A stretch of DNA of 64,000 nt from a virus. The translations under genes were made by a program, and so were the position numbers. The stretch covers positions 1-64,000 of the IMG/VR virus record IMGVR_UViG_3300031801_000798. One strand, written 5' to 3'. This document shows positions 1 through 64,000 of this stretch, in pieces (the first letter of the stretch is position 1; the number at the start of each line of letters is the position of its first letter). The notes under the pieces were generated by a model. It ran no database searches and was not told the DNA's origin. It was given only the letters and a program-made list of their open reading frames with translations.

Positions 1-773
1 CCCCTTTTGTGTTCCAGAAACTCTCCGAGATGGCCAAGATGAACTACGTGGCCACCACTGCGTCTGATATTAACTAAATCTCTTGTGTGTATATCAGGGT
101 TCTCTTCGAGGACCATCGTAAAAGCCCATGCGTCGTCCCATCTTTTATAGTTCCTGAATTCCCCGCTGGTAAATTTGTCGAAAACCTTTTCCAAAAACAC
201 ATCTCCTCCGTTCTTCATGTGGAAGCCTATTATCCCTGACTCCACGCCTCTGCCATGGCTTTCACGCCATTCCCCCATGTGATAGAATACTGCAACTCCT
301 CTAGGTATCCCCGCGAATACTCCCAACATGTCATGTTCTGTTATTGTTTTACGAAATACAACATCGCAGTCTAAAAAAACGAAAGCGTCATAGTTATCTT
401 TGTAATCCATAGCCATTTTTAAAGCAGCTATTTTTCTAAACCAGTCAGCAAACCTTTTATGAAATTTGCTTTCAAACCTCAAAGCGAGTTCGATGTCAAT
501 CTTTCCCGATTCCAGCACCTCTTCACATTTGCCACCACGAGACGCTGGTATTATATCTTCATTCTTTTTAAGCCAGTCATTCAGGAAAGGATCATCATCC
601 ATTTTTCGAACAATAAAGCGGTCTGAATCTGGAATTTGTTCTCCTATATTGTCTTCGTAGGCAATAAAAAAATCTCCCTCGGTTCCACTTTCTTGAAACC
701 CCTGAAGCATATCTCGGCCAGTTGCCGTGTATAAACGTTTATTGAACGTTGTTACATACAAAACTCTAGACAT
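1..773 (-). CDS. Glycosyltransferase-like protein, tandem copy 1 (3' end outside window)
   Basis: This open frame runs from an ATG at 773 to the window edge without a stop (about 257 codons), so its C-terminus is missing. The start overlaps the upstream stop as TAATG. It is a diverged paralogue of the next two genes: it shares an N-terminal LYVTTFN, a DDDPFL segment, a WFRKI-ALK block and a LDCDVVF acidic motif near residue 138. That motif resembles the metal-binding DxD of GT-A glycosyltransferases. It lacks the cysteine-bearing insert of the other two copies. The glycosyltransferase role is inferred from the acidic motif and the surrounding sugar genes; I cannot name donor or acceptor. Confidence 0.7.
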   Translation of the reverse strand, partial: MSRVLYVTTFNKRLYTATGRDMLQGFQESGTEGDFFIAYEDNIGEQIPDSDRFIVRKMDDDPFLNDWLKKNEDIIPASRGGKCEEVLESGKIDIELALRFESKFHKRFADWFRKIAALKMAMDYKDNYDAFVFLDCDVVFRKTITEHDMLGVFAGIPRGVAVFYHMGEWRESHGRGVESGIIGFHMKNGGDVFLEKVFDKFTSGEFRNYKRWDDAWAFTMVLEENPDIHTRDLVNIRRSGGHVVHLGHLGEFLEHKR

Positions 774-1615
774 TACACATCATGCTCTCTCCAGTGAACG
801 CCTTTGTGATGATCAAAATATGTGTGAAAAATACCTTCATTCATAACATCCATACCGTTATGACCATGTGTAACTAAATCAAGAGAAGGCACATTCACCT
901 CGTTAAAAACCTTTTCAAAAATGTATCCGTCATTCCTCCTCTGATAATTACGAAAGGTTCCATCTTCATATTTATCAATGACAGTTGTTATAAATTGATA
1001 TCCACCATTAGCTTTAGAGAACGCCATGAATCCTGATTCCACTCCACTTTTAACTTCTCTTCTGTGTGGACCCAGAAAATAGAAAGCTCCGTGGTTTCCT
1101 AGAACTTCAAGGATGAAGTCTTTTGTTAGCCTTTCTTTAAAGACTATGTCACAGTCACACCAAACGATTATATCGTAATCATCTTTGTAGAAATCCAAGG
1201 CAGCTTTAAGGGCAACTATTTTCCTGAACCAGTGAGATACTCTGGAATGGTAAGTCCCATTTAAACATCCTTCAACATGTCCCTGCCAATTGTCGTTAGG
1301 GTTGGGACATTCATCACACAGCGGAGCCTTTCCCCCATGTTTTTGAGGAATTATGTCCGCATTTTTTTCTAACCACCTTAGTAAGAAGGGGTCATGGTCC
1401 ATCTTATAAAGGATTCGGTTGTTTATCCGTTGATTGTTTTGATCAAACGCTGGAATTTTTACACCATTCTCGTAAGCAATAAATATATCCCCTTCTACGT
1501 TTCTTTCATGGAAACTATGAATTAATTTGGACCCAGTCGCTGCGAATAGTGCGTCATTAAAAGAGGTGACGTAGAGAGTGCTATTCATTGGCGACCTTCT
1601 CAAAATCTTAGACAT
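773..1615 (-). CDS. Glycosyltransferase-like protein, tandem copy 2
   Basis: This is a 280-residue paralogue of the flanking genes, by eye about two-thirds identical to the copy at 1615-2412. A VWCDCDIVF segment carries the presumed GT-A DxD metal site, preceded by HWFRKIVALK. An insert with three cysteines (LCDECPNP and EGCLNG) is shared only with the next copy. Two starts are possible. The ATG at 1615 overlaps the upstream stop as TAATG. An internal ATG at 1588 (residue 10) has AGAAGG six bases upstream and aligns with the paralogue's N-terminus, so 1588 may be the true start. Substrate unknown; the role comes from motif and context. Confidence 0.75.
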   Translation of the reverse strand: MSKILRRSPMNSTLYVTSFNDALFAATGSKLIHSFHERNVEGDIFIAYENGVKIPAFDQNNQRINNRILYKMDHDPFLLRWLEKNADIIPQKHGGKAPLCDECPNPNDNWQGHVEGCLNGTYHSRVSHWFRKIVALKAALDFYKDDYDIIVWCDCDIVFKERLTKDFILEVLGNHGAFYFLGPHRREVKSGVESGFMAFSKANGGYQFITTVIDKYEDGTFRNYQRRNDGYIFEKVFNEVNVPSLDLVTHGHNGMDVMNEGIFHTYFDHHKGVHWREHDV

Positions 1616-2412
1616 TACACGTCAAACCTCTTCCAGTGTTCCCCCTTGTGGTGATCAAAATATGTGTGAAAAATACTTTCCTGCATAACATCCGTACCTT
1701 TACGACTATGTGTAACTAAATCAAGAGACGACACACTCACCTCGTTAAAAACTTTTTCGAAAAGGTGGCTGTCGTCCCTCCTAGAATAATCACGAAAGCT
1801 GCCATCCTCATATTTATCAATTATGGTTTCTATGAATTTATAACCACCGTTAGCTTTTGAAAAGGCTATAAATCCTGACTCTACACCGCTCTTCACTGAT
1901 TTTCTGTGAGGCCCCATAAAATAGAAAGCCCCATAGTCTCCCAGCACTTCTGCGATAAATGATGCTGGCAGCCTCTCTTTAAATACTATATCGCAATCAC
2001 ACCACACCACTATGTCATAATTTTCTGCGTATTTTTTCATTGCGACTTTCATCGCCACTATTTTTCTGAACCAATGAGAAACTCTGGAATGGTATCTTCC
2101 GTTTAAACAGCCCTCACGATGTCCCTTCCAGTTGTTGTTTGGATCTGGACATCTTTTATCACACAGGGGAACTTTGCCCCCGTATTTCTGGGGAATTATG
2201 TCTTCATTTTCTTTTAACCAGCTTAACAGGAATGGATCGTTGTCCATATCGAATAAGATTCGATTATCTATCTTTGGAATTTTTATGCCGTCTTCATATG
2301 CAATAAATAGATCCCCCTCCATTCCCACTTTGTTAAAGGAGTGGACCATTTTGGATCCAGTTGCCAAAAAAAGATGCTCATTAAAAGTCGTGACGTATAA
2401 TGTGCTACTCAT
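1615..2412 (-). CDS. Glycosyltransferase-like protein, tandem copy 3
   Basis: This 265-residue protein begins MSSTLYVTTFN and contains HWFRKIVAMK followed by VWCDCDIVFKERL, the presumed metal-binding DxD of a GT-A fold. Conserved FYFMGPHR, SGVESGF and YFDHHKG blocks match copy 2, pointing to a fairly recent duplication. The start overlaps the upstream gene by eight bases (ATGAGTAG), implying coupled translation. It probably transfers a sugar in the cytoplasm as part of the large glycan operon. No donor-specific motif is recognisable. No signal peptide or membrane segment is visible. Confidence 0.75.
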   Translation of the reverse strand: MSSTLYVTTFNEHLFLATGSKMVHSFNKVGMEGDLFIAYEDGIKIPKIDNRILFDMDNDPFLLSWLKENEDIIPQKYGGKVPLCDKRCPDPNNNWKGHREGCLNGRYHSRVSHWFRKIVAMKVAMKKYAENYDIVVWCDCDIVFKERLPASFIAEVLGDYGAFYFMGPHRKSVKSGVESGFIAFSKANGGYKFIETIIDKYEDGSFRDYSRRDDSHLFEKVFNEVSVSSLDLVTHSRKGTDVMQESIFHTYFDHHKGEHWKRFDV

Positions 2413-3076
2413 TTGTAATTTCTTTTAGGGATTCATTCCACAAATCTGCATAGTTAACATCTTGACATTCTTTAAACCATGGCCCGCCGTTGGTGTAATG
2501 GATTACTGCTGGTGGTTTCTCAGGTTTATCATACTCGCCCTCAAGCCAGTTCCACTCCAAGGGGATCTCCCCTATCTCCTTGTCGTCTAGCCACTGAAAT
2601 CTATGCAAAAAAGCACCTGACTCAGTATTTACTACTTCTGGAGTCAATGTCTGGTTTGATTCGTGGCCGCAGTTCCAAAGAATACAGCTTGACCAGTTTT
2701 TGCGGGGGTAGGCCACCTGTTTCTGACCATCCATTTTTACGGAATCCTTCGGGGTATAGTCATGCTTGACACACATTAGGGCAAAATCATTGTCTCGCAT
2801 ATTGTACAACTCAGCAACATCTCTTGTAAAGAGAAAATCACAGTCAATAAAAAGTGACCATCCTAAGTAATTAGAAAGGCGTGGTGTTAAGAACCTAGTG
2901 AAAGCAAACTCTGTAGATACGTCACCCTCTTCTCTTTTGTAGAGGCCGGAATCACGTAGAGGAATCCGTTTTAGCGGGAAAATTTCAAGAGGTATTGAAG
3001 AATGTTTGAGCAGGGTGTGAACACAGACATTGTAAGCATCATCTTCTCTAGAGTCCCATCCGATAAAAATTTTCAT
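2405..3076 (-). CDS. GT8-like glycosyltransferase
   Basis: This 223-residue protein begins MKIFIGWDSRE, a typical opening of small nucleotide-sugar transferases. SLFIDCDFLF near residue 83 gives the DxD metal motif, and HYTNGGPWF near the C-terminus resembles the terminal H-x-x-G-x-x-KPW-like block of family 8 enzymes. The frame extends upstream to a GTG at 3103. The ATG at 3076 is preferred because it forms an ATGA overlap with the asparagine-synthetase-like stop and has GAGG seven bases upstream. Likely retaining glycosyl transfer in the cytoplasm; donor unknown. Confidence 0.75.
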   Translation of the reverse strand: MKIFIGWDSREDDAYNVCVHTLLKHSSIPLEIFPLKRIPLRDSGLYKREEGDVSTEFAFTRFLTPRLSNYLGWSLFIDCDFLFTRDVAELYNMRDNDFALMCVKHDYTPKDSVKMDGQKQVAYPRKNWSSCILWNCGHESNQTLTPEVVNTESGAFLHRFQWLDDKEIGEIPLEWNWLEGEYDKPEKPPAVIHYTNGGPWFKECQDVNYADLWNESLKEITNE

Positions 3077-4794
3077 AGTGTTGCCTCGAAAGTTTTTGCC
3101 CACATTTTAAAGTGTACCATATTTATTGTCTGCTTTAGATCTCCCTTCCAGTTTTTTGTGGCCTCATTTATTGGAGGGTAATACTCATCGTCTATAATTG
3201 GATTTACAAATTCGTTACGAAATCTTGATGATTTAAACCAATCACTATGGGGTACAGTCCATCCGGTCTTTCTTTTATGTATCACGTATTCTGGTAAAAT
3301 GCCTCCATAGGCCAATTTAGAGGGTATCTTGATTTGTTTTTTAATCGGATTGATTTTAGAGTTGGAAAAAAGGTTGAGGGCATAATGCCTGAAGCTGTCT
3401 ACCAGCAGTGGGAATCTTGCCTCCATGGAAAAATTCATTCCCAGTTGATCATTTCGTATAAGGTAGTCCTCTGGTAAATGGTTGATCCCCTCCAAGAAAA
3501 GACAATTGTTTACGTGGTCATCTGAAAACATATCTGGAATCCAGTCTTCCATATAGTCCAATACATTTTTCTGACACGGGTCATTTGAAGCCAGCCTAGT
3601 AACACAGCACCACTCACTAATGATGTCTCTTTTGGAAACACGAGGATAGTTCCTTCTTAAGCTACTGTTGGCAAATTTATTATGTCTGCCATATCCTGTA
3701 AATAATTCATCTCCACCGTCTCCAGATAATGTGACAACAATACCCTGATCTGCCATAGCTTGATTCATTAGATAGTAAGCCGAGATGCTCCTGTTGTACT
3801 TAGGTTCTTCTAGTACTCCTATACATTTTTCTCTCGCTTCAATCCAGTCATCGAAAGAGATCAACAATTCAAAGTGATCAGTTTTATAATGCTTGCTTAG
3901 CTGCATAGCGACTCTAGCATCGTCATTAAAATTGCAATCACTTGCATCTCCGCTGCAAACAAATCTTGTCGTAAACGTTCTTGGTTTACCAAACTGACAC
4001 AGTTCGTGTAACACAACAGAAGAATCCATACCCCCGCTTAGGAATAGGCCGATTGGCCTTTTTCCCATCATACATTTTTTTACTGCATCAGACACACTAT
4101 TTCTAAAATCTTTAGAGTTAAAGTGATTAACTGTTTTTAATTGTTTATGCGTATGAAAATCCGCCAGCAGACGATTGTTCTTCAGGTCAATTTTTAAGAC
4201 TTGACCCGGATATAGCTTTGTTACATCATTGAATAGCGTTTTTGGTCCGGGGATATATCCAAAGTGGTTATATAATTCCAGTCCCATATGATCTATTTTG
4301 GAATCAATTCCCACAGACAGTAGAGACTTTATAGTTGAAGAAAACGCCAGCTTGTTTGCTGTATCAACGTAATATAGGGGCTTGATACCATAACTGTCAC
4401 GAGCCAACACCAAGGACTTGTTATCTTTATCATACCAAGCCAATGCATACATGCCTTCAAGCTTATGAAGAAACTCTTCTCCTTCCAACTGAAGCCCTCT
4501 AGCCAGAACTTCTGTGTCGGAAACCGTCTTGAAAGTAAAATGTTTCTTTAGTTGTTCTTTTAAGTCAAGATAGTTGTAAATTTCCCCGTTGTAAACAAGA
4601 ACAAATCTATCGTCAATAACCCAAGGCTGCTTTGAAAGATGTGAATCCTCTGTAATAGCCAACAAGTTATGTCCTAGGCTTATATTATCGTCACAATAAA
4701 CACCATTGGCATCTGGGCCTCTATGGTGTGAAGCTTTTATCATCTTGGTAATGGAGTCTCTATGAGAGCCTACGATTCCATGTATTCCACACAT
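3073..4794 (-). CDS. asnB: AsnB-type glutamine-dependent amidotransferase / asparagine synthetase
   Basis: The 573-residue protein has both domains of the family. The N-terminal class II glutaminase starts MCGIHG with the nucleophile Cys2 and includes NGEIYN near residue 69. The synthetase domain has the PP-loop SGGMDSS at about 253-259 and LSGDGGDE. Known members form asparagine from aspartate, glutamine and ATP. AsnB homologues inside surface-polysaccharide loci are also proposed to amidate sugar carboxylates. Here the gene sits inside a glycosyltransferase operon (ATGA with the next gene, TAATG with the previous), so a sugar-amidating role is plausible but inferred. Length is normal for AsnB. 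Confidence 0.92.
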   Translation of the reverse strand: MCGIHGIVGSHRDSITKMIKASHHRGPDANGVYCDDNISLGHNLLAITEDSHLSKQPWVIDDRFVLVYNGEIYNYLDLKEQLKKHFTFKTVSDTEVLARGLQLEGEEFLHKLEGMYALAWYDKDNKSLVLARDSYGIKPLYYVDTANKLAFSSTIKSLLSVGIDSKIDHMGLELYNHFGYIPGPKTLFNDVTKLYPGQVLKIDLKNNRLLADFHTHKQLKTVNHFNSKDFRNSVSDAVKKCMMGKRPIGLFLSGGMDSSVVLHELCQFGKPRTFTTRFVCSGDASDCNFNDDARVAMQLSKHYKTDHFELLISFDDWIEAREKCIGVLEEPKYNRSISAYYLMNQAMADQGIVVTLSGDGGDELFTGYGRHNKFANSSLRRNYPRVSKRDIISEWCCVTRLASNDPCQKNVLDYMEDWIPDMFSDDHVNNCLFLEGINHLPEDYLIRNDQLGMNFSMEARFPLLVDSFRHYALNLFSNSKINPIKKQIKIPSKLAYGGILPEYVIHKRKTGWTVPHSDWFKSSRFRNEFVNPIIDDEYYPPINEATKNWKGDLKQTINMVHFKMWAKTFEATL

Positions 4795-5462
4795 TATTTT
4801 TTCCAGTCTTCGTAATCTTCTTGAGTATCTATACCAACGGTAGATTCAGATATAACTTTTACCTTAATTTTGTAGCCATTATCCATCCATCTTAACTGTT
4901 CAAGATTTTCCTCCTTCTCTCTGGGGCTTTCTTCCATAGAAGTAAAGTTTTTCAGAAATTCTGTGCTGTACGCATAAATTCCCATGTGTTTGTAGGCGGG
5001 TATGGGTTGTCTTGTGAAGTCAACAGCGTTACTATTTGCATCCACGCTGACCTTAACCGTATTTGGATCGTCGGTTTCTTCCGGTGTGGCAAACGTGGCA
5101 AACGTACCTATAGGAGCGTCCTCAAGCTCCGTTAATAGCTCTGTAACGCGATACGGGGGAAACTCTGGCTCATCCCCCTGCCAATTAACAACAAAATCAT
5201 ATCTTCCAAAAAACGATTGCTGCATTGCCTCCGCTATTCTTTCAGTACCACTATTATGATGGCCTGTCATTATGGGAATGCAGAAAGGGTTAACCAAAGC
5301 AAAAATTTTTTGACTGTCAGTAACTACTGCTATAGGTAGACCAGTCTTTTCGGCTTGCATTATCGTATGCCAGATAAGAGGATGACCACTCTTTCTTAGA
5401 AGGAGCTTGTTCGGGAGCCTAGTAGACTCCAACCTAGCTGGAATGACTATAATTGGATTCAT
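4794..5462 (-). CDS. kdsB: CMP-KDO synthetase-like sugar cytidylyltransferase
   Basis: The 222-residue protein matches KdsB. It opens with IPARLESTRLPNK (nucleotide-binding loop), then VTDSQ, SGTERIAEA and VNWQGDEPEF, all hallmark blocks in the expected order. KdsB makes CMP-KDO from CTP and KDO for the inner core of lipopolysaccharide. In a phage it could activate KDO or a related acidic sugar for the neighbouring transferases. The stop overlaps the asnB start as TAATG, and the N-terminus overlaps the upstream fusion gene by 29 bases. The protein is slightly shorter than the usual roughly 250 residues. The exact ulosonic acid substrate is not certain. Confidence 0.85.
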   Translation of the reverse strand: MNPIIVIPARLESTRLPNKLLLRKSGHPLIWHTIMQAEKTGLPIAVVTDSQKIFALVNPFCIPIMTGHHNSGTERIAEAMQQSFFGRYDFVVNWQGDEPEFPPYRVTELLTELEDAPIGTFATFATPEETDDPNTVKVSVDANSNAVDFTRQPIPAYKHMGIYAYSTEFLKNFTSMEESPREKEENLEQLRWMDNGYKIKVKVISESTVGIDTQEDYEDWKK

Positions 5463-6834
5463 TAATAAATACCTTTAGGTCTTCTGGCGTACCGAGTCCC
5501 CACATTTTTTCTACGTTAAAAGTCTTAATCTTTTTGTTGTCTTCAATAGCTTCATTGTATACCGGACAGACATAAAATTCGCCATTGACTCTAGTGTTTC
5601 GCTCTATCATTTGTTCTGCGTACTTAACATAGTCACTCCCTCTCGACCAATAATATATACCAACCGTAGCGTTATTAGAGATTGGTTTCTTTTCTGCAAC
5701 CTCAGTCACAAAACCGTCTTCATCAGTTTTGGCAAAACTCCATTTGGGATGAACGGATTCAAAAGTTAGTATGCCACCATCGACTTCGTCAGCTTGCATT
5801 GAATACAAGAACTCGTTGCTGTCCCATTCAACAAACTGGTCAGAGTTTGCTGTAAGCAAAGGCTCATTATTGTCTATAAATTCTTTTGCTAATAGGGTTG
5901 TGCATGCGGCACCTTCGGTCAGCCCCTCTACTGGAATAATAACGTTGTTGGGGGATATAAGATTTAATAAGTACTGTAGATTGTATCTGTTGTAGTGTTC
6001 TTTTTGCACTATGAAAATATGTTGAGCATCAATATTGAGGTTCTCTACCACTAGTTGAATCATAGGTTTGCCATTGACTTCAATGAGCGGCTTGGGAAAA
6101 GTATAGCCAGCCTTTTCAAAGCGTGATCCAGCACCGGCCATTGGGATGAGAACTTTCATTTCTCCTCCTTGCCATTTGGGTTTAAACAGTTTCTTTTTAT
6201 TTTGCTTGTTAGCCTTATCTACTGCTTTGGACAGGTTGTTATACGTTATATCAGATAGTCCAGATACCCCCAACACATGAGCACCTGATTCATGAGCAGC
6301 CTTGCGACCAATGTGAGAATCTTCTATGATCAAACATTCTTTTGGGTTTACGTGAGCATCAACCATGCACGTCAAATAAATTTCTGAATGTGGCTTAGGA
6401 TAGAGAACGTCCTCATTTGAAAAGAATTTGTCTATATGATTTATATATCCAGCACAAGATAGCATCAATTCTAAACTGGATCTTATTGAATTTGATGCGC
6501 AGTATATTTTATATCCATCATCCTTTAAGTTTAAGATGGCGTTTTTTATATCTACATGGTCTTCTGGCCAAACCAAGTCCTCAATTACGTCAGCAGTGCA
6601 TTTCTGTTTCATTCTCCAGATTTTGTCATGGTATTCTTCCGGTAATCCCTTTTCCTCGGTCAGTTTGATTAGCTTCTTTCTTGTGGGAAGACCATCATAT
6701 GAAGCAAGATGCTCCTCCCTACTGATTACAAACTCTTCCCCGATAGAAGATAGTGCCCTATTAAGGGCTTCATAGTGTATCGATCTAGCCTCTACCAATA
6801 CACCGTCTAGATCAAAAATAATTACTTTTATCAT
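5434..6834 (-). CDS. HAD phosphatase / sugar nucleotidyltransferase fusion
   Basis: This 466-residue protein joins two domains. Residues 1-210 are a HAD hydrolase of the phosphoglycolate/beta-phosphoglucomutase type: DLDGVLVE holds the nucleophile aspartate, and IEDSHIGRKAA is the metal motif near residue 170. From about residue 226 a nucleotidyltransferase begins (MKVLIPMAGAGSRF, then FPKPLIEVNGKPM), the signature for dTTP/UTP-sugar pyrophosphorylases. One polypeptide could therefore dephosphorylate or isomerise a sugar phosphate and activate a sugar. Substrates are unknown. A Met at the domain junction could allow internal initiation, but the frame is continuous. Confidence 0.88.
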   Translation of the reverse strand: MIKVIIFDLDGVLVEARSIHYEALNRALSSIGEEFVISREEHLASYDGLPTRKKLIKLTEEKGLPEEYHDKIWRMKQKCTADVIEDLVWPEDHVDIKNAILNLKDDGYKIYCASNSIRSSLELMLSCAGYINHIDKFFSNEDVLYPKPHSEIYLTCMVDAHVNPKECLIIEDSHIGRKAAHESGAHVLGVSGLSDITYNNLSKAVDKANKQNKKKLFKPKWQGGEMKVLIPMAGAGSRFEKAGYTFPKPLIEVNGKPMIQLVVENLNIDAQHIFIVQKEHYNRYNLQYLLNLISPNNVIIPVEGLTEGAACTTLLAKEFIDNNEPLLTANSDQFVEWDSNEFLYSMQADEVDGGILTFESVHPKWSFAKTDEDGFVTEVAEKKPISNNATVGIYYWSRGSDYVKYAEQMIERNTRVNGEFYVCPVYNEAIEDNKKIKTFNVEKMWGLGTPEDLKVFINESNYSHSS

Positions 6835-7609
6835 TGTCGTCTTTCAAAAATTGCAAAAGTCTAAACCAAGATTCATCTAGGGGTTTATACCTTAGAAGGT
6901 GGACCTTGGATCTTTCGTTCATAACGTACTTGTATTTATCTCTTACTCTCAACGACCACTCGACATCCTCGGCCTCGCTGTGTTTTAAATCTTCGTTTAG
7001 CGGCTCCGCTTCCATAACATGCTTCTTAGCCAACCAATAAGCACCGGAGATATACATATGTCCACCATCATAATCATATGGCATTAATGTCCCGCCGCCA
7101 TCCACTTTTAGTCCATTGGTACACCAAGGCTCATATTGTATCCATGATATTGGATTATGCACCACTTGCCTATTCTTAGGGTCAATATTCGGATGGTCAT
7201 ATGTTGTCCAGTCTCTATACCGTTTGAAATTGGAATTGATAATGGAGGTCATACATATATCCCAATCGTTTCCAAACTTTATGAATTCTTCATGCCATGT
7301 GTCGCTAAGCATAACGTAGTCGTGCATAAACACTATGTTGTCATGCTTAGCTTTTTCTGTGATTATATTTTTCTTCCTTGTTATCCAGCCCTCTTTTACG
7401 GATTCATCAAAAGAAACATGACGCAGTGTTCCAACGTGTGAGGAAAAATTAGTCATTACCTTCATCAACCCATCATACTCCCCACCCACCACTATGATTT
7501 CGCAGTTTGTCATGGGTATACTTTGTCTATATATAGAAAGTATAGCTTGCTGGACATAGTGTGGAGCATCGCCGGTTGGGTTTGTAATAATACCAAAGGT
7601 GAAGTTCAT
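6812..7609 (-). CDS. Family 2-like glycosyltransferase
   Basis: The 265-residue protein begins FTFGIITNPTG, has QAILSIYRQSIP and EIIVVGG where GT2 enzymes bind the nucleotide, then RKKNIITEKA and IVFMHDYVML with an acidic metal-site candidate. AEDVEWSLRVRDK near residue 225 resembles the ED catalytic-base block (EDxxxxxR) of GT-A inverting enzymes. The start forms a TAATG junction with the upstream gene. It is a likely inverting glycosyltransferase acting on a soluble or membrane acceptor; the substrate is unrecognised. Confidence 0.72.
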   Translation of the reverse strand: MNFTFGIITNPTGDAPHYVQQAILSIYRQSIPMTNCEIIVVGGEYDGLMKVMTNFSSHVGTLRHVSFDESVKEGWITRKKNIITEKAKHDNIVFMHDYVMLSDTWHEEFIKFGNDWDICMTSIINSNFKRYRDWTTYDHPNIDPKNRQVVHNPISWIQYEPWCTNGLKVDGGGTLMPYDYDGGHMYISGAYWLAKKHVMEAEPLNEDLKHSEAEDVEWSLRVRDKYKYVMNERSKVHLLRYKPLDESWFRLLQFLKDDNDKSNYF

Positions 7610-8478
7610 TACATCTTCCTCAACTTAAATGGCACTTCTTCATGTGAGCTTTCTATTTCGGAAAAATTCATAGAATCAAAGTCTATAACAAACCCTTTTA
7701 GATAAAGATCGTTTAAACCCTTTTCGTCTGCTCTGAACTTAGCCCCACCATTACTCTGAACATTAATAACCTTATTGTAATCCATGCCAACAATAAGACT
7801 ATGTTTCGGAGAAGATATCATTGGCTTGTGGGATATTTTTTCCATGTTCTGATACATATAGGATTCTGTTCTATGGGGAAGAGGCGCCCATGTGTGATCT
7901 GTATTAGTAAAGTCGGTCCCGTCAAAAGCATCTAGCACATCTTTTGTTCTATATATTCCGCCATCCCAGCTAAAGGGTATCGCATAGTCTTCGAACTGCC
8001 CACTTCTGTCCATATAGCTCCACTTTGCATGATCTTCTTTTATATCTGAATCATCGAGTGGCTGTTGCGTTTCTCTGGTTAGGTGGTTTTGGACTACGGT
8101 ATTTTCTCCCAGTCTTAAACTAAAACAAAAGGTTTCGTTATCTAGAATTTCCTGAACTCTGTCTTCTGTTATATCTATTTTTCTGTAGAGAAGATTGTCA
8201 TCCACCATCAACGCGAAGATGTTATTGTTTTCCTTAAGATAGTGATAAAACTGTTGCGTAAAGAGGCCCGGAGTGGGACACTGGCCCTCTGGAAGCCATT
8301 GAATATCTGGAATAATTTCCTCTTCAATAAGCTTATTGTAGCCAAGCATGTAGTCTTCATCGGTAGCCGCAAAAAGAATCGTAATCTCAAACAAATCTGA
8401 GGAGTTTCTGTGTAGGCTTTCAAGAAGCAACCTCAACTGACTAGCCCTATTCTTTGATGAAATAAATAACGGAATCAT
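7609..8478 (-). CDS. Putative glycosyltransferase, dispersed family member A
   Basis: This 289-residue protein belongs to a family with three copies in this window (others at 39698-40552 and 49665-50504). All share a start of the type MI-x-x-x-x-S, a leucine-rich LLLESL block, FEITILF, an acidic VDDN at about 92-95 and a strongly conserved SLRLGENT-VQN segment near residues 120-131, followed by an FAIPFSWDG-like block. The VDDN could be the GT-A metal site. I do not recognise a named family, so glycosyltransferase is inferred from fold-like motifs and its place between transferases. The 3' neighbour is coupled by TAATG, the 5' one by ATGA. Confidence 0.6.
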   Translation of the reverse strand: MIPLFISSKNRASQLRLLLESLHRNSSDLFEITILFAATDEDYMLGYNKLIEEEIIPDIQWLPEGQCPTPGLFTQQFYHYLKENNNIFALMVDDNLLYRKIDITEDRVQEILDNETFCFSLRLGENTVVQNHLTRETQQPLDDSDIKEDHAKWSYMDRSGQFEDYAIPFSWDGGIYRTKDVLDAFDGTDFTNTDHTWAPLPHRTESYMYQNMEKISHKPMISSPKHSLIVGMDYNKVINVQSNGGAKFRADEKGLNDLYLKGFVIDFDSMNFSEIESSHEEVPFKLRKM

Positions 8479-9191
8479 ATAATTGACCTCGGACTCTCAT
8501 TTTGTTCGCACTCGCTGAATAGGCCCTTATCATGTATTATCTTTGGAATTATTACCCAAGATTTTATGCTTCGTGGGCCGTGATGGTATAGGGTGTTTAG
8601 TTGCATATCTATGGGGGCTACTGGATTGAGTCTTAGTAGGAGATCATAAATGGTATCCTTTATTAGGACACCATGCAGGCCTCCAGTGTTAGTAAAAATT
8701 CTTGCGAGGGCAGTGAATTTGTTTTTGGCGAACTCATCTTCTATTTCCTTGTTCCATTCATCGTCTTCATGGCCAATCCACCAGCCAAGATAGATCATAT
8801 CCCATTCCAAGGGTTCATCCCCCTCAAAATGATGACTAACACTACTCAATACAAAGTTATATCTGTCAGTAAAATAGGCGTCGTCTTCAAGCATCAAGAA
8901 GTTTTTAAGTCTTTGGTCTTTGGCCCTTTGAATTATCCTCTGATGCGAAATGAAAGCATTGTAATGGTTTACCCACGTTCCATCGTCAGGATGGCCGTAT
9001 GTCCAAGTGTCTACTTTTGGATCTGGATCGTCTACGTAATTATACATGTGATGTGGCAAGACCTTGCCGTCGCCCACCACAAATTTCTCAAACGAAATCC
9101 CTTTTAGGACGCACTGATTCTCCAGATCTTCCCAATGATCCTGCCGTTTATCTACGCATAAACAGAACGCCTTGTCTATGGTTAACCCCAT
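8475..9191 (-). CDS. GT25-like (LPS-type) glycosyltransferase
   Basis: The 238-residue protein has family 25 features: an N-terminal AFCLCVDKRQD segment in place of the usual L-x-R-R-x-R block, the HQRII segment near residue 83, and LMLEDDAYF at about 99-107, which matches the ED/DDA metal-binding motif. GTDSGG-type elements are replaced by NTGGLHG near residue 178. Family members add hexoses to lipopolysaccharide or to hydroxylysine. It overlaps the next gene by four bases (ATGA) and the upstream gene by ten. No membrane segment is seen, so the enzyme is probably cytoplasmic. Acceptor unknown. Confidence 0.75.
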   Translation of the reverse strand: MGLTIDKAFCLCVDKRQDHWEDLENQCVLKGISFEKFVVGDGKVLPHHMYNYVDDPDPKVDTWTYGHPDDGTWVNHYNAFISHQRIIQRAKDQRLKNFLMLEDDAYFTDRYNFVLSSVSHHFEGDEPLEWDMIYLGWWIGHEDDEWNKEIEDEFAKNKFTALARIFTNTGGLHGVLIKDTIYDLLLRLNPVAPIDMQLNTLYHHGPRSIKSWVIIPKIIHDKGLFSECEQNESPRSII

Positions 9192-10228
9192 GTTTTTATC
9201 CTGTCCAGAAAGTCTTTGGCCGTGCTTACCGTTGTCAACTTTTCTCTAGTGTGGTGGATTAGCTGCTCCCTAATATCATTATACCGAACTGAGTCGAATT
9301 TTGAGAAATCAATATCGCCTCTTTTTTTTCCGGGCAGGATCTCTTTTGCTGTTCCTATAAATGTTTCTTTATCTGGATCATATTTTTCTTTAGTTCCGGG
9401 GTAAACACCTGATAGTTTTTTAGCTTCGATGCACAGATCTTTGGGAAATCTAGCTAGAGTATGAGTTTGACACTTCTCTATATCTGTGAAGAATGGGACA
9501 CATCCACAAGCTAATATTTCATAATGTCTCATACAGTCCCACCCCTCTGTTATCATTTCATCTCTGCCCTTTTTGCAAGTGTATGCAAAATAGCTCTTTC
9601 TGTAATCATCATAATAATCTTTTTCGTTGTCATAAGTATAGCTATCAGCGTGTTCCCCGTTGCAATTAGGAACTAGCGGAGCAAAGTCAAAACTTTTTTC
9701 AAGCGACTCGCAAATTTTTTCTTCTGGGATAGAGAAGGAAATCGGAAGAGCTACACCGGAGTATCGTTCAAACAGTTCTCTTTTAAAATAGATGCCACGT
9801 TTTGATATTTCTTTGTTAATATCGCACCTATCCCACCCATCAACTATTATTAACTCATCCCTGTCGTAATACAACCTGACTGATTCTAAAATTTCTAATA
9901 CTGGCTCGTATTTCCCGTTAAGTGTATGATGGATCGGCATTACTAAGTAATCATAGTAGTGATTGACTATTTTTCTACCAATGTCATCTCTGTCGATATA
10001 GTCGTCTGGTAATAAACCATAGATAGTAAAGCCTTTACCCCACAGTTGTGGAATTATCTCAGGGGTGTCTTTTAGACTCTTATACAGATGCCACATTTTG
10101 TAGCCATCAACCACGTCTTCACCAAGTAGACATCTCAGGCCATGAAAAAGAGAGTCCGCTTGATAATCTCCAGCTTGAGCACTGTGTATATGAGACTCAT
10201 TTATTATCGGAATGTATAGTATTTTCAT
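9182..10228 (-). CDS. GT-B-like glycosyltransferase, family unclear
   Basis: This 348-residue protein opens MKILYIPIIN. Near residues 234-247 it carries RHYEILACGCVPFF, typical of the donor-binding C-terminal half of GT-B enzymes, where a glutamate precedes an A-C-G turn. The N-terminal half includes YLVMPIHHT and ELIIVDGWDR, compatible with a first Rossmann-like domain. An AAGG lies about ten bases upstream of the start, and the first 32 bases lie inside the upstream epimerase gene. It resembles the exostosin-like protein at 53.0-54.0 kb in this C-terminal block. Donor and acceptor are unknown. Confidence 0.6.
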   Translation of the reverse strand: MKILYIPIINESHIHSAQAGDYQADSLFHGLRCLLGEDVVDGYKMWHLYKSLKDTPEIIPQLWGKGFTIYGLLPDDYIDRDDIGRKIVNHYYDYLVMPIHHTLNGKYEPVLEILESVRLYYDRDELIIVDGWDRCDINKEISKRGIYFKRELFERYSGVALPISFSIPEEKICESLEKSFDFAPLVPNCNGEHADSYTYDNEKDYYDDYRKSYFAYTCKKGRDEMITEGWDCMRHYEILACGCVPFFTDIEKCQTHTLARFPKDLCIEAKKLSGVYPGTKEKYDPDKETFIGTAKEILPGKKRGDIDFSKFDSVRYNDIREQLIHHTREKLTTVSTAKDFLDRIKTWG

Positions 10229-11159
10229 TGTAGAATGACCTTACCACTTCTTTAATGGCGTCTTCGGATTTAGGAAAACTAGGGTTCCATCCAGCGATCT
10301 TTAGTTTTTTATTGCTTATCTGTATGGATCTGTTATCACCTTTCCAGTTTGCTCCTTCTCCCAACCACCTGATTGGTTTATGAATATTAAAATTATCCAT
10401 GACGCAATGAGCAAGCTCCTCTATAGTGATCGTGTCATCTGGAACAACGTTAAACACTCCAGATAATTCAGAAAATCCTATAAGCTTAAGCGCAGAAATG
10501 GCGTCGTCTATATGACAGTAGGGTTTTGTGGACCCCGGAGCATCTCCTAATATTTCAAGATGCGAGCTTGGGGATTTTAGTTTGGTCATAAAATCTTTTA
10601 TAACGCCATGTGTTAGATTGGGTCCGATTGTGGCACATAATCTCAAAGAAACACCGTTGACTCTTTCAGAAGATGTATATATTTCTACCAAGCTTTCCGC
10701 TGCCCTTTTTGTCATTCCGTATACAGAGGTAGGGTCTGTTTTAAAAGACTCTTGGTATCGTGCGTCTGGGGTTTCTTTTAAAAGCCAATCTCCATAAACA
10801 ATAACCGTTGATGCTAAAACAACGCGGCAGTTTTGAGGAGCATAATGCAGAACCTTCTGAGTGCCTATTATGTTATCGACTAGGATGGAGTGGGGATATT
10901 GTTCGTCTAGTCTACTCAGGGGATTTCCGGCAAGGTGAAAAATTATGTCTGGCATTTCTGATTTGCAGACGCTGTTAAAGAAAGAGTAGTGCTTACTGTC
11001 GGGGTTGGTAAAACCCAGATCACAGCAATAGTGTTTGGTCATAGTTGCGAAAATAGGTTTCTTGCTCATTGTGACAACTTCGTGATCTCCACCTTTTAAA
11101 AGGTTCATCACCAGTCTTTGGCCCAAGAATCCAGTAGCTCCTGTGACTAGTACTTTCAT
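10197..11159 (-). CDS. NAD(P)-dependent sugar epimerase/dehydratase (extended SDR)
   Basis: The 320-residue protein has the extended short-chain dehydrogenase layout: TGATGFLG (Gly-rich NAD loop, residues 6-13), IFHLAG near residue 75, and VYGMTKRAAE with the catalytic YxxxK near residue 145. The HIDDAI and LNV-type blocks of NDP-sugar enzymes follow. Such enzymes epimerise or dehydrate nucleotide-activated sugars, for example the UDP-glucose 4-epimerase or GDP-sugar types. The ATGA overlap with the upstream glycosyltransferase places it in the same operon. The specific reaction cannot be fixed from motifs alone. Confidence 0.85.
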   Translation of the reverse strand: MKVLVTGATGFLGQRLVMNLLKGGDHEVVTMSKKPIFATMTKHYCCDLGFTNPDSKHYSFFNSVCKSEMPDIIFHLAGNPLSRLDEQYPHSILVDNIIGTQKVLHYAPQNCRVVLASTVIVYGDWLLKETPDARYQESFKTDPTSVYGMTKRAAESLVEIYTSSERVNGVSLRLCATIGPNLTHGVIKDFMTKLKSPSSHLEILGDAPGSTKPYCHIDDAISALKLIGFSELSGVFNVVPDDTITIEELAHCVMDNFNIHKPIRWLGEGANWKGDNRSIQISNKKLKIAGWNPSFPKSEDAIKEVVRSFYNENTIHSDNK

Positions 11160-12208
11160 TTTGTTTTTCCTACTGCATCATCAAGCAAATTTATGCATCG
11201 GTCAGCCTCTTTGAAGAGGCCCAACTCTGTAAAGATTTTAGAAACCCTATGAAAATAGGTATGCTTATTCAGTATGGCGTCATGCCCTCGCTTTATGTAC
11301 GGCAGTCTTTCTTCTGGGTGTCTGAGATAATATCTTATCTTATCTTCGAATTCGTCGGGGGTCTTGGCAAACACGATTTCCTCGTTATTAAATACATCTT
11401 CTGCCATGGATTGCACGTAGTCAGATATGCAGAATCCGCCAGCAGCAAGAACCTTAAATGGCCGTTCTATTATATCATATCCAAAATCCTGCGAGTGTGG
11501 TTCACTGATGTTGGGCGATATAACAGATGAGCAGAAAGTGTCCCTAACATGCTTTTCATCCAGTCTTCCCAAGTGTTGGATTACTGGCCAGTTCTGGTTT
11601 CCATAAATTTTTATGTTGTATTTGCCTACAGGATGACATAATCTTACAAGATAAGGGTCTAAACACCTAGCCTTATATGGCCAGTATCCTCCAATAAATG
11701 ACACATCGCACTTTAGAAAGTTTACTTCTTTTCCACCAGAATATTCGAATATATCAGCGGCGTGTAACATGGAAATAGGTTTTACGCCGATGGACTTCCA
11801 TTTATTGTGGGTCTTTAAAATCCACTTATCGTGATAGTGATTGTAAACAAAGTCGGGTTTTCCGGTTTCCTGCATAAGTTTCTCAACCAGATCAACTTCT
11901 TCTGGTCGAGCAACCAAGACAGGATACTGTTCAAGATCAATGTCATCTTGCGTATCGCCCCAGTCAGAAGCCCGCATCACCACCTTTAGATGTGGACGCT
12001 CTTTGATACAATTAAAAACGCCCTTGTCTAAATTATACGTCTGGCCAATAAAAATGTCAGGTTCAAACTCATCGAATGCGTCAAAGCTGGGTTTAGAATG
12101 TATATCCCACAAGATGCACTGATGTCCCATGGCTTGCATAACCTTAGCCCATCCAATCCTTATATAATAATGGGCATGTGGTCCATCGCTGGCTATCATT
12201 ATTTTCAT
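11156..12208 (-). CDS. CgeB-like GT-B glycosyltransferase
   Basis: The 350-residue protein starts MKIMIASDGPHAHYY and has FEPDIFIGQTYN in the first domain. In the second domain the sequence around ERPFKVLAAGGFCISDY (near residue 260) and a following pattern of EEIVFAKTPDEFEDKIRYYL matches the C-terminal half of CgeB/spore-maturation-type glycosyltransferases. Those proteins use nucleotide sugars for surface glycans. It is joined to genes on both sides by ATGA overlaps. Sugar specificity is unknown. Confidence 0.72.
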   Translation of the reverse strand: MKIMIASDGPHAHYYIRIGWAKVMQAMGHQCILWDIHSKPSFDAFDEFEPDIFIGQTYNLDKGVFNCIKERPHLKVVMRASDWGDTQDDIDLEQYPVLVARPEEVDLVEKLMQETGKPDFVYNHYHDKWILKTHNKWKSIGVKPISMLHAADIFEYSGGKEVNFLKCDVSFIGGYWPYKARCLDPYLVRLCHPVGKYNIKIYGNQNWPVIQHLGRLDEKHVRDTFCSSVISPNISEPHSQDFGYDIIERPFKVLAAGGFCISDYVQSMAEDVFNNEEIVFAKTPDEFEDKIRYYLRHPEERLPYIKRGHDAILNKHTYFHRVSKIFTELGLFKEADRCINLLDDAVGKTK

Positions 12209-12918
12209 TCTTCTAAGTCCCTCAAAGAATCCACTTCCATTATCTCCATTTTGTCTGGCTCCACAGTCTTAATTTTGCCACCCTTATTGATAACTATATT
12301 CAGGAGTTCGAATGGATACATTCTGTTCTTTTTTCTGTCATAACAAAGCTCTCTAAAATAATCCAATTCTAGACCGGTTAAGTATATTATTTGCGCCCAC
12401 TTAGTGTCTAGTCCATATGCAAAATTGGTTATATTATTGTCTACTATAGTCACTCCTATCTCTTCGTTTTTAAAACGATTCTTTGTATCAACAACAGCAC
12501 ATGACTCATGTTCTGCTATGCCCACTAGAGTCTCTGGATTGAATATTAAGTCTCCATAAATAATGAGCACATCACCATGAATCGCATTGTTCAGTGCCAA
12601 TCTTAAACTTTCTACAACATTAGTACCTTCATACAACTGATTTTCTACAATCCTTATGTCTCTAGGTAGAATTTTAATTACTTTATCGGCTTCGAATCCT
12701 ACTACAGTAATGATATCCGAATGAGGATATATTTCGTACACATTATAGACTATGCGTTCTATTATAGTATATTTTGCGTCTGTGTGCAGCAAGCACTTAG
12801 GCCCGTAGGATTTCATCCTGTGGCCCATACCTGCAACCGGGATAATGACAGAAAGGTTTTGATCTGTTATTCCGGGGCCAAGTTTTTTGGCGAAGGTTGT
12901 AAATCTATTAGTACGCAT
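12205..12918 (-). CDS. Nucleotidyltransferase (sugar or alcohol phosphate type)
   Basis: The frame opens at a TTG at 12981, but the ATG at 12918 (residue 22 of the frame) avoids a long overlap, giving 237 residues. VIIPVAGMGHRMKSYGPKCL is the nucleotide-binding loop of the MobA/glucose-1-phosphate nucleotidyltransferase family. IIYGDLIF supplies the metal-binding aspartate, and EVDSLRDLEE at the end fits the usual terminal block. It would activate a sugar or alditol phosphate with CTP, UTP or another NTP. It lies between a GT2 and a CgeB-like gene and is the third nucleotidyltransferase domain of the island. Confidence 0.8.
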   Translation of the reverse strand: MRTNRFTTFAKKLGPGITDQNLSVIIPVAGMGHRMKSYGPKCLLHTDAKYTIIERIVYNVYEIYPHSDIITVVGFEADKVIKILPRDIRIVENQLYEGTNVVESLRLALNNAIHGDVLIIYGDLIFNPETLVGIAEHESCAVVDTKNRFKNEEIGVTIVDNNITNFAYGLDTKWAQIIYLTGLELDYFRELCYDRKKNRMYPFELLNIVINKGGKIKTVEPDKMEIMEVDSLRDLEE

Positions 12919-13690
12919 TATTTCTTTGGTGGAATTTTTCCATGACTCTTTTCCAGTTTTTTTGCCAAGTCTCACTGTCAATGATAAAGCTAGAATTAGC
13001 CCCCGTAACTCTAACCATAGTCAGGGCTTCGGCTACATGAACAATCATAAATAGTTCACTTATCCTCATCCACAAGTCATAATCTTCACACGTTCTCATA
13101 TTTTTATCGTAATACCCAGTGTCTTCTTTAGTTGCTACAAGAGCCTCTTTACTTACAACGCTTCCGCTGTGGATTATACATTCGTTTACCAATCTTCGTC
13201 TGTTAAATGGCTCCTTGAACTCCCTTATCATTATTCCAGTGTTTGTATTATATGTATCGTAATCACCGTAAACAACCCCAACTGAGCCAGAGTCTTTAAC
13301 AAAAATATCCACACAAGTGTTTACTTTTTTTGTGTAGAATTCATCGTCGGAATCTAGCATGGCATAAATATCTGTGTCGTTTAAAGTAAAATCAATGCCA
13401 GTATTTCTTGCCTCGCTTGGGCCTCCAGCCTGTGGTCTTTTGATGGCTATGAATGATCTATTTTTTCTCACCCCCTTAATAGTTGAAAGATCTTGCACTC
13501 TTTCAACAGAGTCGATATTTTCAAATAGCGAATTTATGAGATCCCATGAGCCATCGCTAGACCCGTCATCTACCACACAAACTCTCAGCGGTCCCAAGTA
13601 ATCTTGATTTAACGCACTGTCTATTGCCTTTTGTATGTACTGCTCATCATTATGATTAGGTATCATCACTGTAACTCTAGGAAAATTCAT
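12908..13690 (-). CDS. GT2 family glycosyltransferase
   Basis: A clear family 2 enzyme of 260 residues: VTVMIPNHNDEQYI at the N-terminus, QDYLGPLRVCVVDDGSSDGS with the uracil-binding DDGS, GPSEARNTGI, and the metal motif MLDSDDEF near residue 115. CEDYDLWMRI near residue 195 is the ED catalytic-base block. It transfers a sugar from an NDP donor with inversion. No membrane segments are seen, so it should act at the cytoplasmic face. The C-terminus overlaps the next gene's start by 11 bases. Donor unknown. Confidence 0.92.
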   Translation of the reverse strand: MNFPRVTVMIPNHNDEQYIQKAIDSALNQDYLGPLRVCVVDDGSSDGSWDLINSLFENIDSVERVQDLSTIKGVRKNRSFIAIKRPQAGGPSEARNTGIDFTLNDTDIYAMLDSDDEFYTKKVNTCVDIFVKDSGSVGVVYGDYDTYNTNTGIMIREFKEPFNRRRLVNECIIHSGSVVSKEALVATKEDTGYYDKNMRTCEDYDLWMRISELFMIVHVAEALTMVRVTGANSSFIIDSETWQKNWKRVMEKFHQRNNAY

Positions 13691-14564
13691 ACAGTTCCTT
13701 CCAGTCTCTTATGAGGCTACTGGACCCATCTTCGGAGCAAATTTTGACTATTTTTTCTTCGACGGACATGGAGAAGTTTCCGCCTAGATATTTGTGCATG
13801 GCAGCCTGAACCGTAGTGCCATTAATGCCGTCATATCCCCTAATAAAAGCGACCTTTTCCAGTTCATTATTTATCACGCTGTTGAGAGATTCGAACAGAT
13901 CTGGTTTAAGCGAGTGGCCGCTCTTGAAAACGGAATAAAATCCGTTTTTACACTTAAGAAACGAATCATCAATACATTGTAGGTCTGTTAAACCGGGTTC
14001 TACTATGTTGGAAACATAAAAATCGATTCCGGTTCTGTCAAACATTTCGTGCGCCTTGTGTGCGATATCAAATGGTAACATGTCAGAATTATTGGATACA
14101 ACAACAATAACTGGAGGTATGCTCTGTTCTTTTATACTGATACAGGTCTTTTCTAAGTTCTTCAGAAATGACGAGACATCTTTCTCTGAAGCTTCGGATT
14201 CTAATTTTCCATTTCCAACAATAATAATAGCGCTCCATCTAATTCTGTTTTCATTGTAGATGGATAGCTCGTGATCGGCATGGTTGTCTCCCCATTCTAT
14301 ATTTCTGTAACAGTTGCAGAAAGATTTTACGACATAGAATTCGTTGTCTTCATTTTCAGCTTCAATAACTTCGATATTTTTCTCTCTGAATTTTTTTATC
14401 CGATTTAATTTGCATGATGTCTGCGTCTTGTTTTCATAAGACGCGAACACGCAGTCTTCACAAGAAGTAAAAAGTCCCTGTATGCCTGATTCCTTTGCAA
14501 CGTCTTCAAAATACTTTCTTTGCTCGCCGTCTTCCTGCGTAAATGCGTCTGAAAAATCTGTCAT
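13677..14564 (-). CDS. Cysteine-motif protein of the glycan island, function unknown
   Basis: I do not recognise this 295-residue protein. Its N-terminal third has a cysteine set arranged like a metal or Fe-S ligand group: CEDC at about 35-38, a single C near 52 and CNC near 84-86. The following part (IIIVGNGK, PVIVVVSNN, RGYDGING) looks like an alpha/beta domain and could be a degenerate GT-A or nucleotide-sugar domain. It overlaps the GT2 gene by 14 bases and the methyltransferase-like gene by ATGA. Context suggests a glycan role; the biochemistry is open. Confidence 0.6.
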   Translation of the reverse strand: MTDFSDAFTQEDGEQRKYFEDVAKESGIQGLFTSCEDCVFASYENKTQTSCKLNRIKKFREKNIEVIEAENEDNEFYVVKSFCNCYRNIEWGDNHADHELSIYNENRIRWSAIIIVGNGKLESEASEKDVSSFLKNLEKTCISIKEQSIPPVIVVVSNNSDMLPFDIAHKAHEMFDRTGIDFYVSNIVEPGLTDLQCIDDSFLKCKNGFYSVFKSGHSLKPDLFESLNSVINNELEKVAFIRGYDGINGTTVQAAMHKYLGGNFSMSVEEKIVKICSEDGSSSLIRDWKELYEFS

Positions 14565-15070
14565 GGTCTTTCACCTTCTACTACCATTGAAAATCCATTA
14601 ACCCTCTTCTTGAGAATTTTTACTCCATGAGATTCTAATTCGTTTTGCAAATCGCTCATAGACATGTGGCTCAACTTGACATCCCAAGGTTGTGTAAATT
14701 CTCCATGGATCAAGTGGTTAAATTGTTCTATATCGATTGTTCTCTGTATTAGCTGCTTGCAAACCTCGTAAGGCTCCGTCCCGTAAATAACAATCCTTCC
14801 TCCATGTCGAAGCTTTTTTACCCAGTGTGCTATTGCAGACCTTGCTTCATCAAACACAAGATAATCCAAAACATTCTCGGCTATAATTTCCACACACTCT
14901 GAATCCATAACCACGTCATCTAAATTGCGTACATCAGCCTTTATGCTTCCGTCAAAATTGTCTTGATGATATCTGGTTCCGACTAACTCACCACCTTCTT
15001 CGGAGATCGGGTCGATGTTCAAGTATCCGTTTTTGAATTGTGTCGCCCCAACCGTTATGCTAACTCGCAT
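14561..15070 (-). CDS. SAM-dependent methyltransferase-like protein
   Basis: This 169-residue protein resembles a short class I methyltransferase found in sugar loci. LNIDP near residue 17 corresponds to the acidic SAM-ribose loop, ADVRNLDDVV to motif II, NVLDYLVFDEARSAI to the region before motif III, and LRHGGRIVIYG to the canonical LKPGG-like strand. The usual N-terminal GxGxG loop is degenerate (VGATQFKNG), which weakens the call. It might methylate a sugar or a small acceptor. It lies two bases from the upstream glycosyltransferase stop. Confidence 0.62.
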   Translation of the reverse strand: MRVSITVGATQFKNGYLNIDPISEEGGELVGTRYHQDNFDGSIKADVRNLDDVVMDSECVEIIAENVLDYLVFDEARSAIAHWVKKLRHGGRIVIYGTEPYEVCKQLIQRTIDIEQFNHLIHGEFTQPWDVKLSHMSMSDLQNELESHGVKILKKRVNGFSMVVEGERP

Positions 15071-15072
15071 TT

Positions 15073-16095
15073 CTATCCCCTAAAACATGCTTGAGAAGCT
15101 ACATCTAAAAATTGCTTCCAATTGTTTATGAATGTATCTTCTGAGAATTTTTCTAACACTGTTTCCCTAGCCCTCTTGCCCATTTCAATAGCAGTATCTT
15201 CATCATTTAGCAAAAGAACTAAATACTCTCTAAGCTCATCTTCATCATTGCTGATAAATCCGTTGACGCCATTTTCTATAATTTCTGGAATCATGCAGGT
15301 TGCGGTACTAACAACAGCACACTCACAGGCCATGGCCTCTAGCAGTGATGTTGGCACTGGAGAAATTGTAGAGGTATTTAAAAAGATTCTGCTGTTGGCG
15401 TAAAAGTTAGATAGTTCTTCGATACTTTCTGCTGGTTCTGACAACCCCGGAGTGTCACCAATAACATGAAATGGAAAATTCTTAATAACCCTTTGCCATA
15501 TTTCAAATCCGCAGCACCAATCTCGATTTATCCAATCGTTAACCACAGACAAAATATGATTTTCTCTCTCTTCTATTTGTTTGTCCGGTTTAAATAGCTT
15601 CGTATCTACTCCGTGGTGTATTACAAATGTATCGTTTCTATCTTCCCATCCCCATCTACCGAGACTGTATTCAGAAATAAACAGGTTAATATTTCCACGC
15701 ATCTCCCTTAAGGAGAACAGCGTATCATCCGGCCAATCAGGAACCGGAAGCGTGTGTTCTAAGCTGACTAGGGGTAGGTGCAGAGTATTTGCAATTTGTC
15801 TAGCTATTTGGTATTGTCCGAATTTATTCTGAGAAAGAACTATGTCGAAATCCAAGTGAAGGGGGATTTGTTTAGCGCCTAGACTTTCATCAAGCAGGTT
15901 GTAGTTTGGGGGTATTTTTCCGTAGTTTGTATTCCAGTTCTTTATTCCTTCGGCTCTGTATGCATAAAAATTATGACCAGTTTTTGCCAAGCTGGTTTCG
16001 TATCGCTCATGTGTAGGAAACGTGAGTATATTCAGAGGCTCACCCTCTTTATGAGTAGCCGCTTTTGTTAGAGATGATACAGAGCTAATCGACAT
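15073..16095 (-). CDS. GT4 family glycosyltransferase
   Basis: The frame begins with TTG at 16098, but the adjacent ATG at 16095 is the more likely start (340 residues). The C-terminal half has the family 4 signature: SLLEAMACECAVVST near residue 250, GVNGFI, then an amphipathic helix ending in ARETVLEKFS. The N-terminal half includes PLVSLEHT and NLFISEYS. Only the second glutamate of the EX7E motif is evident. It transfers a sugar from an NDP donor with retention. It overlaps the upstream GT4 by 11 bases. Confidence 0.88.
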   Translation of the reverse strand: MSISSVSSLTKAATHKEGEPLNILTFPTHERYETSLAKTGHNFYAYRAEGIKNWNTNYGKIPPNYNLLDESLGAKQIPLHLDFDIVLSQNKFGQYQIARQIANTLHLPLVSLEHTLPVPDWPDDTLFSLREMRGNINLFISEYSLGRWGWEDRNDTFVIHHGVDTKLFKPDKQIEERENHILSVVNDWINRDWCCGFEIWQRVIKNFPFHVIGDTPGLSEPAESIEELSNFYANSRIFLNTSTISPVPTSLLEAMACECAVVSTATCMIPEIIENGVNGFISNDEDELREYLVLLLNDEDTAIEMGKRARETVLEKFSEDTFINNWKQFLDVASQACFRG

Positions 16096-17209
16096 CAAGA
16101 GCTTTCTTTATTAGGTTCCCCACGGACTCATAAGAATATTCCTCAAGCCGTTCTCTTCCTTTTTCTTGCATAGACAAGAAGGCGTCACTGGTGTGAAGGC
16201 GATAGATGTACCTCATTGCCTGTTTTAAACCAATGGGGTCTATTGATTGCCAAGTTTCGTTGGCAGTATATAGATCGTCAAAAGTGTCCATCATTCCAAA
16301 CACAGGCTCCTCTCTGGAGTGAACCAGAACACCCTCCCCCCTATTTAGAAAATCTGCCATTCCTCCTACGTCTGTGCATATCGGAGTATTCCCGAAGCCC
16401 ATTGCGTCAAAGGCTGGAATACACCAAGCTTCGCCATAGCTAGGCATAACAAAACAATTGCAAGTAGCATGAAGTCTTCTGAGGGTTTCTTCATCTAGAC
16501 GATCCGTGATTATAAGATCTTCCTTGTAGTGCTCTAAACTTGGATATAGTTTTAAACCAGTTTTAACGTTATTACACATCTCTTTTACTTCCGCAGCGCA
16601 ATCATCTGAAGAAGTATTGTATTTGCTAGTTTTAATTACTATCGAAACTGGCTCATTAATTTTAAACTCGCTGTGAAAAGCTCTAACAAAAGCAGATAAA
16701 TTCTTTCTTCTGTTTAAGTCTCCGATGAAGTAAAAAACAAAATTGTTTTCTGAATCTGGTATATATATAGGTTCGTAGTCGCGTTTAAACTTAGATATAT
16801 CAGATGCGTGTGGTATGACACTTATCGGTATATTTACACCGCTTGACTTGGAGACCTCTACCATATGGTTGTTGATAACCCACGCCTCGTCCATCTGGTT
16901 GATACGATCAGGCCAGATAGACCACTTAAAACTATTTGTTTCCGTAGCGTATAGGGCAATATTTCTATCAAACCTTCCATTGTAGTCCATCATGTGGGGC
17001 AGGACATGCTGGATACAAACGTCGCATCCTCTACTGCTTTTGTTTTCCAATTCTATAATGCGTTCCGGCAACTCGGGGGGGTTAGAATTTAACTTGACGG
17101 ATCTCGGAACTACGTCTATTCCAACAGAGTCCATAGACAGTATGTAATCAATGGCTGCTTGAGACCAACCAGTACCATCTCTATAACATCCAATATATAA
17201 TACCTTCAT
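16085..17209 (-). CDS. GT4 family glycosyltransferase
   Basis: The ATG at 17209 is chosen over the TTG at 17239, because MKVLYIGCYRDGTGW is a natural GT4 N-terminus and the start makes an ATGA overlap. The 374-residue protein has FIGDLNRRKNL (donor-domain start), then PSYGEAWCIPAFDAMGFG near residue 280. There the usual EX7E motif appears as EX7D, followed by GNTPICTDVGG. The conservative substitution may be tolerated. It is probably a retaining glycosyltransferase using an NDP-hexose. It sits between two other GT4 genes. Confidence 0.87.
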   Translation of the reverse strand: MKVLYIGCYRDGTGWSQAAIDYILSMDSVGIDVVPRSVKLNSNPPELPERIIELENKSSRGCDVCIQHVLPHMMDYNGRFDRNIALYATETNSFKWSIWPDRINQMDEAWVINNHMVEVSKSSGVNIPISVIPHASDISKFKRDYEPIYIPDSENNFVFYFIGDLNRRKNLSAFVRAFHSEFKINEPVSIVIKTSKYNTSSDDCAAEVKEMCNNVKTGLKLYPSLEHYKEDLIITDRLDEETLRRLHATCNCFVMPSYGEAWCIPAFDAMGFGNTPICTDVGGMADFLNRGEGVLVHSREEPVFGMMDTFDDLYTANETWQSIDPIGLKQAMRYIYRLHTSDAFLSMQEKGRERLEEYSYESVGNLIKKALDVD

Positions 17210-18846
17210 CTTAGTAATTCTTGCCTCTTTTGCTCCCAAAAATTCCTACGAATGCATAAATCAAGAAGATAATTATAAGCAATTTCTTTGTCAAATTTTT
17301 CGAACTGTGGTCTGGCAAACTGCATGGAGTCCTCATTAAAGTACATCCCGCCAGTGCCCTCTAGATGGAATCCGTAATTAAGATCTCGTACCATTCTCGA
17401 TTCCATATACGAATTTAGCCTATCCGGCTCACCCAAAACATTCAAAATTAACCATTGAACATATTCTTTAGGGGGAAGGTCGTGGGGAACCGACGTTGAG
17501 GGAGTGTGAGTTCTTGGGGGAGATTTCCAAGTTTCTGATTCATGTCTTATTTCGATGCTATCAAAATAATTTTCCCAAACCTTAGCGGTGTTGTCCCACT
17601 GGTAGTATTTCTCAAAGTTTTTCTTTATCTTTAAGCCTACTTCATATCTTTCGTCATAGGATAAGCTGAAGAATTCCTCTATTTTTTTAGCTGCATATTC
17701 ATTATCTGGGACAGCCCTGTTGCACCCGGTTTCTAGCTCTTGGTATAAGGTTTTGACTCTCAGGGGTTCGCCTCCCAATCTTCTGATGACACTGGACATG
17801 GCAGAATAATCCACCGACATTACAGGTACGCCGCAAGCAGCAGCTTCTACTTGAGGCAGTCCAAACCCTTCACTATTAGCATACTGTAAATATAGATCAA
17901 AAGAGTTCATAATGTCAGACAGGAATTGATATGAGACTCCCTTCTGAACGCTGGCAAGTCCAGCAGAATGTCCATTACAAAACGGACATCTTGTTCTGGC
18001 ATCTGAAAAATACGAGGGAAAAGCGTTTTTGCATTCTACGCATACGTATGTCAGTATGATTTTACTGGACAGACCATATTGATTAATAAGTTTCGGAATG
18101 TCCCATCCTACATCAGGGAAGCTTGTATGACAGTAAAGATAAACATCCGATCTTCCAGAAGAATCTAGAAACATTCTGAAGGTCTTGAATAAATCTGGAA
18201 ATAATTTTCTCCTCTGATTTCTCATCACTGTTCCGATAACTATCGTATCGGGATCGAATCCCATATTTTTTTTATGCTCTCTTTTATCGGAAACCGGTCT
18301 GTAGGCCGCATCAGCAGACGGGGGGGCGCATCCAAGACAATTAATCTTGCCTCTCCCCTCTTGCTCCAATACGTCCCTGCCCCATTCGGAATAATTAAAC
18401 ACTCCGTCAGCATTAGCATATGTAGCCAGCCACTGTTCATTCTGTGGTTCAGCATCGACGGTTGGCATTATAGCCCAATGAAAATACTTTCTAAATGGAG
18501 ACCTTTCTTGATAATCTATCATCCAAAAATCCCTAATATCGAATACTATATCTGGCTGGAAGTCTAATAGCACCTGTTCAAACTTCCATTCCCCAAATTG
18601 GTTTGTACCCTTGGAGTGGTATTCGTTCAATTCTTTACTATTGTCTTTTTGCGGAGAGTTGGGATAGAACTTCCAAGATATTTCTCCAACTCTTGGATCA
18701 GTAGATTCTCCGTAGCTAGCAAACTCCGCGAGATCATATTTATCAGTTTGATAGAGGCGCTTCATGACCTCTCTGCCGTAAGTAGCATATCCTGTATTGA
18801 GATAGCTTGCTTCGCAACATAAAAGAATTTTTTTCTTCCTATTCAT
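17206..18846 (-). CDS. GT4 family glycosyltransferase with embedded zinc ribbon
   Basis: The 546-residue protein is a GT-B enzyme: SYLNTGYATYGREVMKRL at the N-terminus, IVIGTVMRNQRRKLFPDL opening the donor domain, and SEGFGLPQVEAAACGVPVM with an intact EX7E (E326, E334). Between the donor-domain strands sits a CX2C-X14-CX2C cluster (C269, C272, C287, C290; VCVECKN and RCPFCNG) that looks like a zinc ribbon. It is not a standard part of GT4 enzymes as I know them. The last 120 residues form an extra helical region. The stop overlaps the next start as ATGA; its start overlaps the sigma gene by eight bases. Confidence 0.85.
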   Translation of the reverse strand: MNRKKKILLCCEASYLNTGYATYGREVMKRLYQTDKYDLAEFASYGESTDPRVGEISWKFYPNSPQKDNSKELNEYHSKGTNQFGEWKFEQVLLDFQPDIVFDIRDFWMIDYQERSPFRKYFHWAIMPTVDAEPQNEQWLATYANADGVFNYSEWGRDVLEQEGRGKINCLGCAPPSADAAYRPVSDKREHKKNMGFDPDTIVIGTVMRNQRRKLFPDLFKTFRMFLDSSGRSDVYLYCHTSFPDVGWDIPKLINQYGLSSKIILTYVCVECKNAFPSYFSDARTRCPFCNGHSAGLASVQKGVSYQFLSDIMNSFDLYLQYANSEGFGLPQVEAAACGVPVMSVDYSAMSSVIRRLGGEPLRVKTLYQELETGCNRAVPDNEYAAKKIEEFFSLSYDERYEVGLKIKKNFEKYYQWDNTAKVWENYFDSIEIRHESETWKSPPRTHTPSTSVPHDLPPKEYVQWLILNVLGEPDRLNSYMESRMVRDLNYGFHLEGTGGMYFNEDSMQFARPQFEKFDKEIAYNYLLDLCIRRNFWEQKRQELLR

Positions 18847-19366
18847 CGCAGTGCGTTTCTCGTAACAGTTTTATTATTTGCCTGAATCTATTTTTCAGAG
18901 ACCCTTTAGAGCAACCAATTTCCTCTGCAATTTCTTTGTTGGTGTGATTCTCCATTTTTCTTTTCAAGATAAGTTTCTGTTCTTCCGTCAAAAGCCCATG
19001 TTCAATTTCAAAAAGATTTTCCTTTTCCAAATAATAATGCTTAGCATCTTCAGAAAGACTAGACATAAGATCGGTACTGTATACGATCTTAACCTTTTTG
19101 TTCTTCTTTAACGTCCTGTTAGAAAAGTTGATAAGCTCGTTTTTTATACACACCGAGGCAAAGGTCGAAAATTTTGCTTTGTTCTTATCATACTTTCTTA
19201 TGGACTTTAGCAAACCTATTAATCCAACCTGTATATAGTCTTCAAGAACACCTCTGTCGTCACTTGAAAAAATCAAGGCTTGAGAAACAACCAATCCATA
19301 ATGCTGTTGGATCAATTGTTCCTCAAGCTCTGATCTAGAGTTATTTAAATCATCATCTCTACCCAT
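18839..19366 (-). CDS. Sigma-70-family RNA polymerase sigma factor (phage type)
   Basis: From the ATG at 19366 the protein has about 175 residues. Region 2 is clear (EDYIQVGLIGLLKSIRKYD, then KFSTFASVCIKNELINF), which binds core polymerase and the -10 element. Region 4 ends the protein as a helix-turn-helix (NKEIAEEIGCSKGSLKNR). The layout resembles SigF/SigH-like small sigmas. Upstream in-frame ATG (19375) and TTG (19384) also exist. I prefer 19366 because it gives the ATGGGTAG overlap seen elsewhere in the window. It lies at the head of the glycan island, after ssb, and could direct late or glycan transcription. Confidence 0.87.
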   Translation of the reverse strand: MGRDDDLNNSRSELEEQLIQQHYGLVVSQALIFSSDDRGVLEDYIQVGLIGLLKSIRKYDKNKAKFSTFASVCIKNELINFSNRTLKKNKKVKIVYSTDLMSSLSEDAKHYYLEKENLFEIEHGLLTEEQKLILKRKMENHTNKEIAEEIGCSKGSLKNRFRQIIKLLRETHCDE

Positions 19367-19763
19367 CTTCACCATGATCTGCAACAGGCTCTACCTCATT
19401 GTCATTCTTCTCGGTTTCATTTTGCTTCTTATTATAGTTAAGAATCTTGAACTCTTTTACTCTAAACTTAATTTGATATCTTTTTACACCCTCACGATCT
19501 GTCCAGTTGTTTGGTCTAGCGGATGCGTGTACAAAGATTTCGTCTCCCTTTTCACTATATTTAGCAATAGTAACCGCCCCGGTGTCCCAAGCTTCAAAGT
19601 CAAAATAACTAACGTTTTTTTTCTTTTCTCCATCCCTTTCTCTGCGATATTCTGGAACAGCAAGTGTAAAAGTAACTAAGTCTACATCGTTTCTGGTCTT
19701 GATCAGCTGCGGATTGGCTACGAGTCTCCCAAAAAACCGGCAATCATTTGTAATGTTGTTCAT
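19359..19763 (-). CDS. ssb: Single-stranded DNA-binding protein
   Basis: The 134-residue protein has the bacterial SSB OB-fold pattern: FFGRLVANPQL, VTFTLAVPEYRR, SYFDFEAWDTGA, then EIFVHASARPNNWTD and YQIKFRVKEF. The tail is acidic (NDNEVEP, HGEDG) but lacks the typical DDDIPF ending, so partner binding may differ from the host. It coats ssDNA during replication and recombination, next to the phage polymerase genes. Its stop is inside the sigma-factor start. A possible -10 element lies about 40 bases upstream. Confidence 0.92.
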   Translation of the reverse strand: MNNITNDCRFFGRLVANPQLIKTRNDVDLVTFTLAVPEYRRERDGEKKKNVSYFDFEAWDTGAVTIAKYSEKGDEIFVHASARPNNWTDREGVKRYQIKFRVKEFKILNYNKKQNETEKNDNEVEPVADHGEDG

Positions 19764-19802
19764 AGACTTTTCCTTTTTTCAAAAGCAACGTTTTGTAGTA
19801 AT

Positions 19803-19808
19803 ACTATA
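19803..19808 (-). promoter_or_regulatory. Possible -10 element upstream of ssb
   Basis: In the 56-base gap between the dnaE C-terminal gene and ssb the minus strand reads CAGGTATAGTATTAC, with TATAGT at 19808-19803. No good -35 hexamer sits 17 bases upstream. It lies just after a stop codon, like the stronger elements at 37949 and 47699. Weak evidence. Confidence 0.3.
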
Positions 19809-19819
19809 CCTGTGGGGTC

Positions 19820-21412
19820 TTATATTTGCCACACTCTTTCGACTATTAGACTGCTGTCGGATCTATATTTACCCCTTTTGGATTCACCCCCATAGATCAC
19901 TACAGTATTTCCTTCGTACAACAGATTCCTGTATTTTTCCCACTGATCAGCAAAAATGGCTACGTTGTCTAGGGGACTTGTGTGATCTTCAACACACAAA
20001 AAAGCCATATCTTTCCCTTTGTTTTGACCTTTCTTCAGAGTGTATGGGCGTACACTGTTGATTGAAACGGCTAGGGCCACGTCTTTTACTTTACCGCCGT
20101 TCAAGAAGTCTTTACATGTTGCGTTGGCAGAACTGGTATCACAAGAGTCCACCTTTGAATAGGTAATTGGAACCCCTAAGTAGTTCTGCTCAATGCCAGC
20201 AACCCAATCTGGTGTGTCCTCTAGGGAATATGCCGGTTTTCTTGTTTGTTTTATCAAATCTTTGACTATCTCGCTTCTTTTGTCATTAAAGGTTCCGCCA
20301 CCCATTTTCTTAGTTGGTCGCAGGGATAAGAGAGCGTCTTTAAGATTGTCCCATTGGCAGTGCTGGTCGTATACCCAAAGCCTCTCTTTGTTGGTTAGCT
20401 TTGTCCAAGTGTCAAACTCATCAAGCATTTTATTTCTGCTGATCTTGTTGGCAGATAAAACCCCAACAGAAACCATCGCAATAACCGTGGAAGATCCGAT
20501 CTTGTCAGAAAACCTAACTAAAAACTCATACCAGTTCCACTCTCCGATTTTTTTATCTAGCTTGTCCTCTTCCTCTTCTAATTTTTGTTTTAGTTTCTGA
20601 ATTTGGTTAACCCCTATTGATTTAATGTCGGTCAAACCAAAATGGATTTTACCGTTGATGATGCAGGTATCTTCATTCATCTCTTCTATACATGGGGGCA
20701 GTATAAATATATCATTAGTCTTGGCGTCTGATACCAATTCTCTAATTTCTCTTTGTGGATCTGGTTTGTTTTTAGCATGTCTCAAACAATGGCAATAAAA
20801 TTCGACTGGATAATGCGCTTTAGCATAAGCAGACCAATAGCCACAGATAGCATAGCTAACAGCATGGGACTTATTAAAAGCATAACGACTAGACTTTTCG
20901 ATCCATGAGAATATCTCTTCCGCCGCTTCTTTAGAAACAATATTTTCATTTTCAGAGCCTTTGATGAACTCTTTTTTGATTTTAGACATGAGATCAGCTT
21001 TCTTTTTGCCAATAGCTTTTCTTAAATCGTCGGCTTGTTGAAGATCAAATCCAGCAACCTTCTGAGATATTTTCATAGATTGCTCTTGATATACAAGAAC
21101 TCCTTGAGTCTGATTAAGAATGGGTTCTAAAGACTCGTGAATATAAGTTACCTCTTCTTCTCCATTCTTACGGTCAACGTAATGCTGAGTCATGGACTTT
21201 CCATCGACAATAGCTTTTAAACAACCGGGACGAAGCAGAGCAGTTAAAGCTGCCAGTTCCTCAAGATTTCTAGGACGAACACGTTTAGACCAAGACTTCC
21301 CAAGGCTGCTTTCCAATTGAAAAACACCCTTGGTTTTTCCCTGACAGATAAGCTCCCATGTTAGGCTGTCATCGTAATCAATATTGTAGACATCAAACGT
21401 ATGTTTTTCCAT
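19820..21412 (-). CDS. dnaE: DNA polymerase III alpha subunit, C-terminal part (split gene)
   Basis: From the ATG at 21412 this 530-residue protein matches DnaE from just after the third catalytic aspartate. It has DYDDSLTWELICQGKTKGVF followed by LES (like the bacterial FQLES block), ALLRPG, YQEQSMKISQKVAGF, LRKAIGKKK and AFNKSHAVSYA, then HhH-like and OB-type sequence to the end (VVIYGGESKRG). The catalytic aspartates are in the partner gene at 22318-24222. The combined length (about 1164) matches a whole DnaE. The frame extends to a TTG at 21448, but 21412 has AAGG nine bases upstream and less overlap with the exonuclease gene. It should assemble with the N-terminal part without intein splicing. 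Confidence 0.9.
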   Translation of the reverse strand: MEKHTFDVYNIDYDDSLTWELICQGKTKGVFQLESSLGKSWSKRVRPRNLEELAALTALLRPGCLKAIVDGKSMTQHYVDRKNGEEEVTYIHESLEPILNQTQGVLVYQEQSMKISQKVAGFDLQQADDLRKAIGKKKADLMSKIKKEFIKGSENENIVSKEAAEEIFSWIEKSSRYAFNKSHAVSYAICGYWSAYAKAHYPVEFYCHCLRHAKNKPDPQREIRELVSDAKTNDIFILPPCIEEMNEDTCIINGKIHFGLTDIKSIGVNQIQKLKQKLEEEEDKLDKKIGEWNWYEFLVRFSDKIGSSTVIAMVSVGVLSANKISRNKMLDEFDTWTKLTNKERLWVYDQHCQWDNLKDALLSLRPTKKMGGGTFNDKRSEIVKDLIKQTRKPAYSLEDTPDWVAGIEQNYLGVPITYSKVDSCDTSSANATCKDFLNGGKVKDVALAVSINSVRPYTLKKGQNKGKDMAFLCVEDHTSPLDNVAIFADQWEKYRNLLYEGNTVVIYGGESKRGKYRSDSSLIVERVWQI

Positions 21413-22079
21413 CTGCAAAAGCCTTTTCAAAATGTACTTTTTCTGCAAATTTGCGCTGCATTTTCATGAACCTAATCATAATATTAGCCGTATCTTTTAT
21501 GTCTTGAAGTGCATCATGGGCATTTTCTTTAGACAGGCCAAAGTAATCTCTGAGAGAATCTAGGCTGAATCTTTTGATATCTGGATTATTTTCCAGCCAG
21601 CCCCAGACTAGATTCATTACATCGACCCTGTGAATTTTATTGAACAGCGTCTGTCTCCCCGTTTTCTTGTCAACGGGTCCATACTGTTGACACATTCTGT
21701 CGGCAATAATCAAATCAAATCCGTTTATATTATACCCGGCAGGTATGGGGGCAAAGTAGGGGGTCTTTTTCCAGTTATATTTGTTTACAAAGTTAGAGAA
21801 CTTCCCCCAAACCTGTTTAGGGGATGGAGCCTTTTTAAGGTTGGCTCTAGTCTTTCTTGTAATTGCCAATGCCTCATCTTCTATGGGATCAAGACCCATT
21901 TCTATAGCCTTGTCGTCATCCAGAATGGGCCGGATCTCGCTATTAAAATATCCTTTCGGCTGTACTGTAAGCTTTCTTCCGTGAATAGCAACCGCTGCAA
22001 TTTGAGTAGGTTGGGTTTTGTGAGGATCTCTGCTTCCAGTTTCAAAGTCAAATACAATTATGTCATGTGCCGAAGGCAT
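21393..22079 (-). CDS. DnaQ-like 3'-5' DEDDh exonuclease
   Basis: The 228-residue protein has the three exonuclease motifs: VFDFETGS near residue 9 (D11, E13), GFDLIIAD in Exo II, and NAHDALQDIKDT in Exo III with the H-x4-D that defines the DEDDh group. It is longer than a bare nuclease fold because of an insert after Exo I. It lies between the two halves of dnaE, linked by TAATG upstream and a 20-base overlap downstream. The natural inference is that it proofreads for the phage polymerase. RNase T-like RNA trimming is a less likely alternative. Confidence 0.87.
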   Translation of the reverse strand: MPSAHDIIVFDFETGSRDPHKTQPTQIAAVAIHGRKLTVQPKGYFNSEIRPILDDDKAIEMGLDPIEDEALAITRKTRANLKKAPSPKQVWGKFSNFVNKYNWKKTPYFAPIPAGYNINGFDLIIADRMCQQYGPVDKKTGRQTLFNKIHRVDVMNLVWGWLENNPDIKRFSLDSLRDYFGLSKENAHDALQDIKDTANIMIRFMKMQRKFAEKVHFEKAFADGKTYV

Positions 22080-22321
22080 TATTTGTCTCCCTTGGTTCTT
22101 AAAAGTTTATGTTTGATGTTCAAAAATTTAGATATCGCATCATTGTAATTTGAATATAGCCTACTAAATCTATATCTGCTATCTTCACAATGAACCTGAT
22201 ACTTAATACCTCCCCTCGTGGTACAAAAATCGTTAAGGCAACATATACTTAGAGAGTTCCACTCCTCGTATTCGCCGTCTTCCAGTTTGTTTCGAATCTT
22301 TTCCCTGTACGAAGTGCTCAT
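22079..22321 (-). CDS. Small protein between the polymerase halves, unknown
   Basis: This 80-residue protein has no family I recognise. It is moderately basic with an internal ICCLNDFC cysteine cluster and a helical C-terminus (YNDAISKFLNIKHKLL). ATGA overlaps the dnaE N-terminal gene and TAATG leads into the exonuclease gene, so it is certainly translated with them. Its position between the two polymerase parts makes a role in holding the split enzyme or the exonuclease together possible; that is speculation. Confidence 0.68.
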   Translation of the reverse strand: MSTSYREKIRNKLEDGEYEEWNSLSICCLNDFCTTRGGIKYQVHCEDSRYRFSRLYSNYNDAISKFLNIKHKLLRTKGDK

Positions 22322-24222
22322 TGTTCTAATTGATCCCTGACTCCCATGAGTTTATCTAATAATGACACGCCAAGTATATCAAACTTGACATGTCCCATAG
22401 CCTCTAAATCTGTCATCTCCATTCCAGCAATTTTATCAGAACCCTTTTTGTCTCTGACCATAGGACAAACGCTACTAAGGTTGTGGGACGAGATCACTAC
22501 CCCAGCAGCATGTTTTCCTTGAGATTTAAATGTTCCTTCTATGCGCATGGCTTGTTCAAATAGCTTTGAGTATTCTCCCTCCAACTCTCCAGCATCATTC
22601 ATCCTACAATAGTCTCTAAGAGAATCCGGTTGATTAATCAAGGACCACTTAATCACCGATGGCTCATCCATGTCAATCAACAGGTCAGAGATTTCGTGTT
22701 CGTGAGGAAGGCTCTTAGTGATGATATTCATCTCGTCAAAAGAACACGCCTCGTTCATCCTCAAGACCTCCTTTAGGGCGCTTCGTCCTTGTAGCCTTCC
22801 AAAGGTTACCATCTGACCGACCTTTTCTGAGCCATACTTAGACCTGATATAATCAATTACCTCGTCCCGCTTGGTAGCGGGTACGTCAATGTCAATATCT
22901 GGCAATGATACATGGTCTGCTGTGTTGCGTCCAGCATTGTAAAACCTCTCAAAGAGAAGACCAAATTCAATCGGGTCCACCTCCGTAATTCCTACAAGAT
23001 ATGAAATTAGACATCCCGCCGCCGACCCCCTGCCCGGACCCGGTAGCCAGCCGCAATCTTTAACCCTGTTAACTATGTCTCTGACAATAAGAAAATAACC
23101 AGATAAATTAGCCCGACTGATAACATCTAGCTCCTGCTTTACCCTTTCAGTGTACAGTTTGTAGGATTCATCAGACGCAAGTTTTCCGATAGCGTTTAAG
23201 CGATCCTTCCATCCACCGCGACACAGTTCCCGAAGAAAATCTTCTTCTTCTACCTCGTCTGGACAAGAGAATTTTGGAAGCATTGGCTTGCTAAGAATGC
23301 TATAATCCTCACACATGTCTGCTATCATAATTGAATTAGCTAATTCAGCTTCTGTGTGAAGATTTTTCATCTCCTCTAGCGAGGGGATGTGGAAGTTATT
23401 TGATTTTAAGAATCCTGCAAACCCTACATTTTCATTGTTTTTGACTTTGCTTTTAATGTTTCTTAGAGTTGTTTTCATAGCAGAGCATAGCAAGATGCTA
23501 TGATCTATCGCGTCTGCCTTGGTTGGATAATGAGAATCGGCAGTAGCTACAGACGGAAACTTATATTTTTTTGCTACATATCTCAGACCTTGAGCCACTA
23601 GTTTAGCAGCCGGTGAGTTTTCTTCGTCAATACACTGTATCTCGATAAGAAAGTTCTCTTTACCAAAGATATCCTTATACAAGTTTGCCTTATTAAGAAC
23701 TTTTAATTCCCAGTCTGGATCAATATATTCCTTAACAACCATCTCGGTCTCTGCGCGATAGGCCTCTTTGAAGTCGGTAAAAATAATGTTTGCCAAATCG
23801 CTGCCAAGATGTCCACTAAATGCTATTAGATTTCCATCTGCGTACTCGCTCAGTAAATTTAGATCTAGTCTGGGTTTAAAATAAAACACGTCATCGTCAT
23901 TACTTCTGGAACTCGCCTCTATTAACCTATCCCAACCCGACTTATTCTTTGCAAGAACCACAAGATGACTTAGCGATCTATTCTCCTTCTCTTGAATCCG
24001 ACAGTCTTCTTGACTAAGATAGAACTCGCAACCCATTATGGGCTTGATATTCTTTTTCTTCATAGCCCCTGTAAAAGATACCGCTCCAGAAATTGTGCCG
24101 TGATCAGTAATCGCACAAGCGTTGTAGCCCAGATCGGCGCACCTATCCGCTACTTGCTGTGGCTTAGACAGGCCGTCTAACAAACTGTAGTGTGTGTGTA
24201 GGTGTAGTGGAACCCAACTCAT
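22318..24222 (-). CDS. dnaE: DNA polymerase III alpha subunit, N-terminal part (split gene)
   Basis: The 634-residue protein contains the PHP domain (PLHLHTHYSLLDG, H7 and H9), GPGRGSAAG at 395-403, and the palm catalytic residues PDIDID (D442, D444) and KFDILG (D615). It then stops soon after KFDILG, where bacterial DnaE continues toward FQLES. The missing part is the gene at 19820-21412. No intein-like block is present at either end, so the two chains must associate as separate proteins. The split is not an obvious frameshift, because two intact genes lie between the halves. Main replicative polymerase of this phage. Confidence 0.92.
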   Translation of the reverse strand: MSWVPLHLHTHYSLLDGLSKPQQVADRCADLGYNACAITDHGTISGAVSFTGAMKKKNIKPIMGCEFYLSQEDCRIQEKENRSLSHLVVLAKNKSGWDRLIEASSRSNDDDVFYFKPRLDLNLLSEYADGNLIAFSGHLGSDLANIIFTDFKEAYRAETEMVVKEYIDPDWELKVLNKANLYKDIFGKENFLIEIQCIDEENSPAAKLVAQGLRYVAKKYKFPSVATADSHYPTKADAIDHSILLCSAMKTTLRNIKSKVKNNENVGFAGFLKSNNFHIPSLEEMKNLHTEAELANSIMIADMCEDYSILSKPMLPKFSCPDEVEEEDFLRELCRGGWKDRLNAIGKLASDESYKLYTERVKQELDVISRANLSGYFLIVRDIVNRVKDCGWLPGPGRGSAAGCLISYLVGITEVDPIEFGLLFERFYNAGRNTADHVSLPDIDIDVPATKRDEVIDYIRSKYGSEKVGQMVTFGRLQGRSALKEVLRMNEACSFDEMNIITKSLPHEHEISDLLIDMDEPSVIKWSLINQPDSLRDYCRMNDAGELEGEYSKLFEQAMRIEGTFKSQGKHAAGVVISSHNLSSVCPMVRDKKGSDKIAGMEMTDLEAMGHVKFDILGVSLLDKLMGVRDQLEQ

Positions 24223-25220
24223 TTTTTCAATTTTCCTCCACCGCTTCCATAGGTAGAAAGCTTTGTCAAATTTCCATATTCAGATACAACTTTATTCACG
24301 CCCTTCTTCTTGATTTCGTCACGCATAAACTGGCATACGCTTTTATTGGTCCCCTCCTGATTTTCACTAAACTTGCACAGCTTACGACATTTCCAGTGTC
24401 GGTTTTCATCACATAGAAGTTTTGGGCGTTTTGAATTCTTGATGTATTGAAATTTTTTCTTCAAGATAGATTCTGCTTTAACATAATCCTGATCATCAAA
24501 GCACATGGAAAAGAGGCCACCGCTGTTAATGTAGAAGATGCTAACACCGAAATCGTAATCCGGGTACATGTTCTTGAGGGCATAGTAGTAGAGCAGTAGC
24601 TGCGTGTCGCTCTGCAAAGATTCGAGAGTCTTCTCCTCACCCGTTGCCCAATTTATGCGCTTTCCGGTTTTGTAGTCAAGGATTTCGTAATATTTTTTAT
24701 CGTGTTTGACTATTAGATCGACTGTTCCTTTAATGGCCAGTCTGCCTTCAATTTTTTCACCGCCTATATTGTAGCAGTACTTGGCCCAAGGCTCATCTAT
24801 TTCGAAATCAAAGTACTCTTCAGTGGCAAACACGTTTTGATTTCTGGGATCCAGCAACCCATCATTATATTCTATAGCCTTGTGAACCCATTTGGTACAG
24901 GTCTTCAGGCTGGAGTTGTCTAGATCGACATCTGGTTCGTGACTGGTGTAATACTCAAAAGCTTTGGATGTAATTTTTTCTATGTTGTCACAATCTTCGA
25001 GACTCAATCGACCTAACTCGCCGTCTGTAAAACTCTTATTGCCTCTGTTGAGGCATAATTTTTTATCCCCCAGAACCTGAAGTGCTTTGTGGGTAATCGT
25101 CCCCATTAAAGCCTTTTTATTAGTTTTGTCTTGAAACGACAAATTATATTGCAAGAAAAACTTTTGCTCGCAGAACTCAAGAGTACTAAGACTGCTGCTT
25201 CTTATGTAGCATACTATCAT
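24219..25220 (-). CDS. PD-(D/E)XK nuclease, Cas4/RecB-like with cysteine cluster
   Basis: From the ATG at 25220 (GGAAAA just upstream) the protein has about 333 residues; an ATG at 25268 exists but lies deep in the upstream gene. A cysteine near residue 17 (EFCEQKF) and a C-terminal set (KCRKLCKF and a later C) form the four-cysteine pattern of Cas4/AddB-type Fe-S nucleases. The active site is KGTVDLIV followed by EILDYKTGK, with QLLLYYYAL as the QxxxY-type motif. It likely processes DNA ends during recombination or replication. The stop overlaps the dnaE N-terminal start by ATGA. Confidence 0.82.
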   Translation of the reverse strand: MIVCYIRSSSLSTLEFCEQKFFLQYNLSFQDKTNKKALMGTITHKALQVLGDKKLCLNRGNKSFTDGELGRLSLEDCDNIEKITSKAFEYYTSHEPDVDLDNSSLKTCTKWVHKAIEYNDGLLDPRNQNVFATEEYFDFEIDEPWAKYCYNIGGEKIEGRLAIKGTVDLIVKHDKKYYEILDYKTGKRINWATGEEKTLESLQSDTQLLLYYYALKNMYPDYDFGVSIFYINSGGLFSMCFDDQDYVKAESILKKKFQYIKNSKRPKLLCDENRHWKCRKLCKFSENQEGTNKSVCQFMRDEIKKKGVNKVVSEYGNLTKLSTYGSGGGKLKK

Positions 25221-25734
25221 GTATATTTTCCAGTTCTTTTTCTTCCATAATATAATTAAGGGGTCCATCCCTGTACAAGCGACGCTTGGTTTTTTTTACA
25301 ACCTCGTTCCTCTTAGCGGAGCCGACGATCCAAACATTTGAATAGTCACTCTTGTCAACATAACATAGAACGTAATAATCTATTTCCTTGTTCGGTCTGT
25401 ACGCTGGTACTCTCAGGTAAGGATCTTTCCAATAGGTAGTTGTCTTGACTTCGATGTTTCCGTATCCCTTGATGGTATTGTCTACACCGGCATCGCCATG
25501 TTCTTGAAAAATAGTCTTGTCCATCTCTACGCCAAAAAAATGGGCCACGGCAGCTTCACCTACCGCTCCAACAATATGCACATCCTCGGAGCTTTTGTAT
25601 GTATTGTTGTAACTCTTAGATCCAAACTTTTCCTTTTTGGCATCTCTTTGTTTAGCTATTTCCATAGCCTCTTTAAGTTTCTCTTGTGGTAGATCAATTT
25701 TTACCCTATTATTCATTGTCTTCGCTTCGTTCAT
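25186..25734 (-). CDS. PD-(D/E)XK-like nuclease or restriction-type protein
   Basis: I choose the ATG at 25734 (GGAAG six bases before it; 182 residues) over the longer frame starting at 25791 inside the cupin gene. VGAVGEAAVAHFFG is a helix typical of the start of nuclease cores, then GDAGVDNTIKGYGNIEVKTT supplies an aspartate and an E-x-K, the PD-(D/E)XK catalytic set. YYVLCYVDKSDYSNVWIVG fits the next strands. A DNA-cutting role in replication or host DNA degradation is likely but the target is unknown. It overlaps the Cas4-like gene by 35 bases. Confidence 0.68.
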   Translation of the reverse strand: MNEAKTMNNRVKIDLPQEKLKEAMEIAKQRDAKKEKFGSKSYNNTYKSSEDVHIVGAVGEAAVAHFFGVEMDKTIFQEHGDAGVDNTIKGYGNIEVKTTTYWKDPYLRVPAYRPNKEIDYYVLCYVDKSDYSNVWIVGSAKRNEVVKKTKRRLYRDGPLNYIMEEKELENIHDSMLHKKQQS

Positions 25735-26095
25735 ATTTATCTTCCATTCTAACGATATCGTCCTCTGAGCATTCTCCAAACTGCATCTCATAAACTACTA
25801 GATCTATATCTCCCGTATTTATAAGCTGGTGAGAATCGTTTTTTCTAATCTCGATAGTGAACCCCGGTGCAACCTTCCAGTTGTTTACGTTATTCCATCT
25901 GAGTAAACCCGTGCCTTCTATTACATACCAAAATTCACTTCTCTTGCTATGCATTTGATACGATATTTCTTCGCCGGGAAGAATAACTATCTTTTTGAAA
26001 ACAACTCTATCACTTCTGAAATAATCTGTATATCCTCCCCAAGGCTTTTTGACGGAGAGAGTATATCCCATATATTCTATCGATTCTTCTTTCAT
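25709..26095 (-). CDS. Cupin, mannose-6-phosphate isomerase type II-like
   Basis: The 128-residue protein matches the C-terminal cupin domain of ManC/type II phosphomannose isomerases: KPWGGYTDYF, KKIVILPGEEISYQMHSKR, EFWYVIEGTG, and HQLINTGD...EMQFGECSEDDIVR. The histidines of the metal-binding cupin are present. It could interconvert fructose-6-phosphate and mannose-6-phosphate, feeding GDP-mannose for the GDP-fucose synthase at 40.6 kb. The cupin stands alone, without the nucleotidyltransferase half. The upstream gene is coupled by TAATG. A sugar-binding or epimerase role is an alternative. Confidence 0.8.
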   Translation of the reverse strand: MKEESIEYMGYTLSVKKPWGGYTDYFRSDRVVFKKIVILPGEEISYQMHSKRSEFWYVIEGTGLLRWNNVNNWKVAPGFTIEIRKNDSHQLINTGDIDLVVYEMQFGECSEDDIVRMEDKYERSEDNE

Positions 26096-26874
26096 TATCC
26101 CACCTTAGACTGCAACCATCCCCACTCTTTGAGAACGTCCATTAAAGCCCTATTGGCTTCATCCATATTTAAGTTAGCGTTATCAATCACATGATCATAT
26201 TTTTCGTATTCATTTGTCAAAGCTGTTTCGCTTTCATGTCCATCATCATATGGGCATCTAGTCAGCCTGATTACTCTTCCTTCAGCATTTTTTATAGCGT
26301 CTATCTCATTAGGAAATCTACAGTCAGAAACAATAGCAAGTTCAGCGTCACTTTCTTTTACTCTATCTAGACAGGACGATGTCCATACATCAGGCTTAAT
26401 TGCTCTGCAAACATCAGTGCCAAACAGCTGTAAGAATTCTCTGGCTGTCAAAAACTTGTCGTCGCCCAAGTCTCTGTTCAGTAGCTTTTTTATGAACTTC
26501 CTCTTCACGGGGATTTTTGTGTTCTTATACTCATCAGAACCGTAGCATTGCTGCTCAGTAAGTCCAAATAGATGCATAGCCATGAGCTTGAGGGGGTCTG
26601 CAAAACTAAAAGCTTTTACGTATGGCCAAACCATCTGCGAGGCATAGTCAACAAACTCGTTATCCAGCCTGAAAACATCCAATACCCCTACGCCCTCCTC
26701 TTCGTCGCCCTTTTCATTGCTGGTCATGGCGTTGACAAGAAGATCTCCCTCGTCATTCATCATAAATTTGGTTACGACATCGTGAAGTCTGAGTTGGTAT
26801 CCGTGTAAAAAGTTTGTACAAGTGGTTTTTCCACTCTGTTTTGCTCCAGATATACCTAGAATTTTCTGATCCAT
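26095..26874 (-). CDS. Deoxynucleoside monophosphate kinase
   Basis: The 259-residue protein has a P-loop SGAKQSGKTT at 9-18 and FSFADPLKLMAMHLFGL followed by an REFLQLFGTDVCR block and VSDCRFPNEIDAIK. These are the characteristic segments of phage T4 gp1-like dNMP kinases. The enzyme phosphorylates dNMPs to dNDPs from degraded host DNA or phage-made dCMP/dUMP products. It ends with TAATG into the cupin gene and starts with TAATG from the primase gene, so it belongs to the replication operon. Confidence 0.88.
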   Translation of the reverse strand: MDQKILGISGAKQSGKTTCTNFLHGYQLRLHDVVTKFMMNDEGDLLVNAMTSNEKGDEEEGVGVLDVFRLDNEFVDYASQMVWPYVKAFSFADPLKLMAMHLFGLTEQQCYGSDEYKNTKIPVKRKFIKKLLNRDLGDDKFLTAREFLQLFGTDVCRAIKPDVWTSSCLDRVKESDAELAIVSDCRFPNEIDAIKNAEGRVIRLTRCPYDDGHESETALTNEYEKYDHVIDNANLNMDEANRALMDVLKEWGWLQSKVG

Positions 26875-27920
26875 TATATCATTCCCTCAAGTTGTGGTTT
26901 TATTTCTTCGTTTATTTCAGCGACAGTCATTTCGCCAATGTCGTCTTTGGAAAACTCAGGACAGATGATATGGAACAGCCTGTCACATTTATGGATAATG
27001 GACTGCTTCGCCTTGTCCCCAGCCTCATCATTATCTGTGAGGATGACTACATTCAAGGCTCCAGAAGTCTCAAGAATCCTAGCCTGACCATCGCTCAAAC
27101 TAGACCCAAACATTCCCACTGAGTTTCTTATGCCCGCCTCGTATAGTCTCCAAACGTCTCCCTGTCCCTCTACCAGTATGACAGTTTTGGTGTTTCTTAT
27201 GGCGTCTCTTGCTAGCCAGTAACCATACAAATGAGCACCGGAATTAAAGTGTTTGGAATTTATCCACTTGTTTCCATTGCTATTTTCATGTGAGACCCTA
27301 CCAACACAACCAATCATGAATTTATGGTCATCATCATAAACCGGGGCAACAATTCTGTTTTTCATTTGTTTAGACTGATCTGTGCAGATCCCGATATCAA
27401 AAACGTCCAAGGTTTTTTCGTCGTATCCCCTGTCTGTGTAATAAGCCACCGGTCTAGACAGGGTATCTCTCACGTCGCTTCTCCTCACCAAATACTTTGT
27501 TCTTGTGGCGTCTGGGTAAACCTTTTCAGACAATTCTATGAATTTTTTCAGTTTAAAATTCTTGCCCTCTTGCTCTAGTTCTTGTAAAGAAGAGGATGTA
27601 AAATTAATAGCAAACTCAACTGCTTCAGGAAAAGAAACCTCTTCGCCTCTCTGCGCTGTTAATAAGCCTCTGATCAATCCTATCGGAGTGGGTACGAATT
27701 TGCTCTCACAGCCATGTGTCCAACATCTCCAGTATCCAAAGAATTGATCCCTAGTTGTGGTTACGGTAAAAGCTTGCGGGTTATCGGCCCCATCATGAAT
27801 GGGGCATACAGAAGTAATTCTGTCGTACTGTTCAAAATATCTTACTCCAAATAGATCAAAAAGATCTGTAATTTTTTCTGCTATCTTGTTTGATAAAACT
27901 ATCAGTTGATTCTTATCCAT
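26874..27920 (-). CDS. DNA primase, DnaG/CHC2-Toprim type
   Basis: The 348-residue protein has a zinc-binding N-terminal motif VCPIHDGADNP then RCWTHGCE (C39, H42, C66, C71), and a Toprim domain with VILVEGQGDVWRLYEAG and VILTDNDEAGDKAKQ. The length is about half of bacterial DnaG: the catalytic core is present but the helicase-binding C-terminal domain appears minimal. It makes RNA primers for the phage polymerase. The neighbouring dnaB-type helicase (TAATG) would be its partner. Confidence 0.92.
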   Translation of the reverse strand: MDKNQLIVLSNKIAEKITDLFDLFGVRYFEQYDRITSVCPIHDGADNPQAFTVTTTRDQFFGYWRCWTHGCESKFVPTPIGLIRGLLTAQRGEEVSFPEAVEFAINFTSSSLQELEQEGKNFKLKKFIELSEKVYPDATRTKYLVRRSDVRDTLSRPVAYYTDRGYDEKTLDVFDIGICTDQSKQMKNRIVAPVYDDDHKFMIGCVGRVSHENSNGNKWINSKHFNSGAHLYGYWLARDAIRNTKTVILVEGQGDVWRLYEAGIRNSVGMFGSSLSDGQARILETSGALNVVILTDNDEAGDKAKQSIIHKCDRLFHIICPEFSKDDIGEMTVAEINEEIKPQLEGMI

Positions 27921-29377
27921 TAAAATGGGCTTTCTTTGTCATCTAAATTATCGATGCTAAAACCTGACTCTTTAGTATGCGTATCGAATTTAATCTCATT
28001 TCTCGTTTCTCTTTCTTCCACCCTAGCTACCTCGCCCCTCATTGACATGTTTATATAATCATAATCGTCTAAGCCGGAACCATGTCTGCTTACAATTGGA
28101 ATCAACTTTCTGTTGCCGCTTTCTCCCTGATCCTCTGCGATTTCTTCATCCGACTTGTTCTTAAAAATAGAAAAGCTGCTACAAAGCCAAATGAGTCTAT
28201 CGGAACCGCTGACAACATCGGTGCTTTCTTTTGTGATCCCGTCTCTGTTTAACTGGACAAAAGCTAAACAGGGGCAGTCATACTGGACGCAAAAATTGTG
28301 TAGCTGTGTAATTTGAAATCCTAAAACCTGAAACTCTTTCATGCTGTCATTTATCTGATTCGAATGCATGAGTTTAAGATAATCATATATAATCATACAG
28401 TCATTTACACGTCCATTTTCATCGTAGCCTACGTTCTTGACTATCCATCTTCTGATTATGGACAAGGTTTCCTCAAAAGCCTTCCCGGCAATTGTCATGT
28501 AGCTAAGTGGGATCTCTTTAAATTTTTGCGTGGCCTGTTGAACTTTTTCTTTGTCGCATGCACTTATGGAAAATTTTCCCGTAGAGATATCATTGATGTT
28601 AACACCGCTGAAATTTCCTAGGATGCGATTGAAGTGATCTTCTTTGGACATCTCAGTGTCCAATAATAGAACGGGAATATCTAAATTCTCAGCAATGTTT
28701 ACTGCAATGTTATCGGCCATCATGCTCTTGCCCACCTTGGGCCTAGCCGCTATAAGGTCTACGCATTTTCTCCTAAAGCCGCCACCTATAGCAGTGTCGT
28801 ATCTCAAAAAACCGCTGCTAAGCCCAAGCATATCAGTGGGATTATCTTCTAGATAGGCAACGTAATCCTCAACTTCTTCACCCAATACAGAAGGCTTATT
28901 TTCTACAGAATGATTAAGGGCTGCGGAAAGGTCAAAAATTGGCCCTTCTGCTATGCTGAGAATTTCATCAATAGACTCTTCTCCGGTAACGTCACCGATG
29001 TCAGAATTTATCTTGCGTATCTTGGAGCGTATATCTCTTGCTACATCTAGCTTTTTGAGTTTTACTGCATGCTTTCTAACATTTTCTAATTCGATTTCAA
29101 AGCTTGCAAGCGCTTTGATATGATCCGAAGAGATTTTTTCATTGAAAAAATCATGCAACCCCAAGTCTTCCGCAGCGCTTAATATAGAAGGAAGGTCTAT
29201 GCTAGAACTTTTACTAAGAACACGCTTTAGACAGGTGTATATTATCTGGTTTTCTTCTAGGGAAAAAGTATTGGTGTCGATGATATCATCAACATCAATA
29301 AACGCATCCGCACCGTGTTGAAAAATTCCCGATAGAACTGCCCTTTCAGACGACGGATTGTTAATTAGCTTGACCAT
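27920..29377 (-). CDS. dnaB: DnaB-type replicative DNA helicase
   Basis: The 485-residue protein has the N-terminal helical domain of DnaB (SERAVLSGIF near residue 10), a Walker A ARPKVGKS at 211-218, LLLDTEMSKE in the H1a/DE region, MIIYDYLKLM with the Walker B aspartate, and FVQLNRDG in H3, followed by an SGSDR block in H4. It unwinds DNA ahead of the split PolIII-type polymerase as a hexamer. The primase gene follows directly with a TAATG junction. No intein or unusual insertion is seen. Confidence 0.93.
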   Translation of the reverse strand: MVKLINNPSSERAVLSGIFQHGADAFIDVDDIIDTNTFSLEENQIIYTCLKRVLSKSSSIDLPSILSAAEDLGLHDFFNEKISSDHIKALASFEIELENVRKHAVKLKKLDVARDIRSKIRKINSDIGDVTGEESIDEILSIAEGPIFDLSAALNHSVENKPSVLGEEVEDYVAYLEDNPTDMLGLSSGFLRYDTAIGGGFRRKCVDLIAARPKVGKSMMADNIAVNIAENLDIPVLLLDTEMSKEDHFNRILGNFSGVNINDISTGKFSISACDKEKVQQATQKFKEIPLSYMTIAGKAFEETLSIIRRWIVKNVGYDENGRVNDCMIIYDYLKLMHSNQINDSMKEFQVLGFQITQLHNFCVQYDCPCLAFVQLNRDGITKESTDVVSGSDRLIWLCSSFSIFKNKSDEEIAEDQGESGNRKLIPIVSRHGSGLDDYDYINMSMRGEVARVEERETRNEIKFDTHTKESGFSIDNLDDKESPF

Positions 29378-29379
29378 GA

Positions 29380-29778
29380 CTACCTTCTAGAACATTTATC
29401 ACAACGGTAAAATTCCCTCCCCTGCATTAAGGATTCAGGAATCTTTTCTACGATATCACAAATATGACACCGGACATCAATTATAGAGGCTCTTGACCTC
29501 GTTCTTTTTGTGGGGTTTACTTGTGGGGTTTCAACATCTTTTGCCTCGATGCTATCGTCTAAAAACTGATTTTCTCCAGCATGGATTGGTTCTGTCCTCG
29601 CTATTCTAGTTTTTCCCGGCGATTGATTTTGAGCGGGGGCTATAAAATCTTCTTTCGGATCGGGGGCTTGGTCAACCTTTGATAACGATTCCCCGGTTAA
29701 TTTTTCAAAACCTTCAGTGACGAGGTGCATATTATTACTTAATATCCCAGATCTGATTTTATCCAGAGGGCTTGTCAT
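29380..29778 (-). CDS. Small protein with C-terminal zinc ribbon
   Basis: This 132-residue protein is mostly low-complexity and polar (KEDFIAPAQNQSPGKTRIA), then ends with RCHICDIVEKIP and RCDKCSRR, a CX2C-X18-CX2C zinc ribbon. The disordered N-terminus starts with a helix (LDKIRSGIL). It lies two bases upstream of the helicase gene and could be a replication accessory or transcription factor. No family is recognised. Confidence 0.7.
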   Translation of the reverse strand: MTSPLDKIRSGILSNNMHLVTEGFEKLTGESLSKVDQAPDPKEDFIAPAQNQSPGKTRIARTEPIHAGENQFLDDSIEAKDVETPQVNPTKRTRSRASIIDVRCHICDIVEKIPESLMQGREFYRCDKCSRR

Positions 29779-30263
29779 GAGTATGTTTTCCTCTTGCTTA
29801 GCTCCATTAATGTATCAGCCATTTTTCTCATGTCTCTAATTTTATCTGTCAACCAAATGACTCTGGCTTCTGAAACCATTTTTGCATCAAATATTTTTTT
29901 AGCAAACTCATCCTGTTCGATAATAGTGAAATACTTCTGCTCCCACTTCATATATTTGCTGTAAGATTCCGCTTGTTTTGCGACGATCTTATTAAGCTGG
30001 CTGTCACACCAGTACAACTTAGCCTGATGTTTATTGAAAACTGATTGGACATAACTACAGTAGGCATATATGCAGTAAGCTTTTTCGCAACAGTCTTCGG
30101 AGGTCAAGGAATTTACTTCCACTCCAGTAAAATTAAGCGTTTCCTCAACTTCTGGATTTATCTGTATTCGTTGAACATCTTCCCCTATGATATAGGAATC
30201 AATAGACTTGATAAAATCGTTCAACTCATCTATCGCGGATCTCTGTTTTCCATTCATCGTCAT
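29775..30263 (-). CDS. Helical phage protein of unknown function
   Basis: This 162-residue protein is predominantly alpha-helical, with a cysteine-rich middle (DCCEKAYCIYAYCSYVQ) and a charged C-terminal helix (WLTDKIRDMRKMADTLM). No family is identified. It sits between a nuclease-like gene and the zinc-ribbon gene in the replication block, with a 38-base overlap on its 5' side and ATGA on its 3' side. A second ATG six bases in could also start it. Possibly a replication or recombination mediator. Confidence 0.65.
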   Translation of the reverse strand: MTMNGKQRSAIDELNDFIKSIDSYIIGEDVQRIQINPEVEETLNFTGVEVNSLTSEDCCEKAYCIYAYCSYVQSVFNKHQAKLYWCDSQLNKIVAKQAESYSKYMKWEQKYFTIIEQDEFAKKIFDAKMVSEARVIWLTDKIRDMRKMADTLMELSKRKTYS

Positions 30264-30642
30264 CGCCTGTGTATTTTAAGGTAACAATATCAATCTTGTT
30301 CAGTCTGCACCAGCGCATCTTATCTCTATCTCTCGCCTGAGATTTATAGAAACCACTTTTTGTTTTATGGTAGAAATCAACGAACTCATAATGTTGCCTG
30401 CCGTGAACTTCTACTATAAGATTTCTTGAGGGTATAAAAAAATCGGCAAACAAAATTGAAGGCCGGGTGGTGGTGTTGCTGCCGGGGAGAGAAACTTCTT
30501 CCAAGATTATATCACGCCGGAACAGATCACGCAAGATTAATCTTGTTCTTTTGTGAAGTTTAGATTGTCTCCCCCTCTTTGCTTTACTCTTTTTAGGAAG
30601 CCTCCATTTTTTTTCTCTACCGTCGAAACCAGTAACAATCAA
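30226..30642 (-). CDS. DUF559/VSR-like endonuclease-fold protein (TTG start)
   Basis: The 138-residue protein starts at TTG 30642, which overlaps the recA stop as TTGA and has AGGAG five bases upstream; no suitable ATG is nearby. A very basic N-terminus (WRLPKKSKAKRGRQSKLHKR) precedes LFADFFIPSRNLIVEVHGRQH, the D-x(n)-E-x-H-G pattern of VSR/DUF559-type PD-(D/E)XK nucleases (D67, E78). It may be a nicking or repair nuclease working with RecA. A homing endonuclease is an alternative, as free-standing phage members exist. Confidence 0.7.
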   Translation of the reverse strand: MIVTGFDGREKKWRLPKKSKAKRGRQSKLHKRTRLILRDLFRRDIILEEVSLPGSNTTTRPSILFADFFIPSRNLIVEVHGRQHYEFVDFYHKTKSGFYKSQARDRDKMRWCRLNKIDIVTLKYTGDDDEWKTEIRDR

Positions 30643-31709
30643 AACATCTCCTTGATTTCTTTCTCCAAAAACTTTAATGTCTCTGGATTATCGTTCAGAA
30701 AAGTCACCGCTTTATCTTGACCTTGAAATTGGAAGAATGATTTAACAGCCTTTTCGTCATCAATATCTACATCGTTCTGCTTTAGAAGATCTGAAAAGGT
30801 CTCCGCGTTTTCGATGAGATAACTGCAAGTGTACCAAGCCCCAGCCTTACCGATCACATCTAGATCCACAGCCATGATAAAAAGCTCTTGTGTTTTATCT
30901 ATGCCGTGTCCATATCGTAGCCAACTCTGCGCCTCACCACCCGGAAATCCCCCCGCAGCGGAGGTCATGATTTTCCAATGAATCATTTGTCCGATTTGAG
31001 ACCCACCAACCTCCCACGGCTTGATGTATTTGATCTCTAAAATATTGTCTGTCTGATACTGTATGCCCCTTCCACCATCAGGAACCTTGGTCTTTCCAAA
31101 CCCTGACGTGTTAGCAATCAAGTGAACGATCATAAGGATGATAGCATGCTGTCGAGGAACGGTGCCTCCGAGTTTTTTGCACCAATTCTTTAAAAGCTTT
31201 GGGAGTGATGGGCGGAATTGAGCATTAACATCGTCAATCAATTCCTTTTCTGGAATTAAAGCTGAAATAGAGTCTACTATAAGAACGCAGTTCGGCGTTT
31301 GTCTTATGTAGGTCTCTGCGATATTAAGATACTGCTCTGCGCTCATGGGTTCGTCATTAGCGCCGACTACTTTTATTCTTTCTCGATCTAGCCCATGAAC
31401 ACCGGAAAGGTTCATAGATTTTAGCCTTCCCTCTACGTCCATATAAATAATTGGACGGCTATCATACTCTTCGGACTGACAAGTAGCAGCGAACTGTAGA
31501 GCCGTCGTGGTTTTTCCGCTTTTTGGGTCTCCCATCAAAGTAACCCAGCTTCCCTCCTGAATACCTCCACCCAGAGCTAGGTCTAATGCTGGACTTACCG
31601 GTATGATTTGAAGTTTGGAACGCTCCTCGAAAATTTCGGACCCACTTTTGACAACGTCTCCATATTTTTTTATTATTTCTTTGGTAGTTGTTTCATCTAA
31701 AGTAGCCAT
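30639..31709 (-). CDS. recA: RecA/UvsX recombinase
   Basis: The 356-residue protein has the RecA core: Walker A MGDPKSGKTTTALQFA at 59-74, IIYMDVEGR, VLIVDSISALIPEKE (Walker B), the DNA-binding L1/L2 region and PDGGRGIQYQTDNILEI. It catalyses strand exchange in recombination-dependent replication and repair. The stop lies in the start of the VSR-like gene. It is slightly diverged in the MAW region (SWVTLMGDP), as typical of phage RecA. It fits with the phage ssb and Cas4-like nuclease. Confidence 0.9.
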   Translation of the reverse strand: MATLDETTTKEIIKKYGDVVKSGSEIFEERSKLQIIPVSPALDLALGGGIQEGSWVTLMGDPKSGKTTTALQFAATCQSEEYDSRPIIYMDVEGRLKSMNLSGVHGLDRERIKVVGANDEPMSAEQYLNIAETYIRQTPNCVLIVDSISALIPEKELIDDVNAQFRPSLPKLLKNWCKKLGGTVPRQHAIILMIVHLIANTSGFGKTKVPDGGRGIQYQTDNILEIKYIKPWEVGGSQIGQMIHWKIMTSAAGGFPGGEAQSWLRYGHGIDKTQELFIMAVDLDVIGKAGAWYTCSYLIENAETFSDLLKQNDVDIDDEKAVKSFFQFQGQDKAVTFLNDNPETLKFLEKEIKEMF

Positions 31710-31710
31710 G

Positions 31711-32133
31711 TTAACCTTCCATCTCCCTCAGTTTCTGAACATTGCTTTTACTTCCATATGGCTTTCTTGGGGAAGAAGAGCCGCTTGTCTTATATTCTTG
31801 TGGTTTAGTCGGTATAGATTTTTTGCTATCTATTTGACTTTGCTCTTGTTTGATTAAATTCTCTAGGTTTTTAAGTCGAAGAGAATAGATCCTTTTGCCA
31901 GCGGGGGATCTGAGAGCGTTGATAATGGCAAGATCATCATATTTTTTGAGAAGAGCATATGCTTTTGTCACCTGACTGCGGAATTTATTTTTCCACTTTT
32001 CGGTATTCCACAGTTTGAAAGCCGGTTGCCCCTCGTTGGCTGATTCCGCTTCTCTGAGGCAAACCATTTCAGCAATATATTGAGCAGCATTACAGTTCTG
32101 TCCCGTCGTCACATGCTGATAGACTTTTGTCAT
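31711..32133 (-). CDS. Basic helical protein, unknown
   Basis: This 140-residue protein has an N-terminal half with helical, DNA-binding-like character (AAQYIAEMVCLREAE, KWKNKFRSQVTKAYALLKK) and a low-complexity basic C-terminus (QEYKTSGSSSPRKPYGSK). No family is recognised. It ends one base before the recA start and overlaps the upstream gene by 44 bases. A recombination or packaging partner is possible from position only. Confidence 0.6.
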   Translation of the reverse strand: MTKVYQHVTTGQNCNAAQYIAEMVCLREAESANEGQPAFKLWNTEKWKNKFRSQVTKAYALLKKYDDLAIINALRSPAGKRIYSLRLKNLENLIKQEQSQIDSKKSIPTKPQEYKTSGSSSPRKPYGSKSNVQKLREMEG

Positions 32134-32569
32134 TACAATCCTTCTTTTGAATCAAAAAAATTCCAGCCTCAATCGGATCTCGTTCTTCATAAGAGTCTGG
32201 AACAACCTCTGGAAGATTCCAACGACGAACCCTTAGCGTATTGTTTTCAAGAACACCGGCAATAAACGAGTGATTTGTAGTATCTCCAAACAAAAATTTT
32301 CCCGCGCCCTTACAGAAATAATAGCCATCGCCACCGATTCCGACAACCTCGACATGAGAACGATTTTTTATCCTCATGCCCGTGATGTAGGCTTCGGTTT
32401 CTTCACAGTATTTTCCAAGCCTTTCCCACGCGCTATGTGGGAGCGTATCAGGTCTTCCATCATCTTGGTACACGGTTTCACCATTTGAAAGTGTCACTAT
32501 CCAAATCGGATTACTATCCGCATAAATATTCACGTATCTGTCTATTGACTTGGCAACAGACGCTGTCAT
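32090..32569 (-). CDS. Conserved-looking protein of unknown function
   Basis: This 159-residue protein has beta-rich character (IWIVTLSNGETVYQDDGRPD, VVGIGGDGYYFCKGAG) without a recognised domain. Its C-terminus overlaps the next gene by 44 bases. It shares the block of small, tightly packed genes between recA and the zinc-ribbon proteins, which suggests an early or middle regulatory function. No membrane segment or signal peptide is visible. Confidence 0.6.
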   Translation of the reverse strand: MTASVAKSIDRYVNIYADSNPIWIVTLSNGETVYQDDGRPDTLPHSAWERLGKYCEETEAYITGMRIKNRSHVEVVGIGGDGYYFCKGAGKFLFGDTTNHSFIAGVLENNTLRVRRWNLPEVVPDSYEERDPIEAGIFLIQKKDCNDKSLSACDDGTEL

Positions 32570-32895
32570 TTTTTAATCCTGTGAACAACAGAGTCACTAT
32601 TCTTTGACAGTGGTGTTGACTTTTTTTCATCTGATAGCTCAGAAGCCGCCGGTGTCATTATCGTAACGCCCTTGCGTTTTTGAGAAGCGGTTTTATTTCC
32701 CATCAGGTCGCCAACTACGGAACTTTTAGTATCTTCTTTTATAGAAGCCAGATGTTTCGTTCTAGTTTTACGATGCTTGGAAATCGTAGACACAGACCTA
32801 TCAAGATCTGAGGCTAATTCTTCCGAAGTTAAACCAGAGTTATTGTCAATATAAAATTTGTCTACTTTAGAAAGCGGACCTTTTCTTTTAGACAT
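32566..32895 (-). CDS. Small HTH-like DNA-binding protein
   Basis: This 109-residue protein is basic and starts with a helix-turn-helix-like region (VDKFYIDNNSGLTSEELASD then LDRSVSTISKHRK), similar to the Trp-repressor/TetR-type spacing in small regulators. The C-terminal half is polar and probably disordered. It may regulate the neighbouring genes. Identification is by pattern only; RBS details are not decisive. It overlaps the next two genes slightly (ATGA-type and 8-base overlaps). Confidence 0.58.
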   Translation of the reverse strand: MSKRKGPLSKVDKFYIDNNSGLTSEELASDLDRSVSTISKHRKTRTKHLASIKEDTKSSVVGDLMGNKTASQKRKGVTIMTPAASELSDEKKSTPLSKNSDSVVHRIKK

Positions 32896-33193
32896 CTATG
32901 CATCTCCTTTCGGCTCTTAATAAGAGATCACCTTTGCGACTCTTAAGGTAGCCTAAATACAAGTCAAATGTTGTTGCATCTACTTTTCTGTATTGAGCAT
33001 TTTTGATTTTATTTTTGTCCATGCCATGTGGATCAAACAACTTTCCTCGGTGAAATTTTACGAAGAAAACCTCTGTTGAATCACCGACACTTATTTTAGC
33101 GCACGCGAGTGTGGTTTCTTTGGTTGACTTCTTTCCATCAGTAAGAACATAATAGATTTCTGTATTGTCTTCTTGTATAAATTCTTCGATCAT
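32888..33193 (-). CDS. Small protein of unknown function
   Basis: This 101-residue protein is a mixed alpha/beta, mildly basic polypeptide with YYVLTDGKKS and FFVKFHRGKLFDP. No recognised domain is present. It is inserted between the HTH-like and zinc-ribbon genes with start/stop overlaps (8 and 4 bases), so it is co-translated. Function unknown. Confidence 0.55.
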   Translation of the reverse strand: MIEEFIQEDNTEIYYVLTDGKKSTKETTLACAKISVGDSTEVFFVKFHRGKLFDPHGMDKNKIKNAQYRKVDATTFDLYLGYLKSRKGDLLLRAERRCIDV

Positions 33194-33504
33194 ATTGTTC
33201 CCTTTTCTTGGGGGGCCGCGTGGATAAATGTAATCCCCTCCTTGTCTTCAATGTCTACAATTCTGCTGCAATCTGTGCAGCCAATATAGAACTCTCCTTC
33301 AACCGAATATTTCCAACTTGTGCCCTCGCAATTTGGATCTTTGCAGATAGCCTGAATGTCAGTTTTTCTTTCAGACTCTCCCACTCTCCAGATATCCACT
33401 AGAGGGGAGTGGCAATCTGCGCATTCTATAATCTGATGACCAAGGTCTTCAAGATTTGAACTTGAATCTTCCATAAGAGCATCATCATCGTAATCGTTTT
33501 TCAT
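33190..33504 (-). CDS. Zinc-ribbon protein
   Basis: This 104-residue acidic protein has three CX2C-type pairs: ECADCHSP near residue 30, CKDPNCEG and GCTDCSRI. The first two pairs form a probable zinc ribbon, the third an additional site. It lies beside an FmdB-like zinc protein and a zinc-ribbon-bearing helicase-adjacent gene, so a nucleic-acid or transcription role is plausible. Overlaps ATGA-style with both neighbours. Confidence 0.65.
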   Translation of the reverse strand: MKNDYDDDALMEDSSSNLEDLGHQIIECADCHSPLVDIWRVGESERKTDIQAICKDPNCEGTSWKYSVEGEFYIGCTDCSRIVDIEDKEGITFIHAAPQEKGTI

Positions 33505-33866
33505 TTCTTACCAGTCCTTACATATCTATATTTTTGAGTATCTGACATTCTATTGATTTCTGCTGGAGTAGCAGTGCCGGTAGAGTGATGCCACGGGCCT
33601 TCTCCCTTCTTTTTAAAGTTTCCTTCATCTTGTCTGCCTCTGGCGTCTGACAGTTCGTAATGGCCCATAGATTTTGTGTTACGTTCTGCCAACTGTCCGA
33701 TTGTCTGGGCTTCTCCTCTAACAAAAATATTCGGAGGAGATATCACTCGCTCCAACCCATGCTTCTTACACTCAGGACATTGTTTCTTGGGCTTGTATTT
33801 TTTTATGTTCTGGTTAACAGAAAATTCATGTTCGCAGCATGCGCATCTATATTCATATTCTGGCAT
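33501..33866 (-). CDS. FmdB-family zinc ribbon protein
   Basis: The 121-residue protein begins MPEYEYRCACCEHEF, then QCPECKKHGLERVISPP, the canonical FmdB regulatory zinc ribbon (CX2C-X20-CX2C). It continues with a longer basic, disordered tail (GRQDEGNFKKKGEGP). FmdB homologues are common in phages, with suggested transcription or DNA roles; none has a clear reaction. It lies between PhoH/membrane genes and small zinc proteins. Confidence 0.8.
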   Translation of the reverse strand: MPEYEYRCACCEHEFSVNQNIKKYKPKKQCPECKKHGLERVISPPNIFVRGEAQTIGQLAERNTKSMGHYELSDARGRQDEGNFKKKGEGPWHHSTGTATPAEINRMSDTQKYRYVRTGKK

Positions 33867-33867
33867 T

Positions 33868-34182
33868 TTAATTTGCTACGCATTGACCAATGTAAACTAG
33901 TAAAAGCGACTGAAAGACAAAGATCGAGGTCATTACGGGCCATGCAGTAGACCTCCTCCAGTGATATAGTACCACTAGGGCACCCAGCACCGCAATAGTT
34001 CCTAACATTTTGACTGCCATGAACAGAGATACTTGTCCATTATCCATGGCAATAAGAAATCTTCCCAACGGATTCAGTTCTATTTCGTAGAGTTGGCTTT
34101 GGTAAACTATAGACCAGTAGAGATCTATGGAAGATATCACTCCTATGGCTAGCCACATTATTCCGTAATAATATTTACCCAT
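33868..34182 (-). CDS. Three-helix membrane protein
   Basis: From the ATG at 34182 (ATGGGTAA overlap with the PhoH stop; the longer frame opens with TTG) the protein has about 104 residues. Hydrophobic stretches near IMWLAIGVISSIDLYWSIVY, FMAVKMLGTIAVLGALVVLY and SIFVFQSLLLVYIG give three membrane segments. The topology would leave a short loop with an NPLGR motif. The function is unknown; a membrane regulator or a holin-type protein is conceivable, but no lysis partner is adjacent. Confidence 0.62.
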   Translation of the reverse strand: MGKYYYGIMWLAIGVISSIDLYWSIVYQSQLYEIELNPLGRFLIAMDNGQVSLFMAVKMLGTIAVLGALVVLYHWRRSTAWPVMTSIFVFQSLLLVYIGQCVAN

Positions 34183-34828
34183 CTTTAGGATCCAGTTTAG
34201 CCAAGATACGGGCAATTATTTTGTTTCTAATTATATCGTCTTCGGTTAGCCTAACTACGCTGACCCCAGCCACGCCATCTAGCCTGTCGGCGCATATAGT
34301 TAAGGCCCCCTTGAGCCTTGGTATTAAATCAGACTGATCAATATCTCCATTTATGACGCATTTTGATTTACGTCCCATGCGGGTCAAAAACATTTTTATC
34401 TGTTCGAAGGTAGCATTTTGCGCTTCGTCAAGAATGATGAATGCATTGTGAAAATTTCTGCCCCTCATATATTCCAAGGGGCAAATTTCGATAATGTTTT
34501 CTGCTATTAACTTTTTTACGGATTCGGTTCCCAGATATCCATTCATTTCTTCAACAACCGGGACTAAATATGGGTATATCTTGTCGTGAAAAGAGCCGGG
34601 TAAAAATCCAAGCCCCTTGCCAGATTCTACAACTGGTCTGGTTATTATGATCTTTTCAACTTTGCTAGAAGTTAGATACTCACACGCCAACCCAACTGAC
34701 ACAGTAGTTTTGCCACTTCCGGCTGGTCCTGTGCATATAGTAATATCTGATTCAGCAATTGCTCTTATATATTCAAATTGATTATCTGTTTTTGCTTTAA
34801 GCTGTCTTCGATGATGTCGTTTTTTCAT
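34175..34828 (-). CDS. phoH: PhoH-like ATPase
   Basis: The 217-residue protein has TGPAGSGKTT (Walker A, 33-42), IITRPVVESGKGLGFLPG, FIILDEAQNATFEQIKMFL (Walker B with DEAQ) and VINGDIDQSDL, all typical of PhoH. PhoH is widespread in marine phages; the family has ATPase and RNA-helicase-like activity, sometimes linked to RNA processing. Four bases separate it from the dUTPase gene. The exact role in infection is unknown. Confidence 0.9.
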   Translation of the reverse strand: MKKRHHRRQLKAKTDNQFEYIRAIAESDITICTGPAGSGKTTVSVGLACEYLTSSKVEKIIITRPVVESGKGLGFLPGSFHDKIYPYLVPVVEEMNGYLGTESVKKLIAENIIEICPLEYMRGRNFHNAFIILDEAQNATFEQIKMFLTRMGRKSKCVINGDIDQSDLIPRLKGALTICADRLDGVAGVSVVRLTEDDIIRNKIIARILAKLDPKDG

Positions 34829-34831
34829 TTA

Positions 34832-35338
34832 TTATTTACCAGAAGAACCAAACCCTCCGCATGCTCTAGAAGAATCCTCAAGCTCCTCCACCTCTATGAC
34901 ACGCATTAAGGGTATTTGTTGAACCACCAACTGAGCTATCCTGTCGCCTCTTTTAAGACCATATTGAACGTGGTAATGGGGCCAGTCTTTTAGACCGTAA
35001 CTAAAATTTGACAAACAGACCTTAACTTCTCCGCGATAGCCACTATCTATCACCCCTGCAAATCTGTGAATTCCTTTTACTCCCATGGAAGACCTATCCC
35101 AAATTAAACCGACAAACCCTTTGGGTATTTCCATAGCTATTCCAGTGCTGACTAAAACTGTTCCACCAACTTTGATGCTAACATCCTCATCAGCATACAA
35201 ATCGAAACCGGCATCATGATCATGGGCTTTAAACGGAGCCTGTGCCGTGTTTGTAAGCTTTTTAATTCTTAGCTCATATCCTCCTTGTTCAAGAGAAATT
35301 GGAACATCTGTAGTATAAGAATACTTCGTATCGTTCAT
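34832..35338 (-). CDS. dut: dUTPase
   Basis: The 168-residue trimeric-type dUTPase shows the five motifs: AGFDLYADED (I), DRSSMGVKG (II), GVIDSGYRGEVKVCLSN (III), KRGDRIAQLVVQ (IV) and RACGGFGSSGK (V, in place of GSTG-type R-G-x-x-G-F-G-S-T-G). It hydrolyses dUTP to dUMP and keeps uracil out of DNA while feeding thymidylate synthesis. The gene sits between ribonucleotide reductase and phoH in the nucleotide block, overlapping the reductase stop by ATGA. Confidence 0.93.
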   Translation of the reverse strand: MNDTKYSYTTDVPISLEQGGYELRIKKLTNTAQAPFKAHDHDAGFDLYADEDVSIKVGGTVLVSTGIAMEIPKGFVGLIWDRSSMGVKGIHRFAGVIDSGYRGEVKVCLSNFSYGLKDWPHYHVQYGLKRGDRIAQLVVQQIPLMRVIEVEELEDSSRACGGFGSSGK

Positions 35339-37518
35339 ACAATTTCACACGCTCCATTAGCACAAGAGATCTCCTGTTCCGGCACTACGTTATCCTCTTG
35401 CTCTATACATGTGGTATAATCCACAGCCTGATACTCTCTTTTCATATCAACCCACTCCTTCCAATTATACACGTCTTTCATGCAGTAGGTCAATCTTTTT
35501 ATGTCTCCATCCATATATTTTCCAGCAAATCTTTGACATCTATCAGCCCAATTTTTTTTGCCATCGCCCTTTACTTTATCTCCAAGACCCAGCAATGAAT
35601 CACAGGCAGACCAAAGATTGTCTTCCCATAGGTTGAGAGCCACTTCGATAAGGCCGCTTACGAACATCGCCCCCTCACCATAATGGGAAACCATCTCACT
35701 AGGCAGATAAATCGTGGTGAATGGAGCCTGTGGATAATCTTTATCTCCACTTACGGGAAGAAGGGAAACTCCGCAGAAAAACTTGCGGTTTTTATATATG
35801 AAACTCTCTGCCTCCTCCCATTCTTCTGGCTTAACATTAATTGTGTTTGACACATTGTGTTGTAAAAATGGCTTAACGCATATCGCATCATTGCGTCCAG
35901 TCATGACCCAGTTTTGTTGAGTAGTTTTTACACAGCCCAATAAATCAAGAGCGCTCACCTTATTCTTAAGCTTAGAACCATCTGGAACCTCTATACAAAA
36001 GGAAATTACATCATCGCTATCATTAGCAGACCACACTGATTCAGAACAAGCCCTCGGGTTAGAAGTTTTGAAATGTTGATAAATATTTTCCAACTTATTT
36101 GCTTGTACCCGTCTGATATAACGTTTGGCGTGATGCGGATGTATGCCAGAACTAGTTCCCAAAATGCAAGAGGCGGTTCCTTCGGGCTTGACACAAGTCG
36201 TCCTAGCTGCCTGATTGATACCAATCTTATTGGCGATTTCCTTATTGGTTTTCTTGACGGTCCTAGCCCCTTCTTTTTGCGTAACTGGATCAAGACAAAT
36301 CTCGTGTTGCTCCATAATACCTGTCATGGAAACACCTAGAAGAGCCTCTCTCTCAAAAATTCTCTCGCTGACCTCTCCTAGATACGGAAGCTTGGTAAAT
36401 CCAGCTTGAAGCGTCCCTATAATTGCAGCAGCACGACATGACTCAAGGAATTCTTCCTTGGTAGATACTTTAGCACAATTAACCGTGCTGAGATTACAGG
36501 CTTGCCAGCCGGTCTCCCCTGTTTTCTCATCAACAGGATAGAGTCCAATTTCTACGCAGGGGTTAACGATAAGCTCTGTTGAATCTGACCAAACAAACCC
36601 CGGCTCTCCAAACTCCCTAACCGACTGCATTAACCCGGAGAATTGTTCAGAAGTGGTGCTATCACGCAGGAGAAGAGCAGAATTATTAGAACGACCACGT
36701 TGAGGATTATTATGAAACCAATTTCCAGTTTTTGCCAATGCCATCTCTTCATCATCTGGCGAAAAGAGACAAATCGTAGCACTCCTACGCACACCACCAG
36801 AAATAACAGCGTCAGCACTATGCATAACAATATCGTAGACATGTATTGGTTCTAACTTTCTAACGTTAAATTCGCATTCTTTTAAGACTTTATCTAGAAC
36901 CTTTTTGATATTAGCCAAGGCTTTTTTTAGTGGTTCTGGTCCGGGGGCTTTGCCGGAACTAGAACTCAGATACGAACCGGCGGGTCTGATTTCAGAAAAA
37001 TCAAAGTTAACATTCTTTCCTTCATACTCAGGAAACAAGTCGTTATCTTCAAAATAGCTACTGATCAATACGCCGATAGCATCAGACCATCCCTCAATAG
37101 TGTCTGGAATAGCATACTTTTTTGTGCCCCCTTTGGATGGAACAAGCTTGGGGAGTTTTGCCACATGATGTTTTTGAACTGAAAAACCTACCCCGCAGCC
37201 GCAGAGTAAAAGATACATACATTCTTGAAAAAATCTAAGCCTGTCAGCATATGATGCAATACAATTGTATACCCTAGCATGGTGCTTGAAGATGGGCTTG
37301 CCTCCAAACTGCAACGCCCTTTGAGAACCTAGGACTCTCTTTTTATGCATTAGGTCATATGCCCAATCAATATCTTCTTGGGCTTCGGGGTATCGATCAA
37401 GCATCATATTTTTGACGCGATCAACTGACTCTTTCCAAGTTTCTCTCCTCTTCTTTTCTGGTATCCATCTTGCGTATTTTCCTACAAAAGTATAGTTTTG
37501 CAATTCTCCAACTGACAT
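35335..37518 (-). CDS. Adenosylcobalamin-dependent (class II) ribonucleotide reductase
   Basis: The 727-residue monomer resembles the Lactobacillus-type RTPR. YNCIAS near residue 85 holds the first redox cysteine, SGGVRRSATI is present at 240-249, NPCVEIGL has the thiyl-radical C321 and E323, and WQACNLSTVN carries the partner cysteine C341. The tail ends SCANGACEIV, a CX4C pair (C719, C724) that receives electrons from thioredoxin. It makes dNTPs from NTPs using vitamin B12 and needs no oxygen-dependent subunit. It ends inside the dUTPase start. A thioredoxin-like gene at 41.5 kb could supply reductant. Confidence 0.93.
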   Translation of the reverse strand: MSVGELQNYTFVGKYARWIPEKKRRETWKESVDRVKNMMLDRYPEAQEDIDWAYDLMHKKRVLGSQRALQFGGKPIFKHHARVYNCIASYADRLRFFQECMYLLLCGCGVGFSVQKHHVAKLPKLVPSKGGTKKYAIPDTIEGWSDAIGVLISSYFEDNDLFPEYEGKNVNFDFSEIRPAGSYLSSSSGKAPGPEPLKKALANIKKVLDKVLKECEFNVRKLEPIHVYDIVMHSADAVISGGVRRSATICLFSPDDEEMALAKTGNWFHNNPQRGRSNNSALLLRDSTTSEQFSGLMQSVREFGEPGFVWSDSTELIVNPCVEIGLYPVDEKTGETGWQACNLSTVNCAKVSTKEEFLESCRAAAIIGTLQAGFTKLPYLGEVSERIFEREALLGVSMTGIMEQHEICLDPVTQKEGARTVKKTNKEIANKIGINQAARTTCVKPEGTASCILGTSSGIHPHHAKRYIRRVQANKLENIYQHFKTSNPRACSESVWSANDSDDVISFCIEVPDGSKLKNKVSALDLLGCVKTTQQNWVMTGRNDAICVKPFLQHNVSNTINVKPEEWEEAESFIYKNRKFFCGVSLLPVSGDKDYPQAPFTTIYLPSEMVSHYGEGAMFVSGLIEVALNLWEDNLWSACDSLLGLGDKVKGDGKKNWADRCQRFAGKYMDGDIKRLTYCMKDVYNWKEWVDMKREYQAVDYTTCIEQEDNVVPEQEISCANGACEIV

Positions 37519-37526
37519 TTGAAATC

Positions 37527-37913
37527 CTACTTGTTTTTCGTCTTGGTGGCGTGTCCATCGGTTACCATTTTAGATGATATGTCCTGTCCATCGACAAAAA
37601 TATACCCTAAAATCCGATTAAATGTTAAAATATCTTTGATGTCATCTTCTTCATCAGCAGGAATATGCAAAATTGCCTGCTTATATTTTGACTCACCGAA
37701 ATATAACTCCTGCTCACCCAATAAAGTTTTTACGTGGGCCTTTGCGGCTAGACCTTTTTCTTTTTCTTCAAGATCTCTTGTTCTAGTTTCTGGACACCAG
37801 CAGTCCTTTAGTCGCACACGAACTGTTTTAATTATCTGCACATCTATTGTGTCGCCGTCTACAACGTTTGTGACCACGACCCTAGTTGTAAGTCCAGCAG
37901 GTGGTTGTTTCAT
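37527..37913 (-). CDS. Staphylococcal-nuclease-like protein
   Basis: This 128-residue protein has the SNase core: VTNVVDGDTIDVQI followed by VRVRLKDCWCPE, with the metal aspartate in VDGDT and the arginine in VRLKD. A further segment follows (ARGLA-type AAKAHVKTLL). The homologues are Ca-dependent nucleases. No signal peptide is seen, unlike secreted relatives, so it would act in the cell, perhaps on host DNA. It is the first gene after the promoter-like 10-mer at 37949. Confidence 0.83.
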   Translation of the reverse strand: MKQPPAGLTTRVVVTNVVDGDTIDVQIIKTVRVRLKDCWCPETRTRDLEEKEKGLAAKAHVKTLLGEQELYFGESKYKQAILHIPADEEDDIKDILTFNRILGYIFVDGQDISSKMVTDGHATKTKNK

Positions 37914-37948
37914 AGTAAAGCATCCGATGAATGAAGATTAATTCAAAG

Positions 37949-37958
37949 TATTATACAC
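37949..37958 (-). promoter_or_regulatory. Promoter-like 10-mer GTGTATAATA (copy 1)
   Basis: On the minus strand GTGTATAATA contains a perfect TATAAT -10 and is followed by CTTTGAAT. It begins right at the dCMP deaminase stop and lies about 35 bases before the SNase start, where the RNR-dUTPase-PhoH run begins. No consensus -35 is at the 17-base position. The same 10-mer occurs at 47699, also directly after a gene and before another unit. Confidence 0.5.
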
Positions 37959-38470
37959 TAAAACCATTTCAATTTCTTCTTGTATCCTGACTTACTCTTT
38001 TTTTGTAACCTGATAACCTCATTTAAGTAAGACGGGTCTGGTTCAAGGTAGGTAATTTCAAGACCATTCTCTATCAGGTGGTTGTAGACAATCTTGTCTT
38101 CTTCGGTCTCTCCGTGAGCCTTTGATCCTTTCGGAGCATGCCATTCCCAAACGCCGCTCTGCCATAACAGTTTTGCACAGGTAGCACAGGGTAGATGTGT
38201 GATATAGGCTCTGTAGCTATCAATCTGTTTGACGACTAGGTTACTTATAGCATTGGCTTCTGCGTGTACCATAAATGGGTATTTATCAGGTCTAGTGGTG
38301 GGGAGACCGTCTTCCTTGACTGACGTACAAAATCCATTATACCCAACTCCAACAACTATGTTAGGACTGCCAACTATGACACAACCAACCTTGGTTTGTG
38401 AATCGTGACTTCGTATGGACGCATAATACGCCATGCCCATGAAGTATTCATCCCACGTTGGTCGATTCAT
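37958..38470 (-). CDS. dCMP/deoxycytidylate deaminase
   Basis: The 170-residue protein has HAEANAISN (zinc ligand His, catalytic Glu) and PCATCAKLLW, the PCxxC zinc motif. NRPTWDEYFMGMAYYAS at the N-terminus and the GYNGFCTSV substrate loop match dCMP deaminases of the ComEB/T4 Cd type. It converts dCMP to dUMP, feeding dUTPase and thymidylate pools. It lies at the head of the nucleotide block, sharing 23 bases with the tiny basic ORF before it. Confidence 0.92.
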   Translation of the reverse strand: MNRPTWDEYFMGMAYYASIRSHDSQTKVGCVIVGSPNIVVGVGYNGFCTSVKEDGLPTTRPDKYPFMVHAEANAISNLVVKQIDSYRAYITHLPCATCAKLLWQSGVWEWHAPKGSKAHGETEEDKIVYNHLIENGLEITYLEPDPSYLNEVIRLQKKSKSGYKKKLKWF

Positions 38471-38555
38471 AATTACGCTTTTGGTTTCTAGTTCTTCGTT
38501 CCCTCTTAAGTCTCTTCTTATCCCTTTTACTTTTTTTTCTTATTGTTTTTCCCAT
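38448..38555 (-). CDS. Tiny basic ORF (35 aa), candidate gene
   Basis: A 35-codon frame starts at ATG 38555, inside the end of the previous gene, and stops at TGA 38448, inside the start of the deaminase gene. Its product (MGKTIRKKSKRDKKRLKR then a K/R-rich tail) is nearly all lysine and arginine, like small nucleic-acid-binding or ribosomal-protein-like phage peptides. The RBS is weak. It would fill the otherwise empty 56-base gap between its neighbours, which is the main argument. Alternatively the gap is just low-complexity A-rich sequence. Confidence 0.4.
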   Translation of the reverse strand: MGKTIRKKSKRDKKRLKRERRTRNQKRNYESTNVG

Positions 38556-38721
38556 GATTCTTTCTAAAACCTTTGTGGACCCAAGCAAAATTGGAACCTA
38601 GTGAATAAATTATTAACCTGCGAAAACCGTCCACCTCTGGAAGAACCCAACCGCAAGAGTTGTCGTCAATTTTTAACTTCTCTGCCTTAGAATTCATCAC
38701 CTTTTTCATGTCAGCTTCCAT
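38527..38721 (-). CDS. Small protein of unknown function
   Basis: The ATG at 38721 has GGAG five bases upstream, so I choose it over the TTG at 38754. The 64-residue product starts MEADMKKVMNSKAEK, has a hydrophobic core (GFRRLIIYSLG) and ends in a run of lysines (NHGKNNKKKK). No family is recognised. It lies two bases from the stop of the propeller-like gene. Confidence 0.55.
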   Translation of the reverse strand: MEADMKKVMNSKAEKLKIDDNSCGWVLPEVDGFRRLIIYSLGSNFAWVHKGFRKNHGKNNKKKK

Positions 38722-38723
38722 CG

Positions 38724-39698
38724 CTACTCCAGTACTTCTAACCCATGAATACAATGTCTTATATCTTCCTCTAACTGTATAGTCTTCTCTATATCTCTGC
38801 TGTCCATATTGTATACCAAAATTCTTGCTGGAGACATTCCGACAAATAATAACTCATTATGCCTAGCCAGACCTCGATTCCAATTGGCCCTAGCTACATC
38901 ATCAACATGATATTTAATTTTTTTGGTCTTTGGTAGAGCTATAAATCTAGTCTTTAGAAGCGTTCTTTGTATACCGGTACTCTCATTATTAAATGAGTTT
39001 GGCATCGTGTGTATTGAATCTTTGCTATCAATTATTCCCAGATAACCAAAGGAGGTAAGATTGACCGCATAGAAATCGGGATATTCATAGAAATTATGTT
39101 GAAAGCTTTTAGCGTTATGAATTACTGGCATGGGAACAACTACTTCCATACTATAAAAATCATACAGGTGTGTAATAAGCCCTCCAAAAACCAATCTGTT
39201 ATCATTCGAGGAGATTGAATTGATATGAAAGTTATCTTCTTCTGGAGCCTCCCCCGGATTGATTTCTCTAAGACTCAGCAAAGCCTTATAATCTTCTTTA
39301 CTTTCACCAATGACCTCCCAGAAACCAGACAGATTAAAATCTAGATCCACTCTTGCAATTGAATCGTAAGCTGTAGAGGTTACCCAGATAGAATCATCAA
39401 AATAACAAATCTCATGTACCGATTTAAAAATCTTGTCGTCTCTAAAACGCTTCACAATTTGATATGTCTCTTTGTCTAGCTCTATTAGACCTCCAGAATC
39501 AGCAACAATTATTCTATCGTCCAGAACAACTATCCCCCGCAGTCCCCTCTCACCGCCCCTTTCGTTATCGTTAACAAAATCGTCACCGTATGGTTGGTAA
39601 TGTAGAACCTCTTCGGTATCCACATCAATGACGTAAAGACCACCATGTATATCACCCTGTTTGGCCGCTCTTACAACCGTGCTACAAATAATTTTCAT
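38724..39698 (-). CDS. Beta-propeller-like protein (DUF4915/TIGR03032-like)
   Basis: The 324-residue protein has repeated strands with D/N-G turn motifs (GGLYVIDVDTEE, RGLRGIVVLDDRIIVADSGG, FDDSIWVTSTAYDSIARVD, HINSISSNDNRLVFGG and RGLARHNELLFVGMSP), compatible with a four-to-six-bladed propeller. The HINS and RGLARHN blocks recall a family of sugar-associated hypothetical propellers. It lies beside a glycosyltransferase-like gene and GDP-fucose synthase. It may bind a glycan; the function is inferred from context. Confidence 0.62.
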   Translation of the reverse strand: MKIICSTVVRAAKQGDIHGGLYVIDVDTEEVLHYQPYGDDFVNDNERGGERGLRGIVVLDDRIIVADSGGLIELDKETYQIVKRFRDDKIFKSVHEICYFDDSIWVTSTAYDSIARVDLDFNLSGFWEVIGESKEDYKALLSLREINPGEAPEEDNFHINSISSNDNRLVFGGLITHLYDFYSMEVVVPMPVIHNAKSFQHNFYEYPDFYAVNLTSFGYLGIIDSKDSIHTMPNSFNNESTGIQRTLLKTRFIALPKTKKIKYHVDDVARANWNRGLARHNELLFVGMSPARILVYNMDSRDIEKTIQLEEDIRHCIHGLEVLE

Positions 39699-40552
39699 CA
39701 GATAAATCTCAATACAAAATCTTCATAGGGTTTTGATATTGCATCAAATGAAAAATAGTCTAGATCTATCTTTTTACCGTTTAGGTATCTTGTGTTGATA
39801 TCCTCTTTTCTCAGTCCTAAATCAACTCTGGATGTGTCGGATATTTTCTTAGAGGAGTTGTGGATCACCACGCTATACTCTGGAGAGGCCATGAGACGGG
39901 GAAACTTTTCATATAGTTCTTGGTATATAATCGGCTGTAGTTCTTCTTCTAGTTTAGAACTTTCAGACTCCGAGGAGAGTTCAACAATCTCTTTCAGGTT
40001 GCATTTTTTGTAGATGTGCCCATTGGTAGAAAATGGTATGGCAAAATTTGTGTAGGGGGTAATCTTAGAGGAGTCCCAAATAAGAAATTCGTCTAAAACA
40101 AACTCGCCATTGGCTGGTATTTCTGCAAAATAATTTTCTCTGTCGTATGGGTTTTGTATCACCGTATTGTTTCCCAGTCTGAGAGATAAGCATAGCGGGT
40201 TATACTCATTAAACAGTCTGCTGATACTTTGATAGCACGGGGGTCTTCTAAAGAGAATATTTTCGTCATTAAATAAGCAAGCAAGGTCTCTTGAGGTTTC
40301 CAAGCAGGGGATCATGTCTTTACTTATTTCGGACTGTGTTCTTTCAACCCACTTTATGGGAAAAGCGTGTCCGTATTTGTGTTTTTTGTAGAAATAGTCT
40401 GCGGCTTTTGAATACCCCTCGAAGAAGTTTTCACTGGAATACTTATACAGGACAGTTATGTCAAAAAGATTGTTCGAATTGACATTTAGGCTTTCAAGAA
40501 GAAGATGAACTCTAGCAGCCCCGTCATCTGATATAACAATTGCTGTAATCAA
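39698..40552 (-). CDS. Putative glycosyltransferase, dispersed family member B (TTG start)
   Basis: This 284-residue protein is paralogous to those at 7609-8478 and 49665-50504: HLLLESLN, FDITVLY, an acidic FNDEN in the position of VDDN, SLRLGNNTVIQN and FAIPFSTNG. The start is TTG at 40552 with AGGTG five bases upstream, and the N-terminus then aligns exactly with the paralogues. The DDN-to-NDEN change may weaken metal binding. It sits between the propeller-like gene (TGATG overlap) and GDP-fucose synthase, supporting a sugar-transfer role. Confidence 0.6.
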   Translation of the reverse strand: MITAIVISDDGAARVHLLLESLNVNSNNLFDITVLYKYSSENFFEGYSKAADYFYKKHKYGHAFPIKWVERTQSEISKDMIPCLETSRDLACLFNDENILFRRPPCYQSISRLFNEYNPLCLSLRLGNNTVIQNPYDRENYFAEIPANGEFVLDEFLIWDSSKITPYTNFAIPFSTNGHIYKKCNLKEIVELSSESESSKLEEELQPIIYQELYEKFPRLMASPEYSVVIHNSSKKISDTSRVDLGLRKEDINTRYLNGKKIDLDYFSFDAISKPYEDFVLRFI

Positions 40553-40554
40553 CG

Positions 40555-41568
40555 CTACACCTTTTCGGTTGGAGGAGCATCCGAGAGTTTACCGGGGGGA
40601 AGCTCGTTAACATCTTTGTGATAGAAGGTGAAGTCCTTGCACCACTCCACTGTCTTCTCCAGACCTTCCCTCAAGGAGGTAGAAGCCGTGAAGCCAAACT
40701 TTTCTTCAGCCCTGCTCACATCTAGGCATCGTCGTGGCTGTCCGTCTGGCTTCTCATTATTCCAGATAATTTCTCCATCGTATCCCATAAGCTCGCAAAT
40801 TAGTTCAATAAGATCCTTAATGTTTGTCTCAACTCCGGTTCCTATATTTACGGGGTTTCCCTCGTTGTACCGTTCCATGGCTAGCATTACAGCTTGTGCG
40901 CAGTCGTCAACGTACAGGAATTCTCTAGTGGCTTTGCCAGAACCCCAAACTTCCATGGATTTTTGATTGTTGGCTTTTGCGTAACCTATGCGAGATAATA
41001 TTGCGGGTATCACATGACTAGCGCGAGGATCATGATTGTCACCCGGCCCATACATGTTGACTGGTATCAAAGAAATTCCGTTGAAACCAAATTGCTTTCT
41101 GTAAGCCAAAAGCATTTCCATCAATGTCTTTTTTGCTATACCATAGGGGGCATTGGTTTCTTCGGGATAGCCGTTCCACAGGTCATCTTCCTTGAAGGGA
41201 ACAGGACAGTTTTTGGGATAAGAGCATACGGTTCCAGCCAATATAAACTTCTTACATCCGTGCTGACGTGCCTCTTCTATGACCTTGATTCCCATGTTAA
41301 GATTTTCATAAAGAAAACCGCCGGGATATTCCATGTTGGCTCCGATTCCGCCGACTCTGGCAGCTAAATGAATAACTACATCTGGATCATAGCTATCAAA
41401 CATCCATCCGACATTGGCTTCCTCTCCTAAATCGAGACCATCGCTAGTTCCGCCCATTGCGGCAACTTTTTTGTAGCCGGAATCGTTTAGAAGTTTATAC
41501 AACCTTTTTCCTAGGAAACCTCTGCCGCCAGTAATCAGGATTGTGTCCTCAGACTTGCTTATTTCCAT
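40555..41568 (-). CDS. fcl: GDP-L-fucose synthase
   Basis: The start ATG at 41568 is preferred over TTG at 41571. The 337-residue protein has ITGGRGFLGKRLY (NADPH loop), HLAARVGGIGANM (the GDP-fucose-synthase-specific block), TVCSYPKNCPVPF, and APYGIAKKTLMEM with the catalytic YxxxK. GDP-L-fucose synthase epimerises and reduces GDP-4-keto-6-deoxymannose. The dehydratase (GMD) that precedes it in the pathway is not in this window. It might come from the host, or from elsewhere in the phage genome. Confidence 0.93.
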   Translation of the reverse strand: MEISKSEDTILITGGRGFLGKRLYKLLNDSGYKKVAAMGGTSDGLDLGEEANVGWMFDSYDPDVVIHLAARVGGIGANMEYPGGFLYENLNMGIKVIEEARQHGCKKFILAGTVCSYPKNCPVPFKEDDLWNGYPEETNAPYGIAKKTLMEMLLAYRKQFGFNGISLIPVNMYGPGDNHDPRASHVIPAILSRIGYAKANNQKSMEVWGSGKATREFLYVDDCAQAVMLAMERYNEGNPVNIGTGVETNIKDLIELICELMGYDGEIIWNNEKPDGQPRRCLDVSRAEEKFGFTASTSLREGLEKTVEWCKDFTFYHKDVNELPPGKLSDAPPTEKV

Positions 41569-41863
41569 CAAACTCTTCCAAAAAATTTATGGTTTCATCT
41601 GCGTCCATGTTATGTGCGCGTTTAAAAATCTCTCTTTTTTCATCCATAATGACAACAGTAGGATAAGCTTCAATTTCAAACTGTTCAGACAAATATTCAT
41701 TGCCCGGCGTATCTACCTGAATAATCGCTGCCTTGCCTCCATGATAAGCTTTAGAAGCCTTGAGCACATCTGTTTTCGTCCAAACCTCTTGCCTCATTCC
41801 TTGACAATGAGGACACCAGCTTGCGACAAAAACAACAACCTGAAAAGCGTCTTTTTTATCCAT
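41549..41863 (-). CDS. Thioredoxin-like protein
   Basis: The 104-residue protein has FVASWCPHCQGMR with a CPHC redox pair, and the cis-proline block EAYPTVVI further on, giving a thioredoxin/glutaredoxin fold without a signal peptide. The CPHC centre (rather than CGPC) shifts the redox potential toward the oxidising DsbA type. It may reduce the CX4C tail of the class II reductase or another phage thiol enzyme. The C-terminus overlaps the fcl gene by 20 bases. Confidence 0.85.
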   Translation of the reverse strand: MDKKDAFQVVVFVASWCPHCQGMRQEVWTKTDVLKASKAYHGGKAAIIQVDTPGNEYLSEQFEIEAYPTVVIMDEKREIFKRAHNMDADETINFLEEFDGNKQV

Positions 41864-42089
41864 GATGCCAAAGATTCTTTCCTGAGTTTTGTTCGGTGAT
41901 TCTATTGAGCGACCACATCCAAGGACCGACTATTAGAGTTGCTCCAGCACCCCAAGCCCAAAGGACCGGCCCACCGTCATTTGGAATCATAAAAGTTGCT
42001 GAGGTTGCAGCGGTAAGATATATAGTCAACAATATATGACTCACTTTTTGTTCCATATACCAATCGAAAATCTTCCTAAACATTGTCAT
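41856..42089 (-). CDS. Small two-helix membrane protein
   Basis: This 77-residue protein has a hydrophobic segment (ILLTIYLTAATSATFMI) and a second one (VLWAWGAGATLIVGPWMW) joined by a short loop. The N-terminus is basic and the tail polar (EQNSGKNLWHHG). The function is unknown; the position between an exported protease and thioredoxin gives no hint. It overlaps the thioredoxin start by eight bases. Confidence 0.6.
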   Translation of the reverse strand: MTMFRKIFDWYMEQKVSHILLTIYLTAATSATFMIPNDGGPVLWAWGAGATLIVGPWMWSLNRITEQNSGKNLWHHG

Positions 42090-42092
42090 CCT

Positions 42093-43019
42093 TTATTTAA
42101 TCAGTGTGGGAAATTTAATGCTGTCTTTAGTTAAGAGACTCTTTCCAGATTGCTTCTTTGATGTACCACCTTCAATCTTTAATTCATTAATCTCTTTTAG
42201 GGTGGGCGATTGGACATCATGGTCAATGGCCCATAGAATGCCTTCCCTTCTGGCGTAATCTCGCATCCTGCGAACAGGGACGATAAGATTAAATGTTTCT
42301 CCAGCGCCACGCACAAGCATCCCCATGTATTGACCAGCATCGTCGCCAGACCTCTCACTCAGGAAAACCCCACCACCACTTGAACCGGGGAAGGCCGTCA
42401 CGGTTGTCTGATCAAATACTACACCTGCACCTGCACCCAAGTCAAGAACTCTTCCAACTTGAGAGCAAATTCCTCTCGTCATAGAATTCGAGCCAGTTTG
42501 GCCTAGTAATGAGCCTACATGATATAATTCAGTACCAATAGGCACGGGCTTACCTTCAGCCTTAAAGAAGGTGACTGACATGTCAATAAAACCCTTCTTT
42601 CTAATCATCAGAAGGGCCAAGTCTTCGCCATTTTCAGAATCGCTATACTTGATGACCTTAGCTTCCATTTTCATTTCACCAACCCGACGACCATCTTCTA
42701 CTAGCTCCTGAACTATTTGAGCGTCTTTAAATTCAACCAACTTTATAGATTGACCGTCCTTGATGACCGTTCTAACAGATCTAAGGCCATCTACAACATG
42801 AGCAGCAGTCCATACGAAGTTTATCTTTACTGTAGCTGACTTGCCTAATTCGGGGGTAGGAACGGTTCGAGTAAAAATTACTCCAGAACCTTCTCCAAAG
42901 CCAGACTTTACCGTAACAGACACATCTTGAAGATGCTGGTAAAGTCGCTTATCATTCCCTAGCAGGGGAGCGGAGAATATAAGAAGAATAATGATAGAAC
43001 TCAAGACTGTTTTTTTCAT
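42093..43019 (-). CDS. Secreted trypsin-like serine protease
   Basis: The 308-residue protein begins with a Sec signal peptide (KKTVLSSIIILLIFSAPLLG). The chymotrypsin-fold triad is visible as TAAHVVDG (H74), GEDLALL (D133) and FPGSSGGGV (S214 in the GxSGG block). A C-terminal tail of about 50 residues follows. It probably acts outside the cytoplasm, on envelope or extracellular proteins, or in virion maturation. It starts just past the terminator at 43047-43081 and AAGG lies before the ATG. Confidence 0.87.
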   Translation of the reverse strand: MKKTVLSSIIILLIFSAPLLGNDKRLYQHLQDVSVTVKSGFGEGSGVIFTRTVPTPELGKSATVKINFVWTAAHVVDGLRSVRTVIKDGQSIKLVEFKDAQIVQELVEDGRRVGEMKMEAKVIKYSDSENGEDLALLMIRKKGFIDMSVTFFKAEGKPVPIGTELYHVGSLLGQTGSNSMTRGICSQVGRVLDLGAGAGVVFDQTTVTAFPGSSGGGVFLSERSGDDAGQYMGMLVRGAGETFNLIVPVRRMRDYARREGILWAIDHDVQSPTLKEINELKIEGGTSKKQSGKSLLTKDSIKFPTLIK

Positions 43020-43046
43020 CGTTTCCGTCCTTAATGTCGTTCAGAT

Positions 43047-43081
43047 AAATAAAAATGGGGGTTTGTATGACCAGACCCCCC
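43047..43081 (-). terminator. Rho-independent terminator after the 43.1-43.9 kb gene
   Basis: Minus-strand hairpin with a G5/C5-based stem (GGGGGT...ACCCCC plus inner pairs) around a short loop, followed by ATTTTTATTT. It lies about 20 bases past the stop of the upstream gene and 28 bases before the downstream protease start. Confidence 0.75.
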
Positions 43082-43101
43082 AGAACTGGATTAAACAGTG
43101 G

Positions 43102-43899
43102 TTAGGGGATTACTTCGCCTCCTTGCATTCTGCGCTCTAGTTCTCGCTGTGGCGTATTGCCTTCATTTTCTGCCACGCCGGGGGCTACTGGAACATTAGG
43201 AGTTGCAATTGGACGAAGTTCATCTTCTGTAAATTCACTACCGAGAGCCGGATGCTTAATCCATTCGATGGTAGGAATATGTGATACGTCATAATTTACA
43301 AAATGGTCTGCTCCGAGGTAGAATGAATTATCCTCATCGAAAACAGAGTGAGCTTCCACTACAGGAATACGGAATAGTTCAACACACATTAGACGATAGG
43401 CTTCACGGAAAAGCTTTTTCATCTCTTTGCCAGTCTGGATACTCCAGTCATTGGCCCAAGTATTTTCAGAAAGCTGAGCCATATCACTCAAGCCCTGAAG
43501 ACAAAGCTCGATCCATCGACGACAGTAGTCATTCTTGACATCGAAATATCGAACCGGATAAATCTTGAAAGCTCTACGCTCATGCGTGATGTGATGAGCC
43601 TCAAGTCTTTCCATGTTATCTGGCTTTGTATTTGTGTCAATCAGATTACACAAGCGGACAAACATGTTGTGATGATGCTTGACGGCAGTCAGCGTAGGAG
43701 GACCGGGAACAAAGCAATCAGTACGCACTGAAAATGCTTGTAGATGCTCACCAATCTTTTCAAACAGGCGAGCAATTGCCATGTTATGGGTTTCCTTGTT
43801 GTCTCCAACATTAGGAATAGCCCACTTTACTCCTTCAAACATGTAGGGGAGAATTGCATCGTGGGTTGGGATAACTAAGCCTTCGTTTACATCTGGCAT
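43102..43899 (-). CDS. Protein of unknown function between the two proteases
   Basis: The ATG at 43899 has GGAGG five bases upstream; the longer frame opens at a GTG (43911) with no such site. The 265-residue protein has no signal peptide or recognised fold. Recurring aromatic and histidine clusters occur (RLEAHHITHERRAF, VKHHHNMFVRL). The tail is proline- and glutamate-rich (PNVPVAPGVAENEG). It ends near a strong terminator, so it is probably well expressed. It could be a virion or host-targeted protein; unknown. Confidence 0.65.
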   Translation of the reverse strand: MPDVNEGLVIPTHDAILPYMFEGVKWAIPNVGDNKETHNMAIARLFEKIGEHLQAFSVRTDCFVPGPPTLTAVKHHHNMFVRLCNLIDTNTKPDNMERLEAHHITHERRAFKIYPVRYFDVKNDYCRRWIELCLQGLSDMAQLSENTWANDWSIQTGKEMKKLFREAYRLMCVELFRIPVVEAHSVFDEDNSFYLGADHFVNYDVSHIPTIEWIKHPALGSEFTEDELRPIATPNVPVAPGVAENEGNTPQRELERRMQGGEVIP

Positions 43900-43911
43900 T
43901 TTTGCCTCCAC

Positions 43912-45909
43912 TTATTCTATGTTAAATTTCTGTTTCAGTCTATGACGCAGCAATGTGTCAACTTGTCCCATCGTCATCGTCTGATCATTTTGATATTCGT
44001 TGATCAATTCTCCGAATACCGTCATGATCTGTTCAGCAGTAGCTTGTTTTCGCGTGCTGAACGGTACGTTCAAAAATTGCGGTGGCAGTCCTTGCATAGC
44101 AACTGGTTGTTGATGATAAGGTTCACTTACAGGAAATCCATACGGAACAAATCCGGGATTTAATCCCTGCTTGCCAGTCCTACCTTCAATATCCTCCGTG
44201 GCTGTTTGCTGTGGTAGGCTATCTAAGGGCATAACATATTCATTTTCGTGTCGATGTTTGTGAACGTGCTCGTGGACATGTGTGTGAGGACCGTCGTGTT
44301 GACAACCACCCCCTTCGATTCCTTCGACAGGAGGAGGCATAGATGGTCCTACATTGTTATCATACCCTTCTTCATCATCTTTGTCAATGTTTTTTCCATT
44401 TTTCTTTTTTCGTCTCCTGTTTAAAAGAAAAGGAACTCCGTATTTAAGGGCCAACATACCTAGACTCATCCCTCCAAGTGTAAAGCTAACATTTTCAACG
44501 GTGTTTCCGTTCCCACCAGTAGCTCCATCTAGATAATGCACACCTCCTTCTGTTAGTTCGTTTATGACCTTATCTTTGTCACTTACAAAGTTCAAAAGTT
44601 CATCGATTCTAGACTTAAGGGTTAGTTTCTGACCCTCAACAGCACCAAGCATATCTTTTAGTCCATTGATTTCATTATTGGCGCCTGAAAGATTCCCATT
44701 AATTCCAGACAACTCTGCCTTAAGACTTTCGGAAAGACCCTCTAAATTAGTCAGCTTTTCTTGAAGCTCGGTAATCTTGTCAATATACTCCTGTCGTTCC
44801 TTCTCAAAGTCCATAGGGGGGTCTACGGGGCCACCACCGGGGTCTGGTCTACCGGGCCAGCCGTTCCACCCGTCACTACCTCCTCCACCGTCTGGCGGAT
44901 TGAGAGGAGGGTTGGGATTCGGAGGGCTATCACCCCAAGGGCACCAAGGAAACAAGCCGTTATCATCATATAGTTCGCCAACTCTTATGCCTCCATAGTA
45001 TTTAGCAGTATCCGTAACGCTGCCGTCTGGAAGCTTAAGCTCAGGACAAAACATAAACTCTCCCTTAACGGTTTTTCTAAGACCTCCTTTATAGGGAATG
45101 ACGATATGGTCTTCAATTTTATGCCCACACTGTGGACAGATCTTATTAAGACGTTCTGGTTTACTGGACTTAGTCTCTTTATCGACAACAATGCTATAAG
45201 AAGCTTCTATGGGGTGGCCTTGGCCGTTACCCTCCATTATTTCATAGATCTGCCTTAGAGATAAGCCAGCACCATAGTCATCTGGCCCATCATCTGTCCA
45301 TGCCCCATCCCCTATTCTCCAAGCGAGAAGAATACCGAGACGAGTATGAAGTTCTCCTTTATCATCCTTGATAAGAACTAGAACGCCACTTCCAGACTGA
45401 CCACCAATGGGGGCAGCATTGAAACTGATAACAGCACCTGCATTTCTAAGAACCCTGCCCTTCCATGCGGTAGCCCATTGAGCAGAAGGACATCCGCCAG
45501 CCATAACGAGATCATTCGCCCCAATTTTCGTACCTTTGGGAGCTAGGGGAATTACTCTCGGGGGATACCGGCCAAAATATTTCTTTTTTACTGAGACTAT
45601 GGCTAAGTCAAGGGCAGTGCCTTCTTCGTAAGCCACATATTCAGTTTTAAAAGGAATCATTGCGGATTTGTAACCGTCTTGGAAAAATTCCAAGTGACCT
45701 CTTTTGGATCTGTCTATTACATGACCGTTGGTCAAAACATAGTATTTTTCATCATCTTGGTCAAAAACCGTGCCAGAACCTCTGGCTCCATCTGTATTAA
45801 CCCTACATACTCCTTCCAAAGCCTCGTCCATCGTAAGCGGCTGAGCAAATCCCAAAGGTGGGAAGCATAAAACCAGCCCCAAAACTAAAGCTTGTATTAG
45901 TTTTTTCAT
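43912..45909 (-). CDS. Large exported trypsin-like protease with coiled coil, TM and His-rich tail
   Basis: The 665-residue protein has a Sec signal (KKLIQALVLGLVLCFPPLG), then a trypsin-like domain with H63 (TNGHVID), D101 (ALDLAIV) and S172 (GGQSGSG). Then come possible zinc sites (ICPQCGH, FCPELKL, WCPWGD), a Pro/Gly-rich stretch at about 328-365, a coiled coil at about 367-455, a membrane segment near 476-496 and a basic stop (RRRKKK). A cytoplasmic tail follows with a His-rich HTHVHEHVHKHRH at 543-555. Export with a single membrane anchor puts the protease outside and the His tail inside. Composition and architecture are unusual for a phage. Confidence 0.85.
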   Translation of the reverse strand: MKKLIQALVLGLVLCFPPLGFAQPLTMDEALEGVCRVNTDGARGSGTVFDQDDEKYYVLTNGHVIDRSKRGHLEFFQDGYKSAMIPFKTEYVAYEEGTALDLAIVSVKKKYFGRYPPRVIPLAPKGTKIGANDLVMAGGCPSAQWATAWKGRVLRNAGAVISFNAAPIGGQSGSGVLVLIKDDKGELHTRLGILLAWRIGDGAWTDDGPDDYGAGLSLRQIYEIMEGNGQGHPIEASYSIVVDKETKSSKPERLNKICPQCGHKIEDHIVIPYKGGLRKTVKGEFMFCPELKLPDGSVTDTAKYYGGIRVGELYDDNGLFPWCPWGDSPPNPNPPLNPPDGGGGSDGWNGWPGRPDPGGGPVDPPMDFEKERQEYIDKITELQEKLTNLEGLSESLKAELSGINGNLSGANNEINGLKDMLGAVEGQKLTLKSRIDELLNFVSDKDKVINELTEGGVHYLDGATGGNGNTVENVSFTLGGMSLGMLALKYGVPFLLNRRRKKKNGKNIDKDDEEGYDNNVGPSMPPPVEGIEGGGCQHDGPHTHVHEHVHKHRHENEYVMPLDSLPQQTATEDIEGRTGKQGLNPGFVPYGFPVSEPYHQQPVAMQGLPPQFLNVPFSTRKQATAEQIMTVFGELINEYQNDQTMTMGQVDTLLRHRLKQKFNIE

Positions 45910-45911
45910 GG

Positions 45912-46565
45912 CTACCAGTCCTTACTTATGGTGAATTGATATCTAAAAAGTGCAGATCTAGCTAAGTCGGCGGGCATAACAGCCGAATCCGCTAGGTATG
46001 GTACAGGATCAATGAAAGCTTGACGAAACGCATAGGCCACGGCAGTACTGCACACGAATACATTCATGGGATCATCGTCTTTAATATTTTGTTCTGCTAA
46101 TCTGGCAAAGGGAATATAGTGTTTCGCCAGCTTCCAAATATTCTTCCACCCATAGGGGAGGCCGGTAAGTTTTATCATAACATCCGTTATCTCTTTTGCC
46201 TTCTCGGGTGTCAATAGTTGTTTGTTGTTTTCCTCTTTATATATGACACTTACTGATCTTTGCTCTTCATTGCTAGGCCATGCAGAGAAAGTATTGTATG
46301 TTAACTTAGAGACAGGGCGAAATATATCAATATTATCTGGATGTGTTTCAACCTGACGCTTTAAAGAAGTGGACCTTCCACCTTTAAACTCTCTAAATTC
46401 TAAGCACTGCAAATTGTCATCATCCCAGTGAGCCATGCCAGCATGACTGTGAACCCCGCCGCCATATCGCTTGATTAACCAACTAGATAGTCCCTTACCA
46501 CGAAATAGTAGGGCGTCTGCTTCTTTGATGTATTGCTCGGCTTCATGGTAAGGGACTAAGATCAT
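45912..46565 (-). CDS. YiiX/NlpC-like permuted papain-fold peptidase or amidase
   Basis: The 217-residue protein has ADALLFRGKGLSSWLIKRY and then HSHAGMAHW, with the histidine block of the permuted NlpC/P60 (YaeF/YiiX) group. Later FVCSTAVAYAFR carries the probable catalytic cysteine. The permuted order (His before Cys) is characteristic. Members cleave peptide or amide bonds in the wall, or act on lipids. No signal peptide is visible, so export would need a partner such as a holin. Placed beside the secreted protease and a TM protein. Confidence 0.72.
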   Translation of the reverse strand: MILVPYHEAEQYIKEADALLFRGKGLSSWLIKRYGGGVHSHAGMAHWDDDNLQCLEFREFKGGRSTSLKRQVETHPDNIDIFRPVSKLTYNTFSAWPSNEEQRSVSVIYKEENNKQLLTPEKAKEITDVMIKLTGLPYGWKNIWKLAKHYIPFARLAEQNIKDDDPMNVFVCSTAVAYAFRQAFIDPVPYLADSAVMPADLARSALFRYQFTISKDW

Positions 46566-46566
46566 A

Positions 46567-46887
46567 TTATTTTTCCTCTAGCTTTTTGTCTATTCTATCT
46601 AGAATATCAGCGATTCTTCGCTGGTCATTTACGATTTGTATCATCACTTGTTGCATATCTTTTTGGGTTTCCGCCCAACTCCTAGGCACGTAAACTAAGG
46701 GGGTTCCATCGGAATCTTGCCGGGATATTACCTTGTAAGTATGCTGCATCCAGTCTCTTTCATCGTCCATCAAAACGGATTTTTGTGGAACCGCTTTTAA
46801 AATGAGAACCTCAATAACCTTCCCCAGTCCTATAACTATTGCAACAATTGCGGCTAAAACAGGAACTGAAAGGATATCTGAATCCAT
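46567..46887 (-). CDS. Single-pass membrane protein with coiled-coil tail
   Basis: This 106-residue protein has an N-terminal membrane segment (VPVLAAIVAIVIGLGKVIEVLIL) and a charged helical C-terminus (KDMQQVMIQIVNDQRRIADI) suggesting a coiled coil. AGAGG six bases before ATG gives a good RBS. Adjacent to the papain-fold gene and downstream of a terminator. It could be a spanin- or holin-like membrane partner; speculation. Confidence 0.62.
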   Translation of the reverse strand: MDSDILSVPVLAAIVAIVIGLGKVIEVLILKAVPQKSVLMDDERDWMQHTYKVISRQDSDGTPLVYVPRSWAETQKDMQQVMIQIVNDQRRIADILDRIDKKLEEK

Positions 46888-46908
46888 TTGTTACCTCTTT
46901 CTTCAAAG

Positions 46909-46941
46909 AAAAAAGGAAGGGACTGAAAAGCAGTCCCCTCC
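46909..46941 (-). terminator. Rho-independent terminator after the 46.96-47.6 kb gene
   Basis: Minus-strand stem GGAGGGGACT/AGTCCCTTCC (10 bp with one A-C mismatch) around GCTTTTC, then TTTTTT. The hairpin begins about 20 bases past the stop of the gene at 46960-47631; the next gene starts 22 bases past the T run. Confidence 0.85.
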
Positions 46942-46959
46942 CTGCGACTGCAATAAAAA

Positions 46960-47631
46960 TTAACCGCCTGTAATAGCGCTGTAATCTTTAAAGTTACCAC
47001 CACTAGAGGATCGATCAGTAAAGTCAATCAACCATACCAACTCACCGGGAACTGCCCTACTTGGACGGTTCTCTAGAGGAGCAGTATTGTTTTTAGCAGA
47101 AAGGCTACGGAATGTAGTCGAATCACCTCTGTTGAGAAGAGTAGACTTAGCGGCTCCGTCAGCAGCAAGTAAACCATGGTTATCGGTAGAAGCCGCAGTA
47201 GGATTGCGGAACAGGTTGAAGATCTTGTCTGACCACAGACCCCTCTGACGATGGATTTCTGAGTGGAAGTTAACCGCTCTACGACCAAATCCACTACCAA
47301 CAACCTGAAGAACGCTGTTAGAAACGTTATTGATCTTAGTCGAAACACCTCTAATCAGAAAACCGGGAGCAGCAGCGGTTCTATCAGATCTCTTGGGGAA
47401 GTAACCAACCTGACCACTACCCTTTGTAGAAGTAAGGCCAACTTGATGACTGCTGTCGTCAGTATTCACGACGATCTTTGAGCCATACTCGTCTGCACCC
47501 TTTACTATGTCTAAGATGCTCTTGTTGGTCCATCTACCACTAGCAATATTGCCAGCGTGCATAATGACACCACCGTCATTATCTTTGCCACCTGAACCTG
47601 TTGCAGTACCCACATGTGTGCTAAGCGTCAT
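46960..47631 (-). CDS. Putative structural-type protein with its own promoter and terminator
   Basis: This 223-residue protein has no recognised domain; it is Gly/Ser/Asn-rich with STHVGTATGSGGKDNDGG at the start, RRAVNFHSEIHRQ in the middle and GELVWLIDFTDRSSSGG near the end, a composition seen in tail or capsid decoration proteins. AAGGGG precedes the ATG by six bases. Unlike its neighbours it is bounded by a promoter-like 10-mer upstream (47699) and a strong terminator downstream, so it is probably transcribed alone at high level. Identity as virion protein is inference. Confidence 0.62.
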   Translation of the reverse strand: MTLSTHVGTATGSGGKDNDGGVIMHAGNIASGRWTNKSILDIVKGADEYGSKIVVNTDDSSHQVGLTSTKGSGQVGYFPKRSDRTAAAPGFLIRGVSTKINNVSNSVLQVVGSGFGRRAVNFHSEIHRQRGLWSDKIFNLFRNPTAASTDNHGLLAADGAAKSTLLNRGDSTTFRSLSAKNNTAPLENRPSRAVPGELVWLIDFTDRSSSGGNFKDYSAITGG

Positions 47632-47698
47632 AAAAAACCCCTTTATGTAAGGCTTTTCTTGTTCCCTCTTGTCCCGTTTTTAAGATCCGATTCCAATA

Positions 47699-47708
47699 TA
47701 TTATACAC
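47699..47708 (-). promoter_or_regulatory. Promoter-like 10-mer GTGTATAATA (copy 2)
   Basis: The minus strand carries GTGTATAATA with a perfect TATAAT, in the gap after the sigma-like gene stop and 68 bases before the ATG at 47631. Flanks (TATTGGAATC) resemble those of copy 1 at 37949. No consensus -35 hexamer is found. The match between two operon boundaries suggests a phage-specific promoter. Confidence 0.55.
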
Positions 47709-47712
47709 CAAT

Positions 47713-48195
47713 TTAGTAGATGTCTTTCAGCTTTTCTAATGCTCGAAGTATGTATCTTCTGGCTGTTTCTCTGCTATAATCGTTTCTCTCCGCAATTTCT
47801 TCCATTGTAAGGCGCTCAAAAAATCGCTGATATATTACCTCTCTTAGAGAGGGGTGTAATTTCTGAATGACATCCTCTATCTCCAAATCACTTTGATCAT
47901 TAGCAAAATGAAGAGCTTCGTTATATTTTTTCTGCCTCTTTCTTTTATTGATATCGTAAAGTTGCTTTTTGCATTCCCAGTCAATTCTATTGTACAGAAA
48001 CGACGTAAATTTTTGACCCTTTTCAGGATCATATGCCTTAAGGGCTTCCCATAGGGCGACTAATTTACAGCGATGCAGTTCATCTCCGGGGATTATCTTA
48101 AAGTATCTAGAGCAAACCTTGTTAATGATCCTTATGTTGTTTATATCTTTCCAAGCTAAGTCAAATTCCTCATCTCCTACAATCCTAGTGTTCAC
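47713..48195 (-). CDS. Second sigma-70-like factor (GTG start)
   Basis: The GTG at 48195 has AGGAGG four bases upstream; no early ATG exists. The 160-residue protein has a region-2-like segment (GDELHRCKLVALWEALKAYD, KFTSFLYNRIDWECKKQL) and a C-terminal region 4 helix-turn-helix (LTMEEIAERNDYSRETARRY then ILRALEKLKD). It therefore resembles the sigma factor at 18839-19366. The region-2 part is diverged, so it might act as a sigma or an anti-termination/HTH regulator. It directly precedes the promoter-like 10-mer copy 2. Confidence 0.78.
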   Translation of the reverse strand: MNTRIVGDEEFDLAWKDINNIRIINKVCSRYFKIIPGDELHRCKLVALWEALKAYDPEKGQKFTSFLYNRIDWECKKQLYDINKRKRQKKYNEALHFANDQSDLEIEDVIQKLHPSLREVIYQRFFERLTMEEIAERNDYSRETARRYILRALEKLKDIY

Positions 48196-48207
48196 TTTTC
48201 CTCCTGA

Positions 48208-48819
48208 CTAATCTTCAGTATTTGGCTGGAAAATTTTACCCCCGTGTTCCCTCTTTAGTCTTCCATACGACATCACTTTTGTTAGATGGTCATGATCGTC
48301 TTCCTCATTTGTGCTGGAATATTCAATTTCTCCAGTGTGGGATACAAAAATGGCCCAATATTTATCTTGAGAGATAATTTCTTTAATTACGTTAACAGTC
48401 TCTTCGGTTTCTTCGTTTATTTGAAATGACAAGGAGCCGGTATCGTACAAATCTTTCTCTATTTTAGCCCTGACATCTTTAAACTTAAATAGTTTTCCGA
48501 CACCAAGAAAAAATCTATACCTACTCAAAATAGCTAATAATTCTACGCCCTCCACTGATTCTATCTTGGATTGTACTGAAGTAGTTATATCAAAATTAGT
48601 ATATCCTGTCCAGCAATCGAACTGTTTTACCGGATTCATTTTATCATGAAGCTGATAGATTCCCATAGGAGTTGATATCAGCTTGGGAATTTTTTGCATC
48701 AGTTTTAAAGCTTCATCCATCATTTCCTCATCGTCTTCTTGCAAATCAATACCTTCTAGAATTTCTTCCTCTATCAAATCTGTGTCCCACTTTTCCCATG
48801 CTATCTTTTTCTTGGACAT
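48208..48819 (-). CDS. Protein of unknown function, acidic
   Basis: This 203-residue protein is acidic (EEEILEGIDLQEDDEEMMDE at the N-terminus), helical and without a recognised domain. AAGG precedes the ATG at 48819 by seven bases. It is followed after 12 bases by the second sigma-like gene and could be part of its control. Function unknown. Confidence 0.58.
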   Translation of the reverse strand: MSKKKIAWEKWDTDLIEEEILEGIDLQEDDEEMMDEALKLMQKIPKLISTPMGIYQLHDKMNPVKQFDCWTGYTNFDITTSVQSKIESVEGVELLAILSRYRFFLGVGKLFKFKDVRAKIEKDLYDTGSLSFQINEETEETVNVIKEIISQDKYWAIFVSHTGEIEYSSTNEEDDHDHLTKVMSYGRLKREHGGKIFQPNTED

Positions 48820-48855
48820 ATCTATACCTTTCAGATAGAATCTGGGATAGTACTG

Positions 48856-49245
48856 TTATTCATCACCACGCATCTTTTTAGCAATTTCTGTGGGTTTTAC
48901 AACTATTTCATCGGATTTTAGTTCGTCTTCTGCGAAAATCGATGATTGCATATCAGCAATTTGTTCCAGTGTTGTCATATGCTTAAAAATTTCCCAAAAG
49001 TAGGATTCCATGTCCGCTTCCGTACACTCGTCTTTAAGGAAAGTTAAAGTCTCTTCAACCAAGTGACCGTGCATGACTCTATAGGCCAAATCAGCAAAAA
49101 TAATATGACTGCCGGTGTTTTCGTCCCAAGAGCAGTCCACCCATACAGTTCCATCCTCATCTACCTCAAAATGAAGAGACGCAGCATACTGTTTGTCCTC
49201 TTTTTTTGAGGGCCATAATTTTTTCAAGAAGCTAGGAATTTTCAT
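48856..49245 (-). CDS. Small acidic protein of unknown function
   Basis: The 129-residue protein opens with a basic segment (KIPSFLKKLWPSKKEDK), then an acidic beta-rich stretch (HFEVDEDGTVWVDCSWDE) and a helical tail. No family is identified. The start is close to the mini-ORF at 49251, and the 36-base gap to the next gene holds only an RBS. Function unknown. Confidence 0.58.
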   Translation of the reverse strand: MKIPSFLKKLWPSKKEDKQYAASLHFEVDEDGTVWVDCSWDENTGSHIIFADLAYRVMHGHLVEETLTFLKDECTEADMESYFWEIFKHMTTLEQIADMQSSIFAEDELKSDEIVVKPTEIAKKMRGDE

Positions 49246-49250
49246 GTCGT

Positions 49251-49424
49251 TTATGCAGATCGTAGACTGTCACCAACGATCCAAGCACCGCCAATCAGAA
49301 CTACGTGGTTTACTTGTTCTGCTGAAATAGGCAACCCTAGTCCGTCAAAAAGGACAAAAATTACGCCACCTACAGCAACCCAGAATCTACGAGAACCGAA
49401 CAAATTTTGAATTTTACTCATCAT
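49251..49424 (-). CDS. 57-aa small membrane protein (holin-like candidate)
   Basis: A 57-residue frame fills the gap between 49245 and 49487. ATG at 49424 has AGGAG eight bases upstream, an excellent site. The protein is SRRFWVAVGGVIFVLFDG then a polar turn and VVLIGGAWIVGDSLRSA: two membrane helices with a short loop and a basic N-terminus, the layout of small class II/III holins and related phage membrane peptides. Close to a papain-fold lysis-type gene. Function is inferred from topology. Confidence 0.62.
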   Translation of the reverse strand: MMSKIQNLFGSRRFWVAVGGVIFVLFDGLGLPISAEQVNHVVLIGGAWIVGDSLRSA

Positions 49425-49486
49425 GACTTATTCTCCTCAGTATAAAAAAGTAGTAAAAACAGCGAGCAACACCAACTGATGCTGGG

Positions 49487-49681
49487 CTATTCAACCTTTG
49501 GTTCGCAGCAGGGACAATTATCGTCAGTACATGCCTCGACACAATCACATGGGTCACAACAAGTTACACATTGACACACCTTGGCGTCTGAAAAACTAAG
49601 CAACGGACAAAAATGAAGTGACCAGCCAAGGCCCATGCCCAACAGAAAACAGAGCCAGTGATTCTTAAATAGATCTAACAT
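49487..49681 (-). CDS. Cysteine-rich membrane peptide (metallothionein-like)
   Basis: The 64-residue protein has a single hydrophobic segment near its N-terminus (HWLCFLLGMGLGWSLHF), then a tail with about eleven cysteines (VCQCVTCCDPCDCVEACTDD, CPCC) ending acidic. AGGAG lies seven bases before the ATG, a strong site, so it is probably real. The cysteine density resembles metallothioneins. It could chelate metal at the membrane or form disulphides outside the cell; I know no phage homologue. Confidence 0.68.
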   Translation of the reverse strand: MLDLFKNHWLCFLLGMGLGWSLHFCPLLSFSDAKVCQCVTCCDPCDCVEACTDDNCPCCEPKVE

Positions 49682-50504
49682 TAGTAATCTCCTCTTTAAA
49701 TTTAAGTTGAATTTCTTGATGACATCCCCGCACTGTGGAAAAATCCATATCTTTCAAACTCGGGGAATTACCGCTCAGATAAAAACTGTTCAATTCTTCA
49801 AGACTGACGCCAAATTTTTGGCCCGACTTATTTTCAGACGAACCTACTAAATTCAATGGAGTATTTACCAGCACGCTTTTCTTGAGTGACGACATGTTTT
49901 CTGAAAAATCAGAAATATGCGGCAGCGCCCTGCCTTCTAGGGCATTCGGTGTGTCAAAAGTGTAGTTGGAAAGAACATTCAGCACTAAATCTTTAGCAAG
50001 AATATGTCCGTCAACTGAAAATGGATAAGCGAAATTGGTGTAAGGTGGCAAGGATCTCCAATTCCAAACCAAATACGTATCATTAATTAAAGTTGCTTTC
50101 TCAGGCAGCACACAGGGCCTGTCTAAATACTCGTTCTGTATAATTGTGTTGGCTCCAAGTCTTAATGACAAGCAAAAAATGTCTTCTTTGTCAAAAAGTT
50201 CTGTTATACTGTCATGATCGACTTCTATCTCCTTGTACAAGATGTTATCATCCACGAAAAAACAGACTAGATCACCTCCCTTCTTAACAAGGTTAATGGT
50301 GTCTTCTTGAAAGTCCGACTCTTCTGTCCAGATTAGGGAAGGATATTTCTTTGACAGTTTTTCATATCCAGTCTTAAACCTATCGTCAGAGTAGTCGTAC
50401 AGAATATTTATGTCAAATATCCCCCCATCATTCTCGATTAGACTAGTCAATAGAAAATCTAATTGACAAGCTCTGTCTTTCGAAAAAATGATTGTTGAAA
50501 TCAC
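49665..50504 (-). CDS. Putative glycosyltransferase, dispersed family member C (GTG start)
   Basis: The third member of the dispersed family (279 residues): LLTSLIEN, FDINILY, VDDNILY with the acidic DDN, SLRLGANTIIQN and FAYPFSVDG. GTG at 50504 with AAGGAAG five bases upstream aligns its N-terminus with the paralogues. Its closest match in the window appears to be the copy at 39698. It stands apart from the main glycan island, next to the sulfotransferase and GT4 module. Function inferred. Confidence 0.6.
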   Translation of the reverse strand: MISTIIFSKDRACQLDFLLTSLIENDGGIFDINILYDYSDDRFKTGYEKLSKKYPSLIWTEESDFQEDTINLVKKGGDLVCFFVDDNILYKEIEVDHDSITELFDKEDIFCLSLRLGANTIIQNEYLDRPCVLPEKATLINDTYLVWNWRSLPPYTNFAYPFSVDGHILAKDLVLNVLSNYTFDTPNALEGRALPHISDFSENMSSLKKSVLVNTPLNLVGSSENKSGQKFGVSLEELNSFYLSGNSPSLKDMDFSTVRGCHQEIQLKFKEEITNVRSI

Positions 50505-50526
50505 GTTTGCTTCCTTGTTTTTTGGA

Positions 50527-50724
50527 TCAATGGACGCCAGACGCTGATGGGGCGTTAAAATTTTCTTGTTGCTTTACAAGCCCCTCTAAATCCTTGATAA
50601 GTCTTTCTTCTTTGTGCTGGATAAGATCCAGCCTTTTTTCAATCCTCTTGAGATTTTTTATAAGTCCTTTTCTTTCCTCATTTATATTGTCAAGCCATTT
50701 GTACGTATTTTTAAGGCTCCTCAT
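50527..50724 (-). CDS. Small coiled-coil protein
   Basis: The 65-residue protein is almost entirely helix with heptad-like hydrophobics (TYKWLDNINEERKGLIKNL then RIEKRLDLIQHKEERLIKDL). The start overlaps the stop of the previous gene as TAATG. It likely forms a coiled coil, perhaps a scaffold or chaperone for the neighbouring basic protein. Unknown family. Confidence 0.6.
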   Translation of the reverse strand: MRSLKNTYKWLDNINEERKGLIKNLKRIEKRLDLIQHKEERLIKDLEGLVKQQENFNAPSASGVH

Positions 50725-51248
50725 TACTTCTTACCCTTTTTCTTCTCGAATGGGTTGTCTTTTTTCTTTTTCTTGTCCTTATCCTTGCCATTCTTCTCTT
50801 TGTCTTTGTCTTTGTCTTTACCGTTCTTCTCCTCGTCGTCCTTATCGTGCATAAAGGCGTCATTTTCTTCTACGGGAAGGCACTTGCCATTTTTTGCAAC
50901 ATATCCATTATTGCAGTTCGGCGGATAGCCAGCCTTATCATCGGCATGTGACTCAGCGGCCCTGTTTAAAATGTGATCTGACATTATTTCTCCTCTTGAT
51001 TTTTTTACGAAAGTTAAAATTCTACCATTTTTTCTATACACACCCTTTCTTGCAAAGTAAAAAAGTTCGCTAGTTCTAGGGTCTTTGTATACAAAAATTG
51101 CACCGGAAGATTTGCCCTTATTTTTCCACTGGTTGTGGCAAAAGGCTACTCTTTGTTTTTGTTCTGGGAAACTTTTTTGAGATTCGTTGCTTGACATGCA
51201 TCTTTGGACAAATTTACTTTGTTGTTCTCCTGTTTTTGGCGAAGGCAT
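50724..51248 (-). CDS. Phage protein with a Lys/Asp-rich repeat tail
   Basis: ATG at 51248 has GGAG six bases upstream and is preferred over ATG 51275 (no RBS). The 174-residue protein begins PSPKTGEQQSKFVQRCMSSN and continues FPEQKQRVAFCHNQW, a pattern common in tailed-phage proteins. The last 40 residues are a Lys/Asp/Glu-rich low-complexity tail (DKDKDKEKNGKDKDKKKKK). The tail could bind nucleic acid. Function not established. Confidence 0.65.
   Translation of the reverse strand: MPSPKTGEQQSKFVQRCMSSNESQKSFPEQKQRVAFCHNQWKNKGKSSGAIFVYKDPRTSELFYFARKGVYRKNGRILTFVKKSRGEIMSDHILNRAAESHADDKAGYPPNCNNGYVAKNGKCLPVEENDAFMHDKDDEEKNGKDKDKDKEKNGKDKDKKKKKDNPFEKKKGKK
50741..50832 (-). repeat. Low-complexity coding repeat (Lys/Asp codons)
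   Basis: Tandem TTTGTC units and other short runs on the plus strand correspond to the DKDKDK-type tail of the gene at 50724-51248. It is in-frame coding sequence, not an independent element. Confidence 0.6.
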
Positions 51249-51294
51249 TCTTGTCTCCTCTGTTCTAACATCCATTTTGGTGGGCCATTATGAA

Positions 51295-51915
51295 TTACTC
51301 TATAATTTGGCATTTGAGGATAAGATCTGAAAATTTTTCGTGAAAGTCTGACCTTTGTCTCTCGTAAACTAGATTGCCAAAGTTTCTTGCCCTCTTAAGG
51401 GCTGTTGTTTTGTGTTTCACCTTGTCAAAAGCATCTTCTGCGACAACACGACAGTAATCTTCCCCTAAAAAGTCCAAAATAAGTTCCATTGTATCGCAAC
51501 CATAGTCTAGGAGGTCTTCATATCTCACTGTTAAGAAATTTGGTATCAGATCAGCGCCGCCTAGCCATTTTTCCTTATGGAGGTAGTAGGACTGGCTCGC
51601 TATCTTGATGTTTTCTGCTGTTTGTGGACAATCAATGAATTCGAACAGTGAATACAAAGTATCAACTGGATTTCTGTGCAAATAGATAACATGGGAAAAC
51701 TTTTCGGGTTCTAGTCCATCTTCTAGTAATTTAATTCGCCCTGAATCCGTTACAAATTCATAATCGTGGTGATGAACGCCCCAAGGGTCTCTTTTGGAGT
51801 CATACCACGGCAAGATATGCCCCTGTCTTGACACTCTTGGGCGATCCGTACACAATTCTATCACTCTCATGAGCCAGTGACATCCAGATCTTGGAAAAGA
51901 AATCAAGTTAACCAT
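51295..51915 (-). CDS. Sulfotransferase
   Basis: The 206-residue protein has the 5'-phosphosulfate-binding FPRSGCHWL at about 7-15 and a 3'-phosphate block YLHRNPVDTLYSLFEF near residue 75-95, the two signatures of PAPS-dependent sulfotransferases. It would transfer sulfate to a carbohydrate or protein hydroxyl. It directly follows a GT4 and an exostosin-like gene, and its start overlaps the GT4 stop by eight bases, so sulfation of a glycan is the natural reading. No membrane segment is visible. Confidence 0.85.
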   Translation of the reverse strand: MVNLISFPRSGCHWLMRVIELCTDRPRVSRQGHILPWYDSKRDPWGVHHHDYEFVTDSGRIKLLEDGLEPEKFSHVIYLHRNPVDTLYSLFEFIDCPQTAENIKIASQSYYLHKEKWLGGADLIPNFLTVRYEDLLDYGCDTMELILDFLGEDYCRVVAEDAFDKVKHKTTALKRARNFGNLVYERQRSDFHEKFSDLILKCQIIE

Positions 51916-53005
51916 TATAAAGGCTTCCGATTATTTTATCAGCAGTATTTTCCCAAGAATATTTTTTTGCCGTATCAATTCCAGAGGTATTAACGGACAA
52001 ATTTCCAGATTTTTTGAGTTCGTGTATTTCCCTAAAATTTTTCACGAGAGAGTGAAATTGTTTATCTCCTAAACTACCCCACTGACCTTGATGGAAGAAC
52101 CATTTACCGTCGTAGGCACTCTCAAGCTTATCTATCTTGATCAACCTGCAATTTTCTTCACTGCAAAATTCTGTGTGTGCAGAATAATTCGTAGCAATTA
52201 CGTGTTTTCCGCAACTCATCATTTCTAATAATTCTAAGTTCCATCCTTCTGCTCTGGATGGAAAAACTCCGCAATCAGTTTGTCTCATAATATTATACAC
52301 ATCTTTTTGGCTTTGCTGACGAGGAATCAGCCTTATCTTATCACCCAATCTAGACCTCTTGTAGAGATCTGCCCATTCCTTTGACTCTTCCCCAGAGAGA
52401 AATGGATTGTCGCACATCATCCACAATTCCACGTTGTCTTCTCGATTAAAAGCTTCGTTGAAAGCTTTGGCTATAACGTCATGGCCTTTTCTTATTTCCC
52501 ATTTGCCACAATTGAAGAAAATTGTTTCAGTTCTATTGGAAAGTGTCTCAGCAAAAATACCACGGTCAACCCCAAGCGGCACAACATGAATATTATCGCA
52601 TAATGTGGTATTTTGAAGTATCTGCTTCATGCAGGATTTTAATATAACTTCTTTTGCCCATTTTGAGCAAACAAAGATCTTGTCCAGAGAAAGTAGGTGA
52701 TGTTGCTCCTCTCGCGTGAAACTGTCTAGTTCAAAGATGGGAAATCCTACATGAATACCCTTTCCTACAAATTGACTCATGTTGTTTTGATGCCAAATTC
52801 TAATACAGGATGCGTCAAAATTTGGGAGGCTGGAGTTGTTTACGCACTCGGTCAGAAGGTCGAGAGAATCATCTGGAAAGTTGGGCTGACCTATTACAAA
52901 CAAGGATATCCTGTGATCTGCTTGGCTAAGGGCTTTTACCACATTTAGGCCAACAATTCCGTATCCCAATTGATTAATTGGGGATATGATATTGATGTGT
53001 TTCAT
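51908..53005 (-). CDS. GT4 family glycosyltransferase
   Basis: The 365-residue protein has SPINQLGYGIVGLN at the N-terminus, FNCGKWEIRKGHDVIAKAF in the donor domain, and SRAEGWNLELLEMMSCGKHV, whose two glutamates form an intact EX7E. It transfers a sugar from an NDP-sugar with retention. It follows the exostosin-like gene (ATGA) and leads into the sulfotransferase. An exact GTGTATAATA 10-mer lies inside its coding sequence at 52291-52300 and may be incidental. Confidence 0.9.
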   Translation of the reverse strand: MKHINIISPINQLGYGIVGLNVVKALSQADHRISLFVIGQPNFPDDSLDLLTECVNNSSLPNFDASCIRIWHQNNMSQFVGKGIHVGFPIFELDSFTREEQHHLLSLDKIFVCSKWAKEVILKSCMKQILQNTTLCDNIHVVPLGVDRGIFAETLSNRTETIFFNCGKWEIRKGHDVIAKAFNEAFNREDNVELWMMCDNPFLSGEESKEWADLYKRSRLGDKIRLIPRQQSQKDVYNIMRQTDCGVFPSRAEGWNLELLEMMSCGKHVIATNYSAHTEFCSEENCRLIKIDKLESAYDGKWFFHQGQWGSLGDKQFHSLVKNFREIHELKKSGNLSVNTSGIDTAKKYSWENTADKIIGSLYNG

Positions 53006-53973
53006 ATAGACTCTGTTTGTTGCGTAAGCTTTCTTGCTGACTCAATCTCATTTTTCCAGTATGACAAATCGGCCACGTCTAGGTTTTCCATCTTGGGTTT
53101 GATGATCTCATCATACTTACTTTTCAGGTTGTCTAAAACTATATCAGCCAAACTATTAACCACAAGGATTGGTAAATCTGATAGATATCTCATCGTCGGA
53201 GAGTTCAAAACTATTGGCACAACCCCAAGATAAATGCATTCCAGTATACGGTATGTATCTACACCGTTGCCTTCTGGACATAGACAATAAACATGTTCAG
53301 ATAGTTCGTTCAAGTATTCCTTGAAATCTTTAGCTTCTTCTACAACCGTGATCCAAGGAAAATTTGCAGCCTGAAAATACTGTTTTACTTGCTGCCTTTC
53401 AACTGTATAGTTTTGCCAATTTATATACAGTATATTTTTTTTGTCTTCGAAGGAATGCTTTGTTGCGTTATCTACGTCGTCGCTCGCATCTTTTCCAATG
53501 CCGATTGGAATCCCTTGTATTCTATCATCTAATAGGAGTGGGTTGACTAGGAACCACTTCACGACGTTATCAGGAATCGATGGTATCGTTGCCCTAGTGA
53601 ATGAATAGCACTTAATCGAATACATGTCCTCTAGGACACAGTTGTCGGGATCACACCTTGGTGAGATAACCAAGGGATTGTATCCCTGCTCTAGTATGTG
53701 GTTTTCCACAAAAGGAATCCACCTGAGCATGTCTTTTGCAACAGGATGCTGCTCTTGATAAGCCAATCCGTAATCACTGAAGGCACTAATAACGACATAT
53801 TTATTTTCTGTGTCATTGCACTTTCTAAAGAAGTCGGGAATATGTTCTATGTTGCAGTAGACCACTCCCTCGTCTGGTATGGAATCGTCAGCGTGATCAT
53901 GCTCGTAGTTGCAATCACCCAAATCCATCCAAGATTTTACGTTGATGTAATTTTCTCTTTTTACTTGTTTCAT
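53002..53973 (-). CDS. Exostosin-like glycosyltransferase
   Basis: From ATG 53973 (the GTG at 53982 is less likely) the protein has 323 residues. The C-terminal half contains YCLCPEGNGVDTYRILECI then GVVPIVL, a donor-site block like those of exostosin-type GT-B transferases, with EC replacing the usual EA. The N-terminal half resembles the gene at 9182-10228 in general layout. It probably acts on the same glycan as the GT4 and sulfotransferase downstream. Confidence 0.7.
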   Translation of the reverse strand: MKQVKRENYINVKSWMDLGDCNYEHDHADDSIPDEGVVYCNIEHIPDFFRKCNDTENKYVVISAFSDYGLAYQEQHPVAKDMLRWIPFVENHILEQGYNPLVISPRCDPDNCVLEDMYSIKCYSFTRATIPSIPDNVVKWFLVNPLLLDDRIQGIPIGIGKDASDDVDNATKHSFEDKKNILYINWQNYTVERQQVKQYFQAANFPWITVVEEAKDFKEYLNELSEHVYCLCPEGNGVDTYRILECIYLGVVPIVLNSPTMRYLSDLPILVVNSLADIVLDNLKSKYDEIIKPKMENLDVADLSYWKNEIESARKLTQQTESI

Positions 53974-54030
53974 AGTTCTCACTCGGTCAGGGGTTAGGCG
54001 TAATCAGCGGGAAAGGTTAAGCAGGACAAA

Positions 54031-54061
54031 ATAAAAAAGGAGCAATAATTACTTACTGCTC
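54031..54061 (-). terminator. Rho-independent terminator
   Basis: Minus-strand 9-bp stem GAGCAGTAA/TTATTGCTC (one G-T) with a GTAA loop, then CTTTTTTATTTT. It begins directly after the stop of the 54062-54265 gene and ends about 58 bases before the exostosin-like start. Confidence 0.82.
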
Positions 54062-54265
54062 TTACTTAAAGTGTTGTTTGACGAATTCCCACTCTGTATT
54101 ATTGTATATCTCCTTCACGCAGGAGCCTAAGAATGGGTGCGCTTTTTTAGCTTCCATATACAGCATATGAAAATGGGGTTGAAAAGACTCAACTGGTCCG
54201 TTCAACCCCTTATTTTCAATGTAATCGCAAATTATATGGGTAGCCCTATTAGGGAATTCGTTCAT
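54062..54265 (-). CDS. Small protein of unknown function
   Basis: A 67-residue protein with helical and aromatic content (HFHMLYMEAKKAHPF) and no recognised domain. It starts with TAATG from the previous small gene and ends at the terminator, so it closes a transcription unit. Function unknown. Confidence 0.55.
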   Translation of the reverse strand: MNEFPNRATHIICDYIENKGLNGPVESFQPHFHMLYMEAKKAHPFLGSCVKEIYNNTEWEFVKQHFK

Positions 54266-54456
54266 TATAATTTGGATGCCTGTTTAAGACAACTAACAGA
54301 GTGTTCATAATCTTCTAAAGCTTTAATAGCTTCTTCTACGATGTTTGAATGATCGCCAATAGCAACCACGGCAGAGGAAGTGTATAATTCATATCTGACA
54401 AGAGCCTCCTCTTTCTTAGCTTCAAAATGTGCGCGTACAGCTTTTACTACAGACAT
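54265..54456 (-). CDS. Small helical protein of unknown function
   Basis: A 63-residue protein, mostly alpha-helical (KAVRAHFEAKKEEALVRYEL, then IVEEAIKALEDYEHSVSCL), possibly a coiled coil. The next gene overlaps it as TAATG. No family recognised. Confidence 0.55.
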   Translation of the reverse strand: MSVVKAVRAHFEAKKEEALVRYELYTSSAVVAIGDHSNIVEEAIKALEDYEHSVSCLKQASKL

Positions 54457-54480
54457 TTAACCCTCCACTATCTTTATCCA

Positions 54481-54660
54481 TTATTTAATCCAGTTCGGGG
54501 GCCTATCCCATACAAAAAAACAAATGGACAACCACAACAGCAATTCTGTTTCGTATGCTGGTTGGAAGCCATTAAATAGTTGAAAACTGACCGCCCCAAG
54601 ACAAGCGATATGACCACATATTCTAAAATTAAGACGAAGTCCTAAGTCAAGTCTAGACAC
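54481..54660 (-). CDS. Small hydrophobic protein (GTG start)
   Basis: The frame is open from 54720, but the likely start is GTG 54660, which overlaps the Fe-S carrier stop by eight bases and has GGAG seven bases upstream. The 59-residue product has hydrophobic stretches (HIACLGAVSFQLFNGF and LLLWLSICFFVW), so one or two membrane segments. Position after IscA suggests a linked role, but nothing proves it. Confidence 0.52.
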   Translation of the reverse strand: MSRLDLGLRLNFRICGHIACLGAVSFQLFNGFQPAYETELLLWLSICFFVWDRPPNWIK

Positions 54661-54988
54661 TAAAACTCTCCCCGCAGCCACAACTCTTGGTTGCGTTAGG
54701 GTTGTTAAAAGAGAACCCACGTTTAGATAAGTCTTCTATCCATTCGATAGTAGTACCATCAATGAATAACTCAGCTTTCTTTTCAACTATCACAGTCAAC
54801 CCATCTTGCTCATACTTGTTATGAGTTTTTTCTGAATACTCTGTTTCTTCTACGAACCCCAACTTGTATTCAAAGCCAGAGCATCCTCCACCAGCAACGC
54901 CAACCCGTAGCAACCTGTTGGTTGCCTCGGGAAGGTCTTGCATCACTCGTTTAACTTCTTTGACTGCTTTCTCTGTCAGAGTTATCAC
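54653..54988 (-). CDS. A-type iron-sulfur carrier (IscA/ErpA/HesB family)
   Basis: This 111-residue protein has the family cysteines C36 (GGGCSGF), C103 and C105 (SCGCGESF), and the intervening pattern expected for Fe-S scaffold or carrier proteins. It starts at GTG, which overlaps the DUF1501 stop as GTGA and has AAGG seven bases upstream, so it is made with that protein. It would deliver or hold [2Fe-2S]/[4Fe-4S] clusters, perhaps for the Cas4-like nuclease or host enzymes. Confidence 0.88.
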   Translation of the reverse strand: MITLTEKAVKEVKRVMQDLPEATNRLLRVGVAGGGCSGFEYKLGFVEETEYSEKTHNKYEQDGLTVIVEKKAELFIDGTTIEWIEDLSKRGFSFNNPNATKSCGCGESFSV

Positions 54989-56223
54989 AGGATTACCTTT
55001 GCATCGCTCTCTACGAAATACCTTGGACGGCCAGCGAAATCAATCTTCTGCAATTGAGGATCAATACCGAAGTGAGAGAACAGAGTTGCAGTAACATCTT
55101 TCGGCCCAAAGGGTTCACTCTTGGGGGTTTCTGCCTTAGCTGTAGACTCCCCAATTACCCTACCCATTTCAAAATCTCCACCGCTAAACATCAGTGGGCT
55201 AAGTTGCGCCCAGTGATCTCTACCAGCGTTCTTATTGACACGGTAGGTACGGCCAAATTCGCCAGTGACTACAAGCAGGACATTCTTGCTCATACCTTTA
55301 TCATACAGGTCATCAATAAAGGTAGACAGAGCATGGTCAAGTGGAGGCATTCTACCATTAAGGGACTTGGCGATGTTGCTATGCATATCCCAGCCTCCAT
55401 ACTGAATGGTTACGAACCTAGTGCCATTTTCAACTAGCCTACGGGCTAGAAGCATTTGCTCTCCCAGTCCCTTGCCATACTTTTTACGGTTGTCCTCTGG
55501 TTCCTTCTTAAGGTCGAAGGCTTCACTAGCCTTTCCTAGGATAAGACCAAAAGATTGCTTACGCAGGTCAGGCCAGATTTCCAGTTCGTTTTCAATCTTT
55601 AGCTTATCCAACCCACCAACTAAATCCCGACGTTGAAGAAAACGATTGTTCTCCACTCTTGACTTAAGGTTTTCAACGCCCTCACCGCTCGCTCCGTAAG
55701 GCTTATACTGGCCACCCAACCAAGCTGGACCGTCAAAAGAAATGCCATTAACCTTGACGTAGGAGGGCATACCGGTTGTAGGATGATTAGCTCCATACAC
55801 CGATGACATGATAGAACCGTATGAAGGTTCTTCCTGCATTGACTGTGGGGTATTGTCAGTCGAGTTATGTCCAGTCATTACCCAGTGAGTACCAGTTCTA
55901 TGGCTAGAGTTGCTATGAGCAAACGATCTAACTACAGAAATCTTATCACTCCTAGTAGCCAACTTAAGGAAGTTGCCGCCAAGGAGAAAGTCTCCGTTAG
56001 TCATAACCGAACCAGTAGTGGATCTTACCTCCACTGGAGCCATTGGCTTAGGGTCGAATGTCTCAACATGAGTTGCCCCACCACCCAGCCACAACCAGAC
56101 TACCGACTTTTCATTGTTGGGCAGGTTCTCTGCGTTGGCGTCTGTCAAACCCATAGAAGAAAGAGAGGCGCTAATGCCTCCAACCTTCATAAAGTCTCGT
56201 CGGTTGAATTGAATATCAAGCAT
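54985..56223 (-). CDS. Tat-exported DUF1501 family protein
   Basis: The 412-residue protein has a twin-arginine signal (FNRRDFMKVGG), a hydrophobic stretch and ANAE as a probable cleavage site. The mature part matches DUF1501 (sulfatase-like fold): VVWLWLGGGATHVETFD, RTGTHWVMTG, NVLLVVTGEFGRTYR and RDHWAQLSPLMFSGG. Such proteins are abundant in planctomycetes and of unknown enzymatic role; alkaline-phosphatase-like hydrolysis is possible. In a phage this is unexpected. It overlaps the previous gene by eight bases and the IscA gene by GTGA. Confidence 0.9.
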   Translation of the reverse strand: MLDIQFNRRDFMKVGGISASLSSMGLTDANAENLPNNEKSVVWLWLGGGATHVETFDPKPMAPVEVRSTTGSVMTNGDFLLGGNFLKLATRSDKISVVRSFAHSNSSHRTGTHWVMTGHNSTDNTPQSMQEEPSYGSIMSSVYGANHPTTGMPSYVKVNGISFDGPAWLGGQYKPYGASGEGVENLKSRVENNRFLQRRDLVGGLDKLKIENELEIWPDLRKQSFGLILGKASEAFDLKKEPEDNRKKYGKGLGEQMLLARRLVENGTRFVTIQYGGWDMHSNIAKSLNGRMPPLDHALSTFIDDLYDKGMSKNVLLVVTGEFGRTYRVNKNAGRDHWAQLSPLMFSGGDFEMGRVIGESTAKAETPKSEPFGPKDVTATLFSHFGIDPQLQKIDFAGRPRYFVESDAKVIL

Positions 56224-56473
56224 TAGGTGTCTCCTTCTCGTACCACTTTAAACGACTTGTTTTATAACGATTGGGGTCCGCTAACCCGCTGTCGAGTCTG
56301 TTCTCATCTGTTACATAGTAACCATGTTCATCTCCAATCACAACTTTATTTTCCTTGTTCAGTTCGCCTGTCTTCTCCATGTCTACCATAGATAGGTGAC
56401 TGCCATACCTCGTAGGATATTTATAACGCTCTGGCGTCTTGATAAGCCTTTTTTGTTTAATTAGCCGTACCAT
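56216..56473 (-). CDS. Small basic protein of unknown function
   Basis: The 85-residue protein starts KQKRLIKTPERYKYPTRYGS, is basic, and ends SRLKWYEKETPNA. It has no family. It is sandwiched by overlaps between the deoxyribosyltransferase-like gene (17 bases) and the DUF1501 gene (8 bases). Confidence 0.55.
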   Translation of the reverse strand: MVRLIKQKRLIKTPERYKYPTRYGSHLSMVDMEKTGELNKENKVVIGDEHGYYVTDENRLDSGLADPNRYKTSRLKWYEKETPNA

Positions 56474-57023
56474 CAGTTACTCCATATACTTTATCAAAGT
56501 CAAAAAATCTCCATCTGTCTAGATGGGCTACTTCTTCGTCAGAATCTATCTTCCTTAAGTAGGAAAGAAGATCGGCCCAATTGGAAAAGATTAGTTCATG
56601 GGGTATCACTCCGAATAGCCAGTTGGGTAGGTTGTCCTTGCCTTGGTCACACTTAATAAGAACAGGCTTCTTCTGAAAGATTGCCATAAATGCTTCGTGG
56701 TAAGATCCGCACATATGCACGTCAACATCCAAGCTCATAACGAGAAAATGTGCAATATCTACCATGCGTAAATCCACCGCGCAGATGGGCTTCATGATTT
56801 TGGCAACCTTGTTGTAGTTGCCTATTTCCTTGTAATAACGGATGACCTTGCGTGTGCTTTTGTCTTCAGGTGCAAAATCGCTAGGCTTGTTGCATGGGTT
56901 GTATACACCAATTCCTAGATCATACAGGTGTGGAGTTATCCACTCTCTCCATCCCTCACCACCATCAGGGACTCGATCCATAGCCCCACACAGATAACAA
57001 GTCATACTCTTTAATCTGTTCAT
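56457..57023 (-). CDS. Nucleoside 2-deoxyribosyltransferase-like protein
   Basis: ATG 57023 with GGAG six bases upstream is chosen over TTG 57035, which is inside the terminator T run. The 188-residue protein opens MTCYLCGAMDRVPDGGEGWR, has VYNPCNKPSD, and MCGSYHEAFMAIFQKKPVL, the catalytic Glu-bearing block of the deoxyribosyltransferase (NDT) fold. Members exchange bases on deoxynucleosides or cleave nucleoside bonds and occur in phages for nucleotide salvage or modified bases. Function by homology only. Confidence 0.72.
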   Translation of the reverse strand: MNRLKSMTCYLCGAMDRVPDGGEGWREWITPHLYDLGIGVYNPCNKPSDFAPEDKSTRKVIRYYKEIGNYNKVAKIMKPICAVDLRMVDIAHFLVMSLDVDVHMCGSYHEAFMAIFQKKPVLIKCDQGKDNLPNWLFGVIPHELIFSNWADLLSYLRKIDSDEEVAHLDRWRFFDFDKVYGVTDGTAN

Positions 57024-57033
57024 TTTCGTCTCC

Positions 57034-57058
57034 AAAAAAACCCCCCCTTTTGGGGGGG
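57034..57058 (-). terminator. Rho-independent terminator between 57065 and the deoxyribosyltransferase-like gene
   Basis: Minus-strand C7-A4-G7 hairpin followed by T7. It lies six bases past the stop of the gene at 57065 and its T run abuts the RBS GGAG of the next gene. Confidence 0.9.
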
Positions 57059-57064
57059 CACCTG

Positions 57065-57517
57065 TTACTTCTTTGTCTTTCGATAAATGTCTTGTAGAAG
57101 ATCCTCCACTTTGACATATTCCTTATCGCTAGCCAAATCTGCAACAAGCTGTTTGGCTTCAGCTTGCTGATGCCCCATCGAAACGAGGGTTGCTATAGCA
57201 TCTTCCACAACCTGAGAGCCAGTTAAAAACGAGGCAGCTTCCTGCTCCTCTAGTCTGGATTGCATAATGTTCTTCATCACCCAATCCCTTGCTTTACCAT
57301 CTCCCGATTTAGCCTTTTCAATTGCTTGCCGACAGATGATATTCCAATCGTTATCGGTAATAGGATCATCTTCTCGTTCATCTTCATAGACTACGATGTG
57401 CTGTGTCGTGTTCTCAACAATCACAGACCGTAACCCCCAGAAAAAAGCTAAGATACACACTACCGTCCAAAAACAAGCTATAAAGCCATCAGTACCAGAT
57501 AGATGAGAAGCCTCCAT
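57065..57517 (-). CDS. Membrane protein with RuvA-C/UBA-like tail
   Basis: ATG 57517 has AGGTG six bases upstream; GTG 57526 is less likely. The 150-residue protein has a membrane segment (GFIACFWTVVCILAFFWGL), a charged middle and a C-terminal VEDAIATLVSMGHQQAEAKQ pattern resembling the three-helix RuvA C-terminal or UBA fold. Such tails bind proteins or DNA-machine partners. It lies between rIIB and the terminator. Similarity is by eye. Confidence 0.62.
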   Translation of the reverse strand: MEASHLSGTDGFIACFWTVVCILAFFWGLRSVIVENTTQHIVVYEDEREDDPITDNDWNIICRQAIEKAKSGDGKARDWVMKNIMQSRLEEQEAASFLTGSQVVEDAIATLVSMGHQQAEAKQLVADLASDKEYVKVEDLLQDIYRKTKK

Positions 57518-57529
57518 TTTAATCACCTA

Positions 57530-58396
57530 TTAGTTGAGTTCAGGATCATACCCATCATCGGCCCAATCTTGTTCATCAGATTCCTCAACGCCTCCGTTGT
57601 CACCCATGATGCCAGCCATGAAGTTAGCGAAGTCTTCTTGGCTCCATTCTTGACTATCGGGATGATGAACAACCTGCTGAAGCGGTCCATCGTAATCAGC
57701 AACCACTTCGTATGCACAAGTACGAACCTTCTGGCACTCAGAATCGAGAGGCACAGAAACAACATCCTTGGGGTTGACCTTAACGATGACCACTTTGTCA
57801 TCAGTGTTTGGATCACCCGTAATACGACTGTAGCCTTCGACATACTCGATTGCGCCACAGTGAAGACCCTCGCTGCAACCAACGTCGCAGTTGTCGTTCA
57901 CCTTACGGCGTTTCATACCCACCTGCTGACCAACACTGTTATCAATATTGCCAGTCCACTTATCCTTGTAGTCATGGGTTACAGCCTTGTAAGCAAGAAA
58001 GCATCCATCTTCCGTAATGGGCAAGTTCTTGTTCTCAAGGAAGGAATACAATTCCTCCACAGCACGGTTGCTGGGATTCTCAAGCACGTTAGCCAAGAAA
58101 TTAAGCATGGGCTTGAAGGGGAATCCATCCCGCATCATTTGCATAACACGGTCTGTTAGTGCGTTATGAATCTCCTCATCGTCATACTGAAGGATACCGT
58201 CCTTGATATCAACTTTTCCTTCAGTGTAATTGAGGATTGACTTGGGGATGTCAAGCAACGGGATCAAAGTAGCTTCATCGTTGTTACCAAGGCATTCCTT
58301 AATTGCCATGTAATTAGGATGGTCGTGTCCAACTGTGTGACTCTCGTTGTTCACAACGATTGTCATAGTTCCGTTACCGCTTACAATATAATTCAT
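57530..58396 (-). CDS. rIIB: RIIB-like protein
   Basis: From ATG 58396 (the TTG at 58402 is not needed) the protein has 288 residues. FLAYKAVTHDYKDKWTG, KRRKVNDNCDVGCSEGLHCG and VIVKVNPKDVVSVPLDSEC match the T4 rIIB C-terminal domain. RIIB works with RIIA at the host membrane in lysis-inhibition/exclusion-related functions. AAGG is eight bases upstream. The tail is acidic. Confidence 0.85.
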   Translation of the reverse strand: MNYIVSGNGTMTIVVNNESHTVGHDHPNYMAIKECLGNNDEATLIPLLDIPKSILNYTEGKVDIKDGILQYDDEEIHNALTDRVMQMMRDGFPFKPMLNFLANVLENPSNRAVEELYSFLENKNLPITEDGCFLAYKAVTHDYKDKWTGNIDNSVGQQVGMKRRKVNDNCDVGCSEGLHCGAIEYVEGYSRITGDPNTDDKVVIVKVNPKDVVSVPLDSECQKVRTCAYEVVADYDGPLQQVVHHPDSQEWSQEDFANFMAGIMGDNGGVEESDEQDWADDGYDPELN

Positions 58397-58414
58397 TTTC
58401 AATACCTTTAAAAG

Positions 58415-58636
58415 TTACACAGACTGACTAATCTTAAGACCGCTAACCTTGCTCACACTAAATGACTTAGTATCTACATCATTTTCGATAGTGAAAAACG
58501 GACCTTGGGGACCAATCCCAATATCAATCAATTCACCATGACGAGGCTTCTTATGGTAAGTGAACTCAACGTCACTGTTCAAAGCCGAATTCAAAACATT
58601 CTTCAGTTCACTAAAACTCTTTCCACTAATTCTCAT
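58415..58636 (-). CDS. Small protein between rIIA and rIIB
   Basis: ATG 58636 (AAGGAAA eight bases upstream) is chosen over TTG 58654. The 73-residue protein is RISGKSFSELKNVLNSALNS then beta-rich; no family. The overlap of 11 bases with rIIA and the position between two rII genes suggest a linked role. Unknown. Confidence 0.58.
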   Translation of the reverse strand: MRISGKSFSELKNVLNSALNSDVEFTYHKKPRHGELIDIGIGPQGPFFTIENDVDTKSFSVSKVSGLKISQSV

Positions 58637-60827
58637 CTTTACTTTCCTTTTCAATAAAATCTACATAACGTGCCAACTCTTTGATAGCTTCAGTCGGCTT
58701 GTCGAAATGACTTGAACCAAAGTTATGGCACACAGCTTTGACAAGGGGATACTTCTCCCACAATGCCTTCTCCGCTTTGTCAAAATCCTCCTTCTTGATA
58801 CCGTTACTGACCCCTTCTACTCTAATCTCCGTACAGTTTACCAAGGTCAGAACTGATTTATATTCTTCACTGTCTTCTACTTGTTCTTCCTCGTGGAGCT
58901 TCATGAAGTTCTTGAGATCATTATCTGTCTCGGTCAACTTACTGAATGCCAAGACATCATCGTAGTCCACATGATGATTACCATAGCGGAACAAGTCAGA
59001 GCGACCCTCTCTCATTCCAATGATAACGCGATAACCTTTATTGTCAAGATAATCTTCGGCAATTTCTTCAACTTTGTCAAAGATGTTGACCCATACACCT
59101 GCCTTTTGCAGATCACGAAACTTCTTGCTGTTCATAACTGCTGTCTTAACACCATAGATTTTGTCAATGTCGATGCCAAGTTTTGCACACTTATTAGTGA
59201 TGGCCTGAAAAGTGCTACAGTTTGAGGAGAAACAACTGTATTGTTTCTTCGGGTTCTTATACTTGTATCTATTGATCTCTACAAAGTAACCACCTTCCTT
59301 GAGGTCTTTAGTTACATCATTCCAGTTATCAGCAGGTTTCCAAGATGAAGTTTTACCATTCCAAACAGCAACCTTAGTCCTAGCCTCTGTATAAGAGTAA
59401 GAACCACTACCATCTGGCTTAGGTAGGTCAGAGACAGAAAGAATATCACTATCCTTACATCCCAACCTAACCTTAAGTTGCTGGATAGCTGTATCACTAC
59501 CTTTAACAAGATAGACTCTGTATTTGGTACTAGAACCTCCCCATCTGTCATGAGTGGTATTATCCTTAACAAGTTGCTTGGTTCTACCGATAGCACCTCG
59601 TTTAAGATCATCTACATAGATGGCATGATCGCCTCTAGGAGCAACGCCAGTCTTATCATCCCTCTGGACTGCTTCTTTCCACCCATCCCTGTAGTACATA
59701 ACTATAGTTAGACCTTCAATATCTCCAGTGGGAATATGATATCCCCATGAGGTACTCTCAGAAAATAGCTTCTGGTCTTGCCACTCAGCATTTTCCTTGT
59801 TGATACTTTGTCCGATTCTACCAAACTTTTTATCGGAATCAACAATATCAACAAACTGCTTCCTAGCATCCCAAAGCGTTTCAGAGTCCTGAATTGACTG
59901 CTCAACAATATCAGAAGCCTGTTCGAGAACCTCTTGACACTTTTTGATGATAGCCTTCTGGGTGAAATCATTATAGCTGAGAGATTCACGAGAAGGAGTG
60001 ATATTAATTTCACCAATATCAAAGAACAAATCCATCTTCGACATCAATACTGGCTTGATCTCTTGAGGGTAATCACCCATAGCGTCTTGATCAATCTCGT
60101 AGCAGACCTGTCCCATGATAGCACTACAGTGCCAATTGGGTCCACTGCCATCATGAACAGCCCAGCCGCCACCTTCAAGGAGATAGTTAACTGGTTCAAC
60201 TTCCACACTCTGACCAGTGATCTTGGGTTGGACTCTGAAGTAGGCGTAAAGTTCTCCAGCCTCCGAAGAAAACCTGTCGAAGTCATTATCATGAGTATGA
60301 GATGCGACAGGGAAGCTAACCCTCAAACCGTTAGGTTCACTGGTATACTTTTCATGGAGCAAAGCAAATACCGGCTCCTCTTGCTCATTCTTATAAGCGC
60401 TGTAGGTACGATGCATGCCATTAAAGAAAGATTCAACGGTAAAGCTGTCGTTATAAGCAAATGGAGACTTACTACCAAGACCCATACATCCGACAGACTT
60501 ATTACTGTTAGTCCGGTTGGACCGAAAATAGGTGGTATACAGGTTCATGCAGTCTTCATGCGAAAGACCTGTACCAAAGTCTCGAATGGAGAAGTGTGGT
60601 TCCATAGAATTAGGCAAGTGAACATCAAAGGGGACATCGGGCTTGCCAGCATCAATGTGAGAGTCGTAAGCATTTGTACTAAGCTCACGAACAACCGCCC
60701 TAATCTTGTTTGCATACAAGCCATCAGAAAGAATAGAGAAGGCTTTTGCTGTAGCCTCAATAGTGTAGTTCGATTCCTCGAACTTCTGTGACCTTTCAAT
60801 TACGTTTGCGGTACTCTGCAATTTCAT
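58626..60827 (-). CDS. rIIA: RIIA-like GHKL-ATPase protein
   Basis: The 733-residue protein (ATG 60827; ATG 60842 has a weaker site) has the GHKL N-box VRELSTNAYDSH, G1 IRDFGTGLS and G2 GCMGLGSKSPFAY near residues 50-130, as in T4 RIIA. The rest is a long mixed domain with DUF-like strands. It may be a membrane-associated ATPase that controls exclusion or lysis timing in concert with RIIB. It is preceded by a sigma70-like promoter. Confidence 0.88.
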   Translation of the reverse strand: MKLQSTANVIERSQKFEESNYTIEATAKAFSILSDGLYANKIRAVVRELSTNAYDSHIDAGKPDVPFDVHLPNSMEPHFSIRDFGTGLSHEDCMNLYTTYFRSNRTNSNKSVGCMGLGSKSPFAYNDSFTVESFFNGMHRTYSAYKNEQEEPVFALLHEKYTSEPNGLRVSFPVASHTHDNDFDRFSSEAGELYAYFRVQPKITGQSVEVEPVNYLLEGGGWAVHDGSGPNWHCSAIMGQVCYEIDQDAMGDYPQEIKPVLMSKMDLFFDIGEINITPSRESLSYNDFTQKAIIKKCQEVLEQASDIVEQSIQDSETLWDARKQFVDIVDSDKKFGRIGQSINKENAEWQDQKLFSESTSWGYHIPTGDIEGLTIVMYYRDGWKEAVQRDDKTGVAPRGDHAIYVDDLKRGAIGRTKQLVKDNTTHDRWGGSSTKYRVYLVKGSDTAIQQLKVRLGCKDSDILSVSDLPKPDGSGSYSYTEARTKVAVWNGKTSSWKPADNWNDVTKDLKEGGYFVEINRYKYKNPKKQYSCFSSNCSTFQAITNKCAKLGIDIDKIYGVKTAVMNSKKFRDLQKAGVWVNIFDKVEEIAEDYLDNKGYRVIIGMREGRSDLFRYGNHHVDYDDVLAFSKLTETDNDLKNFMKLHEEEQVEDSEEYKSVLTLVNCTEIRVEGVSNGIKKEDFDKAEKALWEKYPLVKAVCHNFGSSHFDKPTEAIKELARYVDFIEKESKDEN

Positions 60828-60872
60828 TTTAGCAACCCTCATTCAAAAACGTTTTCCAATCAATCTACTCCA

Positions 60873-60900
60873 ATTCTAGCACGTTTTCAAAGATAGTCAA
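60873..60900 (-). promoter_or_regulatory. Sigma70-like promoter for rIIA
   Basis: Minus strand: -35 TTGACT (60900-60895) and -10 TAGAAT (60878-60873), separated by 16 bases. Both hexamers match consensus at 5/6. It overlaps the stop of the upstream gene and sits about 45 bases before the rIIA start, so it would be read by host polymerase early in infection. Confidence 0.6.
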
Positions 60901-61388
60901 GCAGAAACTTGTCTGATCGGCCTATTTTTTAGAAAGTTTTTAACCGGCCTAACTCCATAGTGTCCGAGGAAACCGCCAATTCTTGGCATATTAAGCGAAG
61001 TTCGGATGTAGTTTTCCAGTCTGGTTAACGGGCATATCTCCCTAGTGAATGTTACGGATAGTATAAAGCTGTTGAGAGGCATCCATACCAATAGAGGATA
61101 CAGGAATGGTAGAACAAAAAAGGCGACAATATTTACAGTGATGACAAAGGTATGGAAAGCTATTAACGAATAAAGACACGACTTCTTAAAAAGGTCTTTT
61201 TTTCTACTTCCAGTTCTATCTTTATAAAGTTCCTTCAACATCTCAAGGCTAACTTTTAACGAGTCATTGTCCGTACCCTGACCAACTTCATGCTCCAGCC
61301 TTGCGGTAAGTTCTCTGGCGTCATCTGCATCCAGAAAATCATCCATTATTTCCATAATGCTGTTGGCTTCTTCGACGCTTGTAGGCAT
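60897..61388 (-). CDS. DUF2784-like membrane protein
   Basis: The 163-residue protein has an N-terminal acidic helical part (EEANSIMEIMDDFLDADDAR), two membrane segments (LIAFHTFVITVNIVAFFVLP and FLYPLLVWMPLNSFILSV), then TREICPLTRLENYIRTSLNM and RIGGFLGHYGVRP, the motif set of DUF2784 proteins (CPLTxLEN, GGF-x-x-HY). Function of DUF2784 is unknown. In this window it precedes rIIA and its promoter. Confidence 0.68.
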   Translation of the reverse strand: MPTSVEEANSIMEIMDDFLDADDARELTARLEHEVGQGTDNDSLKVSLEMLKELYKDRTGSRKKDLFKKSCLYSLIAFHTFVITVNIVAFFVLPFLYPLLVWMPLNSFILSVTFTREICPLTRLENYIRTSLNMPRIGGFLGHYGVRPVKNFLKNRPIRQVSA

Positions 61389-61417
61389 TGTGAACCTTTC
61401 TACCTTAGTGTTTTACA

Positions 61418-62260
61418 TTACTCTGTTACTGCCCTACCCCTGAGATCCTCCCAGTCCTTCTCTGGCCTAGTCATGAGATTAGTGTTCCAAGCTCCTTCTA
61501 TTGTGTTAGCTTTTATACACAGTGTTTGTGCAAGATACATTAATGCGTTTATATCTTTTGGAAAACAGCTTCCACCAAACCCATAGTGACCGTCAGGACC
61601 GGGAACAGCCCAGTGTGTTTTTCCTAGACGGTCATCGTGCAAGGCATATTCAGTTACCTTGTCATAGTCTACGTCTAGATTTTTGCATATAGCGTATATT
61701 TCATTGGCGAATGAAACTTTAACCGCAAGAAATGAATTGGTAAGATACTTAACCATTTCCGCTACGGTAGAATCTGTTTTTATAATATGAGCATTTGGAA
61801 ATATCTTTGAGTAAAATTGTTTCAGTCTTGTTGTTGCTGGTCTAGGGCCACCTAAGATAACTCGGTTAGTACTGCGGAAGTCTTCTTCGGCATTTCTCTC
61901 AAGTAGAAACTCTGGGTTAAAAACTATTTGAGAATCTTGGCACAAGTCTTGCAAGACTTTAGTTGTATTGGGTGGGACGGTAGATTTGATGGCGATTATA
62001 TTTCTTCTTCCTGTGCTACAGGCTTCCTGAACAACCTTTTTGACTATTGATACATCACAAGACCCATCTTTTCGCATTGGGGTTGGGACACAGACAAAAA
62101 GCAAATCACAATCCCTAGATAGCTCAGACACGCTTTTATGAGTGGATAAATCCGCGAACATTTTATCGTAGGTATACACCTTATAATGTTGAGCAAAGGC
62201 GCGTTTAAGTGCGTTTCCCACAAATCCTTGACCAATTATACCCACGGTTTGAATGTTCAT
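61418..62260 (-). CDS. UDP-glucose/GDP-mannose dehydrogenase family enzyme (short)
   Basis: The 280-residue protein has the NAD loop VGIIGQGFVGNAL, CVPTPM, FNPEFLLER and the catalytic-cysteine block GFGGSCFPKD (C232) with YLTNSF before it. These mark oxidation of an NDP-sugar to the uronate. The C-terminal UDP-binding domain typical of 390-450-residue members is absent, so donor binding may differ or be weakened. It would supply NDP-uronates for the glycan genes. It overlaps the aminotransferase gene by ATGA. Confidence 0.86.
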   Translation of the reverse strand: MNIQTVGIIGQGFVGNALKRAFAQHYKVYTYDKMFADLSTHKSVSELSRDCDLLFVCVPTPMRKDGSCDVSIVKKVVQEACSTGRRNIIAIKSTVPPNTTKVLQDLCQDSQIVFNPEFLLERNAEEDFRSTNRVILGGPRPATTRLKQFYSKIFPNAHIIKTDSTVAEMVKYLTNSFLAVKVSFANEIYAICKNLDVDYDKVTEYALHDDRLGKTHWAVPGPDGHYGFGGSCFPKDINALMYLAQTLCIKANTIEGAWNTNLMTRPEKDWEDLRGRAVTE

Positions 62261-63465
62261 AGATTTTCAATAGCCTCGCGGATAAAAGAATAGGCGTTGT
62301 CCGCATCCTGAACGGAGAAAGTTAGAGGAGGTCTAAGTCTTATAGATTTTTTCCCACACTTTAAAGCAAGCATATTTTTCGAGAGTAAAGACATAGCAAG
62401 ATCTCTTACGTATTCTTCAGAGAAATCAAACGCTATCATCAACCCCCTTCCACGAACATTGTCTAAAACTGGAAGTGATCTCAAGTCCCAAAGTAAGTGT
62501 TTTCCAACTTTTTGAACATTATTCAGTAGATTATATTTCTGAATAGCATCAATTATGCACCTCGATCTAACCATGTCCACAATATTGCCACCCCAAGTAG
62601 AATTAATCCTGCCGCTATTATGGAACACATTATCTTTCACCTCATCTATTCTTTCTGTAGAACAAAAACCGCAAACCTGAGACTTCTTCCCAAAACACAT
62701 CATGTCTGGAATAACACCGAAATGTTCATAAGCCCACATTTTCCCGGTTAATCCCATTCCTGTTTGAACTTCGTCAAATATAAGAAGACAATCATTTTCG
62801 TCAGCTATACGTCTCAAGTTCGTGAAAAACTCTGGCGGAAAATGGTTGTCTCCACCTTCACCCTGTATAGGTTCTATAATTATAGCCGCGACCTCTTTAT
62901 GTATTCGACTTTCAATATCTTCCCAGTTAGGTTCTACAGTAGTCCACTTAAACTTTGGGAATAAAGCGGTCTTCTCTGGGGTTGTGTTGGTAAGGGAAAG
63001 AGTATACCCAGTTCTGCCGTGAAAGGCATTCTTCAAATGAAACACATCTAGGTTGTTAATATCAACTGCATGACTGTATCCCAGTTTTTTAGCCTTCCAG
63101 TCGAAGGCTGCTTTTAGAGCATTTTCTACGCCCAAAGCTCCTCCATCTATGAAGAAGTAATATTTAAAGTCCGGTGTGATCTCAGAGAACTTTTCCACAA
63201 AACTAACATATTCCTCAGAATACATATCGCTGTTAGCTAGTTTAACCCTGCCTGCACTGCCTATCTCGTTTTGAGCTTTCATCAATGCCGGATGTTTCCA
63301 GCCTAATGGCTGGCTTGCAAACTGAGAGTAACAGTCCAGATATTCCTTGCCCGTTTCAAGATCTACTATCCAAGATCCATGACTCTTGCTAGTATCAACC
63401 ACCACATGAAATCCATCGGTTAAGATGTGCTGTGACAATCTATCTACAATTTTAGAGTTAGACAT
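62257..63465 (-). CDS. lat: L-lysine 6-transaminase-like class III aminotransferase
   Basis: The 402-residue protein matches the lysine-epsilon-aminotransferase type. Its landmarks are NAFHGRTGYTLSLTNT, IFDEVQTGMG, the PLP-lysine region MCFGKKSQVCG with SGRINSTWGGNIVDMVRS, and KSIRLRPPLTFS. This exact combination distinguishes Lat from ornithine aminotransferases. Lat moves the epsilon-amino group of lysine to 2-oxoglutarate, giving the semialdehyde that cyclises to piperideine-6-carboxylate. A role in making an aminated or lysine-derived glycan or wall component is inferred. It overlaps the upstream gene by 22 bases. Confidence 0.85.
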   Translation of the reverse strand: MSNSKIVDRLSQHILTDGFHVVVDTSKSHGSWIVDLETGKEYLDCYSQFASQPLGWKHPALMKAQNEIGSAGRVKLANSDMYSEEYVSFVEKFSEITPDFKYYFFIDGGALGVENALKAAFDWKAKKLGYSHAVDINNLDVFHLKNAFHGRTGYTLSLTNTTPEKTALFPKFKWTTVEPNWEDIESRIHKEVAAIIIEPIQGEGGDNHFPPEFFTNLRRIADENDCLLIFDEVQTGMGLTGKMWAYEHFGVIPDMMCFGKKSQVCGFCSTERIDEVKDNVFHNSGRINSTWGGNIVDMVRSRCIIDAIQKYNLLNNVQKVGKHLLWDLRSLPVLDNVRGRGLMIAFDFSEEYVRDLAMSLLSKNMLALKCGKKSIRLRPPLTFSVQDADNAYSFIREAIENL

Positions 63466-64000
63466 TTAACTGCTCCTCCAGCCTTCATAAATTCTGACAT
63501 ATCACAACATTTAACATCGTGCTGCTCTCCAAACAAATCATACCCATCTGCTGACGGCGTTACTATATTGTTGTCAATCTCTATGCTGTTACATATAAAT
63601 TGTTCAGCATAAAAATCTTCTACATTCAATATGTCTAAGTGTTTTTGACTGAATAGGTGTTGTTCAAGAACCGTTTTTAACATTCTATCGGCAGACTTCT
63701 CAGAGAAAGCCTTACGGTAATAGATAAGTCTTTCATCCATAGGGAAGAAACAAGTATCTAAATGATAAAAACGAGGGTCTACTAATTCACAGGAGACATA
63801 ATCAACATTAAATATACCGGCAATTATTTTGTGGGACTCCTTGCTCGTCCTAAATCCATAACCCATAAATAATACGTTGTTGAAAAATATAGCGTCTGCC
63901 GCCCCCTCAAAGTAAACTTCTTTGGGAAGTTCAATTACCCTGTACCCATTGTCTAAAAACCATCTCTTAAAGAGAGGAGTTTCTCCTTGTCTTTCTTTGT
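63444..64000 (-). CDS. Amidinohydrolase-superfamily protein (arginine deiminase/DDAH-like), 5' end outside window
   Basis: The frame stays open past an internal ATG (63866) to the window edge, reading KRWFLDNGYRVIELP then YFEGAADAIFFNNVLFMGYG, so the true start lies beyond 64000. VDPRFYHLDTCFFP carries the catalytic His, and the C-terminus has AGGAVKCLTLKL with the active-site cysteine. These are features of DDAH/arginine deiminase-like enzymes that hydrolyse guanidines. It pairs with a lysine aminotransferase, as DDAH-type genes pair with ornithine aminotransferases in bacteria. Substrate unknown. Confidence 0.85.
   Translation of the reverse strand, partial: KERQGETPLFKRWFLDNGYRVIELPKEVYFEGAADAIFFNNVLFMGYGFRTSKESHKIIAGIFNVDYVSCELVDPRFYHLDTCFFPMDERLIYYRKAFSEKSADRMLKTVLEQHLFSQKHLDILNVEDFYAEQFICNSIEIDNNIVTPSADGYDLFGEQHDVKCCDMSEFMKAGGAVKCLTLKL

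Follow-up and report, generated by a model that had tools for sequence, protein, structure and literature searches.

A phage C-family replicative DNA polymerase encoded in two genes around a DnaQ-like exonuclease

The replicative DNA polymerase of an uncultured phage clade is very probably made as two separate polypeptides. In the stretch of DNA analyzed here, a window of 64,000 nucleotides, dnaE is divided over two genes whose products would associate non-covalently to form a C-family polymerase, with an exonuclease encoded between them acting as the proofreader; both the assembly and the proofreading role are inferred from the sequence. As the original prediction had it, the open reading frames for the two parts of DnaE enclose a DnaQ-like exonuclease and a protein of 80 residues (Table 1), and in the following we refer to the four genes as N-half, S, X and C-half. 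The window belongs to a 67,003-base IMG/VR virus record that is a phage contig by gene content. Its minus strand carries nearly all of the large ORFs, it contains phage-type genes for RIIA, RIIB, a UvsX-like recombinase, ribonucleotide reductase, dUTPase and PhoH, and a search of the record for tRNA genes found none.

Table 1. Genes of the split polymerase cassette and its surroundings in the window.
Feature	Position	Strand	Remarks
SSB (OB fold)	19359..19763	-	downstream of C-half; synteny kept in most relatives
C-half of DnaE, 530 aa from ATG 21412	19820..21412	-	fingers (PF17657), HHH_6, OB fold
X, DEDDh 3'-5' exonuclease (RNase_T, DnaQ-like), 228 aa	21393..22079	-	PF00929, E=7.7e-14
S, 80-aa protein	22079..22321	-	conserved family at the position between N-half and X
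N-half of DnaE, 634 aa	22318..24222	-	PHP and palm/thumb (PF07733)
PDDEXK (Cas4/Dna2-like) nuclease	24219..25268	-	directly upstream of N-half, 4-nt overlap; syntenic neighbour
DnaG-like primase (Toprim)	26874..27920	-	replication block shared with split DnaE
DnaB-like replicative helicase	27920..29377	-	replication block shared with split DnaE
HNH homing-endonuclease-like gene	30226-30642		window phage, outside the polymerase cassette

C-family polymerases have a canonical order of domains, with a PHP domain followed by the PF07733 palm/thumb region that holds three catalytic aspartates, the PF17657 fingers, an HhH region and an OB fold, and judged by this domain content N-half and C-half together are a DnaE/Pol III alpha polymerase. 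The catalytic residues in N-half are D442, D444 and D615, and all nine PHP metal-ligand positions are present, one of them with histidine in place of cysteine. On the phrog_405 profile N-half covers positions 42-614 and C-half 613-1071, without a gap, while the corresponding matches to the alpha chain of Taq are 7-626 and 643-927, and in E. coli alpha N-half matches up to residue 562 and C-half from residue 574. The AlphaFold model of C-half (pLDDT 89.7) aligns from residue 574 of the E. coli protein, 606-607 of the one from M. tuberculosis and 636-638 of the one from Taq onward, with Z scores of about 21-23. Counting C-half from ATG 21412, the spacing from the KFDILG to the VFQLES motif is 51 residues, and in intact bacterial DnaE it is 50-51. 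Taken together, the matches to the profile, to the solved chains and of the model, along with this spacing, place the break between palm and fingers, within the linker that joins them, at about residues 563-573 of E. coli alpha, and indicate that not a single residue was lost, such that each product would be a set of whole domains. Note that an alternative start at TTG 21448 would extend C-half to 542 residues; this TTG is the mechanical first start in the ORF list.

The original prediction that N-half ends right after the third catalytic aspartate was correct as to the location of the break but slightly loose, as the chain continues for another 19 residues. C-half does resume before the FQLES block, starting about 5 residues ahead of the alignable region. 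In cyanobacterial DnaE the split-intein break is in the FNKSH region. In the window this motif is found well within C-half and thus downstream of the break, so that the two sites indeed differ.

All junctions in the cassette overlap, leaving no non-coding space between its genes. The overlaps amount to 4 nt between N-half and S (ATGA), 1 nt between S and X (TAATG) and, if C-half starts at ATG 21412, 20 nt between X and C-half, in agreement with what had been predicted. An AAGGGAG motif precedes the ATG of the exonuclease by about 8 nt, and AAGG is found upstream of ATG 21412; with the start/stop overlaps these motifs are consistent with translational coupling. Ribosomes would then produce N-half, S, the exonuclease and C-half in sequence from a single mRNA, which would favour balanced, co-translational assembly. 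In such a complex N-half would supply the PHP domain, palm, thumb and all three catalytic aspartates, C-half the fingers, the tandem HhH region and the OB fold, and the two would fold as complementary domains that join without a covalent link, with the DEDDh exonuclease proofreading in trans.

Relatives were collected by tblastn-confirmed scans of IMG/VR and of genome contigs, followed by ORF analysis. This yielded 113 contigs with both halves: 95 contigs (from 98 loci, after removal of repeats), 15 further ones from IMG/VR, two MAG contigs and the window. Separate ORFs for N-half and C-half with the exonuclease between them were found in all 113, although in one case (L066) the exonuclease was seen as a sequence match only and its ORF was not called. 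The same split as in the window, which the original prediction had suggested to look for, is therefore the rule in its relatives. The contigs come from many metagenomes, are uncultured and largely marine, and span about 40-97% identity; as many of them represent near-identical populations, a non-redundant set of 32 members was defined that have N-half, C-half, X and the helicase and differ by >8% in N-half. The scan of genome contigs returned mostly intact bacterial DnaE, with the phage-type split cassette only in the two MAG contigs, and therefore does not point to a firm host. Within the split clade N-half identities are as low as about 44%, and none of the intact DnaE proteins tested, whether from phage or bacteria, exceeded 35%. 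When intact DnaE from phages and bacteria is included in a maximum-likelihood tree, the members of the split clade form one monophyletic group on a long stem (SH-aLRT 100); the tree was made by a quick method and has some long branches outside the split clade.

The DxD motif and the third catalytic aspartate of N-half show no exchange in any of the 32 non-redundant relatives. Where synonymous sites were unsaturated, dN/dS ranges from 0.013 to 0.165 for N-half, 0.019 to 0.069 for C-half, 0.007 to 0.045 for X and 0.038 to 0.12 for S, values that indicate purifying selection on each of the four genes. Pairwise distances of N-half and C-half are correlated with r=0.92, as compared to 0.67 and 0.81 for their correlations with the helicase, and the partial correlation given the helicase is 0.86; part of this co-divergence is due to linkage. 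Each of the records of 17 relatives, 77-154 kb in length, contains exactly one match to PF07733 and one to PF17657. No second DnaE was found in these 17 records, and neither PolA nor PolB nor a beta-clamp gene was found in those of 14 relatives with 92-154 kb. Within these linear and possibly incomplete records, the split DnaE is the only detectable DNA polymerase of the clade.

The exonuclease shows the DxE..D..HxxxxD pattern of its family, with D11, E13, D122, H188 and D193 as catalytic residues, and these five positions are invariant in all 32 non-redundant relatives. Its fixed position and its conservation make X the probable proofreading subunit. The PHP domain behaves differently: all nine ligand positions are intact in 15 of the 32 members, the window among them, but they are degraded in the other 17, and in most of these the PHP region is also shorter by about 100 residues. 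As the DEDDh exonuclease is present in every member, PHP-intact or not, the simplest reading is that X would be the proofreader and the PHP site dispensable. The closest counterparts of X in cultured phages, with about 30% identity, are found in Bacteroides phage DAC19 and its relatives, where no DnaE was detectable near the exonuclease gene. A more far-reaching reading sees a function in the split instead of a tolerated change. The order of N-half, S, exonuclease and C-half would then be retained because it programmes co-translational assembly of the replicase, in which the two halves are bridged by the exonuclease and, in most lineages, also by S. With proofreading taken over in this way, the PHP site would have been free to decay, as it has in about half of the lineages. 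We consider this rather unlikely at present.

The members of the S family have about 70-90 residues, and in an alignment of 52 of them C27, Q42, V43, A62 and F66 are invariant. The predicted fold is alpha-beta-beta-beta-beta-alpha (model pLDDT 85), and searches of Pfam, PHROGs, PDB sequences and the folds in BFVD and PDB gave no convincing relatives. A resemblance to AP2 domains noted by eye found no support and was rejected. In a clade of 17 contigs (L099) S is absent and N-half directly overlaps or abuts X, and in L077 as well as in the two MAG contigs, L134 and L135, other small ORFs occupy its slot. The split thus does not require S, and gains or losses of S were separate events.

Several other explanations for the arrangement were considered. 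A single, full-length DnaE might be restored by a split intein, a self-splicing intron or frameshifting, and there is precedent, as inteins do occur in this gene family: one relative (L072) has an in-frame intein in its C-half (PF14890, E=1.3e-10) together with an HNH-like segment. Cyanobacterial DnaE-n and DnaE-c are likewise encoded in two genes, and their inteins ligate the two products into a single chain. A putative split intein has also been described for the split PolB of phage MIJ3 (PMC6892783). In the window, however, no intein domain was found at the end of N-half or at the start of C-half, and with N-half ending 19 residues past the third aspartate and C-half starting about 5 residues ahead of the alignable part there is no room for intein halves, so that the break was rightly predicted to be intein-free. 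An Rfam scan of positions 19000-25300 gave no intron match at E<=1, and the cassette has no non-coding space to accommodate one. N-half and C-half are in different reading frames and nearly 0.9 kb apart, and S and X between them are conserved protein genes on which purifying selection acts, which also upholds the view that this is not a simple frameshift. Restoration of one chain by any of these routes is accordingly very improbable. Further down still we place an error of assembly or a population artefact that produced a chimeric metagenome contig. The window does stem from the record of an uncultured virus, and this record may be fragmentary, but with the same gene order in contigs of such diverse origin and identity, two of them from MAGs, we regard this explanation as refuted. 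Of the two objections that the original prediction had raised against itself, assembly error thus fails because 113 contigs carry the split, and an intact dnaE in relatives fails because no intact copy was found in the clade or in the relatives' records examined.

The halves might alternatively be relics or have taken on separate roles, N-half for instance as a stand-alone PHP protein, with replication left to the host Pol III or to another enzyme of the phage. The loss of the PHP metal site in 17 of 32 relatives does show that part of N-half can decay, but the complete retention of the catalytic residues, the purifying selection on both halves and their strict one-to-one retention all argue against this, as do the co-located genes for helicase, primase and SSB and the failure to find PolA or PolB. 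We consider such a scenario improbable, and a replicase made of two associated polypeptides remains the preferred explanation.

This two-polypeptide replicase raises the question of how the split came about. Presumably an insertion at the linker came first, and the inserted genes were later exchanged for others. Among 97 loci we found 32 instances of gaps with extra sequence inside the cassette, 14 between N-half and X and 18 between X and C-half. The inserts include nuclease genes, namely HNH_3 (L043), Endonuclease VII (L060 and L066) and a T5orf172/GIY-YIG-like gene (L023), to which HNH-like inserts recognized by eye can be added in L042, L045 and L077. Others encode sugar epimerases, UDP-glucose dehydrogenase, a TylF-type methyltransferase and a protein with a weak sulfotransferase match. 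Several of the inserts between X and C-half open with the residues that start C-half in the window (LKRxLQMExxTF), such that the start region overlapping the exonuclease was reused by the inserted gene. Mobile elements thus seem to have targeted the locus, and an origin as genes in pieces is accordingly plausible, if unproven. Specifically, a free-standing homing endonuclease may have entered the palm-fingers linker and split dnaE, to be replaced later by the exonuclease and S, comparable to nrdA of phage Aeh1. The endonuclease genes in the cassettes of relatives and the HNH-like gene elsewhere in the window phage favour this route, but the sugar-modifying enzymes and methyltransferases among the inserts suggest that the site may merely tolerate insertions, no endonuclease gene lies within the break of the window itself, and an ancestral state with an endonuclease alone between the halves was not found among the relatives. 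We therefore hold this origin to be a real possibility, at somewhat less than even chances. The original prediction had missed these repeated insertions, including those of homing-endonuclease-like genes, as well as the phage nature of the genome and the breadth of the clade.

Its view of a two-gene DnaE that encloses the exonuclease and lacks inteins holds, but it had overstated the rarity of the arrangement, as split phage polymerases are already known. In the T4-like Aeromonas phage 25, the split products gp43A and gp43B co-purify with polymerase activity, and NrdA of phage Aeh1 is fully active in two pieces (PMC2988022). As in these systems, a protein that is normally a single chain is here divided over two ORFs, both conserved and complementary to one another, and no splicing element is present. 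The gp43A/gp43B polymerases of phages 25 and 44RR are replicative, intein-free and associated with a homing endonuclease (PMC2988022), but they belong to family B with a different fold, and their two parts do not enclose a conserved exonuclease gene. Aeh1 nrdA with mobE is likewise an essential phage enzyme in pieces that works unspliced and is linked to a homing endonuclease (PMC2988022), but the enzyme is a different one, and the case is confined to one phage where here an old clade is involved. In jumbo phages of group 2.2, the C-family core of Pol III alpha occurs as two stand-alone proteins, broken between the NTP-binding and the DNA-binding parts; this is a minimal core without other Pol III domains, its genes are distant and a family B replicase is also present (PMC7824862), whereas the polymerase described here is full-length, encoded in one operon and the only one found. 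In OM43 phages, the two parts of a split DNA polymerase were reported to flank a small ORF (PMC10580990).

Annotated cultured phages also provide cases of DnaE in two genes, all without an exonuclease between them. The break is found at the PHP/palm boundary in Chivey (gp57/58) and Weasels2 (gp101/102), and just before the DxD motif in Cellulophaga phage phi13:1 (gp38/39) and Staphylococcus phage SPbeta-like 2. In Rossellomorea phage phiT1 (gp20/gp19/gp18, PV767480) the same palm-fingers linker is broken as here, with an ORF of 49 residues in between. As the phiT1 protein groups with the intact DnaE of a Moorella phage, this was probably an independent event, with the same linker broken at least twice.

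For an old clade with an exonuclease fixed between the DnaE halves we found no description in the literature covered, which was incomplete. What is new is thus the age of the split, its fixed break, the conserved inner exonuclease and the decay of the PHP site: a natural, long-lived two-piece C-family replicative polymerase with one break site across a broad clade of uncultured phages. If the two halves do assemble as proposed, palm and fingers need no covalent link, and the linker would be a ready-made split point for engineered polymerases. The system also allows the assembly of replicase subunits with their proofreader to be tested, and it lets one ask why a separate DEDDh exonuclease is retained throughout when the PHP metal site has decayed in part of the lineages.

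Three further loci from the scans, L188 and L202 with in-frame stops and L169 with a frame break, were rejected as candidates. They are otherwise bacterial dnaE genes of a different architecture, and their breaks are probably sequencing errors or pseudogenes.

Within residues 1-235 of the N-terminal DnaE half, the metal-binding residues of the PHP domain have been lost jointly in about half of the non-redundant lineages, for example L013-L081, and in most cases this loss is accompanied by a deletion of approximately 100 residues. The DEDDh exonuclease, however, is intact in every lineage, including those in which the PHP domain is degraded.

At the other end of the cassette, the fingers domain of the C-half is preceded by an N-terminal extension of about 35 residues with a CGCxF motif in the relatives L007, L009, L056, L072, L077, L134 and L135; the C-half of the window phage is without this extension. 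The LKRxLQMExxTF-like peptide that opens the C-half also opens unrelated genes inserted between the exonuclease and the C-half in other relatives. As these genes share the start peptide of the C-half, the overlapping start region has been reused by them. Within the fingers, the C-half of L072 is interrupted at the conserved RPGC|LRA motif by an intein (PF14890, E=1.3e-10), roughly 230-250 residues long and in frame, that includes an HNH-like segment. In L077 the same position, RPGC, holds some 40 additional residues that resemble a zinc ribbon, with weak Zn_ribbon matches.

Features of the window phage and of related split-DnaE loci
Feature	Position	Strand	Remark
HNH homing-endonuclease-like gene	window 30226-30642	-	phrog_9084
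Endonuclease-family gene	window 37527-37913	-	phrog_452
Phage-encoded sigma-70-type factor	window 18839-19384	-	regions 2 and 4; directly after SSB
Sugar-modification genes	window 3073-6834, 15073-18846, 51908-53005	-	large load
665-aa protein, trypsin-like peptidase domain	window 43912-45909	-	PF13365; no PHROG match
C-half with intein	L072:7920-10310	+	
C-half with zinc-ribbon-like insertion	L077:7887-9665	+	
Inserts before C-half	L084:10780-11550, L041:7273-7968, L060:7613-8014		

Four or more glycosyltransferases belong to the sugar-modification set of the window, together with an asparagine-synthase/amidotransferase and a fusion of HAD and nucleotidyltransferase. The split-DnaE cassette of the phages is also found on contigs binned with a Lokiarchaeota MAG (L134) and a Flavobacteriales MAG (L135). 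Both are probably mis-binned phage contigs or host-associated, and for L135 the Flavobacteriales assignment is a possible hint at its host.
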